Below are positions 1-64,000 of a stretch of DNA of 64,000 nucleotides, piece by piece. The notes under the pieces were generated by a model. It did not search any database and was not told the DNA's origin. It was given only the letters and a program-made list of their open reading frames with translations. Positions within the stretch are counted from its first letter, which is position 1, and each line of letters begins with the position of its first letter. The translations under genes were made by a program, and so were the position numbers. The DNA comes from a virus. The stretch is taken from IMG/VR virus record IMGVR_UViG_3300021170_000011, positions 35,995 through 99,994 of that record, one strand, 5' to 3'.

Positions 1-186
1 TACCTGTTGTCGATGGACCCGAACTTCCTGGTTCGTCCGTACACCCGCAACATGCAGATCCTGCCGTTGGCGCCGACGGTGACGGCGCCGGACACGCTGC
101 CGTTCGCTGTTCTGACGGACACGACGTTGGCGTTGCGTGCGCCGAAGTACGCGGGCCGTTTGTCTCGGGTGGTTGCGAACATCTGA
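1..186 (+). CDS. Probable major capsid protein, C-terminal end (partial)
   Basis: The window opens inside a rightward reading frame; 61 codons remain before TGA. The fragment has a mixed hydrophobic, proline-containing character and ends in RLSRVVANI. It is not diagnostic by itself. The capsid assignment is inferred from position: head-tail connector, tail tube and tape measure genes follow on the same strand after an inserted leftward block. A strong GC hairpin follows the stop. It could instead be another virion protein. Confidence 0.5.
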   Translation, partial: YLLSMDPNFLVRPYTRNMQILPLAPTVTAPDTLPFAVLTDTTLALRAPKYAGRLSRVVANI

Positions 187-192
187 TTCGTT

Positions 193-227
193 CTACCGGC
201 CGCCGGGGTCCATTCGGCGGCCGGTAG
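193..227. terminator. GC-rich hairpin after the capsid gene
   Basis: A perfect 13-bp inverted repeat (CTACCGGCCGCCG paired with CGGCGGCCGGTAG) with a 9-nt loop lies 6 nt after the capsid stop. No U-tract follows, so it may be a weak terminator, an RNA-processing signal or an mRNA-stabilising structure. Confidence 0.45.
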
Positions 228-237
228 TGTGGTGACG

Positions 238-405
238 ATGGCTACCTGTGGATCTTGCAGCGGTAAAGGTAAGCACCCGTGCGAACACGGGGAGACTGAT
301 AGTCACCCCAACGGGACACAGCACGGTGTTCCGGTGTGGTGTTACGGGTGGTCGGTGTGTGCGTCGTGTCAGGGGACGGGTGAGACGCCACCCCCGAAGC
401 AGTGA
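238..405 (+). CDS. Small zinc-binding protein with CxxCxGxG motifs (55 aa)
   Basis: ATG at 238 opens a 55-residue frame with two DnaJ-like knuckles, CGSCSGKG near the N-terminus and CASCQGTG near the C-terminus, so one zinc ion is probably held by four cysteines. It sits between the capsid gene and a bidirectional terminator, and is the last rightward gene before the leftward block. No specific function is known; a role in protein folding or RNA binding is only a guess. A similar small CxxCxGxG protein occurs at 60726-60920. Confidence 0.65.
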   Translation: MATCGSCSGKGKHPCEHGETDSHPNGTQHGVPVWCYGWSVCASCQGTGETPPPKQ

Positions 406-410
406 GTGAT

Positions 411-441
411 CAACCCCCCGGTCTAGTTGGCCGGGGGGTTG
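411..441. terminator. Bidirectional intrinsic terminator between convergent genes
   Basis: CAACCCCCCGG pairs perfectly with CCGGGGGGTTG across a 9-nt loop and is followed on the + strand by TTT. It separates the rightward gene ending at 405 from the leftward gene ending at 458, so it can stop both transcripts. Confidence 0.8.
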
Positions 442-457
442 TTTGTGCAGTGTGGGG

Positions 458-691
458 TTACGCGGCGGGCAACATCACGACGGCCGAGATGCCTTTCGCG
501 CGGTATGCGGTGTAGTGGACTTTGCCGAAAATTTCACGGCCGCCATTCGGCAGTTCGTTCTGTTCGAACAACGCCGTCATGACGTCGGTGACGTGGGCGT
601 ACTCGGTTTCGCCGTCCCGGCGGACCGGTGCGACCACCTGTGCGTTCATGTCCTCGTCGAGCAGGCGGTTGATGAGTTCGCGGACGGTCAT
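458..691 (-). CDS. Hypothetical protein (77 aa), last gene of the leftward block
   Basis: The start is the ATG at 691, which overlaps the upstream stop as ATGA; an in-frame upstream extension would overlap the neighbour further and is rejected. The protein starts MTVRELINRLLDEDMNAQV, an amphipathic helix followed by a beta-rich part, a pattern seen in many uncharacterised actinophage proteins. No catalytic motif is visible. It is translationally coupled to 688-909 and ends at the terminator at 411-441. Confidence 0.65.
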   Translation of the reverse strand: MTVRELINRLLDEDMNAQVVAPVRRDGETEYAHVTDVMTALFEQNELPNGGREIFGKVHYTAYRAKGISAVVMLPAA

Positions 692-909
692 GGCTCCTCC
701 GTGGCGTTCCAGTGTTCGGCTAGCCATGCGAGCATGGCGGGGATGCGGTCGTTGTCGTAGAACGGGTCCTCGTCGGTGCAGCGGATCCGGTCGGCGAGGT
801 CGGGGCGGAGTAGAACGAGGACGTTGAACATGAACTGTCCCTGACGCTGTTCGGGTGGCCGGTTGGCGTTCATCTGACTGAGTGTCAGGTAGGTTTCGTA
901 GCTGACCAT
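688..909 (-). CDS. Hypothetical protein (73 aa)
   Basis: A small acidic, helical protein that ends MLAWLAEHWNATEEP. Coupled by a 4-base overlap to the downstream gene. An internal Met at residue 13 is an alternative start. No recognised domain; coding is supported by the overlap chain and by codon bias (GC-rich third positions). Confidence 0.6.
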   Translation of the reverse strand: MVSYETYLTLSQMNANRPPEQRQGQFMFNVLVLLRPDLADRIRCTDEDPFYDNDRIPAMLAWLAEHWNATEEP

Positions 910-913
910 CAGG

Positions 914-1495
914 TCACGTGATCTCCAGTCGGGTGTTGATCTCGGTCAGGGTTGTCTCGTGATCGGCGAGCCGGTCCAGCATCATCTGATCGACGGGGTA
1001 CGCGCGGTACGCGCACGCCTCAGCGATCTCGATCACCGCACGGGCGATGTGGTACACGTCGCCGTCGGGGTTGTTGTCGTACAGCCACCACCCCGCCGCC
1101 TCCATCCGCGCCGGGGTACGGCCGGGGTGGGGGACGTTCCGCAGTTCCTCCACCGCCCGCCGGGTGTTGTAGTGGCCGCCGTGCAGCCGTTCCAACGCCG
1201 TCACAGCGGCCGTCAGGTACGCGGCGGCCCGGTTGCGGTACTGGGTGCGCCGATCGGCTGCGACGTCGTCAGCGTTGCGGACAGCGGCGTTCCCGGCGCG
1301 GTTCCGCAGCCAGTGGCGGCCCTGCGACGTGATGTGCCCGACCCACCGGGCGTTTTCGATGTCGATGCGGGCGAGGTTGTAGTTGGACAGGACGCGCAGG
1401 GTGGCGATGGAGGCGCCGTCACCGATGGTAATACGGCCGTGTTCGGCCATGTGGAGCAACGCGTTCCGCTGTGGCCTGGTGAGTGTGATCATCAT
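914..1495 (-). CDS. Hypothetical protein, possible winged-helix N-terminus (193 aa)
   Basis: The protein starts MMITLTRPQRNALLHMAEHG, typical of a short winged-helix DNA-binding segment (helix, GRITIGDG turn, recognition-helix-like stretch), followed by a helical region of about 130 residues. A GGAGGG box lies directly before two adjacent ATG codons (1495 and 1492); the spacing is tight for either. The frame continues upstream to 1567 but that extension lacks a ribosome site. No specific family is recognised. Confidence 0.6.
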   Translation of the reverse strand: MMITLTRPQRNALLHMAEHGRITIGDGASIATLRVLSNYNLARIDIENARWVGHITSQGRHWLRNRAGNAAVRNADDVAADRRTQYRNRAAAYLTAAVTALERLHGGHYNTRRAVEELRNVPHPGRTPARMEAAGWWLYDNNPDGDVYHIARAVIEIAEACAYRAYPVDQMMLDRLADHETTLTEINTRLEIT

Positions 1496-1573
1496 CCCTC
1501 CGGTAGATGCTGGGGTCTGGTCGTACGTGGCGTCTACACGGGCCCCGTAGCCGCCGTGTAGCGCCACGCGCGG

Positions 1574-2059
1574 TCAGCTCCCCGGCCAGTACACAACCGG
1601 GCCCTGAACGGTCTGGTAATGGACGCCGCCGACCGACAGGTACTCGGTGGTCACGTTGTAGTAGCCGCGCGGCAGCCGCCAAAACCCCTGGGCGTCGCAG
1701 ATGTGGCCGGACTCGATCGCCGGGGACGTCGCGGTGTATCCGCGCAGGGGGTAGGCGCGGCGGCCGATGACCCGGTTGAGTTGGACGGTGCAGGACTTCA
1801 GGACGCCGTGCCGGTTCCACACCAGCGCGTCCGCCTCGCCGCCGAACCGGCCCATGCCGTCGTAATAGCCGTCGCAGGCGTCGGACTGGACGCCGTGGTA
1901 CGTGTACGGCTGGACGTGGCCGTACTGGCGGCACTGCCAGGTGGACGGGACGGACGGCTGTCCGGGGCCGTTGGACTGTCCGGCGTACGCGGCCGGGGTG
2001 ACCGCGAGTGCGGCGATTACGGCGACGCCTATGGCGGCGACGCGGGTTCGGGCGTTCAT
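1574..2059 (-). CDS. Secreted protein with Sec signal peptide (161 aa)
   Basis: Start ATG 2059 has a GGAGGAACC ribosome site. The N-terminus is a textbook signal peptide: Arg-containing n-region (MNARTR), a 15-residue hydrophobic core and an AYA-G cleavage site near residue 25. The mature part has four cysteines and is rich in Tyr and Gly, consistent with a small disulfide-bonded exported domain. Phage-encoded exported proteins of infected actinobacteria are often surface modifiers or superinfection blockers; that role here is inference. Confidence 0.7.
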   Translation of the reverse strand: MNARTRVAAIGVAVIAALAVTPAAYAGQSNGPGQPSVPSTWQCRQYGHVQPYTYHGVQSDACDGYYDGMGRFGGEADALVWNRHGVLKSCTVQLNRVIGRRAYPLRGYTATSPAIESGHICDAQGFWRLPRGYYNVTTEYLSVGGVHYQTVQGPVVYWPGS

Positions 2060-2157
2060 GGTGGTTCCTCCGTTTTTCTCGGGTGACGGTCGGTGTGGCC
2101 GCCTACAGACCCCGCCGGGTTCCGGGGGAAGAGAAACCCGGTTGGGTCTGGGGGCGA

Positions 2158-3177
2158 TCAGCTCCCGGTTGCCCCTTCCGTAGGGGGCTGGTTGCACTCG
2201 CAGTAGCCGCTACCGGGCAGCGCCGGGTTACGGCAGCCGATCGTCATGCACATGCCCAGCGGTTCCTTCAGCGCGTTGTATTCGCGGCGGAACCGCAGCT
2301 CCACGGCGAACAGGGCGTCTGACGCCTTGCTGTGGCGCATGTTTTCCATCGCGGCCCGCAGGTCCCGCTCGACGTCGTCCAGGGTTCGCGGGGTCGGGTT
2401 CTCCTCGCGGCACAGAACGCACGTCGGGATGTCCCTGCCGTGGGGTGCGCGGTGCATCCGGACCTCGCGGGTGCTGCCGCACACGGCGCATTCCATTTGG
2501 GTTATGGCGGTTTCGGCGAGGCCGATCAGCGCCTCCAGCGTCTTCGCGTCCACCATGACGGTGACGTTCGACACCATGCTGATCAGGTTGTTAACGCCGA
2601 GGGCCCCGAGCCGGTCTGTGAACCCGTCGGTGATCTCGCGGCGGTTCGCGGACGATTCAGCGTCCCGCACGTCAGCCTGCTTCTGGGCGGCGATGTTGTG
2701 GATGCCGAGCTGGTTGATGGCGTTGGTGAGACGCGCCGACGCCACCTCGGCGGACATGCCCACCGGTTCGGACAGGACCATCACGCCGTCGTCGTAGGGG
2801 CTGCCGATGGCGACGAACGGGATCGGGTGGTTGTGGCGCGCCGGGTCGGCGGGGATGGTGTCGGCGGATTCGGCCATCTCCTTCAACAGCCGCATGGCCT
2901 CGGCCGGGAGGGTGATCGTGCGTCCGATCTCCAGGCTCAGCCCGGCGATGTCGATCTCGATCGGGAGTTTCGCTTCGCTGGCCCGTTTGAAGTAGGACAG
3001 GACGCGGACCCACTGCTCCAGGTCTTCGGCGGCGTGGTGGTTGCGGTCGTCGTGGATGTCGGCGCTGGCCCGCAGCGATGCGGCGTAGTCGGTCATGACG
3101 GTGGACGCGTCGGCGATGACGTCTCTCCACTTGTCGTGGGTGCGGGTCTCGCCGTCGTCTTTCAGGTAGTACTTCAT
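2158..3177 (-). CDS. Hypothetical zinc-binding protein (339 aa), first gene of its transcript
   Basis: Start ATG 3177 is preceded by a GGAGGG box and, 33 bp further up, by a consensus phage promoter (3210-3239). The N-terminal 220 residues are mostly helical. Residues about 230-265 carry a zinc-ribbon pattern (CAVC ... CVLC), and the C-terminus holds a second cysteine cluster (CMTIGC ... CECNQ). The layout suggests a helical scaffold with two zinc knuckles, perhaps nucleic-acid binding. No named family is recognised. Confidence 0.65.
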   Translation of the reverse strand: MKYYLKDDGETRTHDKWRDVIADASTVMTDYAASLRASADIHDDRNHHAAEDLEQWVRVLSYFKRASEAKLPIEIDIAGLSLEIGRTITLPAEAMRLLKEMAESADTIPADPARHNHPIPFVAIGSPYDDGVMVLSEPVGMSAEVASARLTNAINQLGIHNIAAQKQADVRDAESSANRREITDGFTDRLGALGVNNLISMVSNVTVMVDAKTLEALIGLAETAITQMECAVCGSTREVRMHRAPHGRDIPTCVLCREENPTPRTLDDVERDLRAAMENMRHSKASDALFAVELRFRREYNALKEPLGMCMTIGCRNPALPGSGYCECNQPPTEGATGS

Positions 3178-3209
3178 AGTCCCTCCGGATCGGTTGATGT
3201 CGCACTGAC

Positions 3210-3239
3210 ATCGTAATGCCCAGACCTAGACGTTGTAAA
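3210..3239 (-). promoter_or_regulatory. Leftward promoter of the conserved TACGAT family
   Basis: On the minus strand: -35 TTTACA, 18-bp spacer containing ACGTCTAGGTC, -10 TACGAT. The same arrangement recurs at 46764, 55717, 58982, 59922 and 61529. It is placed to drive the genes from 3177 down to 458 and begins directly after the terminator of the preceding operon. Confidence 0.7.
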
Positions 3240-3240
3240 C

Positions 3241-3263
3241 CCCCCGGAGCGAGTCCGAGGGGC
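3241..3263 (-). terminator. Intrinsic terminator of the RNA-repair operon
   Basis: On the minus strand CCCCTCGGA and TCCGGGGGG form a slightly bulged GC stem over GCTCG-type loop, followed by TTTACA. The trailing T residues are shared with the -35 box of the next promoter, an arrangement repeated at 61555-61585. Confidence 0.6.
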
Positions 3264-3284
3264 TTCCCACCAGCGTAAACCCGT

Positions 3285-3521
3285 TTACCGGAACATTACC
3301 GGCAGAACCGGGTTCCGCTGCGACGTCGCATGCCCCGTCGGATGCCACGACAGCATCCCCGGATACATCTCCGACGCGCCCAGCTCCAACGGCACCGGCT
3401 GATGCTGCGGATGCCACGACGCCGTGTCGTCAGCGACGTCCGGCAGATCATGCGGCCCCGGCGGCGCACCGGGACGGCGCGACGGCGGCGGTGGAACGGG
3501 ATACGGCAACGGCACGATCAT
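3285..3521 (-). CDS. Proline-rich hypothetical protein (78 aa)
   Basis: ATG 3521 overlaps the upstream stop (ATGA) and follows GGAGGA. The first 25 residues are strongly proline-rich (PYPVPPPPSRRPGAPPG), suggesting a disordered, possibly partner-binding segment. It is the last gene before the operon terminator. A much longer in-frame extension upstream is a shadow of neighbouring genes and was not used. Function unknown. Confidence 0.5.
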   Translation of the reverse strand: MIVPLPYPVPPPPSRRPGAPPGPHDLPDVADDTASWHPQHQPVPLELGASEMYPGMLSWHPTGHATSQRNPVLPVMFR

Positions 3522-3763
3522 TCCTCCTTGATCTCGACCCCGTTCTGACGGTCTTCCCGCCGGTGGCGAACCCCATTCACGATCCCCGTAGCCAGTGACG
3601 TCGCGAAGAAGGCCCCGGCGCAGATAATGAGCACCACGGCAGTCCGCCACTCGCCCGGGTCCACCTGGTTGTAATGCATGTACGCCGGTACGCCGACGGT
3701 CACCATCGCGGCTAGGGAACACAACCCGGCGGCGACTGCCGACCAGCACTCCAACCGGTCCAC
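3518..3763 (-). CDS. Small membrane protein, two TM helices (81 aa)
   Basis: Two hydrophobic helices (about residues 7-27 and 40-60) flank a short polar loop, and the C-terminus is highly charged (HRREDRQNGVEIKEE), predicting both termini on the same side of the membrane. Coupled to 3285-3521 by ATGA. No family recognised. Confidence 0.65.
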   Translation of the reverse strand: MDRLECWSAVAAGLCSLAAMVTVGVPAYMHYNQVDPGEWRTAVVLIICAGAFFATSLATGIVNGVRHRREDRQNGVEIKEE

Positions 3764-3766
3764 AAG

Positions 3767-4303
3767 TTACCTCCCGGTAGCAAGCATGGGGATACGCGCC
3801 CGGATCCACACCCGCACCCGGCGCTTCGGACGCGGCCTGGTAGCCCGCCAATGCGCATAGAACACGAACGTGATCGCGGCGGCGGCGAAGATCAGCGCCC
3901 AGCCGAGGAACGGCGGGATCCCATGGGACTGCTGGTACGCGCCAGACCCCAGTGACCCGATAGTGGCCAGCTCCAACACTGAGGCGGCGCAAATGACCAC
4001 GTCGCATGCGGCGGCGATGGTTGCCCACCGGTGATCCACCACAACCTCGGTTTCGGCCGACCCGTCGGCCCCGGCGGTTTGGTGTGCCACCCGGCCGTGG
4101 GTGCCCGTGCCCATGCGGGACGTCAACAGCGCGGTGGCGACGATCATGGAGAACACGAAACAGACCGCCTCCATGATCGGGTTCTCGATGAACGTGGCCA
4201 CGATCAGCACCAGACCGACCCACCCGATCCACCGGTGCGCCGGACGACACCAGCGGTGCGGGCACTGACGCGACGGCACAAACGGCTTCCTGGTATGTGT
4301 CAT
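3767..4303 (-). CDS. Membrane protein, about four TM helices (178 aa)
   Basis: Start ATG 4303 overlaps the stop of the upstream gene (ATGA). After a basic Cys/His-containing N-terminus (CPHRWCRPAHRW) there are hydrophobic segments near residues 27-45, 48-63, 95-118 and 130-150, and a basic C-terminal tail. It belongs to a run of three small membrane or proline-rich genes that close the RNA-repair operon. Function unknown. Confidence 0.65.
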   Translation of the reverse strand: MTHTRKPFVPSRQCPHRWCRPAHRWIGWVGLVLIVATFIENPIMEAVCFVFSMIVATALLTSRMGTGTHGRVAHQTAGADGSAETEVVVDHRWATIAAACDVVICAASVLELATIGSLGSGAYQQSHGIPPFLGWALIFAAAAITFVFYAHWRATRPRPKRRVRVWIRARIPMLATGR

Positions 4304-4665
4304 GACACGTACCTCGAAACCAGCCACCAACCCGGCTGGTTCTCGCCCGTCGGCGGTTCCACGCAGTTGTCGGCAAGGAACGTGTCGAGCATCGCGGCCC
4401 ACCACCGCCGGTTAGCCGCGTCGCTGGTGAAGACGTGACCGACGTCAACCGGTTTCGGGTTGAACTGTCCGGCGGTGGTGTCGGTGCCGATGATGTACAC
4501 GAACGTGGCCTCGTGGCCGTCCACGCCGTACCAGCCGACCTCGCATTGGTTGTTGGCCTCGCGGACCAACGCCGACAGGTCATTGTTTTCGTGGTATTCG
4601 TCGAACGGGATTTCCTCCCGCCAGCAGTACCCGTAGAACAGGGTGCCGTCCACCGGCTCACCCAT
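4300..4665 (-). CDS. Hypothetical soluble protein (121 aa)
   Basis: GGAGGATGCGTA precedes ATG 4665. The protein is Trp/Tyr-rich and acidic, with no membrane segment or recognisable motif. It ends WWLVSRYVS and is coupled by ATGA to the membrane protein gene. Real coding is supported by operon overlap; role unknown. Confidence 0.6.
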   Translation of the reverse strand: MGEPVDGTLFYGYCWREEIPFDEYHENNDLSALVREANNQCEVGWYGVDGHEATFVYIIGTDTTAGQFNPKPVDVGHVFTSDAANRRWWAAMLDTFLADNCVEPPTGENQPGWWLVSRYVS

Positions 4666-4687
4666 TACGCATCCTCCCTAGTGTTGG

Positions 4688-4927
4688 TCACGCGTTCAGC
4701 ACTTCCTCGGTGGTCATGGTCGTGACCTTCTTGACGCGCCACTGCTTGTCGGGGTGTCGGATGCGGAGGGTCCGTAGCCGGTCCAACGCGGCGTCCTCGT
4801 CGTGGCGCATTTCGGAGATGGACCAGAACGGTCGATGCAGCGTCGCCATGTATTCCTCGATGTGCCACATGACGGACATGTGGGCGCCGCCGCCCGGGTC
4901 GGCGGCGCCAATCGCGGTCTTGGTCAT
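4688..4927 (-). CDS. Hypothetical protein (79 aa)
   Basis: Starts at ATG 4927 with an ATGA overlap to the upstream gene. It resembles a small alpha/beta domain (MWHIEEYMATLHRPFWSIS, then LRTLRIRHPDKQWRVKKVT). Histidine-rich first half, basic second half. No family recognised. Confidence 0.55.
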   Translation of the reverse strand: MTKTAIGAADPGGGAHMSVMWHIEEYMATLHRPFWSISEMRHDEDAALDRLRTLRIRHPDKQWRVKKVTTMTTEEVLNA

Positions 4928-5187
4928 GACCGGAACAACTCCGGGAAATCAGCCGACCGGGACCCGGCGGCCAGCACCATCCACGCCACGTACTCGTCAC
5001 CCTTCAGCGTGTACAGGGTGATGTCCTCGGAGAACACCCCTTGCCGGTCGCTGCGCAGGTGCAGGGCGTTGATGATGTCGCCGACGCGGTCGTGGGTCTT
5101 GAACACCTTGCCCCGGCGGGACGGCACGTATGAGGCGTATTGGGGCCGGGGTGGCGCGGGCATCCGGTAGGGGGCGGTTGGCATCAT
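4924..5187 (-). CDS. Hypothetical protein (87 aa)
   Basis: Directly downstream of and overlapping the macro-domain gene. It has a proline-rich N-terminus and a basic stretch (PSRRGKVFKTHDRVGDIINAL) followed by a beta-rich C-terminal half. It may be a partner of the macro hydrolase because of the tight coupling, but no motif supports a function. Confidence 0.55.
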   Translation of the reverse strand: MMPTAPYRMPAPPRPQYASYVPSRRGKVFKTHDRVGDIINALHLRSDRQGVFSEDITLYTLKGDEYVAWMVLAAGSRSADFPELFRS

Positions 5188-5666
5188 GCCTCCGGGTTGT
5201 AGTCGTACACGAACGTGATGACGGCGCGGCGGACCAGCGCGTCATAGACGAGCTTTTCCACGTACATCCAGTCGCCACCGGCGAGGCCGCAGCCGATGCG
5301 GGGCATGTGGATGGCGTACCCACCGGCTTGAGCGAATTTCCCCAGTTTGTTCAGGCATTCGCCCAACGCCGCATAGTTCAGAGGGCGCCGGTTGTCCCGG
5401 CCGATCAGCCCGTCTTGGGCGATCATGTTGGCGACGTACACGCCGGGGTCAACCGGCGTGATCTGGATGTTGCCCAACTCCAAATCAGCCGGTTTCAACG
5501 TCCGGTACACCGTCTCCGCCCACGGGTACCGGGTGGACAGGGACCGGGTAAACCCGGCGCCCCACGCGCCCCGGTCGTTGCAGACATGCGCGATGATGTG
5601 GCCGCCACCCAACGTAGGGTCGCCGCTGCACGTGGTGGCGTCCCCGAACACGTACCTGATGTCCAC
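5184..5666 (-). CDS. Macro-domain protein, probable ADP-ribose (1''-phosphate) hydrolase
   Basis: GTG 5666 overlaps the upstream stop as TAGTG and lies downstream of GGAGG. The 160-residue protein is one complete macro domain: RYVFGDATTC near the start, the ligand loop GGGHIIAHVCNDRGAWGAGF, and PRIGCGLAGGDW near the end. These are the signatures of the Poa1p/TARG1-like branch, which removes phosphate from ADP-ribose-1''-phosphate or deacylates ADP-ribose adducts. Next to a kinase/phosphatase and an RNA ligase this suggests handling of ADP-ribose products of RNA repair or reversal of host ADP-ribosylation. Substrate is inferred. Confidence 0.85.
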   Translation of the reverse strand: MDIRYVFGDATTCSGDPTLGGGHIIAHVCNDRGAWGAGFTRSLSTRYPWAETVYRTLKPADLELGNIQITPVDPGVYVANMIAQDGLIGRDNRRPLNYAALGECLNKLGKFAQAGGYAIHMPRIGCGLAGGDWMYVEKLVYDALVRRAVITFVYDYNPEA

Positions 5667-5881
5667 TAGTCGTCTGCCCCTCCGTGGTCGTCTTCCAAAT
5701 GCCAGTTCCACAGCATGTGCCAGGCGTCACGGCGCCGCTTGAACACCTTCCGCCACCCGCACTCACACCCGGCGATCCAGCGGTGACGACGCAGACACCA
5801 GCCGTTGCCGCACTCCTGCTTCAGGTCGGACAGGTGAACGCGGGTGACGTCGATGAACGGCCGGGGCTTAAAAGTCGCCAT
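5666..5881 (-). CDS. Cys/His-rich small protein (71 aa)
   Basis: Starts ATG 5881, overlapping the end of the kinase/phosphatase gene by 14 bases. It contains CGNGWCLRRHRW and CECGW plus a C-terminal HLEDDH, enough ligands for one zinc site. Such small proteins with a C-x-C-G-W core and a basic helix are common in actinophages and may bind nucleic acid. Specific function unknown. Confidence 0.6.
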   Translation of the reverse strand: MATFKPRPFIDVTRVHLSDLKQECGNGWCLRRHRWIAGCECGWRKVFKRRRDAWHMLWNWHLEDDHGGADD

Positions 5882-6788
5882 AGTTCACCTGCCAGCACTC
5901 CAGACCCATCCGCCGCCACAGGGCCACAACCCGGTCCCGGTCGTCCAGCACGAACCGGACGTCGTACAGGTCGCGAACGTGGGCGTCGAACAGTTCGGCC
6001 TTCACGATGTCGTCGCCGCGCCGGTCGCCCTCGGCCCGCATCCACAGCTCGTCGTACACGATGCCGTTATCGTCCAACCACCGCTCGGTGTGGGCCCGGT
6101 ATTCGGACTGACGGCCGGACAGGAGGATGATGCGGTCCCGGATCCCGCCCCAGCCGCCGCTGTTGCGGCACAGGTCGAGGATCCGCCGAACCTCCGGGTT
6201 CACCAGGTCGGTTCCGACCTGTTCGAAGTCGTAGGGGCCGCGTCCGTTGTGGATCGCCAACGTTCCGTCGATGTCGCAGATGACCGCCGGGGGCAACGCG
6301 TCGTTGCGGCGGTACGGCTCCGGCGCCACCATATCGTTCATGGGGTGGCTGGCCAGTCGCCACTTGCTGCGACGCATCCGCTCGTGCATGTCCTTGATGA
6401 CCGCCGGGCCCACGGACCGTTCCCGTGCCTGGTCGCGGTCAATGCAGGTGTCCACGGGCACGTGGGTGAAGTCGTGGATGTGGAACGTTGCCCGGCCGCC
6501 GACGAGCCGCTTGTACCGGTTCGGCAGGCGCGCGACAAGGTGGGTGTTGTCAACGATGATGTCGAATCCGTCGTTGATGGCGCCGAGGATCGCGGCGTCC
6601 TGCACCTTCAGCACAGTGTCCTCGTTGGCGCCGGGGAACCGGCGGGACCCGTCGTTCAGGTCCATCATCATGCGGATGTCGTCGAGGTTGACGCGGCGGA
6701 CACGGCCGTTGGATTCGGCAACGAGCTTGTTGGCGTAGGTGGTTTTCCCGGATGCGGGCAAACCGGTGGTCAAATGGATGGTGGACAC
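5868..6788 (-). CDS. pnkP: T4-type polynucleotide 5'-kinase / 3'-phosphatase
   Basis: The 306-residue protein matches T4 PnkP in length (301) and layout. Kinase: P-loop GLPASGKT at residues 9-16 (Lys15), with NLDDIR and VDNTH motifs following. Phosphatase (HAD/acylphosphatase type): DIDGTLA with Asp172 and Asp174, then LLSGRQSEYR and VLDDRDRVV. The enzyme removes 3'-phosphate or 2',3'-cyclic phosphate and adds 5'-phosphate at RNA breaks, preparing them for the ligase encoded at 8012-9268. Start ATG 6788 follows GGAGGAAACC. Confidence 0.95.
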   Translation of the reverse strand: MSTIHLTTGLPASGKTTYANKLVAESNGRVRRVNLDDIRMMMDLNDGSRRFPGANEDTVLKVQDAAILGAINDGFDIIVDNTHLVARLPNRYKRLVGGRATFHIHDFTHVPVDTCIDRDQARERSVGPAVIKDMHERMRRSKWRLASHPMNDMVAPEPYRRNDALPPAVICDIDGTLAIHNGRGPYDFEQVGTDLVNPEVRRILDLCRNSGGWGGIRDRIILLSGRQSEYRAHTERWLDDNGIVYDELWMRAEGDRRGDDIVKAELFDAHVRDLYDVRFVLDDRDRVVALWRRMGLECWQVNYGDF

Positions 6789-6803
6789 GGTTTCCTCCGT
6801 TGT

Positions 6804-7313
6804 CTAGACCTTCTGCGGAATAACGGGATCGGGTGACGGTTCCCGCAGCCCCCGGCCGTCGTCGCCGTTGCACCAGGGGCACCACGGTTCCAACAGGTTG
6901 TGGACGCGCAGGGCCCACAGGAAGAACAGGAGCCCGGGTTGGAACACGGCCCACGCGATGGCGTAGGGCCACACACGCGGCAGCAGGTTCGGGACCGTCA
7001 ACATCGCGACCAGGTAGACGAGCGCCCATGGGCTGATGCACCTGTGGAAGAACTTCAGCGTCCGGCTCTTACGCCGGGCTGCCCCCACGCCGTCGGCGGG
7101 TGTGGCGGCGGCGCAGTATTCGCAGAACCGCTTGCCGTGGTACAGGTTCAGGCACACCAGCGCGATCAGCGGCAGCACCGTGACCGTGTTGACGAGGCGT
7201 CCCCACCAGTTGTCAGGCAGCAGGATGGTGGGGGCGGTGAGGATGACGGCGGCGATGAGGAGCGGACCGGCGCGGTGGGTCCACTTTTCCACGTCGATAT
7301 CTGGGGCGTTCAC
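6804..7313 (-). CDS. Membrane protein with two CxxC pairs (169 aa)
   Basis: Hydrophobic segments near residues 15-33, 38-57, 92-110 and 115-135 predict four TM helices. A CEYC motif after TM2 and CPWC after TM4 could bind a metal or form a redox pair on one face of the membrane. It lies inside the RNA-repair operon between the nucleotidyltransferase and pnkP, but nothing ties it to RNA. Function unknown. Confidence 0.65.
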   Translation of the reverse strand: MNAPDIDVEKWTHRAGPLLIAAVILTAPTILLPDNWWGRLVNTVTVLPLIALVCLNLYHGKRFCEYCAAATPADGVGAARRKSRTLKFFHRCISPWALVYLVAMLTVPNLLPRVWPYAIAWAVFQPGLLFFLWALRVHNLLEPWCPWCNGDDGRGLREPSPDPVIPQKV

Positions 7314-7316
7314 GGG

Positions 7317-8012
7317 CTAGTCCTCGGTGTCGTAGGTGTAGTGGTGGTTGCGGACGCGTAGGAGCCATTGTTCGGCGGTGTCGCGGTCGGGGTGGTCGGG
7401 CAGGGGTGTCCCATCCCCATCCATGATCATTTCGACGCCGTGGATGTAGTCGTGGCCCTGGAGCGGGTGGGCGAGTATCCAGTCGGCGAGGTCCCGGACC
7501 ATGTCGGGGTCCTTCAGCCGGACCGTCAGTTGCCCGGTGGTGTACAGCTCCCGGCCCTGTTCGAGGAGCCGGATGATGTGCCGGGCGTGTTTGGCCGCGC
7601 GGCGTTCCGGGATGTCGGCGGCGAACGACCCGTTGCCGCGTGCGATCAGTTTCCCGAGCTGCTGCCGGGCGTACCCGATATAGGCGTCACGGACCTGACG
7701 GCCGCACAGGAACGCGTCCCGGATCCCGACGAGTTCGGCGCCGAGTTGGGTGATGAAGTCGTACTGGTCGAGCCACAGCAGCTCGTTCACCGACGGGTTG
7801 CCGTTCAGGGCCAGCCGCACAAACTTCCCGGCCTCATGCATGGTGCTGTCGGGGTCGTGGGTGACCATCGACTCTTGGGGTTTCGTCAGCCCGTGGAACG
7901 CGATGGTGGGGGCTGCGAACACGCCCAGCGTGTCCACGTCGGACTCGGGGGTGTCGAGGCCGTAGGCGGTTGATCCGACAATGCCCTTCAACAGGGTGTT
8001 GACGGCGGTCAC
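7317..8012 (-). CDS. Nucleotidyltransferase, YcgL/COG3541-like (pol beta superfamily)
   Basis: GTG 8012 overlaps the ligase stop (TAGTG). The 231-residue protein carries the nucleotidyltransferase core GSTAYGLDTPESDVDTLGVF near residues 12-31, with the GS and DxD metal-binding signature, and a helical C-terminal half. Proteins of this type are predicted nucleotidyltransferases; their substrates are mostly untested. Translational coupling to an Rnl1-type ligase suggests end-tailing of damaged RNA or a CCA-like repair step, which is inference. Confidence 0.8.
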   Translation of the reverse strand: MTAVNTLLKGIVGSTAYGLDTPESDVDTLGVFAAPTIAFHGLTKPQESMVTHDPDSTMHEAGKFVRLALNGNPSVNELLWLDQYDFITQLGAELVGIRDAFLCGRQVRDAYIGYARQQLGKLIARGNGSFAADIPERRAAKHARHIIRLLEQGRELYTTGQLTVRLKDPDMVRDLADWILAHPLQGHDYIHGVEMIMDGDGTPLPDHPDRDTAEQWLLRVRNHHYTYDTED

Positions 8013-9268
8013 TACGCCTCCTCGTTGGTATCGGCGCGGAACGGGTCGGTGGCGGCGGGACGCAGGGACTTCCACACGTGCGGCCCGATGTCCCGATGGT
8101 CGTATTTGATGAACATCCCGGAACGGATCACCGGGTCCGTCGCCAGCTCCATCACATGCCGGGCGAACGTCTTCCGGCGCTCCGGCCCGTACTGGCGGCC
8201 CATCTCGTCCTCGGTCTTGGTCCGGGCGACGGCGACCAGGTCCGTGATCTGCTGCGTGATCGCGTAGAACTGCCGGTCCAGATCGGCCATGACGCCGCGA
8301 ACCCACTGATCGAACTCGTCCGGGACGTCGTCGATCAGGGCGCCGATAGCGCCGCCGGGGATCGCGGACATGCGGATGGCCTCGGAGAACGTGACACCGA
8401 TGGTTTTCGACAGCTCGTGGGCGTCGATGGTGGCGAACCGGTCGGCGCCGTACGCCTGCCAGACGTCGCGGGCGTTGATGCCTGTCAACACCTTGTGGAG
8501 ACGCACATACTCCGCGAACTTGATCTTGGCGCGGATGCCGGACTGGTTGAACCGGATCACCCAGCCCTCGCTGTCCGACCCGCCGACCGGCTCACCGTTC
8601 AGGTCCTTGTTCCCGTCGGCCAACGCCATCAGCAGCGACATCGGGAACTTGTCGAACGCCACCCACTGCCGCACCGGGTACCCGATCGGTTCCCAACCGT
8701 CCGCGACCTCATGCAACGGGATCTCCTGACCGTTGACCCCGTACGCGCCGATCAGGCACAGCCCGGTCAGGTTGTCGTCGTAGCGGACCACGATCCGGTT
8801 CTCGGGATAGATGATCTCGCACAGGTACGTGATCCCCGCCTCCAGCCGGGACGTGTCGCAGCCGTCCAACCGGCGCTGCGCCCACTGTGCCTGCTCAGAC
8901 GTGAACGATCCCTTCGACGCCACGTGCCATTTGCCCTGGTACCAGAACATGATGCCCAACGACCCGTCCACCTTCTCGAAGATCGAGAAGTCTTCCTTCG
9001 GCAGCGGCGGCGCGTAGTCCTGACCGCTGTCGTGCTCGGAGACGTTGAAGAACTTCGGGAACGGCCACGCCACGACCGTCCCGGCGTCGTCGGCGATCAG
9101 GCCCCGGCAGCGCGTGGTGACGTTGTTCCAGTGCCGGTCATACTGGCAGTGCCGGGTGTACGTGTAGATGGTCAGGGGTTCGGTGGGGTGACGGCGCGTC
9201 TGGACGTATCCGGCGTCGATCTCCTCCGCGAGGGTGCCGGGCGCGAACAGGTCGGCGAGGCTGGTCAC
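8012..9268 (-). CDS. rnlA: T4 Rnl1-family RNA ligase (418 aa)
   Basis: With the GTG start at 9268 (GTGA overlap, AAGGAG upstream) the nucleophile of motif I EKVDGS falls at Lys99, the same number as in T4 RNA ligase 1. Further motifs in order: TRCRGLIAD (motif Ia-like, residues 52-60), CEIIYPENRIVV (III), EGWVIRF (IV), and KIKFAEYVRLHKV (V). A roughly 150-residue C-terminal helical domain, as in Rnl1, follows. Rnl1 enzymes seal 3'-OH/5'-P ends in single-stranded loops, classically anticodon loops cut by PrrC. Works with pnkP at 5868. Confidence 0.93.
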   Translation of the reverse strand: MTSLADLFAPGTLAEEIDAGYVQTRRHPTEPLTIYTYTRHCQYDRHWNNVTTRCRGLIADDAGTVVAWPFPKFFNVSEHDSGQDYAPPLPKEDFSIFEKVDGSLGIMFWYQGKWHVASKGSFTSEQAQWAQRRLDGCDTSRLEAGITYLCEIIYPENRIVVRYDDNLTGLCLIGAYGVNGQEIPLHEVADGWEPIGYPVRQWVAFDKFPMSLLMALADGNKDLNGEPVGGSDSEGWVIRFNQSGIRAKIKFAEYVRLHKVLTGINARDVWQAYGADRFATIDAHELSKTIGVTFSEAIRMSAIPGGAIGALIDDVPDEFDQWVRGVMADLDRQFYAITQQITDLVAVARTKTEDEMGRQYGPERRKTFARHVMELATDPVIRSGMFIKYDHRDIGPHVWKSLRPAATDPFRADTNEEA

Positions 9269-9678
9269 TGCTTCTCCTTTTGCACGGCCGTGGCCGCGTC
9301 GTATGCGTTCTTGAAAAACAGGTTGTTTTTCAGGTCGGGGCGGCTGGCGAGGAACGCGTGGAACACGTAGGCGTCGTTCTGGAACATGCGTCCGATGTTG
9401 CTGGGTGTCAGCCACCGGCACACGTCGGCGTCGGTGAGGTTCCAGGTGACGGGGTCGGTGACGCGGGTTCCGGAGTTGGGGCGGGCGGTGAGCATGCCCT
9501 TCCCCTCCATCAGCCGCAGTGCCTCCCGGAACGCGGTCCGGGACACGCCCAGTTCCGTCCGCAGCTTGTCCGGGTCGATCCGTTCCCCCGGCGTGTATTT
9601 GCCGTTGGCGATCCACTGGCCGATCCATTCGGCGCATTGCCACGTGCGTGTGGTGATGCGTGGCGTGTATTCGGTCAC
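9265..9678 (-). CDS. GntR-type winged-helix regulator (137 aa)
   Basis: GTG 9678 overlaps the upstream stop (GTGA). Residues about 8-75 form a GntR winged helix: WIANGKYTPGERIDPDKL, then GVSRTAFREALRLMEGKGML with the recognition helix and wing TARPNSGTRV. The remaining 60 residues are too short for a usual FadR/HutC effector domain, so this is a trimmed GntR with a novel tail. It is the gene just before the ligase and may control the repair operon; inferred from position. Confidence 0.85.
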   Translation of the reverse strand: MTEYTPRITTRTWQCAEWIGQWIANGKYTPGERIDPDKLRTELGVSRTAFREALRLMEGKGMLTARPNSGTRVTDPVTWNLTDADVCRWLTPSNIGRMFQNDAYVFHAFLASRPDLKNNLFFKNAYDAATAVQKEKQ

Positions 9679-10820
9679 TCCTTGATCCTTTTCGTCAGCT
9701 TCGGGTCTGGTTCGAACGGCGGCAGCTTGATCTGTTGGGGCTGGGCGAAGTAGTCGGTGATCAACTGGCAGGCGACGCAGCGGCCCTCGAACAGTTCGAA
9801 GTGGTCGGGGTAGTGGGTGTAGCCGAGGACGTGGGGATGCGGCATGCCCCGGAATTCCAGGTGCCCATCTAGCCCCATGACGGGTGTGTGGTGCGGCGTG
9901 GCGGGGAGGATGATCGGCGGTTTCGCTTTGATCTCCTCGGCGTAGTCGTTGACCATGCTGCACACGGCGCACCTACAGTCGGCGCTGTCGGTGTGGTCGG
10001 GGTAGGGGTACCACGCCTCGATCTTGATGTTGTTGCGGGCGTACCGGGCGTTCAACTCGTCGTACGCGGCCTGAATCTCAGCGTCGCTGTAGTCGCCGCC
10101 GTACGTCAGGTGCCCATCCACCGCGAACGGCTTCTGACGGCGGCTACGGGCGCAGTACAGGCCCCCGCCGCACATGCAGTTACGGTGATGGTCCCCGATG
10201 GCTGTGCGGGCGTCACGGACGCTGTTGCAGGCCGTGCAGCCGCAGTCGGTGGGGTGGCCGTTGGTGCACGACCGCAGGAACGACCAGCGGGCCACGCAGT
10301 CCGGGCACTTGCACGTGAACACGTAGCCCTGTTTGGTAGGGGCGGCTAGCGCGTTGCTTATGTCGCGCATCGCCGCATAGGCCTCCTGCGTGGTGATGCC
10401 GGTGTACGGCACGCTGACCCGGTTGGTTGCGGGTGGGGGTGCTGGGGGTTTCCAGTCGCCGAGCCATTCGACGCATTCGGGGTGGTTGGCGGTGCCCAAT
10501 GATGCTTCCCGCTCGGGGTCGATGATCCCGCATACGAAACACTGACCCGGCTTCGGCGGGTACGCGATCGGCTGGCGGCGGGGCGGTTCGATGGCGGCCG
10601 GTTGCGCGGTCCACGGGATGGGGACGGTGATCTCCTTGTGGGGGAACGCCATCCGGTAGATGTTGATCATGACGTACGCGGTGGCGGTGAGGCTACCGGC
10701 GATGAACACGGGGTTGCCGGATTCGATTGCGCACCCCGTGGTGATGATGGCCCCGGGCATGAACGGCGCAACCGCGTTGGGGAACGTGGGGATCGGGATC
10801 CAGCGGATGCTCGGGCGCAT
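9675..10820 (-). CDS. Membrane-anchored Cys-rich protein (381 aa)
   Basis: The N-terminal 60 residues hold one or two hydrophobic helices (about 13-33 and 36-52). The rest is a large soluble region with repeated zinc-ribbon-like pairs: CFVC, CKCPDC, CGCTAC, CMCGGGLYC, CRCAVC and CVAC, an unusually high number of pairs for one protein. The repeated pattern of Cys-x-Cys or CxxC followed by acidic/aromatic residues suggests a multi-zinc scaffold at the membrane. No family recognised. Confidence 0.65.
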   Translation of the reverse strand: MRPSIRWIPIPTFPNAVAPFMPGAIITTGCAIESGNPVFIAGSLTATAYVMINIYRMAFPHKEITVPIPWTAQPAAIEPPRRQPIAYPPKPGQCFVCGIIDPEREASLGTANHPECVEWLGDWKPPAPPPATNRVSVPYTGITTQEAYAAMRDISNALAAPTKQGYVFTCKCPDCVARWSFLRSCTNGHPTDCGCTACNSVRDARTAIGDHHRNCMCGGGLYCARSRRQKPFAVDGHLTYGGDYSDAEIQAAYDELNARYARNNIKIEAWYPYPDHTDSADCRCAVCSMVNDYAEEIKAKPPIILPATPHHTPVMGLDGHLEFRGMPHPHVLGYTHYPDHFELFEGRCVACQLITDYFAQPQQIKLPPFEPDPKLTKRIKE

Positions 10821-11053
10821 CAGATTTCCTCCTCGAATCCGTATGCGCCGCATTCGGTCATTGACCAGTGGACGACGCAGACGTTGTCGGGCTCGTCGAA
10901 TCCGTAGCGGTCCTCGATCTTTTTGCGGGCCCACCCGAACCAGTAGTCGGCGCCGTGGGTGAACGTGACGTCCACCGTTTCGACCACGCTCTTCTTGCGC
11001 TTGACGTCCCGCCGGTCGTTAAATTCTAGGGTTAGGACGAGTAGGTTTTTCAT
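10820..11053 (-). CDS. Hypothetical protein (77 aa)
   Basis: Start ATG 11053 overlaps the upstream stop (ATGA). Pattern: beta strand (MKNLLVLTLEF), basic patch (DRRDVKRKKS), then a beta-alpha segment. Possibly a small RNA- or DNA-binding fold given the basic patch. Ends EECGAYGFEEEI-like acidic tail. No family recognised. Confidence 0.6.
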   Translation of the reverse strand: MKNLLVLTLEFNDRRDVKRKKSVVETVDVTFTHGADYWFGWARKKIEDRYGFDEPDNVCVVHWSMTECGAYGFEEEI

Positions 11054-11349
11054 GCCGCGTCCCCGTGGAAGCAGGGGAAACACCACGCGTCGTAGCCGCC
11101 GGTCATCTGGTTGTACATGTTTCGGGTGTCGATGGTGGTTCCGCAGTTGATGCAGGCGTGGTCGAGGACGTGCCGCCACTGGGGCGGGAACGAATCGGGG
11201 TGGCCGTAGACGCGGCTGTCGGGTTGGGCGGTGACGCGGATTCCCCACACGTTGGCGAGGGGTCCGCTTTCCCGGACGGTGGCGGGGGTGACGGTGATCT
11301 CAGATTTGGCTAGCCGTGCGGCGTACCACTGTGCGGTTTCGTGATCCAT
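11050..11349 (-). CDS. Small zinc-ribbon protein (99 aa), first gene of the RNA-repair operon
   Basis: ATG 11349 follows GGAGGACGCCCC. The C-terminal 40 residues contain CINC and CFPC, a classical four-Cys zinc ribbon. This is the first gene of a leftward operon of about 13 coupled genes that includes the RNA-repair enzymes. An extended -10 element lies 40 bp upstream. Confidence 0.65.
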   Translation of the reverse strand: MDHETAQWYAARLAKSEITVTPATVRESGPLANVWGIRVTAQPDSRVYGHPDSFPPQWRHVLDHACINCGTTIDTRNMYNQMTGGYDAWCFPCFHGDAA

Positions 11350-11388
11350 GGGGCGTCCTCCGGTGCGCCGTGGGTCCGTGATTTCCAT

Positions 11389-11397
11389 ACGATACCA
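11389..11397 (-). promoter_or_regulatory. Possible extended -10 promoter for the RNA-repair operon
   Basis: Minus strand reads TGGTATCGTATGG: a TGn extension followed by TATCGT, 40 bp before the first start codon. No convincing -35 box. The identical element TGGTATCGTAT occurs at 35889, and GGTATCGTA at 40637, each upstream of a leftward operon. Confidence 0.4.
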
Positions 11398-11429
11398 CGT
11401 CGGTCAGGGACCGGGATGGGAAAAACATC

Positions 11430-11747
11430 ATGTTCCTACGGAAAGACCAGGCAGGTTCCGCACCGGGCCACACCTGGGAAAACGCCGGTGACGTCATCGA
11501 GGTAGACGACGAACTCGCCTGGCAACTCCTCGCCATTCCCGGCGGAGGATTCGCAGAAGTCCCAGCCCCGGAACCCGCCCCCGTCGTTGACGAACCACCA
11601 GCCGACGAGGAACCGGAACCGGAGACGGACAGCGACGAGGAAGAGGCCCCGAAGCGCAAGGGCGGCCGTCCGCGTCTGCCGCGTGATGCCGAAGGAAAGA
11701 TCATCCGCGAGGTCACCGAAGCCGACGGCGACGACGATACCGAATAG
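11430..11747 (+). CDS. Acidic virion-region protein with AT-hook-like motif (105 aa)
   Basis: First rightward gene after the leftward block. The middle is a Pro/Glu/Asp-rich disordered region; the end contains KRKGGRPRLPRDAEGK, an AT-hook-like GRP core. Position just before the head-tail connector suggests a head accessory or decoration protein, or an internal DNA-contacting protein. The start ATG at 11430 lacks a strong ribosome site. Confidence 0.6.
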   Translation: MFLRKDQAGSAPGHTWENAGDVIEVDDELAWQLLAIPGGGFAEVPAPEPAPVVDEPPADEEPEPETDSDEEEAPKRKGGRPRLPRDAEGKIIREVTEADGDDDTE

Positions 11748-11760
11748 TTAGGGGAGCGGT

Positions 11761-12423
11761 GTGGCCGCTGACAACCTCACGCCGCTGTGCACGTCCGCCC
11801 AACTTGAATCCGGCGCCTTCGCGGACCTCGTGCGGAACTTCAGCGGCCCAACGCTAGACCACCTCATGCTCCGCGCCACCCGGCTATGCGAATCCGCTGT
11901 AGACCGCCGGTTGGCGCCGTTCACGAACATCACCGAAACCCAGCGGGCACAGGCCCTCGACGTAGACGACATCACCGAAATCCCCGGCCCTATGGAACCG
12001 TCGGCACAGATTGGTTTCTCCCGCGCGCAGTCGCTGGGGACATCCCAACTGGTCCGCCACTTCTGGGTCCGGGAATACCCGCCGCGTTACCAGGAGTATT
12101 GGGCCGGGAGTATCACCAGCATCGAACTGTTGCGGTCGTACTCCGGCACGCAGGCGGTGGTGCCGAACACCACACAGTACGAACCCGACACCGGACACTG
12201 CCGGTTCCAGTTGGGCACCTACGTGCCGACCGGAACCACCATCGTCGTGGTGTACAGCGGCGGATACTCCACCGTGCCGCTGGATCTGGAGCAGGCGTGT
12301 GAGTTTATGGCGGCGTCGCTGGTGTTGAAGCAGTTGGACCCGGCGCAGGCGATGCACGGCCACGACCCTGACGCGCTGCGGATGGATGCCCTGGAGATTC
12401 TGACGGCCTACACCCGGAGGTAG
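11761..12423 (+). CDS. Head-tail connector (adaptor) protein (220 aa)
   Basis: GTG 11761 with GGGGAGC upstream. The N-terminal helices (TLDHLMLRATRLCESAVDRRL) and C-terminal LEQACEFMAASLVLKQLDP ... ALEILTAYTRR fit the helical bundle of HK97 gp6/SPP1 gp15-type adaptors, with a beta-rich insertion between. The gene order (capsid, adaptor, completion proteins, tail tube) supports it. Family identity is inferred from fold pattern and synteny. Confidence 0.65.
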   Translation: MAADNLTPLCTSAQLESGAFADLVRNFSGPTLDHLMLRATRLCESAVDRRLAPFTNITETQRAQALDVDDITEIPGPMEPSAQIGFSRAQSLGTSQLVRHFWVREYPPRYQEYWAGSITSIELLRSYSGTQAVVPNTTQYEPDTGHCRFQLGTYVPTGTTIVVVYSGGYSTVPLDLEQACEFMAASLVLKQLDPAQAMHGHDPDALRMDALEILTAYTRR

Positions 12424-12426
12424 CTG

Positions 12427-13272
12427 ATGGCCGGGGGCTGGGCGGCGTACAACAAGAAAAACCCGGGCCACAACAAGGGCAAGCATCACAAGGGCCATCC
12501 GATGTCCGCTGCCGCGAAAGCGAAGCTGCGGGCGCGGATGAAGGGCAAGCATCACAAGATGACCGCCGCGCAGAAGGCGAAGCTGCGGGCATCGATCAAG
12601 GCGCGCATGGCCAAAATGTCCAAGGCCCAGAAACACGCCTTGGCTATGAAGCGTGTGGCGTCGATGAAGAAGAAGCTGGCGGCGATGTCGGCTGCCCAGC
12701 GGGCCGCACGCAAAGCGAAGATGTCAGCGAAACGCAAAGCGACGTTGGCGAAGCTGACGCCTGCGCAGCGTGCGGCGCGTGCGGCGAAACGGAAAGCGTC
12801 GTTGCAGGCCCATTTGGCGCGGATGACGGTGGCGCAGAAAGCCGCCCGTAAAGCCAAGATGTCCGCTGCTATTAAACGGCGCAACGCCAATATGACTGCT
12901 GCCCAGCGGGCTATGCGCAAAGCGAAGATGAGTGCCGCTATCAAGCGGCATAACGCGAACATGACGGCTGCGCAGAAGCTGGCCCGGAAGCAGAAGATGT
13001 CGGCGGCGATCAAGCGGGCTAACGCCAACATGACCGCCGCTCAGCGTGCCGCACGCAAAATCAAAATGTCGGCGGCGATCAAGGCCGCTAACGCACGGAT
13101 GACCCCGGCGCAGAAGGCTGCGCGTAAGGCGAAGGCTGCGGCCACGCGGGCGTCCCATCCGGCGCATCACAAGGCGTCTACCCGGGCGAAGAAGGCATCC
13201 ACGCGTTCCTCGTCCCGGCACAGCTCATCCCATCACACGCGGCGTAGGGCGGTCCGTCGGCGCCATCACTAG
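12427..13272 (+). CDS. Highly basic 23-residue-repeat protein in the head-tail gene cluster (281 aa)
   Basis: ATG 12427 with GGAGG 6 nt upstream. Nearly the whole protein is Lys/Ala/Arg/Met. Residues 26-63 hold two 19-residue units; residues 64-247 hold eight consecutive units of exactly 23 residues (starts 64, 87, 110, 133, 156, 179, 202, 225) with core MTAAQRAARKAKMSAAIKR. The pattern resembles tandem NUMOD3-like DNA-binding motifs or histone-H1-like tails. The C-terminus is Ser/His/Arg-rich. Predicted pI is extreme. A DNA-condensing or capsid-internal role is likely but unproven. Confidence 0.75.
   Translation: MAGGWAAYNKKNPGHNKGKHHKGHPMSAAAKAKLRARMKGKHHKMTAAQKAKLRASIKARMAKMSKAQKHALAMKRVASMKKKLAAMSAAQRAARKAKMSAKRKATLAKLTPAQRAARAAKRKASLQAHLARMTVAQKAARKAKMSAAIKRRNANMTAAQRAMRKAKMSAAIKRHNANMTAAQKLARKQKMSAAIKRANANMTAAQRAARKIKMSAAIKAANARMTPAQKAARKAKAAATRASHPAHHKASTRAKKASTRSSSRHSSSHHTRRRAVRRRHH
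12616..13167 (+). repeat. Eight tandem 69-bp coding repeats
   Basis: Each unit encodes 23 residues beginning (M/L)(T/S)xAQ and containing a KMSAAIK-type second half. Codons differ between units, so the repeat is maintained at protein level more than at DNA level, pointing to selection on the peptide rather than recent slippage. Confidence 0.8.
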
Positions 13273-13280
13273 GAGGCACC

Positions 13281-13826
13281 GTGCCCGGAACGTTCATGAC
13301 CTCTGCGGACGCCGTAGACCGTGAGGCGGGGTGGCTGGCGCTGCCCGGCACCACGCAGGACGGGTTGCCGTCGCTGCTGACGACGTACGGCGGTCCGTGG
13401 GACGTCGTGCAGGCGTATTCACCGCGTACCCCGGCGATGCGGAAGGCGCAGGTGTTCGTGAACCGCACGGACACGCATGTGGAGCGGTTCGGGCATATTC
13501 GTTCGATCTTCGGTTACGAGTTCATGTTGCGGTTGACGTGGCCGTTGTCGAACCAGCAGGGAAACGCCGAGTCGGATCAGCGGGCGTTTGACGCCGCTAT
13601 CCACCTGTTGTGTCTGCGGATCCGTGGGGTGGGTCCGAACCAGCCGGGCGGTGCGGACAAGACGCATGGGGGTGCGTTTCTTCAGGTTGCTGAGGGTTCG
13701 GATGTCACGCGTACCGCGTCGGGGATTCATGTGCATTACGAGGATCCGGAAACCACCATGTCTAACGGTATTGATTTCCGGGCCACGATCTCGTATTCGG
13801 CGGATGACCGCGACTTCAACGATTAG
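13281..13826 (+). CDS. Head-tail/tail completion protein (181 aa)
   Basis: GTG 13281 with GGAGG upstream. Mixed alpha/beta protein of the size of tail-terminator or head-closure proteins, located between the adaptor and the tail tube gene. It contains a conserved-looking central region (FGYEFMLRLTWPLSNQQGN) and a beta-rich end (IDFRATISYSADD). Assignment rests on synteny; a specific family is not recognised. Confidence 0.55.
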   Translation: MPGTFMTSADAVDREAGWLALPGTTQDGLPSLLTTYGGPWDVVQAYSPRTPAMRKAQVFVNRTDTHVERFGHIRSIFGYEFMLRLTWPLSNQQGNAESDQRAFDAAIHLLCLRIRGVGPNQPGGADKTHGGAFLQVAEGSDVTRTASGIHVHYEDPETTMSNGIDFRATISYSADDRDFND

Positions 13827-13834
13827 AGGCATTT

Positions 13835-14065
13835 ATGTGGCAGCGCAATAAGAGCGGCTATGCGCAGGAGGTTTCGGCGTGGCCTACCGACGACGACCCG
13901 ACGCGCGCCCCGTTCCGCGTCGGCGTTGACGAGGACATTGATTTCCCGGAACTGCTGGCGGGGTTCGTGCCGGTGGACAAACCAGCGGATGAACCGGCGC
14001 CGAAGGCGGCCCGGCGTAAGGACGCCGCTGCGGCGGCTGACACGAAGGAAGGTGAGCCGCAGTGA
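13835..14065 (+). CDS. Small hypothetical virion-region protein (76 aa)
   Basis: ATG 13835 and stop overlapping the tail tube start (GTGA). The N-terminal half is acidic (PTDDDPTRAPFRVGVDEDIDF), the C-terminal half is an Ala/Lys/Glu-rich disordered tail. A similar acidic-to-alanine-rich layout is seen at 11430-11747. Possibly a head or tail accessory protein. Confidence 0.55.
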   Translation: MWQRNKSGYAQEVSAWPTDDDPTRAPFRVGVDEDIDFPELLAGFVPVDKPADEPAPKAARRKDAAAAADTKEGEPQ

Positions 14066-15243
14066 CGTCTCTTGCGAAGCTTGGGTATGTCGGGATTGCC
14101 AAGGAGGTGACTCAGGGCACGTATGTTGCCCCGTCGTTCTACATCCCGTGCACGAAGATCGATGCTGAGGATGTGTTCGTTGAGTTGCGGGACGAGTCGT
14201 ACCGCAACAACGACACCCTGTTGCAGGGCATGTACCAGGGCCCCGGTGACAGCACGTTTGCTATCGACGTCATGGCGTACCCCGACGCTATCCCGTACCT
14301 GCTGCGGGGTCTGATCGGGCCGGACACGGTGACGACCACGGGCGTGTCTACGACGTTGGCGTCTAACGCGTCGGCTGGGGCAACGTCGTTGTCGTTGACT
14401 GCTTCGGTACCCAGCAACAGCACCATCCGTATTCAGGACGCGGGCGGCGCGAATACGGAGTATGTCCAGGTCGGTACGGTTACCGGTACGGGCCCGTACA
14501 CGGCGCCGGTGACGACGCCGACGACCGGCACCCTGTACGCGCACACGGCGGCCGGTGGTTCGGTTACCAGCCAGTCCACGCACACGTTCAAGCAGAACCC
14601 TACGGCCGCCCAGACGTCGTGGTCGTTGACGAAGTTTGATGTGGCCACGAACGGGTTGGGGACGGCTACGCGCGGGTTCCCGGGTTGCAAGATCCAGGAA
14701 GTCGCGATCAAGATCGACCCGAAGGCTGTCATGACGTTCTCCGTCAAGTACGTGGGGTGGTTGTCGGCGGAGCAGACGCCGAACCCAACCCCAACGTTCT
14801 CGTCGGTGATCCCGGGCCTCGGCTGGCAGTGGACCATGACCAACGGCGGCGGCTCGTCTACGCGCGGTCTGACGTATGACCTGACGGTCAAGCGTCCGGC
14901 GGACGCTATCCACGCGTCCAACGGGTCGCAGGGGCCGCGTGAGGTCTTTCAGGGCGTGTTGGAGGCCGACGGCACGTACAAGGCGATCTTCGAGAACGAC
15001 ACGGACCTGAACCTGTACTTGCAGTACACGCAGCTCCCGGCGACGGCGACGATCACGCAGCCGGTCACGTCCGGCGGTTCTGTGATCACGCTGACGTCGT
15101 CGAAGTCGGGTTGGTACAAGGGCAAGGTGGACCTGTCCACCGTGTACGTGACGGCGGACTTCTCCCTGTCGGGTATCTACAACACGACCGACGGCGGCGC
15201 CGTGTCGGCGACGGTCACCAACTACGTGTCAACGGCGTACTAG
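14062..15243 (+). CDS. Major tail (tube) protein (393 aa)
   Basis: GTG 14062 overlaps the previous stop. Starts LAKLGYVGIAKEVTQGTYVAPSFYIP, the typical opening of siphophage tail tube proteins (a long loop with the substrate-like GTxxxP signature). Beta-rich and Thr/Ser/Gly-rich throughout. An inserted region around residues 95-170 looks like an Ig-like or decorating domain (TLASNASAGATSLSLTA). A strong terminator follows, as expected for a very highly expressed gene. Confidence 0.85.
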   Translation: MTSLAKLGYVGIAKEVTQGTYVAPSFYIPCTKIDAEDVFVELRDESYRNNDTLLQGMYQGPGDSTFAIDVMAYPDAIPYLLRGLIGPDTVTTTGVSTTLASNASAGATSLSLTASVPSNSTIRIQDAGGANTEYVQVGTVTGTGPYTAPVTTPTTGTLYAHTAAGGSVTSQSTHTFKQNPTAAQTSWSLTKFDVATNGLGTATRGFPGCKIQEVAIKIDPKAVMTFSVKYVGWLSAEQTPNPTPTFSSVIPGLGWQWTMTNGGGSSTRGLTYDLTVKRPADAIHASNGSQGPREVFQGVLEADGTYKAIFENDTDLNLYLQYTQLPATATITQPVTSGGSVITLTSSKSGWYKGKVDLSTVYVTADFSLSGIYNTTDGGAVSATVTNYVSTAY

Positions 15244-15251
15244 ACGCCACG

Positions 15252-15294
15252 GGCGGGTCTGCCACGGCGATACGTGGCGGACCCGCCTTCTTTA
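15252..15294 (+). terminator. Strong intrinsic terminator after the tail tube gene
   Basis: A 15-bp stem (GGCGGGTCTGCCACG with CGTGGCGGACCCGCC, one G-U pair) over a 6-nt loop, followed by TTCTTT. It should reduce transcription of the downstream tail assembly genes relative to the tube gene. Confidence 0.85.
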
Positions 15295-15347
15295 CATCTA
15301 CATTGCTTGTGTAGATCTAATGGCCACCGAGTGGGGAAAGAGACACC

Positions 15348-15731
15348 ATGGCGGGTTTGAAAAACCGGTTCATCACCATCACGTTCCCGGAAATGACGGA
15401 GGAGGGTGACGAGCCGCTGTACATCACGCTGCGGAACCCGAAACTCGTTCCCGTGGATTGGTTGCGGTCCCGTATCGCGTTGACGCCCAGCGGGGAGCCG
15501 GTGAACCCGGAGGCGGCGACGCAGGAGGGGTATGAGCGGCTGGCGCGGCTGATTACCGACATCCGCATGTACGACGCCGAGGACGAGAGCCTTGATCAGG
15601 GGATGCTGACGATGCCGATGACGGCGGAGAAGGTGGCGCGTTTGCCGCTGCTGGTGAACGCCCGCATTGCGGATGAGTTGAACCGGGTCGGCGAAAACCC
15701 TACGACGACCCCGGATTCTCCGACGTCCTGA
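15348..15731 (+). CDS. Tail assembly chaperone, short product (gpG-like, 127 aa)
   Basis: ATG 15348. Small acidic helical protein located directly upstream of the tape measure region, the position of lambda gpG-type chaperones. It ends in a Pro/Thr/Ser tail just after a slippery heptamer (15695-15701), so a fraction of ribosomes should produce the longer gpGT-type product described in the next entry. Confidence 0.85.
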   Translation: MAGLKNRFITITFPEMTEEGDEPLYITLRNPKLVPVDWLRSRIALTPSGEPVNPEAATQEGYERLARLITDIRMYDAEDESLDQGMLTMPMTAEKVARLPLLVNARIADELNRVGENPTTTPDSPTS

Positions 15732-15970
15732 TTGACGTCGAATCGATCCTTGACGGGACGTGGGGATCCGGGGCGGCTCCGGAGGAGTGGATGTGTTTTG
15801 AGCTGATGCGCGAGATGCATTGGACGTGGGCTGACTATGAGGCCACCCCGATTTTCGTGCGTCAGTTCTGTTGGGACTTCATCATGCGCCGCCGCCGTAT
15901 CCACAACAGCGAATACGAAAAGCAGGCGGCGGCACAAAACGCTCCAGGTATTAGGCGGGTTAAGAGGTAA
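15348..15970 (+). CDS. Tail assembly chaperone, -1 frameshift product (gpGT-like)
   Basis: Translation starts at 15348, shifts -1 at A AAC CCT (15695-15701), and continues in the -1 frame from TAC at 15701 to TAA at 15968-15970, adding about 89 residues (YDDPGFSDVL ... PGIRRVKR). The extension has no start codon of its own with a ribosome site, and the -1 frame upstream is closed by TGA within 30 bases, so the shift must happen in this short window. Length about 207 residues. Confidence 0.88.
15695..15701 (+). other. Slippery heptamer A AAC CCT for -1 frameshifting
   Basis: In the zero frame the codons are AAC CCT preceded by A, matching the canonical X XXY YYZ rule; after slipping, tRNAs re-pair with AAA and CCC. 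Confidence 0.85.
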
Positions 15971-15982
15971 GGGGGATCGGCC

Positions 15983-16453
15983 ATGGTGACGGAGGTTCGT
16001 CGGGGCACGTTCGCAAAGATCTTTGTGGAACTGGATGCCGAAACGAAGATCCGCGCCAAGGCCGCCCTTACCCAACTGGCGTTGGTTGTTGAGAAACAGG
16101 CAAAGATCAACGCCAGTACCGGCGCCCACAAGTATGGGACGCCGACCCCGGCACGGCCGGGGACTGGCCCGGCGGTGATTTCCGGGACGCTGCGGCGGGC
16201 TATCACCCATACGCCGGTGAAGTTTGTGGGCGGCGAGTTTTCGTGCATGGTCGGTATGGGCATTGGGTCGTTCCCGAAGTACGGCAGCCGGAAGACGCCA
16301 GCCAACAAGTATGCGATGTATTTGGAGAAGACCGGTTTGCGGAACGGTGCTAGGTATCCGTTTCTGATTCCGGCGTTCAAATTCGCTATGGGGGTTCCGG
16401 CCCGGCTTATTTACCAAGAGGCGTTCGGCTCCCGCTGGCGCGTTATTGCCTAG
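15983..16453 (+). CDS. HK97 gp10-like / tail completion protein (156 aa)
   Basis: ATG 15983. Sequence features fit the HK97-gp10/Mu-G family: an N-terminal helix (AKAALTQLALVVEKQAKINAS), the motif GTPTPARPGTGPAVISGTLRRAI, a central beta part, and PFLIPAF near the end. In most phages this gene precedes the tail tube; here it sits between the frameshifted chaperone and the tape measure, an unusual position. Confidence 0.75.
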   Translation: MVTEVRRGTFAKIFVELDAETKIRAKAALTQLALVVEKQAKINASTGAHKYGTPTPARPGTGPAVISGTLRRAITHTPVKFVGGEFSCMVGMGIGSFPKYGSRKTPANKYAMYLEKTGLRNGARYPFLIPAFKFAMGVPARLIYQEAFGSRWRVIA

Positions 16454-16462
16454 GAGGCGTCG

Positions 16463-19400
16463 GTGGCATCCGAGGTTGCGGACCTTTTTATCAAGCTGGG
16501 TTTGGTTTCGGCGGAATTCACTGACGGTCTGGAGAAGGCGGGCGCGGAAGCGGAGGGGTTCTCCGCTAAGACCGACAAGATCGGCGAAAGCATCGCCAAG
16601 ATCGGCAAGATCATTGCGATCGCTGGTATCGGCGTAGCGGCCGTGTCGGTGAAGATGGCCGGTGACTGGCAGGCCAGCATGATCAAACTGGTGACGTCTG
16701 CTGGCGAAACCGGTTCGGTCGTCAACGGCAAGCTGGCGGGGCCGATCAAGCAGGTCTCCGATGGTCTGCTGAACATGTCCGTGTCCACGGCCACGTCCAC
16801 CAAGGCCCTCGCCGACGCCATGTACTACGTGGAATCGGCCGGGTTCCACGGCGCTGACGGCCTGAAGGTCATGAAGATCGCCGCCGAGGGTGCGCGGGCT
16901 GAGGGCGCGAACGCTACCACCGTGGCGGATGCCCTGACCACGGCCCTGCACGACATGGGCAAGGGCGCGGACTACTCGGTCCCGATGATGAACATGATCG
17001 TCCGTGCTGTCGCTGCGGGCAAGATGTCCATGGAGGACTTCTCCGGGTCGTTGAGTGCTGTCCTTCCACAGGCGGCAGCCGCCGGTATTTCGTTTGCCGA
17101 TGTTGCTGCCGCGATGGCCACGGAGACGGTAGCCGGTAACACCGCCATCAACTCGGCTCAAATGCTGGGCCACACCATCGCGTCGTTGCAGTCCCCGAAC
17201 GCTGTTGCCGTCAAGGCCATGGCGACGTTCGGTCTGTCCACGATGGATCTGAAGGAACACCTGGGCGAGCGCGGCCTGTTGGGCACGATGGGCGTGGTTG
17301 ACCAGGCGATTATGAACCACCTGGGGCCGGACAACACCTATTTGGCGAACACGTTCAACACGTCTAAGACGGCGTCGGCTGACATGAACCAGATGTTGTC
17401 CACGATGGCGCCGCAGGTTCGGCACCTCGCCGATGAGGTGATGAACGGCACCATCAATGCGAAGGACTACAGCCAGGCAATCAAACTGTTGTCACCGAAC
17501 TTGCAGGCGCAGGGTTCGGAATTTGTGACGCTGTACAAGAACGCCAACAGCTTCAACCAGGCGTTGCGGAGCGGCCAGCCGGGCGCGGACACGTTCGCTG
17601 GTGCTCTGCGGAAGGTCTTGGGCGACACCGTGGACACCAACACGGCGTTGCAGATCGGCGGGGTGAACCTGGCGACGTTTGCGGCTAACGAGCAGAACAT
17701 CTCGGAGGGCGCGAAGAACGCCGGGGACAACATTGAGACGTGGGGGGTCATCACCCAAGGTTTCAACTTCAAGATCGATCAGGCGCGGCAGTACATCGAA
17801 ACCACCGCCATCAAGATCGGTACGGCGTTGTTGCCGAAGCTGATGGACCTGATGGACTACGTGCAGCGCACCGCCGGGCCGCTGCTGCATGACCTCGGCC
17901 GCGACATTCAGCAGGCGTTGGACAGCGACGTCCTCCACCAGGCCGAGTCCATCGTCATGCAGTTCCTCCAGAACTTCGGCAAGGCGATCAAGGACGCGTT
18001 CGTGGCGGTGTCGAACCTGTGGGGTGCCGTCCAGCCTCTCGCCGGTGTGCTGGCTGGGGCGTTCTTCCTGGGGCTGCAATCCGTCGGTGTGGTGTTGGCC
18101 AACGTGGTCGGTCCGGCGCTGATGGCGGTGACCGGGTTCCTGAAGGACAACTCGGGCACCATCAAGATCCTCGCCGAGGTCATCCTCCCGGCGCTTCTGG
18201 GACGCCTGATCATTCTGAAGTCCCTGGACATCTTCACGTCCCTGATGGGCGGCATCAACAACGTCCTTAACGGGTTTGTTGCGATGCGGAACACCATCGC
18301 GTCGGGGACGGCGTTGGACACGTTGAAGTTGAAGGCGATGTACGCCGCCGACTCGGTGAAGACGCTGGGCAAGGAGGAGCTGACCCTACAGGAGGAGATG
18401 GCCGGGGCGACCGGCGCCACCGGCCTCGGCGGGTTCATGGGCAAGTTGGGCGCTGCTGTGCCGCTGGTGGGCGCGGCGGCGTTGGGTGTGACGCTGCTGT
18501 CTGGCGCGTTCTCTGACGACTCGGGGAAAGCGGCTGACGCGGCTGCCAGCGTGGACCAGTTCACCACGGCGATGATCCGGTCTAAGAACAACACGTCGGA
18601 TGCGTCGATGGCGTTTGGTCACGCCGCCGATGACCTGAAGGTGTTGAACGACGCCCTGACTGGGAAGTTGGCGGTGAACGCCAAGTTCGAGGGCACCGAG
18701 GTTGTTGACCTGAAGCGGTCGTTTGACTACCTGGCGGAATCGTCGATCGCGAACGTTGAACCGATGGCGCAGTTGGGTGCCGAGCTGGGCAAGGTCAACC
18801 AGGTGTCGGGGGAGGCGAAAAATTCGCTGGCGTCGTATGACGCGGGGTTGGCGAACCTGGCGCAGAACGGCCAGTTGTCCCGGGCTAAGGAGTTGATGGC
18901 CGAGATTACGTCGGTCACCGACAACCACGGCAAGGCGTTGATCAACACTGCGCGGGACTTCCCGCAGTACTTCGCCGCGTTGGACAAGATGCAGGCGGAC
19001 CAGGCCCTCGGTATCGGTTCCACCAACGACACCACGCAGGCGTTGAACAACCAGACGACGGGGATCGACAGCACCGCCAACGCAATGACCGGCCTGTCCA
19101 ACAGCATCTCCGACACCATGCAGCAGCAGCAGAACATGTCGGCTGGGCTGAACGCGGACCGGTCGTTGGACGATTTCCGCAAGTCGATCAAGGACACGAC
19201 GACGGCGTTGCAGCAGAACGGCACCGCCATTACCGGCGATTCCGACGCGGCCATGGCCAACCGTGACGCTATCCGTGGCGCGGTGCAGGCGATGTTGGAC
19301 AACTACAACGCCAACATCCAAAACAACATGTCCACGGACGACGCCACCGCAAAACTCAAGGCGCAGATCACCCAGTTTGAGAACCAGGCGACCACGTCCG

Positions 19401-19894
19401 ACAAAACACGCTTGGCTATTAAGAACTACATCGACACGTTGGACATCATCCCTAAGGACGTCACCACCAACATCAACGCCAACACCGCCGCCGCCTCAGC
19501 GAACGTGGACACGTTGAACGGCAAGTTGAAGCGGATGCTGGACCTGAGCAACGACACGTCGGGTGTTTCGACCACCACCCAGTCACAGACGACCGGCGCG
19601 GGCGGGCACCTGAAGGCGTACGCGCTGGGCGGGTTCGTGGACGGCCCTACAGGGACGCCACAGCTAGCTATCGTCCACGGCGGGGAGTACGTGGTGTCTG
19701 TGGACGAGCAGAAGGGTTACGGGGCGTCTCCGGGCGGCTCAGGGAATCTGATGCTCGGCGGCGGCGGACCAACCGTTGTGATCAACGTTCAGGGGTCAGT
19801 GATCGCGGAGCAGGGCGTCCGGGACATGGTGCAGACATTGATGTTGCAGTTGGGTGCGCGGTACTCGACGTCGTACACCCCGTACAAGCGGTAA
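16463..19894 (+). CDS. Tape measure protein (1143 aa)
   Basis: GTG 16463 with AGGAGG upstream. Longest gene in the window. Starts with a helical segment, then IGESIAKIGKIIAIAGIGVAAVSVKMA and a TMP core (residues 60-300) typical of phage tail tape measure proteins. Hydrophobic segments lie near residues 525-560 and 660-690, and long Gln/Asn/Ala-rich helices follow. The end carries YALGGFVDGPTGTPQLAIVHGGEYVVS, the recurrent GG-x(n)-GGEYV C-terminal motif of tape measure proteins. Confidence 0.95.
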   Translation: MASEVADLFIKLGLVSAEFTDGLEKAGAEAEGFSAKTDKIGESIAKIGKIIAIAGIGVAAVSVKMAGDWQASMIKLVTSAGETGSVVNGKLAGPIKQVSDGLLNMSVSTATSTKALADAMYYVESAGFHGADGLKVMKIAAEGARAEGANATTVADALTTALHDMGKGADYSVPMMNMIVRAVAAGKMSMEDFSGSLSAVLPQAAAAGISFADVAAAMATETVAGNTAINSAQMLGHTIASLQSPNAVAVKAMATFGLSTMDLKEHLGERGLLGTMGVVDQAIMNHLGPDNTYLANTFNTSKTASADMNQMLSTMAPQVRHLADEVMNGTINAKDYSQAIKLLSPNLQAQGSEFVTLYKNANSFNQALRSGQPGADTFAGALRKVLGDTVDTNTALQIGGVNLATFAANEQNISEGAKNAGDNIETWGVITQGFNFKIDQARQYIETTAIKIGTALLPKLMDLMDYVQRTAGPLLHDLGRDIQQALDSDVLHQAESIVMQFLQNFGKAIKDAFVAVSNLWGAVQPLAGVLAGAFFLGLQSVGVVLANVVGPALMAVTGFLKDNSGTIKILAEVILPALLGRLIILKSLDIFTSLMGGINNVLNGFVAMRNTIASGTALDTLKLKAMYAADSVKTLGKEELTLQEEMAGATGATGLGGFMGKLGAAVPLVGAAALGVTLLSGAFSDDSGKAADAAASVDQFTTAMIRSKNNTSDASMAFGHAADDLKVLNDALTGKLAVNAKFEGTEVVDLKRSFDYLAESSIANVEPMAQLGAELGKVNQVSGEAKNSLASYDAGLANLAQNGQLSRAKELMAEITSVTDNHGKALINTARDFPQYFAALDKMQADQALGIGSTNDTTQALNNQTTGIDSTANAMTGLSNSISDTMQQQQNMSAGLNADRSLDDFRKSIKDTTTALQQNGTAITGDSDAAMANRDAIRGAVQAMLDNYNANIQNNMSTDDATAKLKAQITQFENQATTSDKTRLAIKNYIDTLDIIPKDVTTNINANTAAASANVDTLNGKLKRMLDLSNDTSGVSTTTQSQTTGAGGHLKAYALGGFVDGPTGTPQLAIVHGGEYVVSVDEQKGYGASPGGSGNLMLGGGGPTVVINVQGSVIAEQGVRDMVQTLMLQLGARYSTSYTPYKR

Positions 19895-19903
19895 GGAGGA
19901 CCG

Positions 19904-22732
19904 GTGACCACCCCTAACCCCAACTGGCCGACGTTGTTTGCTGAGGCGTCGTTTGCGGTGAACCCGTTCTACTCCACCGGTCAGGTTGTTTACACGGACC
20001 TGACGCCGCGTCTGTACAAGCAGTGGTCTGTGCGGCGCGGGAAGCAGTACGAGTTGGATCAGGTTCAGCCTGCCGAGTTCCGGGGCCAGTGGGTGAACAC
20101 GGACGGGTTCGTGGACCCGTCCAACACGTCGTCACCGTTTTACCCGGACGTGGTGCCGTACCGGGGCTACCGGATGCGGGCGCAGTACCCGCCGTCGGTG
20201 AACGTGCTGACCAGGGACCAGGCAACCGGCGGTGAGGGAACGCCGGTTGCCCCTGGTTCTATCCCGGCGTCGATGCAGTTCGTTACCGACGTGGGCGCCA
20301 CGTTGACGATCGCGGCATCGGCGACGGCGTGGCAGGGGTCGCAGGTCATTCAGGCGGCAGTACCGGCGTCGTCGCCGGTGCATTTCTACGCCGTTTACAT
20401 TCAACAAATCCCGGTTCAGTCGCCGTCGGGATTCTCAACGCCCACGTACACGTGGTCCACGTATCTGCGTTGCACCACGGCCAGCATCAACCCGACGGTG
20501 GCGTTGGCGTTGAAGTTCTTCGACATCAACGGCAACTTCATTGACGAGGAGGTTGGGGGGAACGTCACCCTGACCGGTAGCGCCACGGCCGGGTGGACCC
20601 GTCTCACGCTGACGCGGTCTATGTCGTTTGCTGCGGGTGCGGCGTATGTGGACGCGGCTGTGGCGTTGGAGGGAACGCCACCGGCGTCGCCGTGGACGCT
20701 ACAAATGGATGGTTCGCAGTTTGAGCAGAACACGGCGGCGTCGTCGTTCTCGGTGCCGGGTATCGGCTATCCGATTATGTCTGGCGCTATTGAGCGGTAT
20801 CCGCAGGCGTGGGATTACAACGGCACGTACGGTGTGGTGTCCCCTATCGGTGTTGACACTATGGCCCTGTTGTCGCAGACGTTGTTGACTGACGCGTTTG
20901 TCAGTGAGGTGGTGGAGACGTCACCGGCCTGGTACTACCAGTTAAACGAGGCAGGCGGCGCTACCGCCTTCGTCGAACAGGGCGGCCGGGCAGGCAACGC
21001 GGCCATCGTGACGGCCGGTACGGGGTCGTGTAGCCCCGGCAGCAGCATCACCGCTGCGACACTGCCGGGGGGGAAGTTTCTGGGCGGCTCCGGCCCTGTG
21101 GTGACGTTCAACAACGGCACCAACTTTCAGGGCTCGTTCATCAACTTCACCAACGCCCTGTCAACGATCGGTCCGGTAAACGGTAGCGGCTGGACCCGGA
21201 TGATTGCGTTCCGCACCAACTCCACCACGGTCAACACCATGGCGGCTATTACCGACGGCAGCAACTACGGGTTGAGCGGCGCCGGTACGCAGCCGCTGAC
21301 CGCTATTCAGATCCAGATCAACGGCAGTTCCGGGGCTACGGTTCAGTTCACGAGCCCCGGCGGGGGCGGCGGCATTGGTGTTACCACGTCTACCCCGGTC
21401 AACGACAACAACTGGCATTTGTTGTTCATCTCGGTGGCGGCGGACCAGTCGTCTCTGACGTTGACCGTTGACACCACCACCGCTACCTCATCCGGTGGTG
21501 TTGCGGTGTACCCGGGGCAGTATCTCAACGACTCGGTGGGGGGCGCCTATTACAGCCTCAGCCAGTCGGGTGATATCCGGGGTTGGGTCGGCGACCTCGC
21601 GCATTATGCGAGCTGGAACACTGTTCTCAGCTCGGGTACTAAAACCGCTCTCTACAATGCGTGGAGGTCTGCTGGTCAGGGCGAAACCTCGGGGGCCCGG
21701 TATTCCCGGATCCTGCGGTACGCCAACTACCTGGGCGCGCAGAACATCGATACCGGTTCCACCACCAACATGGGGCCGTGTAATGACATCAACGGGCAGG
21801 ATGCGTTGACGTCGTTGCAAAATGTCGTGGATACCGAGTACGGGCGTCACTTTGTGGATGTCAACGGAACTATCACGTTCCAATCACGGTTCCGGGCGTT
21901 CACGACCACGACGCCCCTGTGGACGTTCGGGGAGAACCAGGCGGCCGGGGAAATCCCGTATGTCAACCTGGCATTCGACTACGACCCCACCCACATCTCC
22001 AACCTGATCCAGGTGACGCAGAACACCACCAGCAACGTATACACGTCTTTTGACACGACTAGCGAGCAGAGTTTCGGCGTCCGGAACCTGACCCGCAACA
22101 ACCAGTCGGCGGACGCTACCGAAGTCCAGCAGCAGGCGTACTTCCTGGTGTCGCGGTACAAAAACCCGTACATGCGTGTGAACACGCTGACGATCGACGT
22201 GGCCGCGAACCCGGCCCTGTGGGCGTCGGTGTTGCAGTTCGAGTTGGGGCAGTACATCGCTATCAACCGCCGGTCGGTGACCGGCGCGGCCGAGATCTCA
22301 ATCAACGGGTTTATCGAACAGATCACCCACACCGGCGACGACCAGGGCAAGTGGCTGGTGGATCTTCAGATCTCGCCTGTTCCCACTACCGCGTATGCCG
22401 TGTTCACGGCCCTGAAAACGACCCTGAACACTGGCGCGTCGTCCGGGGCCAACGTCATCACCATCAACGCGTTGCCGGATGCCGCTACCAACCCGGTGCG
22501 GTCGGAACTGACCGGCGGCCAACAACTGATCATCGGGTCCGGCGCGAATCAGGAGACTGTGACAATCGCGACCGGCGGCGTGCAGAACCAGGCAGCCGGT
22601 TACACCACGGCGCAGTTGACATTGACTGCCAACCTGGCCCATAACCATGTGACTGGTGAACAGGTCATTGAGGTCAATGGGGTTTCATATGACGCGTTGG
22701 GTGTTTTCGACACGTCGTTGTTCCCGTACTAG
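19904..22732 (+). CDS. Large minor tail / tail-tip protein (942 aa)
   Basis: GTG 19904 with AAGGAGG upstream. Beta-rich protein immediately after the tape measure, where distal tail and tail-associated proteins are encoded. Residues about 340-570 look like a LamG/concanavalin-like domain (WYYQLNEAGG, TRMIAFRTNS, WHLLFISVAADQ, GWVGDLAHYASW), suggesting carbohydrate binding; the C-terminal third resembles a baseplate-hub type beta domain. A TTA leucine codon occurs at 20942-20944. Function inferred from synteny and domain-like patterns. Confidence 0.8.
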   Translation: MTTPNPNWPTLFAEASFAVNPFYSTGQVVYTDLTPRLYKQWSVRRGKQYELDQVQPAEFRGQWVNTDGFVDPSNTSSPFYPDVVPYRGYRMRAQYPPSVNVLTRDQATGGEGTPVAPGSIPASMQFVTDVGATLTIAASATAWQGSQVIQAAVPASSPVHFYAVYIQQIPVQSPSGFSTPTYTWSTYLRCTTASINPTVALALKFFDINGNFIDEEVGGNVTLTGSATAGWTRLTLTRSMSFAAGAAYVDAAVALEGTPPASPWTLQMDGSQFEQNTAASSFSVPGIGYPIMSGAIERYPQAWDYNGTYGVVSPIGVDTMALLSQTLLTDAFVSEVVETSPAWYYQLNEAGGATAFVEQGGRAGNAAIVTAGTGSCSPGSSITAATLPGGKFLGGSGPVVTFNNGTNFQGSFINFTNALSTIGPVNGSGWTRMIAFRTNSTTVNTMAAITDGSNYGLSGAGTQPLTAIQIQINGSSGATVQFTSPGGGGGIGVTTSTPVNDNNWHLLFISVAADQSSLTLTVDTTTATSSGGVAVYPGQYLNDSVGGAYYSLSQSGDIRGWVGDLAHYASWNTVLSSGTKTALYNAWRSAGQGETSGARYSRILRYANYLGAQNIDTGSTTNMGPCNDINGQDALTSLQNVVDTEYGRHFVDVNGTITFQSRFRAFTTTTPLWTFGENQAAGEIPYVNLAFDYDPTHISNLIQVTQNTTSNVYTSFDTTSEQSFGVRNLTRNNQSADATEVQQQAYFLVSRYKNPYMRVNTLTIDVAANPALWASVLQFELGQYIAINRRSVTGAAEISINGFIEQITHTGDDQGKWLVDLQISPVPTTAYAVFTALKTTLNTGASSGANVITINALPDAATNPVRSELTGGQQLIIGSGANQETVTIATGGVQNQAAGYTTAQLTLTANLAHNHVTGEQVIEVNGVSYDALGVFDTSLFPY

Positions 22733-22740
22733 GAGGGTGT

Positions 22741-23271
22741 ATGGCGCGAACAGTGCCGTCGGTTCCGATGGAACAGACCGGCAATCTGGTCACTGCCCAG
22801 TTGTGGAACAGCGGCGTTCAGGCGGTCAACAACTTCCTGTCGAACAAACCGAGTTTCAGGGCATTGTCCAGCGCTGGCCAGTCGATCCCCAACAACACGT
22901 GGGGGGCTATTCAGTACGACACCGTCCTTCAGGATACCGATGCCGGGCATTCCGCGACGATCAACAACACCCGTTACACGTGCCAGGTCGCCGGGGTGTA
23001 TTGGGTGAAGGGTTCTATCGTGTGGAACCCGAACTCGGCGGCTGCATCCCGAACTGATACGGCCATTGCCAAAAACGGGTCTACGTTCGCCGGGTCGGCC
23101 ACGTTCATGTACCGGCTGGCTAGCGAATTCACGGCATATACCGCGTCCACCCTGATCCGGCTGAACGCCGGGGACTATGTCGAATTGTGGGCCCGGCAAT
23201 TCAGTGGTGTCACGTTCTCACCGCCTGCCACGCCTCCTCCGGACTTCAACGTCCTTTGGGTTTCGAAGTAG
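22741..23271 (+). CDS. Tail fibre/receptor-binding paralog 1 (176 aa)
   Basis: ATG 22741 after GGAGGGTGT. First of three adjacent paralogs that share the N-terminal anchor (RTVPSVPMEQTGNLVTAQLWNSG), a central CQVAGVYWVKG motif and a C-terminal FNVLWVS. The centre resembles a C1q/TNF-like jelly roll, common in phage tail tips. Likely a host-surface-binding minor tail protein. Confidence 0.75.
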   Translation: MARTVPSVPMEQTGNLVTAQLWNSGVQAVNNFLSNKPSFRALSSAGQSIPNNTWGAIQYDTVLQDTDAGHSATINNTRYTCQVAGVYWVKGSIVWNPNSAAASRTDTAIAKNGSTFAGSATFMYRLASEFTAYTASTLIRLNAGDYVELWARQFSGVTFSPPATPPPDFNVLWVSK

Positions 23272-23280
23272 GGAGGAACG

Positions 23281-23811
23281 ATGGGTCGTACCATTCCGGC
23301 GACGGCAACGAAGGCGTCGGGGCAGTTGATCACTGGCGCGTTGTGGAACGCCGGGCCGTATGCGTTGAGTCAGTTCGCGCTGGCGCCCCCGGTGTTCAGG
23401 GCCCGTCAGGTCACGGCTGTGGCGTTCCCGTCCGGGTCCTGGGTGTCGGCGCAGTTCGACAACATCGATATGGACTCTGAGACCGGGTGGACCAACGCCA
23501 ACCTGTCCAACTACTACGCGCAGGTTCCCGGCTGGTATTGGGTCGAGGGGTATATGGCGTGGAGCAACGGCGGCGGGGCACAGGGCCGTTTCGAGGCGTC
23601 GATCACTAAGAACGGGTCGATCATTCAGGGCTCGGCGTCGTTCTCGTGGATGTACGCCGACCTGATGTCGATTGGCGCGGGCACGATGGTTCAGCTAGCC
23701 GTCAACGACTATGTACAAATCTTGGGACGTCAAAACACCGGCAATACCGTTAACACTTTCGGCGGTACTGACTTGTGCCCGTGCATGAATGTTTTTTGGG
23801 TGCATTCGTGA
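23281..23811 (+). CDS. Tail fibre/receptor-binding paralog 2 (176 aa)
   Basis: ATG 23281 with GGAGG upstream. Same architecture as paralog 1: RTIPATATKASGQLITGALW at the N-terminus, AQVPGWYWVEGYMAW in the centre, and MNVFWVHS at the end. Sequence between the shared motifs is strongly diverged, as expected of proteins under host-range selection. Confidence 0.75.
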   Translation: MGRTIPATATKASGQLITGALWNAGPYALSQFALAPPVFRARQVTAVAFPSGSWVSAQFDNIDMDSETGWTNANLSNYYAQVPGWYWVEGYMAWSNGGGAQGRFEASITKNGSIIQGSASFSWMYADLMSIGAGTMVQLAVNDYVQILGRQNTGNTVNTFGGTDLCPCMNVFWVHS

Positions 23812-23820
23812 GGAGGGCAT

Positions 23821-24372
23821 GTGACGCGCGTTGTTCCTACTACGCCGTTTGAGACGTCCGGCAGTGTTGTTCAGTCTTCGCTGTGGAACAGCGGCCCGAA
23901 GGCGATGGGGGACTATTACCTGTCGCCGCCGATGTTCCGGGGCCACCAGTCCGCAGCGCAGGCTGTTGCCTCCAACACCTATGTGGCGATGTCGTTAGAC
24001 GTTACGGATGTTGATACCGACAACGGCCATTCTAATGTCACCAATAACACGAGGTATACGTGTCAGGTCCCGGGCTGGTATTTGGCTGAGGGGTATGTGG
24101 CGTTGGTCAACAACACCGGCGCGCAGTCAATCCTGTTCGTGATGCTGGCGTTGAACAGCACGGGGGGCACCCCCAACACGGTGCCGGGTCTGCAACAGCG
24201 GCTCATCAAGGGCGCTAACAGCTTCACCGCCGCGTCCGGGTCCGGCATGTTGAAGATGGCGGCAGGCGACTATCTAGAAGTGTGGACGTGGCAGGACTCC
24301 GGTTCCAGCATCAACACCGCCCCCAATACCGACCTGTGCCCAGCGCTGAACCTGCTGTGGGTGCATTCCTGA
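23821..24372 (+). CDS. Tail fibre/receptor-binding paralog 3 (183 aa)
   Basis: GTG 23821 with GGAGG upstream. Shares RVVPTTPFETSGSVVQSSLW, TCQVPGWYLAEGYVALV and LNLLWVHS with the two upstream paralogs. Carries a TTA leucine codon at 23995-23997, rare in this high-GC genome. Confidence 0.75.
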   Translation: MTRVVPTTPFETSGSVVQSSLWNSGPKAMGDYYLSPPMFRGHQSAAQAVASNTYVAMSLDVTDVDTDNGHSNVTNNTRYTCQVPGWYLAEGYVALVNNTGAQSILFVMLALNSTGGTPNTVPGLQQRLIKGANSFTAASGSGMLKMAAGDYLEVWTWQDSGSSINTAPNTDLCPALNLLWVHS

Positions 24373-24382
24373 AAGGCCAGAC

Positions 24383-24451
24383 ATGACCGCAGCCCATGAC
24401 CAGACGACGACGTTGCACATCATGGCGCATATCCCGGAGCATGCGGCGTGA
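24383..24451 (+). CDS. Possible 22-residue leader peptide (MTAAHDQTTT...)
   Basis: ATG 24383 with AAAGG upstream opens a 22-codon frame ending TGA at 24449. Its third positions are GC-rich, whereas the overlapping upstream part of the HNH frame is not, so this is more likely the coded frame in this interval. It overlaps the chosen HNH start by 11 bases. Function unknown; may simply couple translation. Confidence 0.35.
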   Translation: MTAAHDQTTTLHIMAHIPEHAA

Positions 24452-24827
24452 GTCCGACCCGCATTACCACCTGTTTGAGGAGGCTAAGTCCCGGATTAAG
24501 CGGCAGGGACTTTGGAAATGCGCTATCGGTGATGACCTGTGCGGCGGCGGGTTGGAACTGCATCACACGCATGTGGAGTTCTCTCAGATCAACGCGGTTG
24601 ATTCGGAGAAGGTTCAGCGGATCCTCGGTTTGCATTTTGCTGACGATGAGGAGTTCCAGAAGTGGGTCGAGTCGCCCGGCAATCTGGAAGTGTTGTGCGT
24701 CAACCATCACCGGACCCACTACGGGGTTCACGTCATTCCGTCCGCGCTTTGGGAGGCGCTGCGGTTCCACCGCGCAGGTACCGCCGCTGCCGCTGAGTTT
24801 GTGGCGGCTAAGGATCTGCCTAAATAG
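24441..24827 (+). CDS. HNH-type nuclease or zinc-binding HNH-like protein (128 aa)
   Basis: Start chosen at ATG 24441 (GGAG before it) rather than 24396, because codon bias between the two is poor. The core reads CAIGDDLCGGGLELHHTHVE, then SPGNLEVLCVNHHRTHYG: two Cys near a His-His pair, an Asn in SPGNL, and a final C-x2-HH, as in HNH endonucleases. It interrupts the tail and lysis genes, so it may be a free-standing homing-type nuclease or a packaging-associated HNH. Confidence 0.75.
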   Translation: MRRESDPHYHLFEEAKSRIKRQGLWKCAIGDDLCGGGLELHHTHVEFSQINAVDSEKVQRILGLHFADDEEFQKWVESPGNLEVLCVNHHRTHYGVHVIPSALWEALRFHRAGTAAAAEFVAAKDLPK

Positions 24828-24845
24828 ATGAACAAGGAGTGGGGT

Positions 24846-25331
24846 ATGGCTCTTTACCAGCATGTGCCGCATCCGCACATTCTGGATCGGCTGGAACACG
24901 GGCCGGTCAAGGTGGGGGATCAGCATCCGGCGGCGACACCGTTTCAGCGGTTCAACAAGTCGTTGGGTGTGAAGATCACCGCCGGTGTCGGCACGATGAT
25001 GTGCGCGTACGCGTTCACGGTGTTGTCTCTGGTGTCGCTGCCGGGGGTGTTGAAGACCGGCGACACGGTGGTGATCGTCGCATGGATCACGCAAACACTC
25101 ATCCAGCTGGTTCTGTTGCCGATCATCATTGTGGGGCAGAACGCGCAGGCAGAGGCGGCTGACAAGCGGTCAGAGCAGAACTTCAAAGACACCGAGGCGG
25201 TGTTGGAGATGACGAAGCAGACGCAGGAACATCTGACCGCGCAGGACACCGAGTTGCAGCGGCAGACGCAGGCGTTGTTGGCGATCCTGGCGAAGTACGG
25301 GCCGGTCGTGCCGCCGGGCCCCAGCTCGTGA
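24846..25331 (+). CDS. DUF1003-like membrane protein with coiled-coil tail (161 aa)
   Basis: ATG 24846 is preceded by AAGGAG at 6-nt spacing, favouring it over the ATG at 24828. Two TM helices (about residues 45-65 and 77-98) are followed by a long helical tail (EQNFKDTEAVLEMTKQTQEHL). The sequence pattern GTMMCAYAFTVLSLVSLP ... LIQLVLLPIIIVGQNAQ matches DUF1003-type proteins of actinobacteria. Next to the endolysin, it may act as a holin or as a lysis regulator. Confidence 0.7.
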   Translation: MALYQHVPHPHILDRLEHGPVKVGDQHPAATPFQRFNKSLGVKITAGVGTMMCAYAFTVLSLVSLPGVLKTGDTVVIVAWITQTLIQLVLLPIIIVGQNAQAEAADKRSEQNFKDTEAVLEMTKQTQEHLTAQDTELQRQTQALLAILAKYGPVVPPGPSS

Positions 25332-25501
25332 CGTGGCGTCGCCAGCGGGCTGTTAACGAATCGGCCGGGTCGGGGTATGAGACGGATCACCGTTCCCGGG
25401 AGATCCTGGAACAGTCGGCGGCTGATCTCGATGCTGTCCACGCTGACATGTCGCGTGTGGTGCGCCGGTTGGAATCGGATGTTGAGGAGGCCGACCAGTG
25501 A
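25328..25501 (+). CDS. Small hypothetical protein in lysis cassette (57 aa)
   Basis: GTG 25328 overlaps the upstream stop (GTGA) and its own stop overlaps the endolysin start (GTGA). The protein begins MTWRRQRAVNESAGSGYETD and ends in a helical, charged stretch (MSRVVRRLESDVEEADQ). Double coupling strongly supports expression. Function unknown. Confidence 0.6.
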   Translation: MTWRRQRAVNESAGSGYETDHRSREILEQSAADLDAVHADMSRVVRRLESDVEEADQ

Positions 25502-26487
25502 CGATCTTCGGACCTGACATCTCGTCGTATGAGCAGGGCGTGAACGTGGCTGCCCTGTCGGACCCGTTCGTGATCCTGAAGTGTACGGAGGGGACGTACT
25601 ACACCGACGCGGATTACGCCGGGTGGCTAGCGCAGGCGAGGTCGGCGGGGAAGGTTGTTATCCCGTACCACTTTGTCAAGACTGAGTCGTCGGCGCAGGC
25701 GCAGGCGGCGATGTTGGCGGCGCACATCGACGACATGACGTTGCCCGTGATGTTGGACGTGGAGACGGAGGGGGCGTCGGCGCCGAACCTGCCGTTTGTG
25801 TTGTCGGTCATCGACGCCATGCACGGGCGCGGCCTGAACGTCCGTCTCGTGTACCTGCCGCGTTGGTATTGGCAGCAGGTGGGTTCCCCGGACCTGACGC
25901 CGTTGTCCGGCCGTGGGGTCGGCGTGGTGTCGTCGGCGTACCCCCGTAGCGGGCCGCTGGCGCCTGCGCAGGGCTACGCGGCGGATGGTGGGGACGCGGG
26001 GCCCGGCTGGGCCGCGTACGGCGGTGTGACGCCGGTTCTGTGGCAGTTCACGGACGCTGGGACGGAACAGCAGAACGTGGACTTCAACGCGTTCCGTGGC
26101 ACCGTTGATCAACTAAGGGCCCTGCTCGGTGGGGCGGCAGGAGGAGGAGACATGGGTTCGTACACGATGTCCGCCGGTTGGCAGACGGATTACCCGGATG
26201 TTGCTGCGCAGTTGCAGAAGCATATTCCGGTGGGGTCGGTCATCGACGACGGGAACGCGGCGGCGTTCGCTATGGTCCGGTCGTTTGTGGCGGCTGAGCG
26301 TGCGGCGGTGATCGAGCAGAAGTTGGATCAGTTGTTGGCGGTGAAGCCGCCGGTGGTGGATGTGTCCGCGTTGGCTGCGCAGATTGTGGCGGCGATCGAG
26401 GGGCATTTGTCTACGGGGGTTGATGCGCAGGCGGTGGCGGCGGCGGTTCAGGCGCAGCTCGCGCAGGCGTTGGCGCGCACGGCGTAG
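25498..26487 (+). CDS. Endolysin, GH25 lysozyme (muramidase), 329 aa
   Basis: GTG 25498 (GTGA overlap). Residues 1-205 form a GH25 domain: FGPDISSYEQG (catalytic-region Asp), FVILKCTEGTYYTD, PYHFVKTES, LPVMLDVETEG (acidic pair of the active site) and WQFTDAG. GH25 enzymes cut the N-acetylmuramic acid-N-acetylglucosamine bond. The remaining 120 residues, after a Gly-rich linker, contain a helical region with AQIVAAIEGHLSTGVDAQAV that may mediate oligomerisation or wall binding. Confidence 0.93.
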   Translation: MTIFGPDISSYEQGVNVAALSDPFVILKCTEGTYYTDADYAGWLAQARSAGKVVIPYHFVKTESSAQAQAAMLAAHIDDMTLPVMLDVETEGASAPNLPFVLSVIDAMHGRGLNVRLVYLPRWYWQQVGSPDLTPLSGRGVGVVSSAYPRSGPLAPAQGYAADGGDAGPGWAAYGGVTPVLWQFTDAGTEQQNVDFNAFRGTVDQLRALLGGAAGGGDMGSYTMSAGWQTDYPDVAAQLQKHIPVGSVIDDGNAAAFAMVRSFVAAERAAVIEQKLDQLLAVKPPVVDVSALAAQIVAAIEGHLSTGVDAQAVAAAVQAQLAQALARTA

Positions 26488-26489
26488 CC

Positions 26490-26735
26490 GTGGATTCGGC
26501 AGCACTTGCCCAGTACGGGGGGCTTGGCGCTGTTCTTTTGATTGCTATTGCTGCGGTCAAGGTGTTGTTCGACCGTGAGGTTAAGGCTCTTGAACGAGAG
26601 AAGGAGCGGGCCGACCGGTTGGAAACCGAACTACGGCAACTGAATGAGTTGGTCCGAACTCAATACGTTGAGAAGTTGGCCAACGCTACTCAGACGATTG
26701 GCGAGGCCCTGGCCGTGTTGCGGAGGTCGCCATGA
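26490..26735 (+). CDS. Holin-like protein, one TM helix plus coiled coil (81 aa)
   Basis: GTG 26490 directly follows the endolysin stop. One hydrophobic helix (GGLGAVLLIAIAAVKVLF, residues 10-27) is followed by a heptad-rich charged helix (REVKALEREKERADRLETEL). This is the usual size and topology of actinophage holin or antiholin candidates that sit next to the endolysin. Confidence 0.7.
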   Translation: MDSAALAQYGGLGAVLLIAIAAVKVLFDREVKALEREKERADRLETELRQLNELVRTQYVEKLANATQTIGEALAVLRRSP

Positions 26736-26914
26736 TCCGGAAGTTTGATCGCAAAAAGAACGGCCACGGCACCGAGGAACTGATCAAGGAGACGCGGCGG
26801 TTGAAGCGTCAACTGGAGGCGATGACGATCCGGTTGGACACGTTCTACCATCAGCTTCAGAAAGAGGTTGATCGTTTGCAGGTGATCGAGGACAACCGCA
26901 CTGAGGGCGACTGA
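26732..26914 (+). CDS. Small coiled-coil protein in lysis cassette (60 aa)
   Basis: ATG 26732 (ATGA overlap). Almost entirely one charged helix with heptad leucines (ELIKETRRLKRQLEAMTIRL). No TM segment, so not a holin by itself; could pair with the coiled coils of the flanking membrane proteins. Confidence 0.6.
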   Translation: MIRKFDRKKNGHGTEELIKETRRLKRQLEAMTIRLDTFYHQLQKEVDRLQVIEDNRTEGD

Positions 26915-26930
26915 CGGCAGGGAGGACCGG

Positions 26931-27323
26931 ATGTCAGACACCCCGCACGAGCCGGACGGCGTGGATGAACTCGCTTCCGTCGCGGGCGAACTGAAGGGTT
27001 CGATCGACGCGTTAAGCAAAAGCTTTGACGTGCTGGCCGGGAAAACAAAGTTCAACCGGGTGATGGCGATACTGATGGCAATCACGATTGTGGTGTTGGG
27101 TGTTGTCATCAACAACGTTTCGAACACCAGCCATCGGCTACAGAACACCGTCCGGCAGAACGCGGCGACGGAACAGGAATTGAGGGGTCTGCAAAGCAAA
27201 GCACTGTGCCCCCTCTATCTGATTTTCATCAATGCCATTGAGCATCCGGCCCCCACGTCGCGGATCACCCCCGATATCGCGAAGTCAATCAAGGACGGTT
27301 ATGCCGCCCTGAAGTGCACATGA
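26931..27323 (+). CDS. Single-TM protein, last lysis-cassette gene (130 aa)
   Basis: ATG 26931 with GGAGG upstream. N-terminal soluble helix, one TM helix (VMAILMAITIVVLGVVINNV, about residues 44-63), then a helical C-terminal domain containing two cysteines. The layout is spanin- or holin-like but there is no lipobox. It carries an ATA codon at 27069-27071, decoded by the anticodon of the tRNA at 57987. A terminator follows directly. Confidence 0.6.
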   Translation: MSDTPHEPDGVDELASVAGELKGSIDALSKSFDVLAGKTKFNRVMAILMAITIVVLGVVINNVSNTSHRLQNTVRQNAATEQELRGLQSKALCPLYLIFINAIEHPAPTSRITPDIAKSIKDGYAALKCT

Positions 27324-27354
27324 AATAGCCCCCGCCGAGGCGGGGGCTATTTTG
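27323..27354. terminator. Bidirectional terminator between late genes and leftward accessory genes
   Basis: ATAGCCCCCGCC pairs with GGCGGGGGCTAT, followed by TTT on the + strand and preceded by A residues that give U's on the minus strand. It sits between converging genes ending at 27323 and 27357. Confidence 0.9.
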
Positions 27355-27356
27355 CG

Positions 27357-28199
27357 TTACCGGATGGTCACCTGATCCAGATACGTTATGACCCACGAGA
27401 TACGCTTTTCGTTCGTGCTGCCCTCGGCGGCACGCGGGTTGCAGTTCAGGCCGTACACCCGCGTCCAGTCGTCGGGGCCGTCGCCGCAGCGGATCTCATC
27501 CTCGTAGTACCAGTGCAGGTGGCCGTGGTACAGCCGACCGGGCCGCAGCGTCCGGACCGCCTGTTGCAGACGGTCCTGGTTGGGCCAGCACCCGGGGAGA
27601 TCCTTGCGGTTCCATCCGGGCTGGGACGCGCGCGGTTTGTCGTGGGTCAGCATGACGTCCACCAGCGGCGTCCCGGATGCGGTGATCTTGTCCAGGTGGC
27701 GGGTCATGTCCTCGTCGGTCATCTCCTCCTCCGGGAACCACAGCCACCCGGACCGGTCAGCGCCGTAGTACTCGCGGTCGTGCAGCTCCTGCGCCAGCCG
27801 CCACGCCTTGTCAACGCTGTACGCGCCGCCGAACGCCGCGAACGTGGTGGTTCCCCACTGCCAGGTGAGGCCGTCGGGGGCGTACATCAGGTTGTCCCGG
27901 CATATGTAGAACCCGTCCCATGTCTGGTGGTGCGCGTACAGCTCCTCCACCAGCGACGACTTGTCGTGGTTGCCGCGCAGGAAATACACCATGATGTCGC
28001 GTTTCTTCGCGTGGCGGTTGACGTCGTCGAAGAATTCGCGGCCGTCGGCCATGTGTTCCCACGCGCCGAAGTCACCGACAACGAACACCCGGGAACAGCC
28101 GTGTTTGCGGGCGTTGTCGAGCAGTGTGATCACGTGGGAACAATCGCCGTGGGTGTCACCGGCGATCATCAAACGGTCTGTCAAACGTCCTCCAGCCAT
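27357..28199 (-). CDS. Calcineurin-like metallophosphoesterase (280 aa)
   Basis: Motifs in order: AGDTHGD (D-x-H), VVGDFGAWE (GDxxxxxx), LRGNHDKSS (GNHD), VMLTHDKPR and YHGHLHWYY (GHxH), i.e. the complete metal-binding set of the family. Start is uncertain: ATG 28199 has no ribosome site; TTG 28184 has GGAGGA upstream and gives the local TTGA overlap. The substrate could be a nucleic-acid end, cyclic nucleotide or dinucleotide; not predictable from motifs. Confidence 0.85.
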   Translation of the reverse strand: MAGGRLTDRLMIAGDTHGDCSHVITLLDNARKHGCSRVFVVGDFGAWEHMADGREFFDDVNRHAKKRDIMVYFLRGNHDKSSLVEELYAHHQTWDGFYICRDNLMYAPDGLTWQWGTTTFAAFGGAYSVDKAWRLAQELHDREYYGADRSGWLWFPEEEMTDEDMTRHLDKITASGTPLVDVMLTHDKPRASQPGWNRKDLPGCWPNQDRLQQAVRTLRPGRLYHGHLHWYYEDEIRCGDGPDDWTRVYGLNCNPRAAEGSTNEKRISWVITYLDQVTIR

Positions 28200-29170
28200 G
28201 CGGTAGCAACGGCGAATGCCGCCTCACGGATCGTCCACGGTAGCGCGTGGCCGTCGGCCATGTACGCGCGCCGGGCAGATCTGAGCCACTGCCGCGCAGC
28301 GTCGTGACGGCCCGCCAGCGCCGCTGTGTACGCCACCATGGCGCCGGGGGTCGGGTTGTCTGACACCGATGTCCACTGGGGCCACATGGTGTCGAACTCC
28401 TCCGGCCACAGGTCCAGCGTCACCAGCACCGGCCACATCTGGTCGGCGGCGTCCTGCCAGTGGGCCCAGTCGGATGAGGTGCCGCCGCCGTCGCGGTCCA
28501 ACGCGGTCACGAACATGTCGTTGCTGTGGTCCCAGTATCGGCCGGTGATCTCCCGGCCTAGGTCGGTGGCTTTCTGCGCGTACTGCGGGGCATCGCACGT
28601 CTCCTCGGCGTACACGTTCGCGCACATCCACGCGACGTCGTTGAGTGCCTGGTACCGCTCGCAGTTGTTCGCCAGGAAATGAACGGCCCGATCGGGTCGG
28701 GCCCATGACAGGCCGGTGTCCTGAACGGTGGATTCCATGGCGCGGACCGCCGCCCACACCGCGTGCTTGTTCTGCCGCAGGAACGTTTTCTCGCCGCTGA
28801 CCTCAACGTATTTGCGGCAGGCGGTCAGGAATGTGGCGGCTGTCGCATCGGTGGATTCGTAATACCGTTCCCCGAACGGCGACAGCAGCGGCGCCGTGTC
28901 GTAGGTGGCGACGTTGACGGTGTAGTCCGGGACGTATCCGGTTTCCGGGTCCATGTGGTCCATGTACCACTGCAACCAGGTCCGGGCGGCCGGGGCGTAC
29001 TGCTGTCCGCCGTGCAGCACGCCCCACGCGGCCACGTTCGCCTCGTAGGGGTGGATGTACCAGGAACCGGCAACGGAGACCGGGTGGAACCGGAAAGCGC
29101 CGGACGCGTCGCCGTACCCGGCGGGGATTTGCGTACCGACGATCCAGTTGGATTCGTTGCCGGACAGCAT
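28181..29170 (-). CDS. Six-hairpin glycosidase-like protein (329 aa)
   Basis: A helical protein with repeated aromatic and acidic patches (WYIHPYEANVAAWGVLHGG, WLQWYMDHMDPETGYVPDY, YYESTDATAATFLTACRKY, NDVAWMCANVYAEE). These alternating-helix repeats are typical of (alpha/alpha)6-barrel glycoside hydrolases; the DPETGYVPDY and STDATA segments resemble substrate-cleft loops. No catalytic residue can be assigned safely. Being leftward and outside the tail operon, it is more likely an intracellular sugar enzyme than a tail depolymerase. Confidence 0.65.
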   Translation of the reverse strand: MLSGNESNWIVGTQIPAGYGDASGAFRFHPVSVAGSWYIHPYEANVAAWGVLHGGQQYAPAARTWLQWYMDHMDPETGYVPDYTVNVATYDTAPLLSPFGERYYESTDATAATFLTACRKYVEVSGEKTFLRQNKHAVWAAVRAMESTVQDTGLSWARPDRAVHFLANNCERYQALNDVAWMCANVYAEETCDAPQYAQKATDLGREITGRYWDHSNDMFVTALDRDGGGTSSDWAHWQDAADQMWPVLVTLDLWPEEFDTMWPQWTSVSDNPTPGAMVAYTAALAGRHDAARQWLRSARRAYMADGHALPWTIREAAFAVATAWLEDV

Positions 29171-29179
29171 TTACGACTC

Positions 29180-29560
29180 CTAGTGGTGAGCCAAACTCAA
29201 CAGCTTCCGCAGAATGTTCGCCGGTGTCCCATTCTTTCCGGCCGGGGACTTCAGCCGGTCGATTTCGGCCATCAGGACACGAACATCTGTGACGCCCTTA
29301 ACCAGGTTTTCGGCGTCTACGCTCGCTAGGAACGATTCCGCGCAGCCGCCGTCGGATGCCCGTTCGGCCTCTGGCTGTTCGTCGCAGTAGAACCCGTCCT
29401 TAACGGTGACTACGGCGGCGGTGTAGACCCGGCAGGACAGGCAGCGGCAGCCCTTTTCGCCGTGGCTGTGGGCGTCCACGGTGAACCCGGCGGCGTGGTT
29501 CGATTCGCTGCGGCGCCGGATCTCACGTAACACGTCGTCCGGCAGCGGTTCGGCGGTCAC
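29180..29560 (-). CDS. Hypothetical protein with CRCLSC motif (126 aa)
   Basis: GTG 29560 (GTGA overlap with Thg1-like gene stop) is preferred over ATG 29572. Contains HSHGEKGCRCLSC and later two cysteines (FYCDEQ, GGCAESF), sufficient for a zinc site. C-terminal helical part is basic. No family recognised. Confidence 0.55.
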   Translation of the reverse strand: MTAEPLPDDVLREIRRRSESNHAAGFTVDAHSHGEKGCRCLSCRVYTAAVVTVKDGFYCDEQPEAERASDGGCAESFLASVDAENLVKGVTDVRVLMAEIDRLKSPAGKNGTPANILRKLLSLAHH

Positions 29561-30354
29561 GACTTGATCCAATACCGGGCAACGGGCTCGTCGAACACCG
29601 ACGTGGACGGCACTAGCTGGGCCAGCAGATTATCCGGGTCGGCTTTGAAGTCCCACGCCGCCTCGGTCTCCCAGTGGTGCCGGGGTTCCGGCCATGACAG
29701 GGTGCGGCTGCCGTCGCCGTTGTCGGTGACCGTCCCCTGCCGGGGTGTCCACTCAACATGCCGGACCTGTTGGCCACGCTGGACTTGCGGCGGGTAGTCG
29801 TCGAAGTTGGTTCCGGCGTCGGCCATCATCTGTTTCATTCCGGTGATGTTGACGCCGTGCAGTTGTTGGTGGCTGAACATGGAGCGGGCGGCCATGGACA
29901 CGGCGTTCCGTTTCGCGTCCTTCTGCCGCCACACAAAGTAGTTGACGGTTTCCACGGCGTCGGGCATGACGAACGCGCGGGCGTCGAACATGGGCCGGTC
30001 GCGGCGGTGCCAGGCGAGTTGGGTGGTGGCGACCGACGCGGCCACCGAGACAATCTTTTGGAGGCCGCCGCCGAACCACGGTTCGGTGTTCAGGCCGGGG
30101 TAGTCGCACACCAACAGGCTGATCTCGTCAGACTGGTGGTACGCGAACACGGCCCCGTCAATGTCCTGGCACATGGCCGTGGCGACGGCGGACATCTGCT
30201 CGACAAACTCCATGTCGAACGGCTTCTCGGCGGCGCGGAGGTACCGGTGGAATCCCCGGCCGTCCACGCGGATGATCAGCGGGAGGCGCCGGGGGAACCG
30301 GTGTTGCCACACCTGTTCGTACTGTTTCATCCGGTCGCCTAGCGAGTCCTGCAT
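29557..30354 (-). CDS. tRNA-His guanylyltransferase-like 3'-5' polymerase (Thg1 family), 265 aa
   Basis: ATG 30354 overlaps the upstream stop (TAATG). Signature residues are in place: LIIRVDGRGFHRYL (Asp31) and YHQSDEISLLV (Asp76-Glu77), giving the metal-binding triad of Thg1. Further Thg1-like stretches: MFDARAFVMPDAVETVNYFVWRQ and a RNAV-SMAARSMFSH segment. Thg1 proteins add G-1 to tRNA-His; Thg1-like proteins repair 5'-truncated tRNAs by templated 3'-5' addition. The repair activity fits the pnkP-ligase cluster of this phage. Confidence 0.92.
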   Translation of the reverse strand: MQDSLGDRMKQYEQVWQHRFPRRLPLIIRVDGRGFHRYLRAAEKPFDMEFVEQMSAVATAMCQDIDGAVFAYHQSDEISLLVCDYPGLNTEPWFGGGLQKIVSVAASVATTQLAWHRRDRPMFDARAFVMPDAVETVNYFVWRQKDAKRNAVSMAARSMFSHQQLHGVNITGMKQMMADAGTNFDDYPPQVQRGQQVRHVEWTPRQGTVTDNGDGSRTLSWPEPRHHWETEAAWDFKADPDNLLAQLVPSTSVFDEPVARYWIKS

Positions 30355-30980
30355 TACTCGACCGCCGACGTACGGTCTTCGTCGGTGAACGAGTAGGAGC
30401 CGCCCTTGGACCCACGGGTGACGAGCCCGGACAGGGTCGTGAACGCGGAGCGGGTGTTGCCGGTGTCGTAGGTCATGGACCCGTCGCGGCTGATGCCGTA
30501 GGACGCGGCGACGGTGATGGCGTCCTGGTTGGCGCCGAGGTAGATGAACGTCCACCCCTTTGCGGTGCGCTTCTCGATCTTCTCCTTGATCGTTTCGGCG
30601 TTGAACTCCTTCGACGAGTTCTCGTGGCCGTCGGTGACGATGACCACGATGACGTCCGGCCGCTGGTCCTTCGCCACCGGCTTCCACTTGGCCTTGACGG
30701 CGTTGATGGTGCGTCCGATGGCGTCGAGGAGCGCGGTGCCGCCGCGCGGCGTCAGCTCGTACAGCGGGACGTCGGCGATGTCCACGTTCTCGTACACCGG
30801 CTCGTACTCGGTGTCGAACTGGTACAGGGACGCAATGGTTCCGGTCGGGAACTCGTGGAACTGGTCGGCGAGGAAGCCCTGGAGGCCCTGTTCGGTGTCC
30901 CGGCGGCATGACGCCATGGACCCGGAACGGTCCATGATGATCACGATGTGGCGGTTGACGGTCATCATGCTGTCGGGCAT
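30354..30980 (-). CDS. von Willebrand factor A domain protein (208 aa)
   Basis: ATG 30980 with GGAGGAAAC. A compact VWA domain with MIDAS residues DRSGSM near residue 17, a TPRGGTALLDAI motif (Thr of MIDAS) and VTDGHENSS. No other domain. VWA proteins often act as adaptors for AAA ATPases or as metal-dependent binding modules; a partner is not obvious here. Directly upstream of, and coupled with, the Thg1-like gene. Confidence 0.88.
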   Translation of the reverse strand: MPDSMMTVNRHIVIIMDRSGSMASCRRDTEQGLQGFLADQFHEFPTGTIASLYQFDTEYEPVYENVDIADVPLYELTPRGGTALLDAIGRTINAVKAKWKPVAKDQRPDVIVVIVTDGHENSSKEFNAETIKEKIEKRTAKGWTFIYLGANQDAITVAASYGISRDGSMTYDTGNTRSAFTTLSGLVTRGSKGGSYSFTDEDRTSAVE

Positions 30981-31348
30981 GTTTCCTCCGGCTCTGGTTC
31001 ACACAGCGTGCAGTACCACCCCTTGCAGACGGGGCAGTCTCCTAGCGGGACGTCTGCCGGGTGTGGGCAGTGTCCCCATTCGTGGCAGCGGGGTCCGAAG
31101 TGGCAGTGTTGGCCGCCGGGGCACCAGGGGCCCCATTCGGCCTGCATTTGCTCACATGCTTCGGTCCGCACCGGACCACGTCGGTATCGTACTGCAATCA
31201 TGCCCATGAATGGAAATTGAATCTCCACCACATCGTTGCAGAATTCATCCCCGTGTTCAAAGAAGGAAATGCGGGGAATCCACGGCCGTGTTTGCTTCCA
31301 CGGCGGCCGATACCAAGCACGATTACCGAAAGTCACCTGTGACAACAC
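30965..31348 (-). CDS. Cysteine/histidine-rich zinc protein (127 aa)
   Basis: The N-terminal half is a basic/aromatic domain (RAWYRPPWKQTRPWIPRISF); the C-terminal half is packed with CPGGQHCHFGPRCHEWGHC and CPVCKGWYCTLC, enough for two or three zinc ions. Start ATG 31348 overlaps the upstream gene by 16 bases. No family recognised; the repeated Cys/His pattern suggests a zinc-finger cluster. Confidence 0.6.
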   Translation of the reverse strand: MLSQVTFGNRAWYRPPWKQTRPWIPRISFFEHGDEFCNDVVEIQFPFMGMIAVRYRRGPVRTEACEQMQAEWGPWCPGGQHCHFGPRCHEWGHCPHPADVPLGDCPVCKGWYCTLCEPEPEETCPTA

Positions 31349-31701
31349 CCGGGATGCTCCATCTTGTTGTTGCAGTCCTGCACATCACACCGCACAAAAT
31401 GATGCGACGCCGCCGCCCGCTCATACCTCTGACCACACGCCGGACACGGACCCACCTTCGCCCGACGAAACCGCACCCCCGCAGGGGCGGCAACCCACGC
31501 CGTGAACTCGTACACGTACCGGTCGCCCTCCTGCTGAACCCCCGCAGGGACGTACACCGGCCGGTACATGGCCATCCTGTCCGCCTGCGGGTCCCATTCG
31601 CTGTGCCCCGTCGGCGGCTGCACATCCGGGACAGTCCGCGTCTGCCCGTCGAACGGACCCCCGGTCAGGCACAGGGCAAAGGGTTTACGGAGCGGCGGCA
31701 T
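31333..31701 (-). CDS. Hypothetical protein with C-terminal zinc ribbon (122 aa)
   Basis: First 70 residues look like a small beta domain common in phages (FALCLTGGPFDGQTRTVPDV ... RYVYEFTAW); the C-terminus has CPACGQRY and CDVQDCNNKMEHPGCC, a four-or-more-Cys zinc site. ATG 31701 overlaps the upstream stop. Function unknown. Confidence 0.6.
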   Translation of the reverse strand: MPPLRKPFALCLTGGPFDGQTRTVPDVQPPTGHSEWDPQADRMAMYRPVYVPAGVQQEGDRYVYEFTAWVAAPAGVRFRRAKVGPCPACGQRYERAAASHHFVRCDVQDCNNKMEHPGCCHR

Positions 31702-32432
31702 CAGAACCCTCCCAAATACCGGATCTTGTCCCGGACTGCGTCGGCGTCCTTTTCGATCGGGTCATACACCGCCGACGACAGCCCAGCCATCAACGCGTCA
31801 AACGCCCGCAGCGCGTCCGTAGCGGGCGGCGGCGGCACCAGGTCATCACAGACCATCCGGTCGTGTCCGTACGTCGTAGCGACGTTGTGGGCCATGCGGA
31901 CGAACGCCGTTTCGAAGGTGGGGCCGCCGGTGTCCAACGCGTAGTCGTGGAACGTGACCTCCCCCACCGGATGGTCACCGTGCCGGGTGCCCGGCCACGG
32001 GTATTTGCCGCCCTCGATCCACACCTCGTCCATCGTGTTCAGGTGTTCGTCATCTTCGATACGGAGCGTTAGGGGGCTGACGCGGACGGCGTACAGACTG
32101 AAGCAGCGGCCCACGCCGCCGCTATCCTCCAAATACCGTTCGTGCAACCGCTGATCCCCGGCGAACGGCGCAAACATCCAGAACGCCGGGTGGGAGTCGA
32201 GGTACTGCCAGGCGTTGACGTAGTTGTGGGGGTCGGCCTCGTACCGGGCCACGATCTTCTCCCACTGGGCAATACGGTCCGTCTGCGCGGTAGACCACAG
32301 GAACACGTCGTCAGCGTCGATCACGGACGGCTGGCTGCCCTTGATGTCCCAGATGACATCCCGCATGTCCCCGTCGCAGGGGACGTCGGGGAGTTGCATC
32401 GGCCGGTACCTGATCAGTCGTGCCGGATCCAT
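31701..32432 (-). CDS. Hypothetical protein, paralog of 32644-33108 (243 aa)
   Basis: Central segment RIAQWEKIVARYEADPHNYV followed by NAWQYLDSHPAFW matches the pattern of the protein at 32644-33108 (AEWEQIVRDFEDNP ... TAWLYLGHHPLFW), so the two genes are paralogs. The second half (VRVSPLTLRIEDDEHL ... GPTFETAFVRMAHNVA) also aligns. No catalytic motif seen. Confidence 0.6.
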   Translation of the reverse strand: MDPARLIRYRPMQLPDVPCDGDMRDVIWDIKGSQPSVIDADDVFLWSTAQTDRIAQWEKIVARYEADPHNYVNAWQYLDSHPAFWMFAPFAGDQRLHERYLEDSGGVGRCFSLYAVRVSPLTLRIEDDEHLNTMDEVWIEGGKYPWPGTRHGDHPVGEVTFHDYALDTGGPTFETAFVRMAHNVATTYGHDRMVCDDLVPPPPATDALRAFDALMAGLSSAVYDPIEKDADAVRDKIRYLGGF

Positions 32433-32647
32433 CGCACACCCTCCACAACGAAATCGTCAGGATTCTTGTCGTACTTGCACGCCATGTAGTCGATAGCCCA
32501 CGTCCGGACCTTCGACTTTTGTGGGGCCATCGTCACCCCGTGCCCGAGGATCTCAACCTCGTACGCGCGATGAACCCAATACGGCACCCCGAACACGCGG
32601 TGGACGCACCAATACGGCCACGCCCAAACCCTGATCCCGGTAGTCAC
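32414..32647 (-). CDS. Hypothetical Trp/Tyr-rich protein (77 aa)
   Basis: GTG 32647 overlaps the upstream stop (GTGA). Opens with aromatic-rich VWAWPYWCVHRVFGVPYWVH, possibly a membrane-interfacial segment, and ends DFVVEGVRWIRHD. It separates the two paralogs 31701-32432 and 32644-33108. Function unknown. Confidence 0.5.
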   Translation of the reverse strand: MTTGIRVWAWPYWCVHRVFGVPYWVHRAYEVEILGHGVTMAPQKSKVRTWAIDYMACKYDKNPDDFVVEGVRWIRHD

Positions 32648-33108
32648 CCGTACCACCGCTCATTGTCGCCGGTGATGTACTGCCGGTCGTTGCCGTACCG
32701 CTCGTGAACAATCCCGGCGCAGGCCACCACCGTCGAGGCGTGGTCTTTCCCTTCAAGGCTGAACCCAATGTCGTAGTTGTCGGGGTCGGTGGCCCACAAC
32801 AGCGGGATCACATCCAACACGACAGTGGTGGCGTCGCCGTCACGCTCCAGGTTCAACTCCAAACATTCGGGCCGGTTCCATGCGGAGCTGAAGTCCAACA
32901 CGGGCACGACGGTGCCGCCGGACTTGGTGACCTGCGTCCCCCAGAACAGCGGGTGGTGGCCGAGGTACAGCCACGCCGTATACAGGTCAGCCGGGTTGTC
33001 CTCGAAGTCACGGACGATCTGTTCCCATTCGGCCTTGGCCGCGTCAAACTGCGGGAACGCGTCGAGCGCGGGCCACCCAATCGGAATCTTGTTCACGTTT
33101 TCCACCAT
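32644..33108 (-). CDS. Hypothetical protein, paralog of 31701-32432 (154 aa)
   Basis: Starts ATG 33108 (MVENVNKIPIGWPALDAFPQ), 16 bases inside the upstream gene end. Shares the W-E-x-I-V ... Y-x-AW-x-YL-x-HPxFW pattern with its larger paralog, and a C-terminal segment with an HERYGNDRQYI-like helix. Probably a duplicated domain pair. Confidence 0.6.
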   Translation of the reverse strand: MVENVNKIPIGWPALDAFPQFDAAKAEWEQIVRDFEDNPADLYTAWLYLGHHPLFWGTQVTKSGGTVVPVLDFSSAWNRPECLELNLERDGDATTVVLDVIPLLWATDPDNYDIGFSLEGKDHASTVVACAGIVHERYGNDRQYITGDNERWYG

Positions 33109-33635
33109 CCACGTTCGAAATGCAGGGTCAGGACAGCGGCGACGGTCCCGGCGCCGGTGGCAGGCAACGCAACCCACCATGGCAGCCCAAACGACGTCGC
33201 CGACGTCCAAATGATGAGGTTCCAGCCAGACAGCGCGACCATCCGCCACGCCTGCCACCGCCGCCGCGCCTTCGCAGTAATCGCGACGACCGACACCGGC
33301 TCCTCAGCCTCCGCCGTCAACAGGTTGCCAATAGCCATGTCCATGGACGACGTGTCCATGTCGTCGCTGACACCGACGCGGGGCATGCTGAAGTTCAGGA
33401 CCAGCGCGCCAGCCTGCCCGGCCCATATATCAGCGTGCGGCATGTCGGTGTCCCGGAACACCAGGGCGCCGTCAGCGCCGTACAGCTCGCCGGTGGTCGT
33501 TCCGGCCGGGACGTTGTGGGTGGCGACACACGCCACCACGAACCGCAGGACACCGTGTTGCAGCTCGACACGCTCCACCGGCCAGCGGTGCCCGGCGAAG
33601 TTCCACCAGCCGACGGCGGATGTCTTGTCACGCAC
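33093..33635 (-). CDS. Hypothetical protein with two C-terminal TM helices (180 aa)
   Basis: GTG 33635 with GAAGGGAAG upstream. The first 120 residues form a soluble beta-rich domain (VLRFVVACVATHNVPAG ... VLNFSMPRVGV). Two hydrophobic helices follow near residues 128-145 and 150-168, ending in a basic/aromatic tail (HFERGWWKT). Tail-anchored topology. Lies directly downstream of the LuxR-type regulators. Confidence 0.6.
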   Translation of the reverse strand: MRDKTSAVGWWNFAGHRWPVERVELQHGVLRFVVACVATHNVPAGTTTGELYGADGALVFRDTDMPHADIWAGQAGALVLNFSMPRVGVSDDMDTSSMDMAIGNLLTAEAEEPVSVVAITAKARRRWQAWRMVALSGWNLIIWTSATSFGLPWWVALPATGAGTVAAVLTLHFERGWWKT

Positions 33636-34074
33636 GGCGTCTTCCCTTCAATTGGAGAACGAGCGTGCCGTTCCGGAATGCCTCGCCGACCAGGTGTGTA
33701 CGGTTGACGGTTTTAGTTTTCTCCAGCATGCGACGCACGTGGGTCTTGACGGTGTCCTCGGCCACGCCGAGACGGACAGCGATTTCCTCGTTTTCCAGAC
33801 CGGTCGCTATCAACAGGAGAACCTGCATTTGCCGCCGGGTCAGCGGGAACGGCGACGGCGCCAAATCCGGTTTGAACACGCCACGCTTATACATCAGCGT
33901 CACCGCGTATGTGATTCCCAGGTTCTTTGAACCGAGTTTCTTGGTGAGGCGGGCGCGGTGGGTACGGACGGTCGCGAATGCCAGCCCCGTGTTCTCGGCG
34001 GTTTCCCCGATGCCCATTCCGAGGGCCGCGTATTCGATGATCTGGATTTCGCGGGCAGTCAGTTCCGGATTCAT
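33628..34074 (-). CDS. Regulator with two tandem LuxR-type HTH units (148 aa)
   Basis: Unit 1 (residues about 3-67): ELTAREIQIIEYAALGMGIG, then GLAFATVRTHRARLTKKLG. Unit 2 (about 78-142): PLTRRQMQVLLLIATGLENE, then GVAEDTVKTHVRRMLEKTK and NRTHLVGEAFRNGTLVL. Each is a complete GerE-type tetrahelical HTH; no sensor, receiver or ATPase domain is present. The start overlaps the stop of the four-unit regulator (34074), so the pair is co-translated. Confidence 0.88.
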   Translation of the reverse strand: MNPELTAREIQIIEYAALGMGIGETAENTGLAFATVRTHRARLTKKLGSKNLGITYAVTLMYKRGVFKPDLAPSPFPLTRRQMQVLLLIATGLENEEIAVRLGVAEDTVKTHVRRMLEKTKTVNRTHLVGEAFRNGTLVLQLKGRRRA

Positions 34075-34982
34075 TATGGCTTCCTACGGAGAACGAGGTT
34101 GCCGGTCTGGAACGACTGGTTAACCAGGTGGGCCCGGTTCTTAGCCCGCAGCGTCCGGCACGTCACCGCCACGCACGTCTTCACCGACGACTCGGTCTCG
34201 CCGACACGGGCGGCGGTAGACGCGACCGTGTGGCCCCTGGCGATGTGTTCGATGATGTGGATGGTGCGGCGGTCCAGCAGCGGCGTGGGCGGCCCTACGC
34301 GGTTGACGGTGAGGTACCCGTATTTGTAGGCGGCGGCGACGGCGTGGGCGGTGGTGCGGGTGTCGAACTTGGCGTTGATGTCGGAGATGACGCGCATGAC
34401 CTTGCCGTGGGACATGTTCATCTCGGCGCCGATTTGGTCCCGGGCCTTCCCCGACGCCACAGCCCGGATAACCGCGTACTCGATGTTCGTCAACTGGTTC
34501 ATGTGCGGCTGCGGTTGGGGGGCTAGGGGCGTACCGTCGGGGGTGTACGGCATCAGCCGGGACATGTACGCCAGGTAGGTGAGGTGGGTGCGGTTGCGGG
34601 CCGCCCACAGCTTCAGCAGCGACCCGATTTTGCATTTGACGCTGTGTAGGCTGCGGCCGAGGTCTTCGGCGATTTCCTCGTTTCGCATGCCCTTTGACAC
34701 CTTCTCCAGCACGTCCATGCCGTAGGCGTCCATGACGGGGACCACGCACGGGTCCTCGGATAGGGGTTGCAGGATCCCCATCTCGAAGGCTTTCACCACC
34801 AACGCCGCGTCGTTGTCGTTGGGGACGTCTAGCGCGCGGCCCAGCCGGGTCCGGTGTGTTTTGACGGTGTTTATGGAGATGAACAGTTTGTTTGCAATCT
34901 CCTGTTTCGTCATTCCCTCGCCGGTCATGCACATGATCTGCAAGAGCCGCAGCGACATTGGTGGTGAGGCCTTCTTGGACAC
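34074..34982 (-). CDS. Regulator with four tandem LuxR-type HTH units (302 aa)
   Basis: GTG 34982 with AAGGACT. Four GerE-like units follow each other: residues about 9-71 (MTKQEIANKLFISINTVKTH), 82-145 (MRNEEIAEDLGRSLHSVKCK), 160-225 (ARDQIGAEMNMSHGKVMRVI) and 235-298 (VASTAARVGETESSVKT). The last ends NRAHLVNQSFQTGNLVL, close to the end of the neighbouring two-unit protein. No sensory domain. A bead-like array of DNA-binding units could bridge several operator half-sites. Confidence 0.88.
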   Translation of the reverse strand: MSKKASPPMSLRLLQIMCMTGEGMTKQEIANKLFISINTVKTHRTRLGRALDVPNDNDAALVVKAFEMGILQPLSEDPCVVPVMDAYGMDVLEKVSKGMRNEEIAEDLGRSLHSVKCKIGSLLKLWAARNRTHLTYLAYMSRLMPYTPDGTPLAPQPQPHMNQLTNIEYAVIRAVASGKARDQIGAEMNMSHGKVMRVISDINAKFDTRTTAHAVAAAYKYGYLTVNRVGPPTPLLDRRTIHIIEHIARGHTVASTAARVGETESSVKTCVAVTCRTLRAKNRAHLVNQSFQTGNLVLRRKP

Positions 34983-34986
34983 GTGC

Positions 34987-35412
34987 CTAGTCCTTGGTCA
35001 GGGTCTTTATGTTGTTGGCGACGAACGCGACCTCACCGGCGATGTCGATGGGGCTGTTGCTCACGTTCAACAAATCGTCGTAGTGGTTGTCCATGGCGTT
35101 CATGGCGCGTCGGGCCTTCTCCAGCACGGCGCGGCCCGCGTCGGTGATGGTGAGGGGGTTGACGCGGCCCATGCCGCGCTCGTGGCCGTTCGCGATGTAC
35201 CCGGACGCGATCAGGTTGGCGATGCCGGTCCACCCGGTCTGGGGGGTGATGCCGCACGCCTTCGCGGCGCCGGTGCCGTGGATGTTGGGGTACCGGTCGA
35301 TGGCGTCCAACAGCGTGTACTGGCAGAACGTCAGGCCGAGGGGGGCCAGCGTCTCGCCGACGCGGCGGTTGGCGTCCAGCGCCAACGTGCGCAACGCAAC
35401 CGTGATGTTCAT
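34987..35412 (-). CDS. MarR-family winged-helix regulator (141 aa)
   Basis: ATG 35412 with GGAGGAAAA. Residues 25-95 fit the MarR fold: LTFCQYTLLDAIDRYP (helix 2), GTGAAKACGITPQTGWTGIANLIASGYI (HTH), then a wing with ERGMGRVNPLTITDAGRAVL. Flanking helices would form the dimer interface. One of two adjacent MarR paralogs, followed by the LuxR-array genes. Confidence 0.85.
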   Translation of the reverse strand: MNITVALRTLALDANRRVGETLAPLGLTFCQYTLLDAIDRYPNIHGTGAAKACGITPQTGWTGIANLIASGYIANGHERGMGRVNPLTITDAGRAVLEKARRAMNAMDNHYDDLLNVSNSPIDIAGEVAFVANNIKTLTKD

Positions 35413-35436
35413 GTTTTCCTCCGGTGGTGGTGCTGG

Positions 35437-35856
35437 TCAGGCGTGGATGTCGTACCAGTCGAGGAGTTTGGTGTGGGCGTCGGCGAGCCCGGTGATGGTG
35501 TCGGGGTTGATGAACCGGCGCAAGTGCTGTTCGGCGGCAGCCATGGCGCGGGTGCATTTGTCGAGGACTGTCAAGCCCTGTTGGGTGATCAGCAGGGGTT
35601 TGGCGACGCCCCGGCCCTCCTCGCGGATGATGTAGCCGCGTCCGCGCAGGGTGGCGACGGCGTGCATGACGCTGGCCTCGGCGGACCACATGTGACGGGC
35701 GACGCTGCTGGCGTGTATCGGGCCGTAGTCGCCGATGACGGACAGGGCCGTGTACTGCATGGCGTTGAGTCCGTATTCGCCGACGGTGGCGGCGCACACG
35801 GCTTCGGCTTCGCGGGCCACGTTGCGCAGGTTGTGGTACAGGGTGAGTTGGGTCAC
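35437..35856 (-). CDS. MarR-family winged-helix regulator, paralog (139 aa)
   Basis: GTG 35856 with GGAGGGAAACCC. Layout: LNAMQYTALSVIGDYGPIHA, SVARHMWSAEASVMHAVATL (HTH) and a wing EEGRGVAKPLLITQQGLTVL. Shares size and organisation with 34987-35412. First gene of a regulatory operon; an extended -10 element lies about 35 bp upstream. Confidence 0.85.
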   Translation of the reverse strand: MTQLTLYHNLRNVAREAEAVCAATVGEYGLNAMQYTALSVIGDYGPIHASSVARHMWSAEASVMHAVATLRGRGYIIREEGRGVAKPLLITQQGLTVLDKCTRAMAAAEQHLRRFINPDTITGLADAHTKLLDWYDIHA

Positions 35857-35888
35857 GGGTTTCCCTCCGGTCGTGATGTCGTTCCGAT

Positions 35889-35897
35889 ACGATACCA
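35889..35897 (-). promoter_or_regulatory. Possible extended -10 promoter of the regulator operon
   Basis: Minus strand TGGTATCGTATCGG: TGn plus TATCGT, identical in its first eleven bases to the element before the RNA-repair operon at 11389. A clear -35 is not visible. Confidence 0.4.
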
Positions 35898-35924
35898 CGA
35901 TCACGCATGAATACGTAATAGGGG

Positions 35925-36257
35925 TTAGTCCGCGTCCGCGCAACGCTCGTACCACACCCGGCCACACTGGGCGCATTCCCGCTCCAGGAACTCGGTATCG
36001 CCCTCCTTCATGTATTTGATATTGACCTGGCATGATTCGCATTTGGAGCAGAACGTTTTCGCGCCGCTGTACTTCGGCAGATACGAACGCACCCGGAACG
36101 CCGCATCCAACGCGTTCCGGATGTTCCTCCCCAACTGCTCCTCGCCATTGCGGGCATGATGCGCGGCAATCTGCAACGCCACATGCCGGAAATGCTCAGG
36201 ATCGCCCTTCGCCCACGCGGTCACCAGAATCATCGCCTGACCGCCGTCCGAGATCAC
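35925..36257 (-). CDS. Small protein with C-terminal zinc ribbon (110 aa)
   Basis: GTG 36257 has AAGGAG at 7-nt spacing and overlaps the upstream gene by 62 bases in another frame. Helical N-terminus (HFRHVALQIAAHHARNGEEQ) and a C-terminal zinc ribbon (FCSKCESC ... CAQCGRVW). Nucleic-acid or protein binding likely; function unknown. Confidence 0.65.
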   Translation of the reverse strand: MISDGGQAMILVTAWAKGDPEHFRHVALQIAAHHARNGEEQLGRNIRNALDAAFRVRSYLPKYSGAKTFCSKCESCQVNIKYMKEGDTEFLERECAQCGRVWYERCADAD

Positions 36258-36567
36258 TCACCGTCTCCTTCGGCTCGTAACACCGTTCATCCCATTCCCA
36301 ATCGCACACGCCGCACCGGCGGTGCATCCGTTCCTGCCCGTACACGAACCGGCCGCCGGGCGACCCCCAGTGGTTGCAGCACGCGTTGGCAGCCATGTAC
36401 GTCGTGTTGGCGCGGGTGCCGTTGCATTTGACGCAGCGGGGCCGGTCGGCGCTGAACGGCGGCAGTATCACACCGTCCAGGGGCGTGACGCGGGTCAGGA
36501 CAACAGGTTTAGGATCTTCCCTCACGGCCGGTTCGTCGGCCGGGCCGGGTCCCTTCCTGCGGAACAT
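36196..36567 (-). CDS. Small zinc-ribbon protein (123 aa)
   Basis: ATG 36567 follows GGAGGATTCGA. Contains CVKCNGTRAN, CCNHWG and CGVCDWEW, a zinc ribbon similar in arrangement to that of the neighbouring gene at 35925. Both ends overlap neighbours by about 60 bases in other frames. Function unknown. Confidence 0.6.
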   Translation of the reverse strand: MFRRKGPGPADEPAVREDPKPVVLTRVTPLDGVILPPFSADRPRCVKCNGTRANTTYMAANACCNHWGSPGGRFVYGQERMHRRCGVCDWEWDERCYEPKETVSDLGRRSGDDSGDRVGEGRS

Positions 36568-36937
36568 TCGAATCCTCCGGGATGTCGAACAACGCCACAT
36601 TGTCCTCGGCGACAGCGGCGGCGCGGGTCCGCGCGGCCTGCGCGCGGTGTTCGTCCTTGTCGTAGTTGAGGTGGCAGCGCTGACACATGGCCTTCAGGTT
36701 GTCTTCAGCACAGTCCTCGGGGGTGTGGTTCAGGTGCGCCACCGTCAACACCACCACAGACCCGGTGAACGGGTGTGGGTGGCCGTGGACGGCGTCGCAG
36801 CGCCCCCGGGTGTGTGGGTTCGCCCCGCATTCCCCACGGCATTCACAGCGGCTGTCCGCCCGCTGAAAGCGGATACGGGCGGACAGCAACTCCCAATCAG
36901 TGGGGTATCGGCGGCGGTTCTCCGGTCGGATCGGCAC
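36509..36937 (-). CDS. HNH endonuclease (142 aa)
   Basis: N-terminal CRCEC/CGANPHTRGRCDA zinc knuckle, then LTVAHLNHTPEDCAEDNLKAMCQRCHLNYD: His-Leu-Asn-His (catalytic His), Asn of EDNL and final C-x2-CH, the complete HNH (treble-clef) pattern. Typical of free-standing phage HNH nucleases. Start at 36937 (MPIRPENRRRYP) immediately after the upstream gene. Confidence 0.88.
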   Translation of the reverse strand: MPIRPENRRRYPTDWELLSARIRFQRADSRCECRGECGANPHTRGRCDAVHGHPHPFTGSVVVLTVAHLNHTPEDCAEDNLKAMCQRCHLNYDKDEHRAQAARTRAAAVAEDNVALFDIPEDSNVPQEGTRPGRRTGREGRS

Positions 36938-37300
36938 CTACTGATTCTCGACCAGCGCCGCCACGACGTCTAGGAGCTTGTCCACCCGCTCCCGTTCCGC
37001 CGCGTATTCGTCGTGCCGGTCGGCGGCCGGTCCTGAAAGGTTGAACGGTTCCAGTTTGGCGCCGTCGCGTTTCATCACCCACCCCAGTAACGTCTGAATC
37101 AGCGGGTGGATCGTGTTGTCCGGCAGCGTAAACGACACGTCGCCACCGCCGGGGGACGACACCGGCACCCACCCCCACGTGTGCCCGTTGGTGTCCATCC
37201 GCAGCATCGTCTTCGACCCCCACTCGGGATGGGTGTCGAACACGGACACGTGGACCGAACCACCCGCCTTGTGCGGCTTGATCTCGATTTGGATCGTCAT
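36938..37300 (-). CDS. Hypothetical protein (120 aa)
   Basis: ATG 37300 overlaps the upstream stop (ATGA). First half beta-rich with HVSVFDTHPEWGSKTMLRMD, second half helical and charged (DEYAAERERVDKLLDVVAAL). No motif recognised. Confidence 0.55.
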   Translation of the reverse strand: MTIQIEIKPHKAGGSVHVSVFDTHPEWGSKTMLRMDTNGHTWGWVPVSSPGGGDVSFTLPDNTIHPLIQTLLGWVMKRDGAKLEPFNLSGPAADRHDEYAAERERVDKLLDVVAALVENQ

Positions 37301-37557
37301 TCGCGGGCCTTGGCCAACCGCCGGTCCAACTCGGCGTCCGCCGCCGTGTCCTCCGAACGGTTCGCGTAGCGCCCGGCGTTGGAGATCGCGGTCATCGCGG
37401 CAGCCAGCTGCGAAACGATCTCCCGGACCGCTTCGTCCTGCTGCCCGATCGATTCGTTGACGCCGTGGGCGTGGTTGAACGCGGCCATGGTCGCCGTATG
37501 CGCGGCGTCGATGAGCGGCAGCATCTTCCCGGCCGGGCTGTACGTGCGGTCAGTCAT
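37297..37557 (-). CDS. Hypothetical helical protein (86 aa)
   Basis: ATG 37557 overlaps the upstream stop by 8 bases. Almost entirely helical (IDAAHTATMAAFNHAHGVNE, VREIVSQLAAAMTAISNA) with no TM segment; likely oligomeric. Function unknown. Confidence 0.55.
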   Translation of the reverse strand: MTDRTYSPAGKMLPLIDAAHTATMAAFNHAHGVNESIGQQDEAVREIVSQLAAAMTAISNAGRYANRSEDTAADAELDRRLAKARE

Positions 37558-38218
37558 GTGAATACTCCTCGATCTCAAACTCGCCGCCGGTGGTGTCGCG
37601 GGTCCAGGTGATCCGGGCGTGGTCACCGAACTGCGCCAGGAGGACGTTCTCGAACTCGCCGCCCTCGATCGCCTGCGACAGTTCCCGGGCGATGGTCCAC
37701 TTCTCGTACCGGTCGCCCTTGTACACGGCGTCGTCACGCCAGCCGTCCATGCCGCCCAACGACGGGTGTTTCCCGTAGTGGTTGACCTCGTACTTGTAGT
37801 CGTCCTCGCCGTCGTCGTCATCGTCGGTGGACACGGCCCGTTCCGCTGCCTCGTCGATGCGGTCGGTGATGTGGATCTGTTGCCAGTCGTTGTCGGAGAA
37901 CACCCCGGCGTCTAGGAGGGCGCGGACGTGGTCCGTCAGCTTCTCCCGGACCTCGTCGATCGTCTGCGTCTTGTTCGCGGCCACGTCGTCGCGGGTTTTC
38001 ACCCAGAACGTGTGAACCCCGAACTCGCACACGTCGCCGTCGTTGAAGTACGGGGTGTACTGCGTCCAGCCGAACGCGACGAAGTACGGGTCGTCCAACA
38101 CCCGCTGCATAATCGGCGCCAGATCCTCCACGGTCTTCTGCGGGGTGTGGCGGCGGGCGTCGTTGGGTTCGCCGGTGACCGGCACCCCTAGGAAGCTGAG
38201 GCGTGTCTGTTCGGTCAT
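37550..38218 (-). CDS. Hypothetical acidic protein (222 aa)
   Basis: ATG 38218 with GGAGGAACA. Contains a DDDDDGEDDYKYEVNHYGKH acidic stretch near residue 140. N-terminal part begins TRLSFLGVPVTGEPNDARRH; C-terminus ends GGEFEIEEYSHD. No recognised domain. Confidence 0.6.
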   Translation of the reverse strand: MTEQTRLSFLGVPVTGEPNDARRHTPQKTVEDLAPIMQRVLDDPYFVAFGWTQYTPYFNDGDVCEFGVHTFWVKTRDDVAANKTQTIDEVREKLTDHVRALLDAGVFSDNDWQQIHITDRIDEAAERAVSTDDDDDGEDDYKYEVNHYGKHPSLGGMDGWRDDAVYKGDRYEKWTIARELSQAIEGGEFENVLLAQFGDHARITWTRDTTGGEFEIEEYSHD

Positions 38219-38595
38219 TGTTCCTCCGGAACCGTGAGAAGGAGTTGCGCTAGCGGGACCACGCGGCGGCGGGCACCGGACATCCACGCATCAATGGGCA
38301 TGCCCTTGACGTAGTCGGCCGGGGATGGTAGCCACCCGAGGTCTTCGATGATGTGGCGTTCCGCAATTTCCCGGACCGGGATCCGGCGGATGCCGTTTTC
38401 TAGTTGGATGTCAAGGGTTGGGCCGAAGATCCTCTGGCACAGGAAAACGCCCAACGTGTGGTGGTACACCGACCGGTGCCGGACGTCACCGATGACCTGT
38501 TTGGACGAGTCGATGAATTCCTCGATCGGCAGATAGTCCTCCGGTCGGCCGCCCCATTTGCGGGCGGCTGACCGGGCGTGGAACCAGCTATTCAC
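38215..38595 (-). CDS. DUF6915-like protein (126 aa)
   Basis: The start WFHARSAARKWGGRPEDYLP, followed by IEEFIDSSK ... VRHRSVYHHTLGVFLCQRIF and VREIAERHIIEDLGWLPSPADYV, matches the conserved pattern of DUF6915-type proteins found in phages and plasmids (remembered pattern, not searched). His-rich core might bind metal. Biochemical role unknown. Confidence 0.75.
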   Translation of the reverse strand: MNSWFHARSAARKWGGRPEDYLPIEEFIDSSKQVIGDVRHRSVYHHTLGVFLCQRIFGPTLDIQLENGIRRIPVREIAERHIIEDLGWLPSPADYVKGMPIDAWMSGARRRVVPLAQLLLTVPEEQ

Positions 38596-38839
38596 CGTCG
38601 CCGCCCTTCACGATGTTGTGCACGGTGTTGCACGGGTGTACCGGGCACATGAGCAGCGAGGTTCCGTGGCCGTGGTAGGTCATGTGCATGTCGTTGATGG
38701 CGTCGATCAGCGCGGCCATGTTGTGTTGGTGGTCGGCGCGCATGTTCTCCATCACCAGGTACACGGTTCTGCTGGCCCCGGATGCGGCGATGTCGATGGC
38801 CTCGGTGACGATTTCCCGGTATTCGGTGTACGTCTTCAT
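38588..38839 (-). CDS. Hypothetical protein (83 aa)
   Basis: ATG 38839 (ATGA overlap with upstream). Helical first 60 residues (EYREIVTEAIDIAASGASRT), then HMTYHGHGTSLLMCPVHPCN, a His/Cys cluster that may bind metal. Function unknown. Confidence 0.55.
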   Translation of the reverse strand: MKTYTEYREIVTEAIDIAASGASRTVYLVMENMRADHQHNMAALIDAINDMHMTYHGHGTSLLMCPVHPCNTVHNIVKGGDGE

Positions 38840-39246
38840 CCGTCGTCCCTGCCGCAGGTGTCCAGGTATGCACCGGCCACCCGCAACGCCATGATCCACG
38901 CGAGGCCGTTGCCGCCGTTGTCCGGGGACGGTAGCGGCCCCTGCCGGATCGCGTCTAGAAGGTTCGCCACCGTCAGCGCCACACCCGGATGCCATGTGGT
39001 GATGTGCCGGGCGTCGCCGGGTTCCGGCCAATACTCCTCGTACTGCGGGCACTGGTGCCGTTTCGGGGCCTTCAGGATCTGCATCGTCGGCCAGTGCGGA
39101 TCCGGTGCCGAATGCAGCCGCCAACACTGGTCGCTGTCGTCGCTGATCCACGGGCCCGGTGATGCGGCCTGCGCGTGCTGGCGCATCAGGGCAGCCGCCC
39201 GGCGGAGGGTTTCCGCCGGGTCGGCAGGCAACGGCCGGTCGGTCAC
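38836..39246 (-). CDS. Hypothetical protein (136 aa)
   Basis: GTG 39246 overlaps the VWA gene stop (GTGA). N-terminal helix LRRAAALMRQHAQAASPGPW, then a DSDQCWRLH and HITTWHPGVALTVANLLDAI segment. This opening (helix plus ATPGPW-like) is frequent in small actinobacterial and phage proteins of unknown function. Confidence 0.6.
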   Translation of the reverse strand: MTDRPLPADPAETLRRAAALMRQHAQAASPGPWISDDSDQCWRLHSAPDPHWPTMQILKAPKRHQCPQYEEYWPEPGDARHITTWHPGVALTVANLLDAIRQGPLPSPDNGGNGLAWIMALRVAGAYLDTCGRDDG

Positions 39247-40598
39247 TGGTAGTCCGTGGAACGCGGCGGCTTGTTGAAGATCAGCAGGTGGGACCCGACG
39301 ACCAACTGACGGTTCGGGGCCTTCGACTGCACGTACACCAGGTGCTTGTCAGACGCCGTCGGCTTCACCCGGACCTCGCGGTCATCGGCGAGCCCCAGCA
39401 TCTTCCGGACAGCCGGGCCGAAGTACACGCGGCGGGTGTCCTTGTCCATGATGACAATGTGCTTGTCAGCCTGGATCCGTTCGGTCTTGCCCTCGACGAG
39501 CTGATAAAACGCCTGCCCGGCCTGGTAGTGGCTGTTGTTGACGTTCTGTACGAAGTCGTCGATGCGTCCGCCGTGGGCCTTCCACGGGGTGCGCGGGTGC
39601 TTCGTGTCCCAGTCGTCCGGCTTCACCAGACCGCGCAGCGGCGGGATCGGAACCAACGTGTAGTCGTCGTACGGCACCGGCTTCAGCTTCGCGGCGGCGA
39701 TCGACTGGGCGTTGACAACCGAGGAGTCGATGACGAACAGGTTCTTGGATCCGCGCACGCCGGACGCCCGCCCGGACATGATCACGTCGGTGGCGACCTT
39801 GATCTTCTCGACCGCCTCCTCCAGCCCGCGCTTGCTGCTGGCGTCCCACACGGCGATGTTGTCGGCGGGGAACCCGAACTGCTTCGCCTCGAACTTGCCC
39901 TGCATGTTCGGGACCAGCGCGGCCACGGTCCAGTGGTCGGCGAGCTGGCTGATCTGCTCCTTCAGTTCCGGGGCTTTCCAGTTGTTGACGTTGTTGCCGC
40001 CGTCGGTCAGGACGAACACCACGAACGCGTGGTCCCCGTACTTCTCCGGGGTCATGGCGAGGTCGTTCAGCGCCAGGGCCGTCGCGTCGATCAGGGCGGT
40101 GGTGCCGCCGATCTTGTACAGGTTCAGCAGCGACGGCAGACGCAACACGTCCTTGTCGTAGATGACGCACTCAACCTCGTCGTCGAAGATGTAGACGGTG
40201 ACGCGGGTTTCCTGGTCGAGTTCCCGGGACCGCTGCGCCAGGTGCGCAATCTGGGCGTCGGCGACCTTGATGACCTGGTCGGCGAGGTGGCCCATGGATC
40301 CGGACGCGTCGAGGACGAGCGCGACGTGTGTGATGTAGTTCTGCTTGTGCTTCGACACCTTCGCCGGGGGCGTGGGGTGCAGGGTGCTGCGGTACGGCAC
40401 AGGGGGTTCCTTCCGGGGTTGTGACGGCGTCGTGGGGGTCGGGGTGGGGACTGATGCCCACGTGTGCCGCTGGGGCCGTGGTGGGGCTGTGGGGATGGTC
40501 ACGGCGATGCCCATGGCTCCGGCGTGGGCCCGCAACAATGCGATGTCGTTGGGGGTCCAGCCGAGGGCTTCCCATGCTGACCAGTCGGGTTGGGTCAT
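39243..40598 (-). CDS. von Willebrand factor A domain protein with Pro-rich N-terminus (451 aa)
   Basis: Residues 1-85 are low-complexity Pro/Thr-rich. The VWA domain spans about 88-265 with MIDAS motif LVLDASGSMGHL, IGGTTALIDATAL and FVLTDGGNNVNN. The C-terminal 170 residues hold a beta-rich domain of unknown type. Second VWA protein in the window (other: 30354). First gene of its transcript; a possible promoter element lies at 40637. Start codon lies after TCCGGAGGACGGACAACC. Confidence 0.85.
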   Translation of the reverse strand: MTQPDWSAWEALGWTPNDIALLRAHAGAMGIAVTIPTAPPRPQRHTWASVPTPTPTTPSQPRKEPPVPYRSTLHPTPPAKVSKHKQNYITHVALVLDASGSMGHLADQVIKVADAQIAHLAQRSRELDQETRVTVYIFDDEVECVIYDKDVLRLPSLLNLYKIGGTTALIDATALALNDLAMTPEKYGDHAFVVFVLTDGGNNVNNWKAPELKEQISQLADHWTVAALVPNMQGKFEAKQFGFPADNIAVWDASSKRGLEEAVEKIKVATDVIMSGRASGVRGSKNLFVIDSSVVNAQSIAAAKLKPVPYDDYTLVPIPPLRGLVKPDDWDTKHPRTPWKAHGGRIDDFVQNVNNSHYQAGQAFYQLVEGKTERIQADKHIVIMDKDTRRVYFGPAVRKMLGLADDREVRVKPTASDKHLVYVQSKAPNRQLVVGSHLLIFNKPPRSTDYQ

Positions 40599-40636
40599 GG
40601 TTGTCCGTCCTCCGGACGACGGGGTGTTGTGTCTTT

Positions 40637-40645
40637 ACGATACCG
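40637..40645 (-). promoter_or_regulatory. Possible -10 promoter element
   Basis: Minus strand GGTATCGTAAAG, 40 bp before the VWA gene start; resembles the elements at 11389 and 35889 but without the TGn extension. Confidence 0.35.
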
Positions 40646-40679
40646 CACCCCGCCGACAGGAAACACTATTCAAAAATGA

Positions 40680-41579
40680 TCACACTGGTTTTCTTTGCGG
40701 CGGTGATGTAAACCGCAACTGCCAGCCACGCGACGTCGGCGACCAGGACAAGTACTTGTCCCCAGCCTGAACAACAACATCCGTGTCATCCGGCCGCAAA
40801 CCATCAAGGACACCCTTCAGGCGCACTTCCTTCGCCTTCAAATCCTTGATCTGTTTCCGTGTCGCAAACAGGTCAGCCGCCGTATCCCCGGCGTCCGCGC
40901 CCTCCGCCAACAACACAGACCGCCGGTCACGGTCAGGGACGCCGCCAGACCAGCACAGCCCGCCGTCGGGGCCGCCGAACGGGCAGCCCTGACACCACGC
41001 GCTGTCGGGTTCGTAGTCACGCGGGACCAGGTCGAACGGCACTGACCGGACGTCGTCCAGCCACTCCAGCGCGTCCTTGATGTCGCGCATGCTGAAGTAC
41101 TGCTCGTACTGCCATTCCTCGCCGGTGTCCCGGCACAGGTAGTCGATCCGGAACGTCTCCACCGGTACCGGCGGGTCCTGCGTCAGCAGGGCCGCGCAGT
41201 AGCCGGAGCATTGCCACAGGTGCGCGAACGGCGGACCGTGCAGCTTAATCGACTCCAGCCACCGGGACGTGGTGGTTTTGGTGTCCACGACCCGGCGGTG
41301 TTCCGGTTCGTACCGGTCGAAGTGGCCTTTGATCCCGGCGTACTCGACTTCCCATTCGGCGGGCATGCCCAGTGCGTCAAGGACGATCTTCAACTGTTCG
41401 TGGACGGCGGTCCCGATCATGGCGGTAACCGACGACATGCGGTTGACAGGCTCGTACCCGTCGATCTTGTAGCGGGTGCGGCGGCGGCAGCCGCCGATGT
41501 CGGACCAGCCAATCTCACGCTGCGCGGAGCGTGCGCGGAGCTGGTCCGCCAGCAGCAGCAGGGCGGATGTAGAGGTCAC
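40680..41579 (-). CDS. Cas4/RecB-like PD-(D/E)XK nuclease (299 aa)
   Basis: GTG 41579 overlaps the upstream stop (GTGA). Nuclease core: AMIGTAVHEQLKIVLDALG (motif I His), GHFDRYEPEHRRVVDTKTTT (D ... DxK), WQCSGYCAALL (Q-Y motif) and a C-terminal cysteine set CQGCPFGGPDGGLC that, with an N-terminal Cys, could hold an Fe-S cluster as in Cas4/AddB-like enzymes. With RecT two genes upstream it likely supplies 5'-end resection for phage recombination. Confidence 0.85.
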   Translation of the reverse strand: MTSTSALLLLADQLRARSAQREIGWSDIGGCRRRTRYKIDGYEPVNRMSSVTAMIGTAVHEQLKIVLDALGMPAEWEVEYAGIKGHFDRYEPEHRRVVDTKTTTSRWLESIKLHGPPFAHLWQCSGYCAALLTQDPPVPVETFRIDYLCRDTGEEWQYEQYFSMRDIKDALEWLDDVRSVPFDLVPRDYEPDSAWCQGCPFGGPDGGLCWSGGVPDRDRRSVLLAEGADAGDTAADLFATRKQIKDLKAKEVRLKGVLDGLRPDDTDVVVQAGDKYLSWSPTSRGWQLRFTSPPQRKPV

Positions 41580-42019
41580 GCAGCCACCTGATTCCGCAGC
41601 TCTTTGACTCGTTTCTGGTACGCACGTTGATACGCGTTGTAACACGTGCGGCAACGCCGTTCACCGTTCAACAGGTGACCTTCTTTGCACGTTGTGCGGT
41701 CACCGAACTTACGGCGGATATTCTCTGCGTGGGTCACGGCCTCTAGGTGGTCAGGGTTGACACAATTGCGAACCCGGCAGAGATGATCAATTTCCAACCC
41801 GTCAGGAATTAACCCTTTGGATCGCTCGTAAGACCACCGGTGCGCGTATACCGACCGGTAGCTACCATCCGTCATGCGCTGGTTAAACCTGCCGTACCCA
41901 AGGTCTTGGATCTCACCATTCCACGCATGGCATGGTGTTGAGAACCCGTTATCTTCCGGCAGCCACTTGGCGTCAAACCGTTGATCGTTTAGCGCGGCCC
42001 GTTTAGGACGCTCAATCAC
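41576..42019 (-). CDS. HNH homing-type endonuclease (147 aa)
   Basis: HNH core GLEIDHLCRVRNCVNPDHLE with flanking ENIRR and a C-terminal zinc knuckle (CKEGHLLNGERRCRTC). Lower GC than neighbours and a TTA codon at 41810-41812, suggesting recent acquisition. It interrupts the recombination gene cluster between the MazG-like and nuclease genes, typical behaviour of free-standing homing endonucleases. Start GTG 42019 overlaps the upstream end by 8 bases. Confidence 0.9.
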   Translation of the reverse strand: MIERPKRAALNDQRFDAKWLPEDNGFSTPCHAWNGEIQDLGYGRFNQRMTDGSYRSVYAHRWSYERSKGLIPDGLEIDHLCRVRNCVNPDHLEAVTHAENIRRKFGDRTTCKEGHLLNGERRCRTCYNAYQRAYQKRVKELRNQVAA

Positions 42020-42344
42020 AAGCGTTCACCAGCTTCACGGCACGGTCGTGCCGGGTTTCGGCGTATTTCTGAAGCGCGGCCTCAGCGCTGTCACCGGCCA
42101 CCGACTGCAAAGCCACCATGGCGGCGAGGATCACGTCACACAACTCGTCGCGGACGTCGTTCCACGTGTGCGTCACGCCCTTACGCGGGTTCTGGCCGGT
42201 CACGCCGATGATAGCGGCCGTGACCTCACCCAGTTCCTCGGCGACCTTGAAACAGCGGAGAACGCGGTAGTCCCCGGGATGCGGGGCGGATGACCGGTCT
42301 AGCCACGCGGTCAGGTAGCGGATGTGTGCCCAGATGTCATCCAT
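42012..42344 (-). CDS. MazG-like nucleotide pyrophosphohydrolase (110 aa)
   Basis: EELGEVTAAIIG and RDELCDVILAAMVAL give the EExxE ... ExxD magnesium site of the all-alpha NTP pyrophosphohydrolase (MazG/dUTPase) superfamily. Would hydrolyse (d)NTPs to monophosphates, cleaning the pool or lowering alarmones. ATG 42344 overlaps the RecT stop (TGATG). Confidence 0.85.
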   Translation of the reverse strand: MDDIWAHIRYLTAWLDRSSAPHPGDYRVLRCFKVAEELGEVTAAIIGVTGQNPRKGVTHTWNDVRDELCDVILAAMVALQSVAGDSAEAALQKYAETRHDRAVKLVNACD

Positions 42345-43369
42345 CACTCGGGCTCCACAATCCATACCGGCTCGTGGTCGTAGTCGGCGCCGGTGTGTTC
42401 GAACGGCAGCATGCGGGTTCCGCAGATCTCGCACGTCTTCTCGCCGTCGTGTTCCCGCACCGCCGTGCCGGGTTCCGTGACCTTCTCGCGCGGCGACACC
42501 CGGTTGTGGATCTTCCGCAGCGCGGCCTTCGCCGATTCCGGATCGCCCTCCCGAACCTCCTCGAACGCGTCCGCGATGGTGGGGCTGTTCCCGGTCATGC
42601 GACCGGCCAGCGCCAGCAACTCGCCCGCCAACTGTTCCTGTTCCTGTGCGGTGCCCTGCACGGTGTTGGCGGCGACGAACCGGGACCGTTCCTCGCCGAA
42701 CCCGTCCTCGGCGGCGTCGTCGTATTCCTCGCCCTCGATACCCATGGTGCCGTAAATAACCTCTGGGCAGGCGTAGCGGGAGCAGTGGGAGATGGCGCGG
42801 TACCGCAGCATCGTGGCCGTGTACTGTTCCCACGGCAGTTTCTCCCCGGACCGGGAGTTGCGGGCCATCACGGCGCCGTCGTCGTTGACCTGTGCCAGCC
42901 CGGCATTGCGGGCGTCCCAGACGGAGAACGTCAGCTCGTGAACGGTTTTGTCGTCGCCCCGGACGATCGTGGCCTTCGCCGACAGCGGGCGCTTCGACGT
43001 CGGGTGGTATTCCATGTCCACGGTCAGGCGGTGTCCGGCCTGACGGACGCGGGTGGCCCACACCTGCCCGGACAGCATCGGGCGGCCCTTGACCACGTAG
43101 ATGCCGTTGATGGCCTGCATCGGGGACATGCCCAATTCGGTGCCCATGCACAGGATCAGGACGACGTCCGCGACTTTGATCTGTCCGGATTGGCGGTCAC
43201 GCAGGGAATCGGGGAGGAGACCGGCCATCGCGAGGGAACGTCCGTACAGGACGGCTTCCTCTAGGGTCTCAAGGGGTTTGCCCAACGGGACGCGGGCGAG
43301 TTCGGCCATGGCCGGGGCGGCGTTGCGGGCCAGTTCGGCGGCAGGCTGACGCAGAGCAAGATCGTTCAA
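42344..43369 (-). CDS. recT: RecT-family single-strand annealing protein (341 aa)
   Basis: TTG 43369 with AGAGGA; the long conserved core includes LYGRSLAMAGLLPDSLRDR, VLILCMGTELGMSPMQAINGIYVVKGRPMLSGQ and KLPWEQYTATMLRYRAISHCSRYACPEVI, the hallmark of RecT-like annealases. The C-terminus adds an unusual zinc-ribbon-like part (CEICGTRMLPFEHTG). Partner of the nuclease at 40680. Confidence 0.9.
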   Translation of the reverse strand: MNDLALRQPAAELARNAAPAMAELARVPLGKPLETLEEAVLYGRSLAMAGLLPDSLRDRQSGQIKVADVVLILCMGTELGMSPMQAINGIYVVKGRPMLSGQVWATRVRQAGHRLTVDMEYHPTSKRPLSAKATIVRGDDKTVHELTFSVWDARNAGLAQVNDDGAVMARNSRSGEKLPWEQYTATMLRYRAISHCSRYACPEVIYGTMGIEGEEYDDAAEDGFGEERSRFVAANTVQGTAQEQEQLAGELLALAGRMTGNSPTIADAFEEVREGDPESAKAALRKIHNRVSPREKVTEPGTAVREHDGEKTCEICGTRMLPFEHTGADYDHEPVWIVEPE

Positions 43370-43413
43370 TTGTGGGTTCCTCTGAAGCTGGGAGTGCTGT
43401 TTGATTGCCTCCC

Positions 43414-43442
43414 ATCTTAGAAGAACCCACCGACAGTTTCAG
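43414..43442 (-). promoter_or_regulatory. Possible promoter for recT
   Basis: Minus strand -35 CTGAAA, 17-bp spacer, -10 TAAGAT, about 45 bp before the start. The -35 end overlaps the last codon of the upstream gene. It lacks the conserved spacer core seen in the TACGAT promoter family. Confidence 0.5.
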
Positions 43443-43648
43443 TGCTTCCGGCCGCCCCGCCTCGTGATCTTGTCGTGGTAGTAGGCGACGGCGGCGCCGT
43501 TGACCACGGACATGGGGGCGAAGAAGTACAGCCACGGCCACGCCTTGGCGTACACGACCGTCACGGACATGGTGACGGCGGTGAACACTGCCAGGATCAT
43601 CAGCACGCGCATCATGTAGTCGTTCACGTGCTGCCGTTCAGTCGTCAC
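43439..43648 (-). CDS. Small membrane protein (69 aa)
   Basis: GTG 43648 (GTGA overlap). Two hydrophobic segments (residues about 13-33 and 38-55) and a basic tail (DKITRRGGRKH). One of four very small membrane or basic proteins encoded in 43439-44171. Confidence 0.6.
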   Translation of the reverse strand: MTTERQHVNDYMMRVLMILAVFTAVTMSVTVVYAKAWPWLYFFAPMSVVNGAAVAYYHDKITRRGGRKH

Positions 43649-43791
43649 GAAGCGGTTTCCTTAACAATACGGGGGTTGACACCGTTGTTATACATGCTGC
43701 GCCACTTCACAACGACTTGTTCCGGCGTCAAGCCTTCGAGGACGACTTTCCATGCGTGGTCACGGATAGACCACACCTCTATCTTGTACAC
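43645..43791 (-). CDS. Small hypothetical protein (48 aa)
   Basis: GTG 43791 has GGAGGAATC at ideal spacing; its stop overlaps the next start (GTGA). Sequence begins MYKIEVWSIRDHAWKVV and ends VNPRIVKETAS. It carries an ATA codon, rare in this genome. Coding is well supported by both signals although it is short. Function unknown. Confidence 0.6.
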   Translation of the reverse strand: MYKIEVWSIRDHAWKVVLEGLTPEQVVVKWRSMYNNGVNPRIVKETAS

Positions 43792-43820
43792 GATTCCTCC
43801 GGGTGTCGTGGACGGTTGAA

Positions 43821-43849
43821 CCCCGGCCGCCGGGGGGCAGCGGCCGGGG
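43821..43849. other. GC-rich hairpin between genes
   Basis: CCCCGGCCGC pairs perfectly with GCGGCCGGGG over a 9-nt loop, without a following U-tract. Similar hairpins occupy many gaps between leftward genes. Confidence 0.5.
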
Positions 43850-43860
43850 CGTCTGTGGTG

Positions 43861-44016
43861 TTACCGGCGGCGGATGATGTGCAGTTGGTACAGGCACAAC
43901 CCGAAGGCCACACCACACCACACGGCAGGGATCACCCATCCGTTGATTACTGATACGAGCCAGACCGGGCCGGTGACCACCGCGATACCGATCAGGTGTG
44001 CGCGTTCGCGGTTCAC
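43861..44016 (-). CDS. Small membrane protein (51 aa)
   Basis: GTG 44016 overlaps the upstream stop (GTGA). Two short TM helices (LIGIAVVTGPVWLVSVI and VIPAVWCGVAFGLCLYQL) and a basic end (HIIRRR). Function unknown. Confidence 0.6.
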   Translation of the reverse strand: MNRERAHLIGIAVVTGPVWLVSVINGWVIPAVWCGVAFGLCLYQLHIIRRR

Positions 44017-44171
44017 GGACGTGCCATCCACGCCATGGCCGCGTTCGCGCCGAACAGTGCGGCGTTGATGAGCGCCAGCACCATCAGGTGCGCCAGTACC
44101 CCGGCGGTGGTCAACACGGCCGCACCACCGGCGCAGTACATGTGCGCACGGAACTGCCACTTGCGGGTCAT
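44013..44171 (-). CDS. Small membrane protein (52 aa)
   Basis: ATG 44171 overlaps the upstream stop (ATGA). After MTRKWQFRAHMYC two hydrophobic segments follow (AAVLTTAGVLAHLMVLALI, NAAMAWMARP). Basic-to-hydrophobic profile resembles phage membrane effectors. Function unknown. Confidence 0.6.
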   Translation of the reverse strand: MTRKWQFRAHMYCAGGAAVLTTAGVLAHLMVLALINAALFGANAAMAWMARP

Positions 44172-45577
44172 TCGGCACCGACCGGGATCATGATCGACTG
44201 CGGGACGGCGCGGTTCTGCCCGAGGATGATTCCCCGCATCGAGTGGGTGATGATCGCCGATGCCTCAGCGGCCGTGTACTGCCCGGCCTGCGACGGGTGC
44301 GTGACGTAGCCACTGCGGTTTGGGCCCCAGTACAGCTGATGCTTGTTCGACCAGATGTAGAACATCAGGTTGGGGTCAAACTCGGCGTCGTCCTCGTCGT
44401 CGTCGGTCCACAGCGAGTCTTCGATGTTCGAACACTCGATGATCTTGAGGGTGTCCGGGGACGTCACGGTCTCCCCGGCGGTGCCGTCGGCAACCGCCGC
44501 GTCCAACGTGGCGATCACCGACGCCCCGTCGTCCAAATCGTCGTCCAGTGCGGCGGCGTACTCGGCGCGCATCACCGCCGCGTAGTCGTCGTTGCCGACA
44601 ATGTCGGACGTGCCGATCCGGTGTCCTTCCATCGGGTGCGGGTTGGTGGGGCGCCGGAAACGCGGATAGTCGCCGGATGCGATCTGACGTCCGATCTCGC
44701 GTGCCGTCGCCTCCGTCATGGGCGCGTTGACCTTGTCGGCGTACGACGGCGACTCGTCCATGTCGCCGTTGTTCAACGCGGCGTAGAACTCGTCCCGGGC
44801 GGCCTCGTTGACGAACAGGATGCCGCCGGATTCCACGGCGCCGCCCTCGATCATCTCCCGCGCCTCGTCGGTGGAGAGCCGGTACTTCCCGGCCACGGCC
44901 TCCACGTCGGCCTGGTCCAACGCGGCGATCGTCGCCGGGTCGTCGCCCATGTCGGTGTACGCCGCGCCGTCGCCGACGTTCACCGTCACGTTGACGTTGA
45001 CGCCGCCAGCCGTGTCTTCGATGAGGTCCAGGTATGACCTGGTGACGGTGGCTGCGGACCGCAGCATCTCGGCGACGGTGTGGACCTCCACCACGTTGTC
45101 CTTGACCAACAGCCACCAGTGGTCGGACGTCTCCTCGCCCTGCGCCTCGATCACACCGTTCAGGACGTGATCGAACGTGAACGCCTCGAACTCGTCGGGG
45201 TAGAACCGGTCCGGGTCCATCCCGGACGCCATCTCCCGCATCAGGGTGCAGCCGTCCGACAGGAACGTGTCAATCAGGTACGTCATCCACGCGGCGCTGT
45301 CGTAGAACTTCTCACCCCCGTCCCACTCGATCGCGGTCCCGTCGTCGGTGGAGACCCAGTCGCACCACAGCCCCGGCTGCCCCTTCGGCGGGGTGTTCTG
45401 CGCGCCGGGGACCTCGCCGCCGGTCAGGTGAACAAAGTCGGTGACGACGTACGGGCCGCCCACGTATCCCTGATGCCGGGTCTTGCTGAACTCCTTGATG
45501 AAGGAGATCTCGAACTCGTTCAGCGGCGGTACCACATTGATCTTGCCGCTGAAATCGGTGTTGTATCCCACTAGCAT
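44168..45577 (-). CDS. Large hypothetical acidic protein (469 aa)
   Basis: Start either ATG 45577 or, with better spacing to GGAGGG, GTG 45571 (MLVGYNTDFSGK). The N-terminal third (EFSKTRHQGYVGGPYVVTDF, WCDWVSTDDGTAIEWDGGEK) resembles a T4-like conserved phage fold of unknown function; the middle is beta-rich and VNVNVTVNVGDG; the end is acidic (DDDEDDAEFD). No catalytic motif is recognised. Confidence 0.65.
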   Translation of the reverse strand: MLVGYNTDFSGKINVVPPLNEFEISFIKEFSKTRHQGYVGGPYVVTDFVHLTGGEVPGAQNTPPKGQPGLWCDWVSTDDGTAIEWDGGEKFYDSAAWMTYLIDTFLSDGCTLMREMASGMDPDRFYPDEFEAFTFDHVLNGVIEAQGEETSDHWWLLVKDNVVEVHTVAEMLRSAATVTRSYLDLIEDTAGGVNVNVTVNVGDGAAYTDMGDDPATIAALDQADVEAVAGKYRLSTDEAREMIEGGAVESGGILFVNEAARDEFYAALNNGDMDESPSYADKVNAPMTEATAREIGRQIASGDYPRFRRPTNPHPMEGHRIGTSDIVGNDDYAAVMRAEYAAALDDDLDDGASVIATLDAAVADGTAGETVTSPDTLKIIECSNIEDSLWTDDDEDDAEFDPNLMFYIWSNKHQLYWGPNRSGYVTHPSQAGQYTAAEASAIITHSMRGIILGQNRAVPQSIMIPVGAE

Positions 45578-45591
45578 TCCCTCCGGACAGG

Positions 45592-45623
45592 CCAGCGGCC
45601 GGGGGTACGGTCCCGGCCGCTGG
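45592..45623. other. GC-rich hairpin between genes
   Basis: Perfect 12-bp stem CCAGCGGCCGGG / CCCGGCCGCTGG with an 8-nt loop between leftward genes; no U-tract. Confidence 0.5.
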
Positions 45624-45627
45624 TGGT

Positions 45628-45888
45628 CTAGTTGATGGGCTCGACGTAGTCCGGGTCCACGCGGGTGGTGTACGCGGCGGACACGTCGTTGTGGCGCCCC
45701 TCGTACACGCCGGTGACCCAAAACTCGGCGGTGCCGGTCATCCCGGCGCCGGTCCATGTCTGTTGCGCGTCGTTCCGCGCCATGTCCTCAGCGCCACGCG
45801 CCGTGATCGCCTGGTAGGTGCTGTTCCACCGCTCCTTGGTGGTGGGCCACACGCCGTTGACGGTCCACCAGGGGGTCAGCTCGTCCAT
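45628..45888 (-). CDS. Hypothetical protein (86 aa)
   Basis: ATG 45888 overlaps the upstream stop (TGATG). Trp-rich N-terminus (MDELTPWWTVNGVWPTTKER) followed by a beta segment (AEFWVTGVYEGRHNDVSAAY). No family recognised. Confidence 0.55.
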   Translation of the reverse strand: MDELTPWWTVNGVWPTTKERWNSTYQAITARGAEDMARNDAQQTWTGAGMTGTAEFWVTGVYEGRHNDVSAAYTTRVDPDYVEPIN

Positions 45889-46019
45889 CAGTGTCCCTTC
45901 CGGAACATCGTCTTGCGGATCAGGAACGTGGCGATCACCAGGAACATGATCGGCTGGGATCCGCCGGTCAGGCAGTCCCGTCCCGCCTTGTTTTCGCCCC
46001 GGTCCTCACGGACGGCCAT
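45888..46019 (-). CDS. Very small membrane protein (43 aa)
   Basis: ATG 46019 overlaps the lipoprotein stop. MAVREDRGENKAGRDCLTGG precedes one hydrophobic helix (SQPIMFLVIATFLIRKTMF). Coupled on both sides, so probably expressed. Function unknown. Confidence 0.5.
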   Translation of the reverse strand: MAVREDRGENKAGRDCLTGGSQPIMFLVIATFLIRKTMFRKGH

Positions 46020-46693
46020 CAGCGCGGCACCACCGGGGCGGGCTTCGGCGCCGGGTTCGGCCGGGCGTTGCCGCCGCCGAACCCACCCGCCTTGGGCGCG
46101 GACGGGGCCGGGTTGTTGACCTTCGGCGCCGACGGGGCGGGGTTCCGCATGTTGCCGCCGCCGAGGGTGGGGGCGGTGCGGGCGTTGCCGCCGCCGAAGA
46201 CGCTGCCGGGTGCGGTGGTACCGGACTTGGGGAGGCCGGTGACCTTGGCGCCGGTGCTGGACTTGTACGTCCCGGTGGTGCGGTCCTTGACGATGGTGAC
46301 GTTGTACGTCTTGTAGAACGTGGAGCCGGTGCCCCACTGGTTGCCCCAGCCGGACCGGTACGACGTGGGCACGTAGGTGAGGTACGCGTCCGACAGGTAG
46401 TAGTCGTAGTAGGTCTCGTGCCACGCCAGCGGCATGACGGTGGGGATGGATCCGGCGGGGCAGAGCCCGGCGGCGACCATGTTCGTGACCTCGGCGGGGC
46501 TGTCCAGGTAGTAGCAGTCGAACGCGTTGCCGACCTGGACGCCCATGGCGGCGGGCGCGTAGGACGCGGCGGCGGGCTGGGTGGTGACGACGGCCACGGT
46601 GTGGTGGTGGGCGCACCCGGCCACGAGGGTTGTGGTGAGGGCGGCGGCGAAGGCCGCGATGGGGGCCGCCAGGCGGCGGCGGTTGGTGGGCAT
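46019..46693 (-). CDS. Lipoprotein with Gly/Pro/Asn-rich tail (224 aa)
   Basis: ATG 46693 with GGAGGAAAACAC. Signal peptide with Arg-rich n-region (MPTNRRRL), hydrophobic core and lipobox LVAGC at residues about 22-26: a membrane-anchored lipoprotein. Residues 50-130 form a compact Tyr-rich domain (HETYYDYYLSDAYLTYVP); the tail contains three copies of a GGGN(A/M)R-type motif (FGGGNAR, LGGGNMR, FGGGNAR) with PAPSAPK linkers. A surface role such as superinfection exclusion is plausible but inferred. Confidence 0.75.
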   Translation of the reverse strand: MPTNRRRLAAPIAAFAAALTTTLVAGCAHHHTVAVVTTQPAAASYAPAAMGVQVGNAFDCYYLDSPAEVTNMVAAGLCPAGSIPTVMPLAWHETYYDYYLSDAYLTYVPTSYRSGWGNQWGTGSTFYKTYNVTIVKDRTTGTYKSSTGAKVTGLPKSGTTAPGSVFGGGNARTAPTLGGGNMRNPAPSAPKVNNPAPSAPKAGGFGGGNARPNPAPKPAPVVPR

Positions 46694-46763
46694 GTGTTTT
46701 CCTCCGGTTGTGGATGGTGCTGTCACGGTACCGTCGTGGGGCGGTCCCTGATTCCGTGTCGGT

Positions 46764-46793
46764 ATCGTACCCCATGGACCCTGACGCCGTATA
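46764..46793 (-). promoter_or_regulatory. Leftward promoter of the conserved TACGAT family
   Basis: Minus strand -35 TATACG, 18-bp spacer with GCGTCAGGGTC core, -10 TACGAT followed by ACC. It drives the lipoprotein gene at 46693; the first rightward gene (46817) starts just beyond, so this is a divergent control region. Confidence 0.7.
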
Positions 46794-46816
46794 CCCCCCA
46801 GACGGAGGAAACCAGA

Positions 46817-47356
46817 ATGACCACAGACGCATTCGTTGACGACAACCAGTTCGTTTCACACGCGGGCCCAGCCGCCCACGCATTGACACTGCTCGCATAC
46901 GGATCCCGTGGCCACTGGCCCGACACCATCGAAACCATCCACGCCATCCACAACGAGAACGGCGAATCACTGGCCCGCGCGTTCGCCGTGTTCTACCAGA
47001 TGATCAAGTACCAGCAGGGCGCCAGAAACTCCACCGACCGGATTGCCCGGTCCCTGTCCCTGCTCGGACGCGAGGAGTACGCTGCTATCCGCGTCGCTGA
47101 CGTTTTGCTTCACCGCCTCGCCGTGGACGACACCCCCGGGTTCGCTGACGCATGGGATGGGGTCCGGTTCGCCTTCGGCGGCCGGAACGTCGTCCCCGTC
47201 GCCGCCGCCGTACTGATGATCACGTTGGGTGCGTTGGAACCGGAGGACAAGGATGCGGTTGTGTTGCTGGACCGGCTCACCACGGACGGCGCGTTCACGG
47301 CATTGCTCCAATCGTTCGGCATGGGCAACCAGCCCGTCACGACCGACAACGCCTGA
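46817..47356 (+). CDS. Hypothetical early protein (179 aa)
   Basis: ATG 46817 with GGAGGAAACC. First rightward gene after the divergent promoter. All-helical pattern (ALTLLAYGSRGHWPDTIETI, IRVADVLLHRLAVDDTPGF); no recognised motif. Rightward transcription from here runs through 52096. Confidence 0.6.
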   Translation: MTTDAFVDDNQFVSHAGPAAHALTLLAYGSRGHWPDTIETIHAIHNENGESLARAFAVFYQMIKYQQGARNSTDRIARSLSLLGREEYAAIRVADVLLHRLAVDDTPGFADAWDGVRFAFGGRNVVPVAAAVLMITLGALEPEDKDAVVLLDRLTTDGAFTALLQSFGMGNQPVTTDNA

Positions 47357-47378
47357 CCCCCAGATTGTTCACGAAGAC

Positions 47379-47813
47379 GTGGACCGTACAGCCGTTGTCA
47401 TGGCCTTGGGCCGTGACCTCCTCAACTGCTACGACGACGGAGACATGGACACGTTCTCCGACGTCGCATACGGCGCGTGGATAGACCACGCCGACATCCT
47501 CCTCGACACCATGTACCTGTGGTTCCAATACACAATCCAGGAACGCGGCGAGGACTATGTGCGATGGGTTGTCAACCAGATCACCTCCGACGTGCCGACA
47601 CTGGATGTGGACGAACCGGGGTCGCGGGTCGTGTTCTGCGACGTGATGTACGGCATGTTGGACCGGTCACACCACCGGGCCGTCGGCGCATGGCAGCCGG
47701 TACGGGATCGGGAGGACTGGCCGGTGGCGTCGGAGGTGATTTCGATGGTCCTCGCCTACATGGGTCATTTCATCGGCGCGCCGCGCGGCATGCAGACCGA
47801 GGACACGGCATGA
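47379..47813 (+). CDS. Hypothetical helical protein (144 aa)
   Basis: GTG 47379 is the most likely start; ATG 47400 is an alternative. Helical, acidic (DDGDMDTFSDVAYGAWIDHA) and without membrane segments. Its stop overlaps the next start (ATGA). Confidence 0.55.
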   Translation: MDRTAVVMALGRDLLNCYDDGDMDTFSDVAYGAWIDHADILLDTMYLWFQYTIQERGEDYVRWVVNQITSDVPTLDVDEPGSRVVFCDVMYGMLDRSHHRAVGAWQPVRDREDWPVASEVISMVLAYMGHFIGAPRGMQTEDTA

Positions 47814-47950
47814 GGGCGGTATGCCCGGTGTGCGGCCGGTCGATTATTGTGACCGCAGCCGGGCGTTTCCGTGTCCATGGTGATGGGCTGCCCGGGAATC
47901 TGCCGTTTCAGGCACGGTGTAAGGGCAGCGGCGAGGAGGCCCCGGCGTAG
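47810..47950 (+). CDS. Small zinc-knuckle protein (46 aa)
   Basis: ATG 47810 overlaps the previous stop. CPVCGRS at the start plus a cysteine near residue 38 (QARCKGSG) suggest a partial zinc knuckle as found in many actinophage mini-proteins. Function unknown. Confidence 0.55.
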   Translation: MRAVCPVCGRSIIVTAAGRFRVHGDGLPGNLPFQARCKGSGEEAPA

Positions 47951-48252
47951 TGTCTGGTCGGACGTTCGGGTATTACACGCCGTCTGGCTACTGGGTGTCG
48001 TTGACCGATGAGCGGTACGCGCCGACGTACGGCACGGCGGTCACGCCGGTGTGGTCGTGGACGCCTGATAAGTATGAGTTGACGTACGGCACTGTGGTGG
48101 CGCCGACAGCGTGGTTGCCGATGACCGGCGGCACGGCGTCCCACAGCGCCGTGTGGCGCACCGTGTTCGATGCCGGGTGGTTGGACCGCGTGGCCTGCGG
48201 AACGCGCCGCAGCGTGGCGGCTACGGCGGTGGGTCCGTCGGTGGTGCCGTGA
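47950..48252 (+). CDS. Hypothetical protein (100 aa)
   Basis: GTG 47950 overlaps the previous stop (TAGTG). Beta-rich, with the repeated pattern YAPTYGTAVTPVWSWTP and YELTYGTVVAPTAWLP, i.e. a short internal duplication. Function unknown. Confidence 0.55.
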   Translation: MSGRTFGYYTPSGYWVSLTDERYAPTYGTAVTPVWSWTPDKYELTYGTVVAPTAWLPMTGGTASHSAVWRTVFDAGWLDRVACGTRRSVAATAVGPSVVP

Positions 48253-48539
48253 CTGAGGCTGAGTTTCAGACGGTTGTCATGGGTGTGGCAAAGATGTACG
48301 GGTGGGTGGTGTACCACGTGTATGACTCCCGCCGGACGTCTGCCCGGGGCTGCCCGGATTTGATCATGTTGCATGAGGGTCAGCGTCGGCTGGTTTTTGC
48401 GGAGTTGAAAACGGCTCGGGGTAAGCTGACTCCGGAGCAGGATTGGTGGATCCGGGTGCTTGTCACCTGTGGTGTTGAGGCCGTGGTGTGGCGCCCGTCG
48501 GATCTTCCTATTATCCCAAAGTTTTTATCACCCGCCTGA
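48249..48539 (+). CDS. VRR-NUC domain nuclease (96 aa)
   Basis: GTG 48249 (GTGA overlap). A stand-alone VRR-NUC: SARGCPDLIMLHEGQRRLVF, AELKTARGKLTPEQDWW and a C-terminal VEAVVWRPSD. Active-site residues are Asp of CPDLI and E-x-K of AELK. Such phage-encoded proteins act on branched or flapped DNA, fitting a replication or recombination role. Confidence 0.88.
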   Translation: MTEAEFQTVVMGVAKMYGWVVYHVYDSRRTSARGCPDLIMLHEGQRRLVFAELKTARGKLTPEQDWWIRVLVTCGVEAVVWRPSDLPIIPKFLSPA

Positions 48540-48573
48540 CTGATCGACAAACGGTGGGGGACCGCGTAATGTA

Positions 48574-48633
48574 GTGGATCACCAGATGGCGGGGTGATCC
48601 CCCCGGGTCCTTTAGGGATTTGGGGGGATCACG
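48574..48633. repeat. Inverted-repeat cluster upstream of the replication-initiator-like gene
   Basis: GTGATCCCCCC (48594-48604) and GGGGGGATCAC (48622-48632) form a perfect 11-bp inverted repeat with a 17-nt, AT-richer spacer; a further GGATCACC lies at 48575-48582. Three copies of GGTGATCC or its complement in 60 bp, in a 205-bp gene-free stretch before a winged-helix gene, suggest an operator or origin-type site. Confidence 0.55.
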
Positions 48634-48706
48634 ACGCCCACGTAAGACAAGACACGCTGTGCACCGGCCTAAGTTTTGGCGACGAATCCGGTATACGGCG
48701 TCTAGC

Positions 48707-48736
48707 TGAACGGCGTCAAACGTTGGGAATTACGAT
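48707..48736 (+). promoter_or_regulatory. Rightward promoter, probably giving a leaderless mRNA
   Basis: -35-like TGAACG, 18-bp spacer, -10 TACGAT (48731-48736), then seven bases and the ATG at 48744. With a usual 7-nt distance the transcript would begin at the start codon. A core-like GTATACGGCGTCTAG lies just upstream at 48691. Confidence 0.6.
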
Positions 48737-48743
48737 ACACATA

Positions 48744-49793
48744 ATGGGTGGCCCGGACAACCCGCCACCTGTTATTACCGCGTTCCCGCACGTCAAACCG
48801 TGGTCCAGTGTGACACGGAATGTGCGTCTTGGCCACAACCGCTCCACCGACACATGGGTTCAGGCGGTCAGCCAAACACTTCTCACCCCCTCCGAAACCG
48901 CTGTCCTGTCGGTGATCGCCAGCAACACCGAGCATCGGACGTGGGACGGGTTCCGCTGGTCCATCGATCATCTGCGCAAGTGGGCGGGTGTCAGCCGGGC
49001 CACGGTCGAGAAGGCGTTGCGGCGTCTGCGGGCGCTGCTGCTGATCCGTCAGGACGGGTCGATCAAGACCAACCATCAGGCAGATGACCAACGGCGTGAT
49101 GTTGTCGTTTACCGGCTGGCCGGGATCCCGGACCACCCGTTGCCGGTCCATGTGGAACGTGCACGGGACCCGGAATCGGCTGTCTGGACCGACGACGATC
49201 AAAACGCTGTGACCTGCAAATTTACGTATACTCCAGAACAACACCCCGCGTCCCCCCGGACACATCAAACCCCTGATACCTGTACTCCAGATCTCTCCCG
49301 TCCCGACGTAGTCGAAGATCGTTACGTAGGTCAACGCGCTGACGCGGAACGGGAAACGATCATCCCCGCCGACATCACCACCCGCCTCACCCGCACCCAA
49401 CGCCGCCGACTAGCCGCCATCGCCGCCGAAACCCTCACCCGCGACGGCATCAGCCCGGCCCGGCTGGCTGCCCGCGTCCGCCGCTGGTGGACCGCGACCG
49501 GCGGCCGGATCCGGTCCGCGTTCGGCTGGTGCTGGCATGCGATCGAGCGGCGTCACTACGGCTGCGCTGATCCCCGCTGCGAGGACGGCGACCTGTGGGA
49601 CGGCGACCGGATCACCGGCCGCTGTGCCGGGTGTACCGAACGCCGCCGGGACCGCGCGGCCGTGGTGCGCGCCGGACAGGTCCCCACGGCGCCGTACACG
49701 GCCCCGTGGACCCCGGCGTGGGTGTCGGACCGCACGGACGCCCACCGGGCGCTGACGGCGTTCCTGGCGGCCCCTGTGGTGTACGCCACGTAA
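48744..49793 (+). CDS. Winged-helix replication-initiator-like DNA-binding protein (349 aa)
   Basis: ATG 48744; no Shine-Dalgarno upstream, consistent with a leaderless message. Residues about 38-115 form a helix-turn-helix/winged-helix with LTPSETAVLSVIASNTEH and DHLRKWAGVSRATVEKALRR (recognition helix), as in phage and plasmid initiators of the DnaD/RepA-like type. The middle is linker-like; residues 270-320 hold a zinc-ribbon-like CADPRCEDGDLWDG ... CAGC. Likely binds the inverted repeats directly upstream. Confidence 0.7.
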   Translation: MGGPDNPPPVITAFPHVKPWSSVTRNVRLGHNRSTDTWVQAVSQTLLTPSETAVLSVIASNTEHRTWDGFRWSIDHLRKWAGVSRATVEKALRRLRALLLIRQDGSIKTNHQADDQRRDVVVYRLAGIPDHPLPVHVERARDPESAVWTDDDQNAVTCKFTYTPEQHPASPRTHQTPDTCTPDLSRPDVVEDRYVGQRADAERETIIPADITTRLTRTQRRRLAAIAAETLTRDGISPARLAARVRRWWTATGGRIRSAFGWCWHAIERRHYGCADPRCEDGDLWDGDRITGRCAGCTERRRDRAAVVRAGQVPTAPYTAPWTPAWVSDRTDAHRALTAFLAAPVVYAT

Positions 49794-49826
49794 ACGATTG
49801 TCGTATTGTTCCGCCAGTACGATTCG

Positions 49827-49856
49827 TTGCCGCGTGAAACGGGTATCCGATACTCT
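49827..49856 (+). promoter_or_regulatory. Possible rightward promoter
   Basis: TTGCCG, 18-bp spacer, TACTCT, 41 bp before the gene at 49898. Lies in a 104-bp gap after the initiator-like gene. Moderate match only. Confidence 0.4.
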
Positions 49857-49897
49857 AGGGATCAAGTGGGGGAGACCACAGAAACACGGGATACCTC

Positions 49898-50326
49898 ATG
49901 ACCGCTGAAACCATTACCACCGCCACAGGGATTTCCCCGGGAACCCAAGTCTGCAAGCGCTGCCAGAAGGAAAAACTCCTTACCGAGTTCCACTTCCAAC
50001 GGGACCGCCCCAAGCCCGGACAGGCAGCCTCCGACGCCCCACGCATCCGCTATCGCCGCGAATGCAAGGAGTGCCACAAGGAGAACATGCGGCAGCGCCG
50101 GGTAGAGAAAGTCAAGTCCGGCGGCATTGAATACCTTGACAACGAGACAAGCCGTATCCGAGAGTTCTACCGTAATAATCCGGACCGGTTGGAAATGCGA
50201 CGGGCAGCCGACCGCGCCAAATACGCGGCACTAGCCGAGTTGAAAGCGCGGCACATGAATGAGTTCAACCAGCTCATTCAGTACTACCGCCGCCACGAAG
50301 GGATCCCCGATGACTACCCTCACTGA
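49898..50326 (+). CDS. Hypothetical protein with N-terminal zinc ribbon (142 aa)
   Basis: ATG 49898. VCKRCQKEKLLTEFHFQRD and RRECKECHKENMRQRRVEKV make a four-Cys ribbon with a basic helix, the layout of zinc modules that often precede HNH domains; no HNH follows. The second half is a charged helix (LEMRRAADRAKYAALAELKA). Confidence 0.65.
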   Translation: MTAETITTATGISPGTQVCKRCQKEKLLTEFHFQRDRPKPGQAASDAPRIRYRRECKECHKENMRQRRVEKVKSGGIEYLDNETSRIREFYRNNPDRLEMRRAADRAKYAALAELKARHMNEFNQLIQYYRRHEGIPDDYPH

Positions 50327-50627
50327 GGAAGCGCGATGGGCTAACCTGCGCAACGACCTCGTGGCGCAGTTCGAGACGTGGTCCATTCCCGCAGCTGACT
50401 ACCGCGCCGCCACCATCGTCCGCGAACTCCGCCGCAAGGGCTGGCGCACCCCCATCCCCGCATGGCAGCGGCTACCGCTGGCAGCCGATGACGACGTGAT
50501 CCTGAAAGACAACGACGACGTCAACCGCTACGCCGACGACGTCCGGGCCCGCTCCCTCAGCCCCGAACGCATCCAGCAGCACATAGACGCCTGCCGCGCA
50601 GCCCTGCGCTCCGGACCAGGCGACTAG
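50310..50627 (+). CDS. Hypothetical protein (105 aa)
   Basis: ATG 50310 with GAAGGGAT upstream, inside the end of the preceding gene. Helical N-terminus (TLTEEARWANLRNDLVAQFE) and acidic middle (LAADDDVILKDNDDVNRYAD). The 17 codons upstream in the same frame are not needed. Function unknown. Confidence 0.55.
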   Translation: MTTLTEEARWANLRNDLVAQFETWSIPAADYRAATIVRELRRKGWRTPIPAWQRLPLAADDDVILKDNDDVNRYADDVRARSLSPERIQQHIDACRAALRSGPGD

Positions 50628-50836
50628 TGGCCGCGCGACTGACCCCCGGCGAGTCCCGGGCGATTGGTCGCGCGGCCGGGTACCTGATCCGCATGCTCAT
50701 CCACATGGGCATGTGGTGGACCCTGCTCATCGTCGGCGCCTGCACCGGATTCACATACGCCATATACACACTCCCCCGCTGGTGGCGTGTAGTCGAGGAC
50801 GGCTGGGACGCGGTCATGGATTGGATGGAACGGTGA
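50627..50836 (+). CDS. Small membrane protein (69 aa)
   Basis: GTG 50627 overlaps the previous stop (TAGTG). One hydrophobic segment (LIHMGMWWTLLIVGACTGF) and a C-terminal aromatic stretch (RWWRVVEDGWDAVMDWMER). Function unknown. Confidence 0.55.
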   Translation: MAARLTPGESRAIGRAAGYLIRMLIHMGMWWTLLIVGACTGFTYAIYTLPRWWRVVEDGWDAVMDWMER

Positions 50837-51303
50837 AACGCACCCCACTGACCCGTAAGACACCGCTAGTAGCTAATCGCGGCATGTCGGAGGTCAGGTC
50901 GCTGAAACGCGGCCAGCCGACCAAACGGGCACCCCGCAACACCGGCCCCACGACCGCAGTCCGGAAAGGGGTCGTAGAACGGGCCCACGGCGTCTGTGAA
51001 CGCTGCGGACAGGCCATCCGGGGTGACTACAGCATCCACCACCGGAAACCCCGTGGAATGGGTGGTACAACCGACCCGGCGGCGAACAGCCCCAGTAACC
51101 TAGTGCTGTTGTGCGGATCAGCGACCACCCCCGGCGGCTGCCACACGTCGGTGGAGAAGTTCCGGGACGCTGCCGTGGCAACCGGCTGGATCGTGCCCCG
51201 CAGCGGCAACCCGGCCACCGTGCCGATCAAACGCCACAACGGCTGGTTCATCCTCAACGCCGACTACACGATGACCCGAACTGTACGACCGGAGGAACAA
51301 TGA
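50833..51303 (+). CDS. HNH endonuclease (156 aa)
   Basis: GTG 50833 (GTGA overlap). Core: VCERCGQAIRGDYSIHHRKPRGMGG with the catalytic His-His, then SPSNLVLLCGSATTPGGCH (Asn and second Cys pair). Basic N-terminal 50 residues (KRTPLTRKTPLV ... KRGQPTKRAPRN) probably bind DNA. Placed in the early rightward operon, possibly assisting replication or packaging. Confidence 0.88.
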   Translation: MKRTPLTRKTPLVANRGMSEVRSLKRGQPTKRAPRNTGPTTAVRKGVVERAHGVCERCGQAIRGDYSIHHRKPRGMGGTTDPAANSPSNLVLLCGSATTPGGCHTSVEKFRDAAVATGWIVPRSGNPATVPIKRHNGWFILNADYTMTRTVRPEEQ

Positions 51304-51713
51304 CCGAACACTACGGACTCACCGACCGCGAGCATGCCCTGTACGCGCTGGCGGTGCTGCGTGCGTTCTCCGACGCCGACTGCCACGAGGGTGTGATCTG
51401 GCACGTCCGCGACGGCCGCGTGTTCTTCTCCGCGATGTGTTCCGACACGTTCGCGTGGGGCACCGCCGACGCCGAACCCATCGACCCGGCAGACATTCCC
51501 GCGCTGGATCAGTGCCTCAAAGACTTGGCCGACATCGGCAACGGTGTTCTGTACTTCCTGCCGGAACTGTTCGCGTCCCGGAAACGCGGGACCCGGCCGA
51601 TGAACCGCTGGATGACGAAGATCATCGGCGATGACAAGCCGGAAGACGCAGCGGTCCGCGCCCTGTTCGAGGCTGCCGGGCCGCCCCGGGAATCCGTTTT
51701 CGGCGCCCCGTAG
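51300..51713 (+). CDS. Hypothetical protein (137 aa)
   Basis: ATG 51300 with GGAGGAACA and ATGA overlap. Helical/beta mix with DREHALYALAVLRAFSDADC and VIWHVRDGRVFFSAMCSDTF. No recognised motif. Confidence 0.6.
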   Translation: MTEHYGLTDREHALYALAVLRAFSDADCHEGVIWHVRDGRVFFSAMCSDTFAWGTADAEPIDPADIPALDQCLKDLADIGNGVLYFLPELFASRKRGTRPMNRWMTKIIGDDKPEDAAVRALFEAAGPPRESVFGAP

Positions 51714-51748
51714 AATCACAACCCCTGTCCCAACTGAAAGGCACACAA

Positions 51749-52096
51749 ATGGCCCACCGGCACAGCGTCACCATCCTCGACGACCTCGACGGCAGCGAGG
51801 GCGCGTCCAGCATCCGCTTTGGCCTCGACGACCGCTGGTATTCCGTTGACCTGTCCCCGGAGAACGAGAAAGAGTTCCGGGAACTGCTGCGGAAGTACGT
51901 GGACGCGGCCGTGGACGGCCCCGAAACGCCGGGCCCGCTGTCGCCGGGGGTGCGGGTGGCCCGCAACACCCACGACGTCCGGAAGTGGCTGTGGGCCAAC
52001 AACATCCAGATCGGCAGCCGGGGCCGTATCCCCAACGTGTACCTGGACATGTACGACCGGCGGCAGGTGGACGAGGCGTACGTCGGCAAGGTGTAG
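51749..52096 (+). CDS. lsr2: Lsr2-like nucleoid-associated protein (115 aa)
   Basis: ATG 51749 with GAAAGG. N-terminal domain VTILDDLDGSEGASSIRFGLDDRWYSVDLS is the Lsr2 dimerisation signature; the C-terminal half has VRKWLWANNIQIGSRGRIPN, equivalent to the Lsr2 DNA-binding helix pair with the RGR AT-hook-like motif. Lsr2 silences AT-rich foreign DNA in actinobacteria; a phage copy may titrate or counter host Lsr2 or organise phage DNA. Last rightward gene, followed by a strong terminator. Confidence 0.93.
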   Translation: MAHRHSVTILDDLDGSEGASSIRFGLDDRWYSVDLSPENEKEFRELLRKYVDAAVDGPETPGPLSPGVRVARNTHDVRKWLWANNIQIGSRGRIPNVYLDMYDRRQVDEAYVGKV

Positions 52097-52105
52097 AAGA
52101 CACAG

Positions 52106-52135
52106 CGAACCCCCGGCATCGTCGCCGGGGGTTCG
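52106..52135. terminator. Bidirectional terminator between rightward and leftward early genes
   Basis: CGAACCCCCGGC pairs with GCCGGGGGTTCG over a 6-nt loop. It separates lsr2 from the leftward gene ending at 52163. Confidence 0.85.
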
Positions 52136-52162
52136 TGTCGTTAGCAGCGGATGCCGGGCAGC

Positions 52163-52567
52163 CTACGCCCAAGCCTTCACCGCCGCCGGGAACTCCGCCG
52201 CCAGGTTGTACACCTGGTCCCCGGCCGGGCCCCCGACCTCGTAAAACACCTTCTCGATTGCCCGATCCGGCGAGTACGTCAACTTGTAGATACGGCATTT
52301 CTCCGGCTGCCGGTCGGCCGACAGGTACCGGGAGTGAACGAACACCGCGTCCAGCCGCACCCGGTCCCACGGGAACGACTCCGATTCGCGCTGCTGCTGC
52401 AACCCGACGCGCAGGTTCCCGATCTCGTCCCGGACCGACCCGATGTCGTCGCGGCCAGCCAGCAGGTACCGGAACTCGTCCAGGGAACGCCGCTGCAAAT
52501 CCCGAATAGCCTCGTCGATCAGGTCATAGGCGGCTTCCCGCGCCGACCCCTCACCCCACGCGCTCAT
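52163..52567 (-). CDS. Hypothetical protein (134 aa)
   Basis: N-terminal charged helices (EAAYDLIDEAIRDLQRRSLD), then a beta-rich part (DAVFVHSRYLSADRQPEK). No recognised motif. Last gene before the terminator at 52106. Confidence 0.6.
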   Translation of the reverse strand: MSAWGEGSAREAAYDLIDEAIRDLQRRSLDEFRYLLAGRDDIGSVRDEIGNLRVGLQQQRESESFPWDRVRLDAVFVHSRYLSADRQPEKCRIYKLTYSPDRAIEKVFYEVGGPAGDQVYNLAAEFPAAVKAWA

Positions 52568-52619
52568 GGATACACCCCACCGTCCTCGCGTCGATGTTGA
52601 TCCCGTCCACGGCCGTCAC
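52551..52619 (-). CDS. Possible 22-residue peptide
   Basis: GTG 52619 gives a GTGA overlap with the upstream stop and encodes MTAVDGINIDARTVGCIHE plus three residues, ending inside the next gene. Length makes it uncertain; it would fill the only gap in an otherwise coupled chain. Confidence 0.3.
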   Translation of the reverse strand: MTAVDGINIDARTVGCIHERVG

Positions 52620-53083
52620 CCCACCGGCTGCGGCGACGTCGCCCCGATGGGGTCACCGCCCCTGTAGAACGATGCTGTGCACGCTACCGACGCGACCCCT
52701 GACACGTTGACGTCCGCCGACGGACGGACCGTCACAGCGTCGCCTGCGGCCATGTCGGGGATGTCGGTGACACGGGTCCACGCGACCGGCGCGCCGTCGC
52801 TGATGAACTGCACCTGAACGCCGTAGCCATTGGCCTGGTCACGGTTGGTGTTGTGGAACGTCATGGTTGCCGTCCACAGGGTTCCGGACTTGCCAGGTGC
52901 GGCCGTGCAGTCCGTCAGCGTGTACTTGATTCCGTGGCCCTGGTGCAACAGTTTCGTGTGGTCCGCGTGGACGGCGCACATGATCCCGGCGTACACGCCC
53001 CACGCCGCCAACGGCAACCCGACGACCGTTCCCACCGCGATCCACGCGGCCGGACGGTTCATGATCTGGATTTCGGCAGTCAC
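52616..53083 (-). CDS. Membrane-anchored extracytoplasmic protein (155 aa)
   Basis: One N-terminal TM/signal-anchor helix (AAWIAVGTVVGLPLAAWGVY, residues 12-31) and a C-terminal beta-sandwich-like domain (IKYTLTDCTAAPGKSG ... VRPSADVNVSGVASVACTAS) with paired cysteines, the pattern of DUF4352-like telokinin-type domains in actinobacterial exported proteins. Likely located outside the membrane. Confidence 0.65.
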   Translation of the reverse strand: MTAEIQIMNRPAAWIAVGTVVGLPLAAWGVYAGIMCAVHADHTKLLHQGHGIKYTLTDCTAAPGKSGTLWTATMTFHNTNRDQANGYGVQVQFISDGAPVAWTRVTDIPDMAAGDAVTVRPSADVNVSGVASVACTASFYRGGDPIGATSPQPVG

Positions 53084-53340
53084 TTATCCTCCTCCCCTGC
53101 GACGACGATCTTCACGGTGTCGATGTCGATGGTGTGGGGGAACGTCAGACGGCCAGCGATGCCGTTCAACCAGTGGTCGTAATGCCGGTGGACGATGGAG
53201 CGGATGTCACCCCGGTTCACGGACCAGTCCCAGCACGCGCCCAGCACCGTCAACACGGTGAGGATCAGTTCCTTGCTGTCACGCGCCTTCAGCTCGACCG
53301 GTTCCTTAAACGGCGGCGACGTAACGGTGATGCTGTACAC
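53080..53340 (-). CDS. Hypothetical protein (86 aa)
   Basis: GTG 53340 with GGAGGAAGCT. Starts YSITVTSPPFKEPVELKARD, a beta strand pair, followed by helix and IDIDTVKIVVAGEEDK. Overlaps the next gene (53083) by a GTGA. Function unknown. Confidence 0.55.
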   Translation of the reverse strand: MYSITVTSPPFKEPVELKARDSKELILTVLTVLGACWDWSVNRGDIRSIVHRHYDHWLNGIAGRLTFPHTIDIDTVKIVVAGEEDK

Positions 53341-53393
53341 AGCTTCCTCCGGATAGTGGGCCGCCCCGGGTGCGACCGGGGCGGCGTGCGGTG

Positions 53394-53516
53394 TTACTTC
53401 TTGCTGCCGATCAGGACACCCAACACCTTGATCACAGCGGCGCCGACGGGGGCCGCGATAGCGCCGCGCACAGCACCCCCGGCAATACCGATCGGCTTCT
53501 TCTCCTTCTTGCCCAT
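53394..53516 (-). CDS. 40-residue Lys-rich amphipathic peptide
   Basis: ATG 53516 has AGGAGGG at 6-nt spacing. MGKKEKKPIGIAGGAVRGAI is followed by a Gly/Ala/Val-rich hydrophobic stretch (AAPVGAAVIKVLGVLIGS) and KK. It looks like a cationic membrane-active mini-protein. Function unknown; membrane disruption or regulation is a guess. Confidence 0.55.
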   Translation of the reverse strand: MGKKEKKPIGIAGGAVRGAIAAPVGAAVIKVLGVLIGSKK

Positions 53517-53591
53517 GCCATTCCCTCCTGCCGGGTCTTTCCCGGTCCCCACAGCCCCCGGAACAGCGTCCCGGGGGCCACGGGCACCCGG

Positions 53592-53948
53592 CTACGCGTA
53601 CAGGGCGGCGATGGACGTGGCGCGGTCCACGAGGCCCCGGATGACGGCCGTGAACGCCTCCGTCGGCTCCGGGTGGGTCCGCGTCGGCTCGGCGCCGACG
53701 ACGACCTCCATCCACACCGACTCGGGCGCCACGAAGTTGATGTCCGTCATCTTCGCGGTGTCGTCGTCGATGAACGTGGCCATGGCGTGGGACGCGTACT
53801 CGTCGTTCCGGTTGTACCGAACCGACACCTGCAACAGCACGCCGTCCTTGGGGTGGCCGTTGTCCTCGACGATCCACCAGTACTGGTCGATCATGTACGA
53901 CCCGTACGCGTTGAACCCGTACACGTTGTCGATCAGGTCTGCCTTCAT
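53592..53948 (-). CDS. Hypothetical protein (118 aa)
   Basis: ATG 53948 with GGAGGAAAC. Beta-rich domain (YMIDQYWWIVEDNGHPKDGV ... ATFIDDDTAKMTDINFVAPE) with a C-terminal helix. No recognised motif. Confidence 0.6.
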   Translation of the reverse strand: MKADLIDNVYGFNAYGSYMIDQYWWIVEDNGHPKDGVLLQVSVRYNRNDEYASHAMATFIDDDTAKMTDINFVAPESVWMEVVVGAEPTRTHPEPTEAFTAVIRGLVDRATSIAALYA

Positions 53949-53968
53949 GTTTCCTCCGTAGTCCCGGG

Positions 53969-54277
53969 TCACAGCCCGGCGTCGGTTTCCATTTTCTTGA
54001 GTTGCGCGGCCAGCCGGTCCCGTTCGGCCTCGATCTCCTTCGGGGTTTTCGGCGGGTTGACGAACATCCCGCAGAGGACCAGCGCGACGGGCCACACCAG
54101 GAACGACAACAGGGTTGCCACCCCGACGATCCAGAACGCGTCGTCGTCAGCCTCGACCCAGTTCAGGCCGAAGTCACGGATGGCCATGGCACGCAGGCGG
54201 CCGTACACGTAGCGGCCGGTCAACGTGCCCATGATTACGTCCGCGACGACCGCCGACGCGATGATGGCAGCTTCCAC
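53969..54277 (-). CDS. Membrane protein with C-terminal coiled coil (102 aa)
   Basis: GTG 54277. TM segments near residues 3-19 and 50-72 (VGVATLLSFLVWPVALVLCG), and an end FVNPPKTPKEIEAERDRLAA-type charged helix. Function unknown. Confidence 0.6.
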   Translation of the reverse strand: MEAAIIASAVVADVIMGTLTGRYVYGRLRAMAIRDFGLNWVEADDDAFWIVGVATLLSFLVWPVALVLCGMFVNPPKTPKEIEAERDRLAAQLKKMETDAGL

Positions 54278-54284
54278 GGGCGTT

Positions 54285-54410
54285 CTACTCGTCGCCCTTG
54301 GTAGCCAGCCGCCAATACGCGTAGGCACCGAAACCGATCACGGACCCGATGAACGCGGACACGCCGACCACGCAGGCGTCCACGTACCACGTCCATAGGC
54401 GATGGATCAT
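54285..54410 (-). CDS. 41-residue membrane protein
   Basis: ATG 54410 with AGAAGGGAG. MIHRLWTWYVDACVVGVSAF followed by a Gly-rich hydrophobic stretch and KGDE: one TM helix. Coupled region of mini membrane proteins. Confidence 0.5.
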   Translation of the reverse strand: MIHRLWTWYVDACVVGVSAFIGSVIGFGAYAYWRLATKGDE

Positions 54411-54499
54411 GTGTGCTCCCTTCTGTTGGGGTTCGGTAGCCGGTTGACCACCTACGGGGGGCCCCGGGACCCGCAGGTCCCGGCTCCCGCCGGGGGTGT

Positions 54500-54616
54500 T
54501 CAGTCGCCCCAGAAAAGCAACACGATGATGAATGCGATGATGATGTACAGGACGAACAGCGCCCCGATTACGGCGAGGACCCACACCGGTGTCATCCACG
54601 TCAGGTGGATGATCAC
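54500..54616 (-). CDS. 38-residue membrane protein
   Basis: GTG 54616 overlaps the upstream stop (GTGA). Nearly the whole peptide is one hydrophobic helix (VWVLAVIGALFVLYIIIAF) ending in WGD. Function unknown. Confidence 0.5.
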   Translation of the reverse strand: MIIHLTWMTPVWVLAVIGALFVLYIIIAFIIVLLFWGD

Positions 54617-54930
54617 CGGTCGGTCCACTTCGGCCACAGCGCGGCGATCTCCGCCACGGCGGTGTTGCGGGTAGCGGCCTTGTACTCGTCGCGGTCCACC
54701 GTCGTGAACTGCTCGTCGTACATGTCGTAGCCGCCGTGGTCGAGGCTGAACAGGAGGTCCAGGCGGTCCAGCGCGCGGGCCGCGTTGTGGTCGTAGATGG
54801 CGCGGACATATGACGTCCACACCTTGTCCCGCATCCTGCGGTGTTCGGTGCTGAGCGCCCACGTGGGCGGGTTCAACACGGCGTCGGTGGTGATGGACAG
54901 GTTGGGGTCCCGGGCCGGTCGTGCGGTCAT
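54613..54930 (-). CDS. Hypothetical protein (105 aa)
   Basis: ATG 54930 with AAAGGAACC. Contains STEHRRMRDKVWTSYVRAIY and ARALDRLDLLFSLDHGGYDM; helical, no TM. Function unknown. Confidence 0.6.
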   Translation of the reverse strand: MTARPARDPNLSITTDAVLNPPTWALSTEHRRMRDKVWTSYVRAIYDHNAARALDRLDLLFSLDHGGYDMYDEQFTTVDRDEYKAATRNTAVAEIAALWPKWTDR

Positions 54931-54971
54931 GGTCGTGGTTCCTTTCCGGTTGGGGTGTCCGTGATCGGACT

Positions 54972-55005
54972 TAGGGCGTCCCGGCCCCGTTTCCGGGACG
55001 CCCTA
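54972..55005 (-). terminator. Terminator-like hairpin
   Basis: TAGGGCGTCCCGG and CCGGGACGCCCTA form a perfect 13-bp stem with an 8-nt loop 8 bp past the end of the gene at 55013. No clear U-tract. Confidence 0.55.
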
Positions 55006-55012
55006 GGCTCGG

Positions 55013-55681
55013 TCAGAACTCGCCGTCGTTCATCTCCGCCATGTACGCGGCCCGCTCCTGCTCGGCCTCACGCCGGGCGAACGCGATCTTCCACGCCGCG
55101 TCCTCGGCGCCGTCACCGAAGTACTTCTTCAGGCACACCGGGCCGATGCCCAGCGTCCGCGACGTCTCATCGGTCAGGCCCCGGTGGCAGACGCTGCACA
55201 CGCCCTTCTCGTGGCCGTAGCGGACCGCAGCCTCCAGCGGGTTCCGGGCGATACCTGCCAGGATCTGCCGGGACTCGGCGCGGTCCACCCGCAGCTCGTT
55301 GTCGCCGCTGATCCGCTTGACGAACGTGTATCCGGCCCAGCGGCCCTCGGTCGGCCGGTCCACCTTGAAGAAGTAGGTCTTGCCGTCGTTGCTGTTCACC
55401 AGCGCGTAGTGACCGGCGGGGACGTCGGGGGTGGCGGCGGGGCGGACGATGCGGGCGGTGTCGGTGCCGGTGCGCTGCTTCTTGACCAGTTCGATGGTGG
55501 CGCTGATGAGGTCGCTGACCACGCGGCGGCTGGTCTGCTGGTCCTGTTCGGCGATTCCGGCCCAGATCTTCTTGATGAAGTCGGCCTTGTCCTCCGGCTT
55601 GTGCCAGCCCATCTGGACGGCGAGGTTGAAGAGGGTGTTGATCTGCTTGTCCGTGGCGGGGGTGTAGTCGGTGGTGGTCAT
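55013..55681 (-). CDS. DUF6011-like zinc protein (222 aa)
   Basis: ATG 55681 with GGAGGACACC. The C-terminal region GVCSVCHRGLTDETSRTLGI followed by GPVC is the DUF6011 zinc knuckle found in many actinophage proteins; the N-terminal 70 residues are helical (TDKQINTLFNLAVQMGWH) and the middle 100 beta-rich with KTYFFKVDRPTEGRWAGYTF. First gene after a conserved promoter. Function unknown. Confidence 0.75.
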   Translation of the reverse strand: MTTTDYTPATDKQINTLFNLAVQMGWHKPEDKADFIKKIWAGIAEQDQQTSRRVVSDLISATIELVKKQRTGTDTARIVRPAATPDVPAGHYALVNSNDGKTYFFKVDRPTEGRWAGYTFVKRISGDNELRVDRAESRQILAGIARNPLEAAVRYGHEKGVCSVCHRGLTDETSRTLGIGPVCLKKYFGDGAEDAAWKIAFARREAEQERAAYMAEMNDGEF

Positions 55682-55716
55682 GGTGTCCTCCGGTTCGTCG
55701 CGGTTCCGATAGGAAC

Positions 55717-55746
55717 ATCGTAAGCCCATACCCTAAACGGTGTCTA
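55717..55746 (-). promoter_or_regulatory. Leftward promoter of the conserved TACGAT family with palindromic core
   Basis: Minus strand -35 TAGACA, 18-bp spacer starting CCGTTTAGGGTA, -10 TACGAT. The segment CCATACCCTA ... TAGGGTATGG is a 10-bp inverted repeat centred on the -35/core, a likely operator. Drives 55013-55681. Confidence 0.8.
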
Positions 55747-55775
55747 GGGTATGGGGACGGTCCGACCAACATTCC

Positions 55776-56069
55776 CTACGGCAACGCCAGCTCATCCGTC
55801 AGCCGTTTCACCATGGCCTCCGACGGATACAACGCCCGGATGACCGCCGCCGACGTCGGCATGAAGTCACCGGCCATCAACGACCCAACCACGAACCGCA
55901 CCGCCTCCAACGTCGCCTCAGCACGCTCCGCCCGGTCCGTCAGCCCCTCGATGATCTGGTTGGTGGTCCACTGCACGTCACGCGCCGACTGCTCGTACAG
56001 CTTGGCCATGAAGATCCCGAAGTCCTTGCGGATCGTGATGGTCTCGCCGCCGTCGGCGTCCCCGCTCAT
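55776..56069 (-). CDS. Hypothetical protein (97 aa)
   Basis: ATG 56069 (ATGA overlap). Starts MSGDADGGETITIRKDFGIF and contains a helical region (LTDRAERAEATLEAVRFVVG). Function unknown. Confidence 0.6.
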   Translation of the reverse strand: MSGDADGGETITIRKDFGIFMAKLYEQSARDVQWTTNQIIEGLTDRAERAEATLEAVRFVVGSLMAGDFMPTSAAVIRALYPSEAMVKRLTDELALP

Positions 56070-56509
56070 CCGTTCGGCCACGGGGCGTCGTTGACGATGG
56101 CCATGACCATCGCCTCCAGATCCTCCATGGTGTTGCTGGAGTTGAACATGTCGTTCGCCTGCCACGACGTAATCCCGAACAGCGCCGCCGCCGCGTACTC
56201 GATACCGACCGCGTTCACAGCCTTGCCGTTGTTGCCGCTGGTCTCGAACGTGTGGTCGATCACCATCGCCTCCCGGCGGATGGCCTCCGGCAGCGACGAC
56301 ACCACGACGTCGTCCGCGATGATGCTCTGTTGCGCCGTCAGGTTGTAGATGAGGTCACCCCCGGCGAGGAGAACCCCGTGCCCGGCGATGCAGGCCGTAG
56401 TCCGGCACACGCTCTTCCGCCCCCACGTCCGCTGGTCCCACATCGACGGGTTGGCCTTGATCAGGTAGAACGTGCCGAGCAGGTGCCACTTCTTCTGTTG
56501 CGCGTCCAT
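56066..56509 (-). CDS. Hypothetical protein (147 aa)
   Basis: ATG 56509 with GGAGGAAACAC. KWHLLGTFYLIKANPSMWDQ, CRTTACIAGHGVLLAGG and a C-terminal helical part (WQANDMFNSSNTMEDLEAMV). The CRTTACIAGH segment recurs in phage and actinobacterial proteins of unknown function. Confidence 0.65.
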   Translation of the reverse strand: MDAQQKKWHLLGTFYLIKANPSMWDQRTWGRKSVCRTTACIAGHGVLLAGGDLIYNLTAQQSIIADDVVVSSLPEAIRREAMVIDHTFETSGNNGKAVNAVGIEYAAAALFGITSWQANDMFNSSNTMEDLEAMVMAIVNDAPWPNG

Positions 56510-56620
56510 GTGTTTCCTCCGGTCGTTGATGTGTGGGACACGCGCGGCAGCCACCTACGCTGCTGGAACAGCGGAACCCGTGGGACAAGCAGAACCCCGG
56601 GATCACTGCCGCGCGTGCCG

Positions 56621-56693
56621 TGCCCCCAGCCGGATTCGAACCGGCATCTCGACGGTTTTAAGCCGTCAGCCTCTACCGTTGGGCTATGGGGGC
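56621..56693 (-). tRNA. tRNA with anticodon UAA (Leu codon UUA) but short variable arm
   Basis: Complete cloverleaf: acceptor 7 bp (GCCCCCA/TGGGGGC), D arm, anticodon stem GACGG/CCGTC with loop CTTAAAA (anticodon UAA), 5-nt variable region, T stem GCCGG with TTCGAAT loop, discriminator A. Canonical leucine tRNAs have a long variable arm, which this lacks, so charging identity is uncertain. CCA is not encoded. Confidence 0.85.
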
Positions 56694-56721
56694 CCTACCC
56701 CGGCCGTAGCCGGGGGCTGTG

Positions 56722-57042
56722 CTAGTCGTCCATGTCCAGCCCGTAGGCCAAACACACCTGCCGCACGTACCACGCCTCCTGCGTGTCGCTGTCCCATCCG
56801 GCCTGCGGGCCGCATTCCACCGACCGTTCCCCGTAGGCACGCATGGCGGCGCACACGGCGCCACGGACCTCCCGGGGGTTGTAGTCGTTACCGGAACCCA
56901 ACCGGCAGTGTTCGAAGCTGTTGGCCGGGCGCTGACGGGTGGCGGCCTCGTCGAAGTAGATCTCGCCGCCGTCCCGCATCAGCGCCGCCAACTGGTGCCG
57001 GTTGAACGTGGTGCGGACACGGATGGTCGCTTGGGTGGCCAT
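56722..57042 (-). CDS. Hypothetical protein (106 aa)
   Basis: ATG 57042 overlaps the upstream stop (TGATG). Contains TTFNRHQLAALMRDGGEIYF and REVRGAVCAAMRAYGERSVE; mixed alpha/beta. Function unknown. Lies between two tRNA genes. Confidence 0.55.
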   Translation of the reverse strand: MATQATIRVRTTFNRHQLAALMRDGGEIYFDEAATRQRPANSFEHCRLGSGNDYNPREVRGAVCAAMRAYGERSVECGPQAGWDSDTQEAWYVRQVCLAYGLDMDD

Positions 57043-57338
57043 CAGTCCGCCTCCAGCACACCGGCGATCAGGTCCCGCAGCGCAATCACGATGGCCTTCT
57101 GCATCTTCGTGATCTGGTCGCCGTCGGGTTCCGTCCGCGACTCGTCGAACCCGAGGGAGTAGCCGTTGATGCTGTGTTCCACCTGCCACCCGGTGATGGG
57201 CGTGGACGCGTCGTCCGTCGTCTCATGCTCCGGCCACACGTCCGCCGTCAACACCAGCGGCGTACGCACCTGGAACCCGCCGCTGCGGGCGTCCGGCGCC
57301 GTCACCGGCGCGTAGGGCTTCGTCTGGTTGTCGGTCAT
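57042..57338 (-). CDS. Hypothetical protein (98 aa)
   Basis: ATG 57338 with GGAGGACGAC. N-terminal Pro/Thr-rich, then a beta segment (STPITGWQVEHSINGYSLGF) and a C-terminal helix (QKAIVIALRDLIAGVLEAD). Function unknown. Confidence 0.55.
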   Translation of the reverse strand: MTDNQTKPYAPVTAPDARSGGFQVRTPLVLTADVWPEHETTDDASTPITGWQVEHSINGYSLGFDESRTEPDGDQITKMQKAIVIALRDLIAGVLEAD

Positions 57339-57375
57339 GTCGTCCTCCGGTCTCGGCCCCCGGTTAGGGCCGCTG

Positions 57376-57448
57376 TGCTTCCGACGGGATTCGAACCCGC
57401 GTCTTCCCGGTAGGTAACCCGGTCCTCTGTCCACTGAGGTACGGAAGC
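57376..57448 (-). tRNA. tRNA with irregular anticodon arm; anticodon uncertain
   Basis: Acceptor GCTTCCG/CGGAAGC, D stem CCTC/GAGG, T stem GCGGG with TTCGAAT loop, discriminator A. The anticodon arm reads CCGGG TTACCTA CCGGG: a 7-nt loop needs a G-G mismatch (anticodon ACC, Gly), while a perfect CCGG/CCGG stem leaves an 8-nt loop GTTACCTA. Identity cannot be fixed by eye. Confidence 0.75.
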
Positions 57449-57482
57449 GGTGCCCCGGCGTCGGCGCGCCGGGGCGGTGACG

Positions 57483-57944
57483 CTAGTTGTTGGTGCAGCC
57501 GGACCCGGCCGGGGGCGGCGTGACCACAGCCTCCACCTGGAGGATGTTCGGCCACATGGACAGTAGCCCGTTGCGGTAGCCGCGCACCTTCAGCTTGTAC
57601 ACGCCGCCGGGGCACAGGGAGCCGGTGACGTCGGAGCTGTTGAACTTCCCGGCCAACAGGGAGTCCGAGTTTTTGAACGTGCCGCCGGACGTGTACACCA
57701 GGTTGGTGCAGGACGAGCCGTTGGTGCAGGTCTGGCCGGTCTTGTTGATCTTGACGGTGACCTCGCGGGTGGAGTTCATGTACATGGTCCACACCAGCGC
57801 GATCACAACAGCGATCGCGACCACGACGGCAGCCGCGCCGCCCCACAACTTGATCATCCGGTTGCGGTCGCGCCGTGCCTGCAACTGACGCGCCTGCAAC
57901 CGCCGGGCCTCGTACCCGCTGCGGTCTTCACCTGCGTAGTTCAT
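57483..57944 (-). CDS. Membrane-anchored exported protein (153 aa)
   Basis: N-terminal 30 residues are charged (RLQARQLQARRDRNRM), followed by a TM helix (AAAVVVAIAVVIALVWTMYM, residues 37-57) and an extracytoplasmic beta-rich domain with five cysteines (QTCTNGSSC ... SLCPGG ... SGCTNN). Type II orientation predicted. Located between two tRNA genes; function unknown. Confidence 0.65.
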   Translation of the reverse strand: MNYAGEDRSGYEARRLQARQLQARRDRNRMIKLWGGAAAVVVAIAVVIALVWTMYMNSTREVTVKINKTGQTCTNGSSCTNLVYTSGGTFKNSDSLLAGKFNSSDVTGSLCPGGVYKLKVRGYRNGLLSMWPNILQVEAVVTPPPAGSGCTNN

Positions 57945-57958
57945 ATCTCCTCCGGTTC

Positions 57959-57983
57959 ACGACGGGTCACGGTGACCCGTCGT
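57959..57983. other. Perfect 12-bp palindromic hairpin before tRNA-UAU
   Basis: ACGACGGGTCAC followed by GG-type centre and its complement GTGACCCGTCGT, 3 bp from the tRNA 3' end. May be a transcription or processing signal for the tRNA. Confidence 0.45.
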
Positions 57984-57986
57984 CGG

Positions 57987-58060
57987 TACCGCTAGCAGGG
58001 CTCGAACCCGCGACCTAGCCATTTATAAAGTGGCTGCTCTACCAACTGAGCTATAGCGGC
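57987..58060 (-). tRNA. tRNA-Ile-like, anticodon UAU (reads AUA)
   Basis: Acceptor GCCGCTA/TAGCGGT (first pair G-U), D arm GCTC...GAGC with AGTTGGTA loop, anticodon stem GCCAC/ATGGC (one C-A mismatch next to the loop), loop TTTATAA with anticodon TAT, T stem GCGGG/CCTGC with TTCGAGC loop. AUA is a rare codon in such a GC-rich genome. Confidence 0.85.
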
Positions 58061-58087
58061 ATGTCCCCGGCGGACCGGGGGTTGGTG

Positions 58088-58405
58088 CTAGTTCTTGCGG
58101 GCGTACTGGGCTAGGGCGCCGTCGAGGGCCTCCCCGAACGGGGTGACCCACTCGGCGGGGAAGTCCCGGAGGATGTTCTGGAGGAGTTCGGTGAACCCCC
58201 ACTCGTCGCGGCTGTGCGGCGCCGACATGGCGTCGGCGAACGGCTCCAGCTTGTCCTCCAGGAACGCGAGTGCGGCGCGGCCGGTGGTGGCGTAGTCGGC
58301 GTTGCTGGCGATGCGCCGCCAGAAGTCCTCGCTGTCGAACGCCCACGGGTCTTCGGTGAAGAAACCCACGATGGCGTCCATGACGGGGTTGGTGATGCTA
58401 CTCAT
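58088..58405 (-). CDS. Hypothetical protein (105 aa)
   Basis: ATG 58405 region MSSITNPVMDAIVGFFTEDP; helical and acidic with FTELLQNILRDFPAEWVTPF. Downstream stop is next to tRNA-UAU. Coupled to 58402-58590 (ATGA). Function unknown. Confidence 0.55.
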   Translation of the reverse strand: MSSITNPVMDAIVGFFTEDPWAFDSEDFWRRIASNADYATTGRAALAFLEDKLEPFADAMSAPHSRDEWGFTELLQNILRDFPAEWVTPFGEALDGALAQYARKN

Positions 58406-58590
58406 TTGTTGATCTCCTCCACGATCATTCGGCGGGTGTTGCGCTGCTCCCGGCGTTTAACGACCCGCTTTGATGTCTGCTTGGTGGACGGGCCGCCAAA
58501 CCAGAAACACCGGCAGCCCCGGGCCGCGTCCTGACACGCCGGGCCACGGTTTGGTGCGTGACGTCCCATCATGGGCGCGCCGTTCCGCAT
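58402..58590 (-). CDS. Small basic protein (62 aa)
   Basis: ATG 58590 (start MRNGAPMMGRHAPNRGPACQ). Contains CQDAARGCRCFWFGG and a C-terminal very basic helix (TSKRVVKRREQRNTRRMIV). Likely nucleic-acid binding; function unknown. Upstream in-frame extension is not used because it overlaps the tRNA-like element. Confidence 0.5.
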   Translation of the reverse strand: MRNGAPMMGRHAPNRGPACQDAARGCRCFWFGGPSTKQTSKRVVKRREQRNTRRMIVEEINK

Positions 58591-58622
58591 ATATCGCCTC
58601 CTCACATCGGGTGGTGCTGCGC

Positions 58623-58689
58623 TGTGCCGCCGGGATTCGAACCCGGGTCGCCCCCGTCGGGGCCGTGTAGCCGTCACACGCTCGGCACA
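58623..58689 (-). pseudogene. tRNA-like element with collapsed anticodon arm (67 nt)
   Basis: Acceptor TGTGCCG/CGGCACA pairs perfectly and the T arm CCGGG-TTCGAAT-CCCGG is intact, with a D-arm-like CGTGT/ACACG. The anticodon arm is replaced by a GC hairpin (GCCCC / GGGGC) with a 4-nt loop and there is no variable region, so it cannot decode. It is either a degenerate tRNA or a tRNA-shaped regulatory RNA. Confidence 0.55.
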
Positions 58690-58715
58690 TCAAGCCGGTT
58701 GCCCGGCCGATGGTT

Positions 58716-58943
58716 CTAGCTGGTCCACGCGCCGTCGTATCCGAACAGCTTCGCGACCCGGTCCGCCTGCGCCTGCATCAGGTCGTGTATCTCGTTGACG
58801 TCGGCGACGCTCAACAGTTCCCGTTCCGCGTCGGACATGTTTTCCTGCCAGTATCCGAGGACTTTGGAAATGCCGTCCAACAGCATGTCCTGTGCCCACT
58901 CCTTCTTGTCGGTGCGGGTCTTGAGGTCTTTGATCTCCTGCAT
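58716..58943 (-). CDS. Small helical protein (75 aa)
   Basis: ATG 58943 with GGAGGCGCC upstream. All-helical (DKKEWAQDMLLDGISKVLGY, VADVNEIHDLMQAQADRVAK). Driven by the promoter at 58982-59011. Function unknown. Confidence 0.6.
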   Translation of the reverse strand: MQEIKDLKTRTDKKEWAQDMLLDGISKVLGYWQENMSDAERELLSVADVNEIHDLMQAQADRVAKLFGYDGAWTS

Positions 58944-58981
58944 GTCGGGCGCCTCCGGGTTCGTGTTGTTCCGATGCGGGG

Positions 58982-59011
58982 ATCGTATCGCAGGGCCCTA
59001 AACGGTGTCTA
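58982..59011 (-). promoter_or_regulatory. Leftward promoter of the conserved TACGAT family
   Basis: Minus strand -35 TAGACA, 18-bp spacer CCGTTTAGGGCCCTGCGA, -10 TACGAT. Same TAGACACCGTTTAGGG as at 55717. Confidence 0.8.
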
Positions 59012-59029
59012 GTGGTTCGGGGGATGTGG

Positions 59030-59257
59030 CTACAGAACGTTCCGACCATGACGCCGGGTCAAATGCAACCAACCACAATCACACGGATACACATAGAACG
59101 GCACACCCCGTCGCGACTCCAACCACGCAGCCTTGGCCTTCGCAGCCTCCACCGTCGCGAACTGATTCCGCTTACCCGGTGACCGGCATGTGGTCGCGCG
59201 GGGCGTGTTCTCCCGATCCAACAACGCCTTGAACCGACGACGCCTGAACCTACTCAC
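59030..59257 (-). CDS. Small basic protein with CDCGWLH motif (75 aa)
   Basis: GTG 59257. Very basic N-terminus (MSRFRRRRFKALLDRENTPR), FATVEAAKAKAAWLESRRGV and YVYPCDCGWLHLTRRHGRNV. The C-x-CGxxHLT motif with a basic tail is common in actinophage mini-proteins; probably zinc- and nucleic-acid-binding. Confidence 0.65.
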   Translation of the reverse strand: MSRFRRRRFKALLDRENTPRATTCRSPGKRNQFATVEAAKAKAAWLESRRGVPFYVYPCDCGWLHLTRRHGRNVL

Positions 59258-59450
59258 CCTCGGCCCCCGCCGGTTCGTCCGACCCGAACACGATCAGATC
59301 CGCCCGGTAGCACTCGTCATGCATCGGCGGCCCGAACGGCAACTCGCCGGGACGCACGATCGTGGCCTCGGCCACGTCCACGGGAAACGTGCACACGAAA
59401 CAATTACCCACTGGAAACTGTTTGGCGCGCCCGTGCCTGCCAGCCATCAT
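59250..59450 (-). CDS. Small zinc-binding protein (66 aa)
   Basis: Start 59450 (MMAGRHGRAKQFPVGN) after AGGAG; the second Met is an equal choice. CFVC and HDEC provide a four-ligand zinc site. Ends acidic (GSDEPAGAEGE). Function unknown. Confidence 0.55.
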   Translation of the reverse strand: MMAGRHGRAKQFPVGNCFVCTFPVDVAEATIVRPGELPFGPPMHDECYRADLIVFGSDEPAGAEGE

Positions 59451-59510
59451 CTGCTCCTCTCCACGAAACGATGGTGCGCCGCCCAGACAGGCGGCGCACC
59501 GGGGTTGCGG

Positions 59511-59882
59511 TCAAACAGTGGTCGGCTGGGGCACGGACTGCCGGAGCATCGCGATCTGGGCGCGCCACGCGGCGTTGAGGGTGCGGACGTTCGTCGTCCA
59601 CTCGTCGCTGCCCCCGGGGCGGTACTTCACCGAGAAACCCAGCTCGTACGCTGTTTCCCACGCGATGATCCGGCTGGACACGGCGTAGTGCCACCCGTCC
59701 ACGTATCCGGCGGCCTTGGCCTCGTGGGCGTATGCCTGACCGAAGAAGCAGGAGTGACCGTCGCCGATGTTGAGCTTTGCGGGGTCGATCTTCCACACCC
59801 ACTCGGGACCGAACTTGGTGTTGGCCCACTGGATGCCCGCCTTGACGAGGTTGGTGGCGTGCAGGTTGCTGTAGACGATCAT
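59511..59882 (-). CDS. Hypothetical protein (123 aa)
   Basis: ATG 59882 with GGAGGAACGC. Contains YSNLHATNLVKAGIQWANTK, WKIDPAKLNIGDGHSCFFGQ and WHYAVSSRIIAWETAYELGF. Mixed alpha/beta without recognised motif. Driven by the promoter at 59922. Confidence 0.6.
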   Translation of the reverse strand: MIVYSNLHATNLVKAGIQWANTKFGPEWVWKIDPAKLNIGDGHSCFFGQAYAHEAKAAGYVDGWHYAVSSRIIAWETAYELGFSVKYRPGGSDEWTTNVRTLNAAWRAQIAMLRQSVPQPTTV

Positions 59883-59921
59883 GCGTTCCTCCGGGGTGTC
59901 GTTCCTACATCTACCAGCGGC

Positions 59922-59950
59922 ATCGTATCGCAAACCCTAAACGCCGTACA
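59922..59950 (-). promoter_or_regulatory. Leftward promoter of the conserved TACGAT family (divergent region)
   Basis: Minus strand -35 TGTACG, 17-bp spacer GCGTTTAGGGTTTGCGA, -10 TACGAT. The rightward gene at 60074 starts on the other side of this interval, so both directions are controlled from here. Confidence 0.75.
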
Positions 59951-60073
59951 GTCCCCTGCCGTCAGTATCGTAAATGCTGTACCATCATGCCCAGTACCCG
60001 CAGCACAGCGGGAACCACCCCGCAGCCCTGTCACCCTCCCCCCGACAGGGCTGCACCTATTACCGGAGGACCA

Positions 60074-60580
60074 ATGAGCAACCAACGCGGACCCCGCACA
60101 TACCCCAACGGGTCCGAGATCACCGTCACCATGCCCAACCCCGACGCCAGCCCCACCGTCGTCACCCCTCTCCCCGCCCTCCGTGACGCCATGCGGACCA
60201 GCAACCGTCCCGAGAACGTCCACGACCTCCCCCTCTGGCGCCCCGGCATCTCCGCACCCCCCGCCGCCGCCGCACCCCCGACCCCGGCCGAACAGACCGA
60301 GATCGGGACCGTCGCCGCACAGGTGGTCGGCCACGCGTACAAGCGGCAGTTCGACGTGCTCCGAAACGAGATGCGCGCCGAACCCCGCAAGGTCATCGAC
60401 GACCTCAACGACATCGTGGCCGCGTCCCTCATGGACATGCACGCGTTCATGGCCGAACTGGACGGCGTGGCCGAGGCCATGGGGTTCCGGTCGGCGGCCG
60501 TCCGCCGACTGGGCAAGGGCCTGGTCACCGGCGACATGACCGCCGCCGCTGTGCTGGAGGAGCTGCACGCCATAGGATGA
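60074..60580 (+). CDS. Hypothetical protein (168 aa), single rightward gene
   Basis: ATG 60074 with GGAGGACCA. N-terminal 80 residues are Pro-rich and disordered, the rest helical (LRNEMRAEPRKVIDDLNDIV, VRRLGKGLVTGDMTAAAVLE). It is the only rightward gene between 52.1 kb and the end, flanked by promoters upstream and two terminators downstream, resembling an independently controlled regulator or immunity-type gene. No HTH is evident. Confidence 0.6.
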   Translation: MSNQRGPRTYPNGSEITVTMPNPDASPTVVTPLPALRDAMRTSNRPENVHDLPLWRPGISAPPAAAAPPTPAEQTEIGTVAAQVVGHAYKRQFDVLRNEMRAEPRKVIDDLNDIVAASLMDMHAFMAELDGVAEAMGFRSAAVRRLGKGLVTGDMTAAAVLEELHAIG

Positions 60581-60607
60581 TCCCGGGAAGAGGGATGTAA
60601 CCGAGGT

Positions 60608-60637
60608 TCTGCCCCCGTTTCGGCGAACGGGGGCAGA
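60608..60637. terminator. Terminator downstream of the rightward gene
   Basis: TCTGCCCCCGTT pairs with AACGGGGGCAGA over a 6-nt loop. First of two consecutive hairpins between convergent genes. Confidence 0.8.
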
Positions 60638-60678
60638 GAGACGCGCTATGTGGTTCTCCTCCGGGTCACGGGCGCGCA

Positions 60679-60714
60679 CGAACCCCCCGGCACCATCGGT
60701 GTCCGGGGGGTTCG
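60679..60714. terminator. Second terminator between convergent genes
   Basis: CGAACCCCCCGG pairs with CCGGGGGGTTCG over a 12-nt loop, with TTTAT following on the + strand. Works for both strands. Confidence 0.85.
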
Positions 60715-60725
60715 TTTATGCGCTG

Positions 60726-60920
60726 TCAGGCGGCTGTGCGGGCCGGAAACCGGCGCGCGGCCCACGGCACCAGCCCCCCGGCCGTCAGCCACACCATGCC
60801 GTCCCCTAGGCAGGTTTCACACGGCCGGGTCGCGGTCTCGTCCACCACCCCGTTGATCTCTATCATGACGGCGCGTACACGGCTGCCGTTGCAGATCGGG
60901 CAGTTGATCAGGGTGTCCAT
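60726..60920 (-). CDS. Small zinc protein with CPICNGSR and CETCLGDG (64 aa)
   Basis: ATG 60920 with GGAGGAATC. The spacing between CPIC-NGSR and CETC-LGDG matches DnaJ-type CxxCxGxG zinc knuckles, as in the gene at 238-405. Ends in a basic stretch (WAARRFPARTAA). Confidence 0.65.
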   Translation of the reverse strand: MDTLINCPICNGSRVRAVMIEINGVVDETATRPCETCLGDGMVWLTAGGLVPWAARRFPARTAA

Positions 60921-60950
60921 GATTCCTCCGGGATTTACACGGGACCTCGG

Positions 60951-61214
60951 CTAGTCCTCGTAGTAGTCGTGCCCGTCCTCGTCGTCTTCCCCGAGCACGT
61001 CATCGGTATGCAGCGAACACCGGTCCGTTCCCGGTTCGGCGTCCTCGTCGCAGCCCTCCGGCGGCTCGTCGAACCGGCCGAGGTTGTACACGTAGGTGCA
61101 GGTGCCCGTGTCCGGGCCGTTGTGGGCCGCGCAGCGGTCGTCGTACGCCTCAGCCACGTCGTCGCATTCGGGGGCCGTACAGACCGTTGTGGGGATGGTG
61201 GGGGCGGGCATCAT
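60951..61214 (-). CDS. Small Cys/His zinc protein (87 aa)
   Basis: ATG 61214 overlaps the upstream stop (ATGA). Two similar halves: CTAPECDDVAEAYDDRCAAH and CTYVYNL ... CDEDAEPGTDRCSLH, each with the C-x4-C ... C-x2-H arrangement of a small treble-clef/DUF zinc motif. Ends very acidic (DEDGHDYYED). Confidence 0.65.
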   Translation of the reverse strand: MMPAPTIPTTVCTAPECDDVAEAYDDRCAAHNGPDTGTCTYVYNLGRFDEPPEGCDEDAEPGTDRCSLHTDDVLGEDDEDGHDYYED

Positions 61215-61498
61215 GGCGTTTCCTCCGGGGCGTTGTCGGCGGCAGCGAATTCGGTGGGCGGGCGGTGGCGTTCCATCTCGGTGCGGTGTGCCGTCCATGC
61301 GGCCACAACCACCGGGTACGACCACACGCGGCCCGACTGGAGCGTGTCCACCGGCGGGGGGAACCACGCGGCGTCGGCGTACTGGGACACCCGGCCCTTG
61401 GACACGCCCATCAGTTGCGCGATCTCGAAGACGGAGCAGAGCTTCCCCTGCCATACCGTCTTCGGCTTTGGCGGGCGGGGCTTGCGGGTGGTCGGCAT
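61211..61498 (-). CDS. MerR/AlpA-like HTH protein (95 aa)
   Basis: ATG 61498 with AGGAGGCAG. CSVFEIAQLMGVSKGRVSQYADAAWFPPP is a small winged-HTH of the excisionase/AlpA/MerR type, followed by VWSYPVVVAAW, the usual strand-helix ending. Basic N-terminus (RKPRPPKPK). Could be a transcription regulator or recombination directionality factor; no integrase is visible to decide. Confidence 0.8.
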   Translation of the reverse strand: MPTTRKPRPPKPKTVWQGKLCSVFEIAQLMGVSKGRVSQYADAAWFPPPVDTLQSGRVWSYPVVVAAWTAHRTEMERHRPPTEFAAADNAPEETP

Positions 61499-61528
61499 AC
61501 TGCCTCCTGTGGCGTTGGTGATGTTGGT

Positions 61529-61557
61529 ATCGTACCCGACACCCTGAACACCGTAAA
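61529..61557 (-). promoter_or_regulatory. Leftward promoter of the conserved TACGAT family
   Basis: Minus strand -35 TTTACG, 17-bp spacer GTGTTCAGGGTGTCGGG, -10 TACGAT then ACC. The -35 uses the T residues that end the preceding terminator. Confidence 0.75.
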
Positions 61558-61585
61558 CCCCCCGGACGTGATGTCCGGGGGGTTT
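61555..61585 (-). terminator. Intrinsic terminator of the DUF932 gene
   Basis: AAACCCCCCGGAC pairs with GTCCGGGGGGTTT around a 5-nt loop; on the minus strand it follows the gene ending at 61603 and ends in TTT. Confidence 0.85.
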
Positions 61586-61602
61586 AACGTGCGGCTCAGG
61601 GA

Positions 61603-62607
61603 TCAGATACCGACGAGGATGTTGTACGCCTTCGTCGTGGCGTCCGCCCCGTTGTCGTCCAGGTTGTTCCGGATCGCGCGCCGGATCGTCTTGTCCGCCT
61701 CGCTACCGTTCGCCGGGGACGCCCAGTCCTTCCACTCGGTGTAACCCTGCCACGCGCCGTAGGCGGTGTTCCGCAGCTCCGCCGGGATGTTCGGGGAGAA
61801 CTGGATCAGGGCCCGGACCTCGTCCCGCTTGTTCTCGGCCCGCGTGATCACCTGCTGCGCCACACCCGGCTCGTCCTTGATCGGGAACAGCGCCGCCAGG
61901 AAGTCCTCGACGTCCGCCGACGCCAGCTTCTTCGCCGCCAGCCGGTCACACGCGGACACGAACGCGGCCTCGTACTCGCCGACGGCGCCCAGCACCCGCG
62001 CGGCCTCGGCCAGACGCTCGTTGACCTTGGCGGTGTGGCGGACCTTCACCCGGCGCACGTGGTTCCGCAGGGCCATGTTCAGCGTGTTCTGGCAGACGAC
62101 CCGGACCGGCGTGATCAGGGCCTCGACCGGCGCGGTGCCGTCGTGGCTGGTCGTGATCAGCGTGTACATCTGGATCCGGTCGCCACCGGCCACCAGCGTC
62201 TCGCTCGGCATCTCCATGGTGACGAACACCCGGCGGCCGTTGTTGATCGAACCGGCGGTTTCGAACTTGGCGCCGCCGAGGTCCTTGAACGCGTCCAGGA
62301 ATGCGAACGCCTGCTCGTTGGACACCAGGCCGTAGTTGCTGGACACGTGGCCGAGGACGTCGATCTTGCCCTCGGTCCAGGGGTTGTCGCGGACGACGCG
62401 GGCGAAGCCCTCGACGGGGACGAAGTTTTCCTCGACCAGCGCGACGTCCGGGACCATGCGCAGGTTCCAGGAGGCGAGGTGGGCGACCTTCAGGGCGTCC
62501 TCGGCGGTCAGGGCGCCGTCGGTGACGGTTCCGAGTCCGTGCCATGCGGGCTGGCGGGCGGTGAAGAAGGCGGCGGCGTCGGCGAAGACTTCGATCTCGT
62601 GGCTCAT
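61603..62607 (-). CDS. DUF932 phage/plasmid protein (334 aa)
   Basis: ATG 62607 with GGAGGAAATC. Starts FFTARQPAWHGLGTVTDGAL and continues VLGHVSSNYGLVSNEQAFAF, then ITPVRVVCQNTLNMALRN: the conserved TIGR03299/DUF932 layout widespread in phages and plasmids. Its molecular role is unknown; often encoded among early genes with nucleic-acid enzymes. Promoter at 62664, terminator at 61555. Confidence 0.9.
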   Translation of the reverse strand: MSHEIEVFADAAAFFTARQPAWHGLGTVTDGALTAEDALKVAHLASWNLRMVPDVALVEENFVPVEGFARVVRDNPWTEGKIDVLGHVSSNYGLVSNEQAFAFLDAFKDLGGAKFETAGSINNGRRVFVTMEMPSETLVAGGDRIQMYTLITTSHDGTAPVEALITPVRVVCQNTLNMALRNHVRRVKVRHTAKVNERLAEAARVLGAVGEYEAAFVSACDRLAAKKLASADVEDFLAALFPIKDEPGVAQQVITRAENKRDEVRALIQFSPNIPAELRNTAYGAWQGYTEWKDWASPANGSEADKTIRRAIRNNLDDNGADATTKAYNILVGI

Positions 62608-62663
62608 GATTTCCTCCGGGTTGTGAGCCTTGGTGTTCGGTACGGCGTGTACCGACAGGACAT

Positions 62664-62692
62664 ACGTTACGCGGGGCGTGGGGGGTTGTCGA
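62664..62692 (-). promoter_or_regulatory. Possible promoter of the DUF932 gene
   Basis: Minus strand TCGACA, 17-bp GC-rich spacer, TAACGT, about 60 bp before the start. Lacks the conserved spacer core, so it is a different class from the TACGAT family. Confidence 0.5.
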
Positions 62693-62788
62693 GCCGGTAC
62701 AGGAATCAATTAGAAAATGTCCCCGACGCCCGTACAGCCACGCTGACGGGCCCACGGACCGGCCGGGGACAACTACACCCACACACGT

Positions 62789-62825
62789 GCGCAGGGCCCC
62801 TAGACGGTGCCTAGGGGCCCTGCGC
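62789..62825 (-). terminator. Large perfect hairpin with promoter-core sequence
   Basis: GCGCAGGGCCCCTAG and CTAGGGGCCCTGCGC form a 15-bp perfect stem with loop ACGGTGC, directly after the gene ending at 62840. Stem and loop contain CTAGACGGTGCCTAG, nearly the core seen in the promoters at 55717 and 58982, but no TACGAT box follows. Confidence 0.75.
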
Positions 62826-62839
62826 GGTGCGGTCCGGTG

Positions 62840-63967
62840 TTACTCAGCGGCCGGGGCGGCGACCGGGGCAACCGGGTTGTACACGAACTTCTTGCGGTTG
62901 CCGTGGTTCACGCGGGTCACACCGGTGGACGGGTCGGCAGCCAGGCGCTCGTGCGCAGCGGACGGGTAGTCCGGCAGCCCCAGCGCGTTCTGCGTCTCGC
63001 GGACGGTGAACTCGACACCGGGGTTCGCCATCAGGTGCTCCAGGATCGGGCCCATCTGCTTGCCCTTGCCGCCACCGGCGGACGGGGCCGGGTCGTTGCG
63101 GTACGCCGCCAGCAGACGCACTCGCCGGGGCTTCGCCGTCTCGACCACCGGGGCGTCCACGGTCGCGGCCGGGGTGTCGTCCTCGTCGTCGTCCGCCGGG
63201 GCGTTGTCGCTGTCGTCGTCGGTCGGCTGCGGGTCCTCGTTGTCGTCGTTCATGCTGTTCCAACCGGCCTCCGGCTCGTCGTTGCCGGGCAGGTGACCGG
63301 TGGACTCAACGGCCTCGTCGATCTCGGCACCGGCCGCCGCGTCGGCGTCCTGCGCGGCGATCTCGTCCATGGCCTGCTCGATCTGGTCGGCGACCATGGC
63401 GGCGTTGATCCCGGCGAACCACACCACGGCCTGACCCGGCTTGCCCTGCTCGGTGCCGGTGACCAGACCGGCCGCCTTCAGGGTGTTTAGCGCGACCCTG
63501 ACCTTGGGGAGGATGATCCCGGTCGCGTCCACGATGTCCTTCGCGGTGCCGGACCCGGCGTTCAGGATGGCGGCGTACACGGGGCGCAGCGCCGGGGTCT
63601 CGGTGATGCCCTCGGGCAGGACCACGGTCTCGGCGGTCACGGCCTGCGGGTCGGTGTCGGCGTGGATCTCGTCCAGGATGGCCTTGGCGAACTCCTCGGG
63701 GCTGATCGCCATGGTCGGGAACTCCGGCTCGGTGGTGGTGGTCTCGGTCTCGGCCAGCTTGTTCAGCTTGCGGAGGACGGCGTGGAGGGAGCCGCGCGGG
63801 TGGGCGTTTCCGCCGCCGAGCTGGCCGATGGTCTGCTCGACGAGGGCGATGGCCTCGGCGACGGTCCCGGTGAAGGTGGCGGTGGTGGCGGTGGTGGTGA
63901 CGCCGGTCAGCATGGTCTCGTTGATGGCGGCGACGTTCAGGGCGGAGAGCTTCTTGATGGTGGTCAT
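62840..63967 (-). CDS. Acidic DNA-binding-like protein with winged-helix ends (375 aa)
   Basis: ATG 63967 with GGAGGAACCC. Residues about 125-195 look like a winged helix (PVYAAILNAGSGTAKDIVDA, LPKVRVALNTLKAAGLVTGT). A long acidic linker (DDDSDNAPADDDEDDTPAAT) follows, then a basic segment (KPRRVRLLAAYRNDPAP) and a second winged-helix-like unit (MGPILEHLMANPGVEFTVRE, SAAHERLAADPSTGVTRV). Two DNA-binding ends on an acidic tether suggest a phage regulator or nucleoid protein; specific family unknown. Confidence 0.65.
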   Translation of the reverse strand: MTTIKKLSALNVAAINETMLTGVTTTATTATFTGTVAEAIALVEQTIGQLGGGNAHPRGSLHAVLRKLNKLAETETTTTEPEFPTMAISPEEFAKAILDEIHADTDPQAVTAETVVLPEGITETPALRPVYAAILNAGSGTAKDIVDATGIILPKVRVALNTLKAAGLVTGTEQGKPGQAVVWFAGINAAMVADQIEQAMDEIAAQDADAAAGAEIDEAVESTGHLPGNDEPEAGWNSMNDDNEDPQPTDDDSDNAPADDDEDDTPAATVDAPVVETAKPRRVRLLAAYRNDPAPSAGGGKGKQMGPILEHLMANPGVEFTVRETQNALGLPDYPSAAHERLAADPSTGVTRVNHGNRKKFVYNPVAPVAAPAAE

Positions 63968-64000
63968 TTCGGGTTCCTCCGGTTTTGTTGGTGTGTTCTT

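What the first reader, a model, noticed from the sequence alone, without database searches (positions are those of the whole stretch)
33628..34982. Six LuxR-type HTH units in two adjacent proteins (4 + 2), without sensor domains
The 302-residue protein contains four GerE-like tetrahelical units and the next, overlapping gene contains two. LuxR-type regulators normally have one HTH plus a sensing domain. Shared ends (NRAHLVNQSFQTGNLVL and NRTHLVGEAFRNGTLVL) show duplication. Such HTH arrays could read several spaced operators, possibly the recurring promoter cores of this genome, or act as decoys for host LuxR regulators.
Basis: partly seen in the sequence, partly recalled or inferred. Interest (0 to 1): 0.75.

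Follow-up and report, generated by a model that had tools for sequence, protein, structure and literature searches.

The report
Phage proteins with six linked HTH domains
An uncultured phage, probably of an actinobacterium, carries two neighbouring regulator genes built only of linked LuxR/GerE-type DNA-binding domains (four in one protein, two in the next); pairs and gene clusters of such domains turn out to exist elsewhere, so this is an unusually long version of a known kind of regulator, with unknown targets.

Summary
P0001 (34074-34982, minus, 302 aa) has four GerE (PF00196) matches and P0002 (33628-34074, minus, 148 aa) has two. Scored alone, the units give 45, 27, 23, 15, 37 and 64 bits (cut-off 23.5): four are clear, unit 3 is borderline, unit 4 weak. 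AlphaFold models show helical HTH units; helix 4 is clear in u1, u3, u5 and u6. No sensor or receiver domain is present. The genes follow two paralogous MarR-like genes in one apparent operon; a recurring promoter core (GGTATCGTA, 6 in window, 0.17 expected) lies 40 nt before its first gene. Sensor-less single GerE proteins are common in phages. Two-unit proteins occur in Streptomyces phage Chymera, one IMG/VR phage and Streptomyces prophages; another phage has seven GerE matches, six clustered; one actinobacterial ORF has four in tandem. So: new variant of a known kind. Best explanation: multivalent DNA-binding regulators. DNA binding, targets and any decoy role are untested.

The parts
34074..34982 (-). 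P0001, 302 aa, four GerE/LuxR-type HTH units (u1 aa ~9-71, u2 ~84-145, u3 ~164-224, u4 ~236-298), start GTG, AAGGA upstream
33628..34074 (-). P0002, 148 aa, two GerE units (u5 aa ~4-67, u6 ~77-139); start overlaps the stop of P0001 (TAATG)
34987..35412 (-). MarR-like winged HTH protein, 141 aa, directly upstream of P0001 (4 nt gap); closest solved relative by sequence is Rv2887, a mycobacterial MarR-type protein
35437..35856 (-). MarR-like winged HTH protein, 139 aa, paralogue of the next gene (35% identity, E 5e-16); first gene of the apparent operon
35888..35896 (-). GGTATCGTA promoter-like core 40 nt before the first gene of the operon; one of six in the window
35872..35905 (-). Possible operator: CGTGAT / ATCACG inverted repeat (22 nt between arms) around the promoter core; within chance (p about 0.24)
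33093..33635 (-). 180-aa protein of no known family with a hydrophobic, probably membrane-spanning stretch near its C end; overlaps the end of P0002, probably same operon

Best explanation
P0001 and P0002 are phage-encoded, ligand-independent transcription regulators made of linked GerE/NarL-type DNA-binding domains. Tetrahelical HTH domains normally bind DNA as dimers through helix 4 on paired half-sites; here several domains are joined in one chain, so one molecule carries two or four DNA-reading heads with different recognition helices and can bind paired or extended operators in phage and/or host promoters without a signal. Activity would be set by the amount made from the MarR-MarR-GerE4-GerE2 operon. 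Shown: gene content, six units, absence of sensor domains, operon layout, positive charge of every unit. Inferred: DNA binding, pseudo-dimer arrangement, targets, direction of regulation. Origin: most likely joining and divergence of single phage GerE genes, such as those that sit side by side in other phages; the order of events is not resolved.
For: GerE is the best family by far for both proteins (92 and 97 bits against 32 and 44 for sigma-70 region 4). Models and Foldseek give LiaR/VraR/NarL/GerE DNA-binding domains. All six units keep net positive charge (+2 to +5; other phage single units average +3), and five of six keep K or R at the position aligned with the TVK lysine of NarL; u6 and u1 keep TVKTH. 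Same architecture elsewhere: Chymera gp47, annotated 'transcriptional regulator', two units; L006, two units; Streptomyces prophage-like loci, two of them next to replication initiation genes. Side-by-side single GerE genes in G600, G601 and G602 supply the raw material for fusion. Tetrahelical HTH domains bind as dimers to inverted or direct repeats (PMC4797271).
Against: No DNA-binding or expression data. u3 and u4 have degenerate recognition helices (KVMRV, SVKTC) and weak scores, so some units may not bind DNA. No operator family could be tied to these proteins. No close relative is known, so selection on the units cannot be tested.
Confidence: 0.6

Rival explanations
1. Decoy or dominant-negative: the units pair through helix 4 with host NarL/LuxR-type regulators and keep them off DNA, so the phage silences host response regulators.
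For: No sensor domain, several units per chain, degenerate recognition helices in u3 and u4. Tetrahelical HTH proteins are reported to form heterodimers (PMC4797271 discussion); actinobacteria hold dozens of LuxR-type proteins (candidate counts).
Against: u1 and u6 keep canonical recognition helices and all units are positively charged, which a pure protein decoy does not need. The closest annotated analogue lies in a phage regulator/WhiB gene neighbourhood. No direct evidence.
Confidence: 0.13
2. Phage-specific transcription factor of sigma-region-4 type, in line with the PHROG 3282 name 'sigma factor': the units recruit RNA polymerase to phage promoters.
For: PHROG 3282 is the best phage family for both (E 2.9e-20 and 1e-17); a scan of 32000-38000 finds no standard sigma-70 promoter.
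Against: GerE scores are far higher than sigma region 4; no sigma region 2; four helices per unit as in NarL/GerE.
Confidence: 0.1
3. The six units arose by tandem duplication inside this phage and are largely redundant, decaying copies without individual functions.
For: u4 and u6 share NR[AT]HLV; long branches of u2-u4; two MarR-like paralogues in the same operon show that tandem duplication happens here.
Against: Unit-unit scores are mostly lower than scores to GerE units from elsewhere; the tree does not group them; frames intact with a strong coding signal.
Confidence: 0.15

Closest known systems
Streptomyces phage Chymera gp47 (AMS01606.1), 'transcriptional regulator', 210 aa
   Same: Actinophage protein with two GerE units in tandem, no receiver or sensor domain recognised; top hit of the P0002 model among viral structures
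   Different: One protein with two units plus an N-terminal extension; about 32% identity over part of P0002 with weak E-value; next to a WhiB gene, while the window's record has no WhiB match
Streptomyces prophage-like tandem GerE proteins (L083, L086, L088; also L084, L085)
   Same: Two units about 72 aa apart; L083 is the best full-length relative of P0002 found (39% over 141 aa)
   Different: A consistent first-unit/second-unit type, all 8 external pairs in leave-one-out; the window's six units do not follow it
Phage record G600 (IMGVR_UViG_3300038549_000020)
   Same: Seven GerE matches, six of them within 2.8 kb
   Different: Spread over several short neighbouring frames, some partial, instead of fused 4 + 2
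Actinobacterial ORF in G262 (L130)
   Same: Four GerE units in tandem, spacing about 75 aa
   Different: Inside a giant open frame of about 5,000 codons with MFS and alpha/beta-hydrolase matches; not a short phage protein
GerE (B. subtilis) and NarL/LiaR/VraR DNA-binding domains
   Same: Same tetrahelical fold, unit by unit; GerE is also a sensor-less protein
   Different: One unit per chain, dimers by helix 4

Membership tests
GerE/LuxR-type HTH (PF00196) | Match over the curated cut-off | tested here: met
   Both proteins as wholes (92.4 and 96.8 bits, cut-off 23.5); units 1, 2, 5, 6 singly; unit 3 just below and unit 4 below
GerE/LuxR-type HTH (PF00196) | Four-helix HTH fold | tested here: met
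   Clear in u1, u3, u5, u6; u2 and u4 have helices 3 and 4 fused at low confidence
GerE/LuxR-type HTH (PF00196) | DNA binding, dimerisation by helix 4 | not testable with these tools
   Needs binding and structural experiments
NarL/FixJ response regulators or quorum-sensing LuxR receptors | Receiver or autoinducer-binding domain | tested here: not met
   No such Pfam domain in P0001 or P0002
Streptomyces phage/prophage tandem-GerE pair family | Two GerE units about 72 aa apart in one short protein | tested here: met
   P0002; P0001 has spacings of about 76, 80 and 72 aa
Streptomyces phage/prophage tandem-GerE pair family | Distinct first-unit and second-unit sequence types | tested here: not met
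   Window units do not follow the odd/even profiles, external pairs do 8 of 8
Sigma factor (PHROG 3282 name; sigma-70 region 4) | Sigma regions 2 and 4 | tested here: not met
   Only weaker region-4 HTH similarity, no region 2

The most novel reading that the evidence does not exclude
The 4 + 2 array is a modular multi-headed DNA reader: units with different recognition helices, joined in two chains that act together, recognise several spaced operators (or host and phage operators at once) and set a genome-wide programme without any signal input.
Probability: 0.12. Interest if true: 0.75.

Novelty: new variant of a known kind. Interest (0 to 1): 0.42.

Why it matters
LuxR/GerE domains are among the commonest bacterial DNA-binding domains and usually work one per chain under a sensor. 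A phage that links four and two of them, and other phages that keep pairs or clusters, suggest that phages build signal-independent, multivalent regulators from this domain. If operators are found, it would show how linking replaces dimerisation and sensing, and give a natural array of HTH units for study.

Tried and rejected
Pair-duplication idea (three copies of an odd/even pair): tested with profiles from eight external pairs; external pairs fit 8 of 8, window units do not; dropped. In-phage duplication of all six: not supported by pairwise scores or tree, but 62 columns resolve little. Operators: recurrent k-mers in intergenic DNA gave mainly ribosome-binding-site-like, GC-rich and tRNA-like words, plus GGTATCGTA; inverted repeats around the cores were not beyond chance, although several had 22-nt gaps between arms. 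Close relatives: none in INPHARED for P0001 at E 1e-5; a near-DNA search of 30000-50000 gave only an HNH gene; IMG/VR scans gave one two-unit relative; plasmids gave only single-unit matches. Lifestyle: no tyrosine or serine integrase match in the record, which may be incomplete. Literature: no paper found on tandem GerE proteins.

Full report
Observation. P0001 (34074-34982, minus, 302 aa) and P0002 (33628-34074, minus, 148 aa) are real open frames with coding-type base composition (third-position GC 0.87 and 0.74). P0001 starts 4 nt after a MarR-like gene and its stop overlaps the start of P0002 (TAATG), so the genes look translationally coupled. Pfam finds GerE four times in P0001 (E 1.3e-26) and twice in P0002 (E 5.6e-28). 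Taken alone the units score 45.0, 27.1, 23.0, 14.8, 36.9 and 64.0 bits against a cut-off of 23.5, so unit 4 rests on context and model rather than on its own score. There is no receiver, PAS or autoinducer domain. The record (G000, 99,994 bases, IMG/VR) has no other GerE match.

Structure. AF2 with small alignments gives P0002 as two clean four-helix units (mean pLDDT 86) with a short strand after each. P0001 (mean pLDDT 75) shows four units; in u2 and u4 helices 3 and 4 are drawn as one long helix with low confidence near the end. Foldseek aligns single units to LiaR, VraR, DegU, NarL and GerE DNA-binding domains. The relative placement of the units in P0001 is not informative (pTM 0.35).

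Surroundings. Upstream on the same strand lie two MarR-like proteins that are paralogues of each other (35% identity, E 5e-16); downstream overlaps a 180-aa protein of no known family. A 9-base core, GGTATCGTA, occurs six times in the window against 0.17 expected (no shuffle of 100 reached six); in four cases it lies 40-56 nt before a called gene on the same strand, including the first gene of this operon. It has the form of a -10 element (TATCGT; from general knowledge). Tape measure and VWA proteins have relatives in actinophages (Arthrobacter, Mycobacterium, Streptomyces), which supports an actinobacterial host.

Relatives. No phage in INPHARED matches P0001 at E 1e-5. In IMG/VR about two dozen other GerE-bearing records were sampled; nearly all hold a single sensor-less GerE protein. 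Exceptions: L006, two units in one protein; G600, seven GerE matches, six within 2.8 kb in neighbouring short frames; G601 and G602, two neighbouring single-unit genes. Streptomyces phage Chymera gp47 has two units (counted by profile). In 200 Streptomycetaceae genomes, two-unit ORFs were seen at nine places in eight genomes, a lower bound because only the best 18 candidates per genome were scored; three of these are near-identical duplicates of another type, and L083 and L088 lie beside phage replication-initiation genes. Across 396 genomes of the phylum three further ORFs turned up, one of them with four units (L130). G139 has a two-unit gene close to a second multi-GerE gene. So two-unit proteins and gene clusters exist elsewhere, but no other sampled virus has four units in one protein. 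The samples were drawn by sequence patterns, so they are not a census.

Origin of the units. I tested whether the window is three copies of an odd/even pair. Profiles from eight external pairs classify those pairs correctly in leave-one-out (16 of 16 units), but the window units do not alternate (differences +5.2, -8.2, +0.1, +8.8, +6.3, +10.4). Except for u4 (closest to u6), each unit scores higher to GerE domains of other phages or bacteria than to its neighbours, and an ML tree does not group the six (4 changes, shuffled mean 5.5). Sixty-two columns cannot settle this, and diverged units tend to score higher against consensus-like sequences, so the fair statement is: divergent units, origin unresolved, joining of separate phage GerE genes plausible, recent duplication not supported.

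Function. This fits DNA binding with differing specificity, strongest for u1, u5 and u6 and doubtful for u3 and u4. Tetrahelical HTH proteins bind as dimers on inverted or direct repeats and can form heterodimers (PMC4797271), so linked units acting as built-in dimers is the most economical mechanism; decoy action on host regulators and a sigma-like role are rivals without direct evidence.

Verdict. Observation confirmed; duplication claim mostly unsupported; novelty lies in the length of the array in a virus, not in the principle.

Noticed in passing
11388-11396, 31183-31191, 35888-35896, 40636-40644, 46761-46769, 61526-61534: GGTATCGTA promoter-like core, six copies against 0.17 expected; four lie 40-56 nt before a called gene on the same strand. 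None exact in the left 36 kb of the record.
   Followed up: partly
12427-13272 (+): 281-aa lysine-rich protein made of repeats of the type MTAAQRAARKAKMSAAIKRANAN, histone-H1-like in make-up; sits among structural genes; no PHROG match.
   Followed up: no
5184-9268 (-): Block that looks like RNA repair: macro-domain-like protein, kinase/phosphatase-like protein and nucleotidyltransferase-like protein (by eye) and an RNA ligase (PHROG 562).
   Followed up: no
29557-30354 (-): Protein resembling tRNA-His guanylyltransferase (Thg1-like), by eye only.
   Followed up: no
30354-30980 and 39243-40598 (-): Two related VWA-like proteins (PHROG 7371 and 26613); the second resembles proteins of mycobacteriophages Myrna/Phabba and large Streptomyces phages.
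   Followed up: partly
L130 7377-19499 (G262): Actinobacterial open frame of about 5,000 codons with MFS-like, four tandem GerE and alpha/beta-hydrolase (Abhydrolase_8) matches in one frame.
   Followed up: partly
L122 700-5716 (phage G600): Cluster of GerE genes downstream of a replication-initiation-like gene (by eye); two of them have an extra N-terminal HTH and look like paralogues.
   Followed up: partly
L087 9599-11957 (G139): Streptomycetaceae locus with a two-unit GerE gene close to a 537-aa gene holding at least two more GerE units.
   Followed up: no

What the first reader, a model, noticed from the sequence alone, without database searches (positions are those of the whole stretch)
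56621..56693. tRNA with anticodon UAA and a short variable arm, together with TTA codons in tail genes
The cloverleaf is complete but is class I, whereas leucine tRNAs are class II. TTA codons occur in late genes at 20942 and 23995 and in the HNH gene at 41810. In Streptomyces TTA translation depends on the developmentally controlled bldA tRNA; a phage UUA reader would free late genes from that control. Alternatively it may be charged with another amino acid or act as a decoy for anticodon nucleases.
Basis: partly seen in the sequence, partly recalled or inferred. Interest (0 to 1): 0.65.

Follow-up and report, generated by a model that had tools for sequence, protein, structure and literature searches.

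The report
Phage leucine tRNA lacking long arm
The odd-looking phage tRNA is a leucine tRNA of a short-armed form that many actinobacteria carry as their own chromosomal UUA-reading tRNA; the phage uses that short-armed form for all four of its leucine tRNAs, inside a nearly complete tRNA set, which contradicts the textbook rule that cellular leucine tRNAs always have a long arm.

Summary
Window 56621-56693(-) is a complete tRNA with anticodon UAA and a 5-nt variable loop, and the three cited TTA codons are in frame. The interpretation mostly fails. The window is part of a 100-kb phage record with 37 tRNAs for all 20 amino acids. All four of its tRNA-Leu (UAA, CAA, CAG, GAG) are class I; its Ser and Tyr tRNAs are class II. 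All four carry the known E. coli leucine determinants, and in an anticodon-blind viral sample their D-arm occurs almost only with Leu anticodons, so charging with another amino acid is unlikely. Class I tRNA-Leu(UAA) is also a normal single-copy chromosomal tRNA in many Actinomycetota: in 296 genomes it never coexists with a class II UAA tRNA (0 shared, 11.3 expected). In 54 such genomes class I is confined to UAA; phages put it on every leucine anticodon. TTA is 8 of 1904 leucine codons, not enriched in structural genes, and the nearest relative shows no UAA tRNA, so the bldA-bypass idea has no support. Best reading: an ordinary UUA/UUG reader in a self-sufficient tRNA set with tRNA-repair genes. 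A 2023 review says tRNA-Leu has a long arm everywhere except animal mitochondria.

The parts
56621..56693 (-). class I tRNA-Leu(UAA): D-arm GCCCAACGGUAGAGGC, variable loop GAGAU, A73, no encoded CCA
   Evidence: ARAGORN; Rfam; fold; identity elements
57375..57448 (-). tRNA called Gly(acc) by ARAGORN; it has A73 and folds with an 8-nt anticodon loop, and its relative in the sister phage is a tRNA-Val(CAC), so a Val-type tRNA is more likely
57985..58060 (-). tRNA-Ile(UAU), reader of the rare codon AUA; with the UAA tRNA it fills a gap of the main tRNA array
58622..58689 (-). tRNA-like sequence whose anticodon arm is closed by a 4-nt loop, so it has no anticodon loop
5868..6788 (-). polynucleotide kinase-phosphatase with kinase and PNKP phosphatase domains (T4 Pnkp-like tRNA repair)
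   Evidence: Pfam PF25109 1.6e-49, AAA_33 1.1e-14
8012..9268 (-). RNA ligase of the T4 Rnl1 family, the partner of Pnkp in tRNA repair
   Evidence: Pfam PF09511 3.3e-16
20942..20944 (+). in-frame TTA codon in the 942-aa gene of the tail region (19904-22732)
   Evidence: gene family PHROG 5313, unknown function
23995..23997 (+). in-frame TTA codon in the 183-aa gene (23821-24372)
41810..41812 (-). in-frame TTA codon in the HNH endonuclease gene (41576-42019)

Best explanation
It is a true leucine tRNA of the class I type that many Actinomycetota use as their tRNA-Leu(UAA). It was probably acquired from such a host and is charged by the host LeuRS, which in bacteria reads A73 and the D/T-loop core rather than the long arm or the anticodon. 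Because the anticodon is not read for charging, the same short-armed body could be spread over the CAA, CAG and GAG leucine anticodons by duplication and anticodon change. It reads UUA (rare) and probably UUG (23% of Leu codons) as one of 37 tRNAs for all 20 amino acids. With the phage's Pnkp and RNA ligases it keeps translation going when host tRNAs are cut or run down. Shown: structure, leucine identity elements, link of the D-arm to leucine anticodons, chromosomal class I UAA genes, absence of a second UAA tRNA by pattern, presence of repair genes. Inferred: charging, acquisition from a host, duplication history, wobble reading, role in infection.
For: Four of four phage tRNA-Leu are class I and carry A14, A15-U48, GG, A20a and A73; 4 of 28 of its other class I tRNAs do. 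In a viral scan with no anticodon in the pattern, all 69 tRNAs with this D-arm and a clean call carry Leu anticodons from both Leu codon boxes (UAG 32, CAA 22, AAG 5, CAG 5, GAG 4, UAA 1), and 574 of 578 non-Leu tRNAs lack it. Position 48 and A73 were not in the pattern, yet 236 of 237 viral class I Leu tRNAs have A73 and 226 have A15-U48. Same class I UAA tRNA in at least 119 bacterial contigs, mostly Actinomycetota. 54 of 296 actinomycete genomes have class I UAA and 62 have class II UAA; none has both (11.3 expected, hypergeometric p = 7e-7). In the 54, every class I match is UAA and class II matches have only CAG, GAG, CAA or UAG. E. coli LeuRS identity rests on A73, A15-U48, G18G19 and A20a, and variants without the long arm stay active (PMC9976931). 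Closest chromosomal tRNA: Dietzia, acceptor stem and anticodon arm identical. Repair genes.
Against: No aminoacylation or expression data. LeuRS evidence is from E. coli, not actinobacteria. Some non-Leu class I tRNAs also carry the whole determinant set (63 of 870 viral, 4 of 28 here), so those bases alone do not prove leucine; the D-arm link is the stronger argument. A14 and A15 were part of the search motif for the motif-selected tRNAs. The defence and repair role rests on gene content only. The patterns are strict and miss some tRNAs.
Confidence: 0.75

Rival explanations
1. Developmental bypass: the tRNA lets TTA-containing late genes be translated in a Streptomyces host in which bldA is switched off.
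For: TTA codons are in frame in two tail-region genes; the anticodon fits; some tRNA-repair and Ro-like relatives are in Streptomyces phages.
Against: TTA is 8 of 1904 Leu codons and 3 of 8 lie in the structural block, as expected by chance (p = 0.55). The nearest relative, with 26 tRNA matches, shows no UAA tRNA. Host genus unknown; the best capsid match in a named host is an Amycolatopsis phage-like plasmid (51%), and a sequenced Amycolatopsis carries class I UAA itself. The tRNA is one of 37, not a lone UUA reader.
Confidence: 0.05
2. Codon supply: the tRNA mainly supplements UUG/UUA decoding during phage protein synthesis, with no link to tRNA damage.
For: UUG is 23% of leucine codons (438 of 1904), and a UAA anticodon would be expected to wobble on UUG.
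Against: The phage also has a CAA tRNA for UUG, and TTA is the rarest codon. The tRNA set covers all amino acids, common and rare codons alike.
Confidence: 0.25
3. The short arm itself is selected: losing the long arm hides leucine tRNAs from host enzymes that recognise class II tRNAs.
For: All phage Leu isoacceptors are class I whereas 54 actinobacterial genomes keep class II for CAG, GAG, CAA and UAG. Enzymes that depend on a long variable arm exist, e.g. MenT3 on tRNA-Ser in M. tuberculosis (PMC11541572).
Against: The phage's four Ser and one Tyr tRNAs keep the long arm. MenT3 itself disfavours tRNA-Leu. No such host enzyme acting on tRNA-Leu is shown here.
Confidence: 0.1
4. The tRNA is charged with an amino acid other than leucine and recodes UUA, or is an uncharged decoy for anticodon nucleases.
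For: Class I body; UUA is so rare that recoding would cost little.
Against: Leucine determinants all present and D-arm tied to leucine anticodons; anticodon arm identical to a chromosomal tRNA-Leu(UAA).
Confidence: 0.04

Closest known systems
Chromosomal class I tRNA-Leu(UAA) of Actinomycetota (Dietzia, Mycobacterium, Gordonia, Nocardia, Corynebacterium, Microbacterium and others)
   Same: Same D-arm, short variable loop, A15-U48 and A73; acceptor stem and anticodon arm identical to the Dietzia gene
   Different: In those genomes only the UAA isoacceptor is class I; in the phage all four tRNA-Leu are
tRNA-Leu genes of cultured actinophages (mycobacteriophages Kykar and BeanWater, Streptomyces phages Wofford, Peebs, Stella, Alone3)
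   Same: Class I bodies with leucine anticodons UAA, UAG, CAA, CAG or GAG, annotated as tRNA-Leu
   Different: Kykar's UAA tRNA is 83% identical and the others less; those read in Streptomyces phages were UAG or CAA, not UAA
Streptomyces bldA tRNA-Leu(UAA)
   Same: Same anticodon and codon
   Different: bldA-like genes are class II with a GGAAUGCAGACAC D-arm (naming as bldA from memory)
T4-type tRNA repair (Pnkp plus Rnl1) and phage tRNAs countering tRNA-depleting defences (PMC10264068)
   Same: Pnkp and Rnl1-family genes and many tRNAs in one phage
   Different: That paper stresses anticodon-loop mutations; this tRNA's loop equals the chromosomal one

Membership tests
tRNA (RF00005) | Cloverleaf matching the tRNA covariance model above its gathering score | tested here: met
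   60.9 bits against 29
tRNA-Leu (bacterial leucine identity) | A73, A14, A15-U48, G18G19, A20a | tested here: met
   determinants from PMC9976931
tRNA-Leu (bacterial leucine identity) | Leucine anticodon, in a body shared by other leucine anticodons and not by other amino acids | tested here: met
   69 of 69 clean calls Leu; 574 of 578 non-Leu tRNAs lack the D-arm
tRNA-Leu (bacterial leucine identity) | Charged with leucine by LeuRS | not testable with these tools
   needs an aminoacylation assay
Class II tRNA-Leu | Variable arm of 10 or more nucleotides | tested here: not met
   variable loop GAGAU, 5 nt
Actinobacterial class I tRNA-Leu(UAA) | D-arm GCCCAA..GG.AGAGGC, UAA anticodon, variable loop of 3-6 nt | tested here: met
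   same pattern matched in at least 119 bacterial contigs, closest Dietzia
bldA-type developmental tRNA | Class II UAA tRNA as in Streptomyces bldA | tested here: not met
   class I body against class II bldA-like genes
bldA-type developmental tRNA | TTA codons reserved for a regulated set of genes, here late structural genes | tested here: not met
   3 of 8 TTA in the structural block, p = 0.55

The most novel reading that the evidence does not exclude
Actinophages have replaced the class II body of all their leucine tRNAs by the class I body because a host defence or toxin attacks class II leucine tRNAs by their long arm, so the short arm is a counter-defence.
Probability: 0.1. Interest if true: 0.75.

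Novelty: new variant of a known kind. Interest (0 to 1): 0.45.

Why it matters
[quoted passage not shown] Here many actinobacterial chromosomes have a short-armed tRNA-Leu(UAA) as the only UAA tRNA that the patterns find, and phages have this body on all leucine anticodons. That is a ready natural test of what bacterial LeuRS needs, and it bears on tRNA annotation, on toxins that select tRNAs by their variable arm, and on orthogonal tRNA design. For the finding as given, it turns an apparent oddity of one phage into a normal form of the phylum.

Tried and rejected
Gaia tRNA-Leu(CAA), which complements a disrupted host gene (PMC10865867), as genetic proof that a class I phage tRNA-Leu works: it is class II, 84 nt. 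Host by DNA match: no near match in phages. Host by protein: capsid hits only Leptospira phages weakly and one Amycolatopsis plasmid at 51%; the 942-aa tail-region protein has no hit. Streptomyces host on account of Ro-like and PNK relatives: these also match Gordonia, Arthrobacter and Mycobacterium phages, so they do not decide. A phage-encoded aminoacyl-tRNA synthetase was not searched for directly. Chromosomal synteny of the class I UAA gene: an upstream gene is conserved at the same distance in three Mycobacterium/Mycolicibacterium loci only. Paper searches for an earlier description of class I tRNA-Leu in actinobacteria or phages found none, which is weak evidence as most subscription papers are not held.

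Full report
Observation. The tRNA is real and as described, on the minus strand: ARAGORN tRNA-Leu(taa) 56620-56693, Rfam 60.9 bits, full cloverleaf with z = -3.2. The variable loop is GAGAU, 5 nt. TTA codons at 20942, 23995 and 41812-41810 are in frame.

Setting. The window is bases 35995-99994 of a 99,994-base virus record with 36 Rfam tRNA matches. ARAGORN finds 34 tRNAs upstream of the window and three in it, 37 in all, covering all 20 amino acids. The UAA and UAU(Ile) tRNAs of the window fill gaps of the main array, which has no UUA or AUA reader. The record also holds a T4-type polynucleotide kinase-phosphatase and an Rnl1-family RNA ligase (window 5868-6788 and 8012-9268), and a second RNA ligase and a Ro/TROVE protein upstream. 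Pnkp plus Rnl1 is the T4 kit for mending tRNAs cut by anticodon nucleases (established knowledge).

All leucine tRNAs are class I. The phage's UAA, CAA, CAG and GAG tRNAs are 74-76 nt as called by ARAGORN with 5-nt variable loops, whereas its four Ser tRNAs and its Tyr tRNA have long arms. Cultured actinophages are alike: every tRNA-Leu read in Wofford, Peebs, Stella, Kykar, BeanWater and Alone3 is 74-76 nt. Mycobacteriophage Gaia is an exception, with a class II CAA tRNA.

Leucine identity. The 2023 identity review (PMC9976931) lists A73, the A15-U48 pair, G18G19 and A20a for E. coli tRNA-Leu, and reports that neither sequence nor folding of the long arm matters and that variants lacking it stay active. 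All four phage tRNA-Leu have A14, A15-U48, GG, A20a and A73; 4 of 28 other class I tRNAs of the phage do. A viral scan for the D-arm and T-arm with no anticodon specified gave 69 clean anticodon calls in newly fetched loci, all leucine and from both leucine codon boxes, plus 4 ambiguous; 574 of 578 non-Leu tRNAs lack the motif. Only leucine joins the UUR and CUN boxes, so the shared body marks leucine. Caveat: A14 and A15 lie inside the search motif; position 48 and A73 do not (236 of 237 viral class I Leu have A73, 226 have A15-U48).

Not peculiar to phages. In 296 evenly drawn actinomycete genomes, 54 have it, normally once; 62 have a class II UAA tRNA, including bldA-like ones in 6-10 Mb genomes; none has both, against 11.3 expected (p = 7e-7). 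The remaining genomes match neither strict pattern, so these are not frequencies. In the 54, all class I matches are UAA and the class II matches are CAG, GAG, CAA or UAG. So the class I UAA gene looks like the sole UUA reader in those bacteria, and the spread of the class I body to other leucine anticodons is a feature of phages.

Origin. The closest chromosomal tRNA found is from Dietzia, with identical acceptor stem and identical positions 27-43. Since bacterial LeuRS does not need the anticodon, duplication with anticodon change is the simplest route to CAA, CAG and GAG versions (inference).

TTA and bldA. TTA is 8 of 1904 Leu codons in my gene calls (9 with the HNH gene, which they missed), the rarest codon, and 1.8% of UUR against 5.7% for CTA in CTR. 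Three of 8 lie in the structural block, which holds 645 of the Leu codons (p = 0.55). The gene model penalises rare codons, so a few TTA may be missed. The nearest relative (88% capsid identity, 102,929 bases, 26 tRNA matches) shows class I Leu(UAG) and Leu(CAA) and no UAA tRNA in the stretches read. The host is probably an actinomycete but its genus is unknown. Nothing supports release from bldA control.

Verdict. An ordinary leucine tRNA of the actinobacterial class I type, most likely a UUA/UUG reader in a self-sufficient tRNA set with repair genes. What is worth following is that class I tRNA-Leu exists across actinobacterial chromosomes and phages, contrary to the reviewed rule. My paper searches found no earlier description, but tRNA databases must contain these genes and most subscription papers are not held, so priority is not claimed.

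Noticed in passing
window 57375-57448 (-): ARAGORN's tRNA-Gly(ACC) has A73 (viral Gly tRNAs mostly have U73), folds with an 8-nt anticodon loop GUUACCUA, and is homologous to a tRNA-Val(CAC) of the sister phage; it may be a Val-type tRNA with an expanded loop, possibly a frameshifting tRNA.
   Followed up: partly
window 58622-58689 (-): A tRNA-like sequence (Rfam 31.3 bits) with good acceptor and T arms whose anticodon arm is a closed GCCCC-GACG-GGGGC hairpin without an anticodon loop; ARAGORN does not call it.
   Followed up: partly
L009:2535-4151: Ro60-like TROVE protein beside the tRNA array, as in several large actinophages (40-44% identity to Streptomyces and Gordonia phage proteins); no Y RNA was found by Rfam at gathering thresholds.
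   Followed up: partly
L009:5876-5952 and 14266-14341: Both tRNA-Met(CAU) have a C1-U72 mismatch as in initiator tRNAs, so the phage seems to carry two initiators and no plain elongator Met tRNA.
   Followed up: no
window 34074-34958 (-): A 294-aa protein with two GerE/LuxR-type helix-turn-helix stretches and further HTH matches.
   Followed up: no
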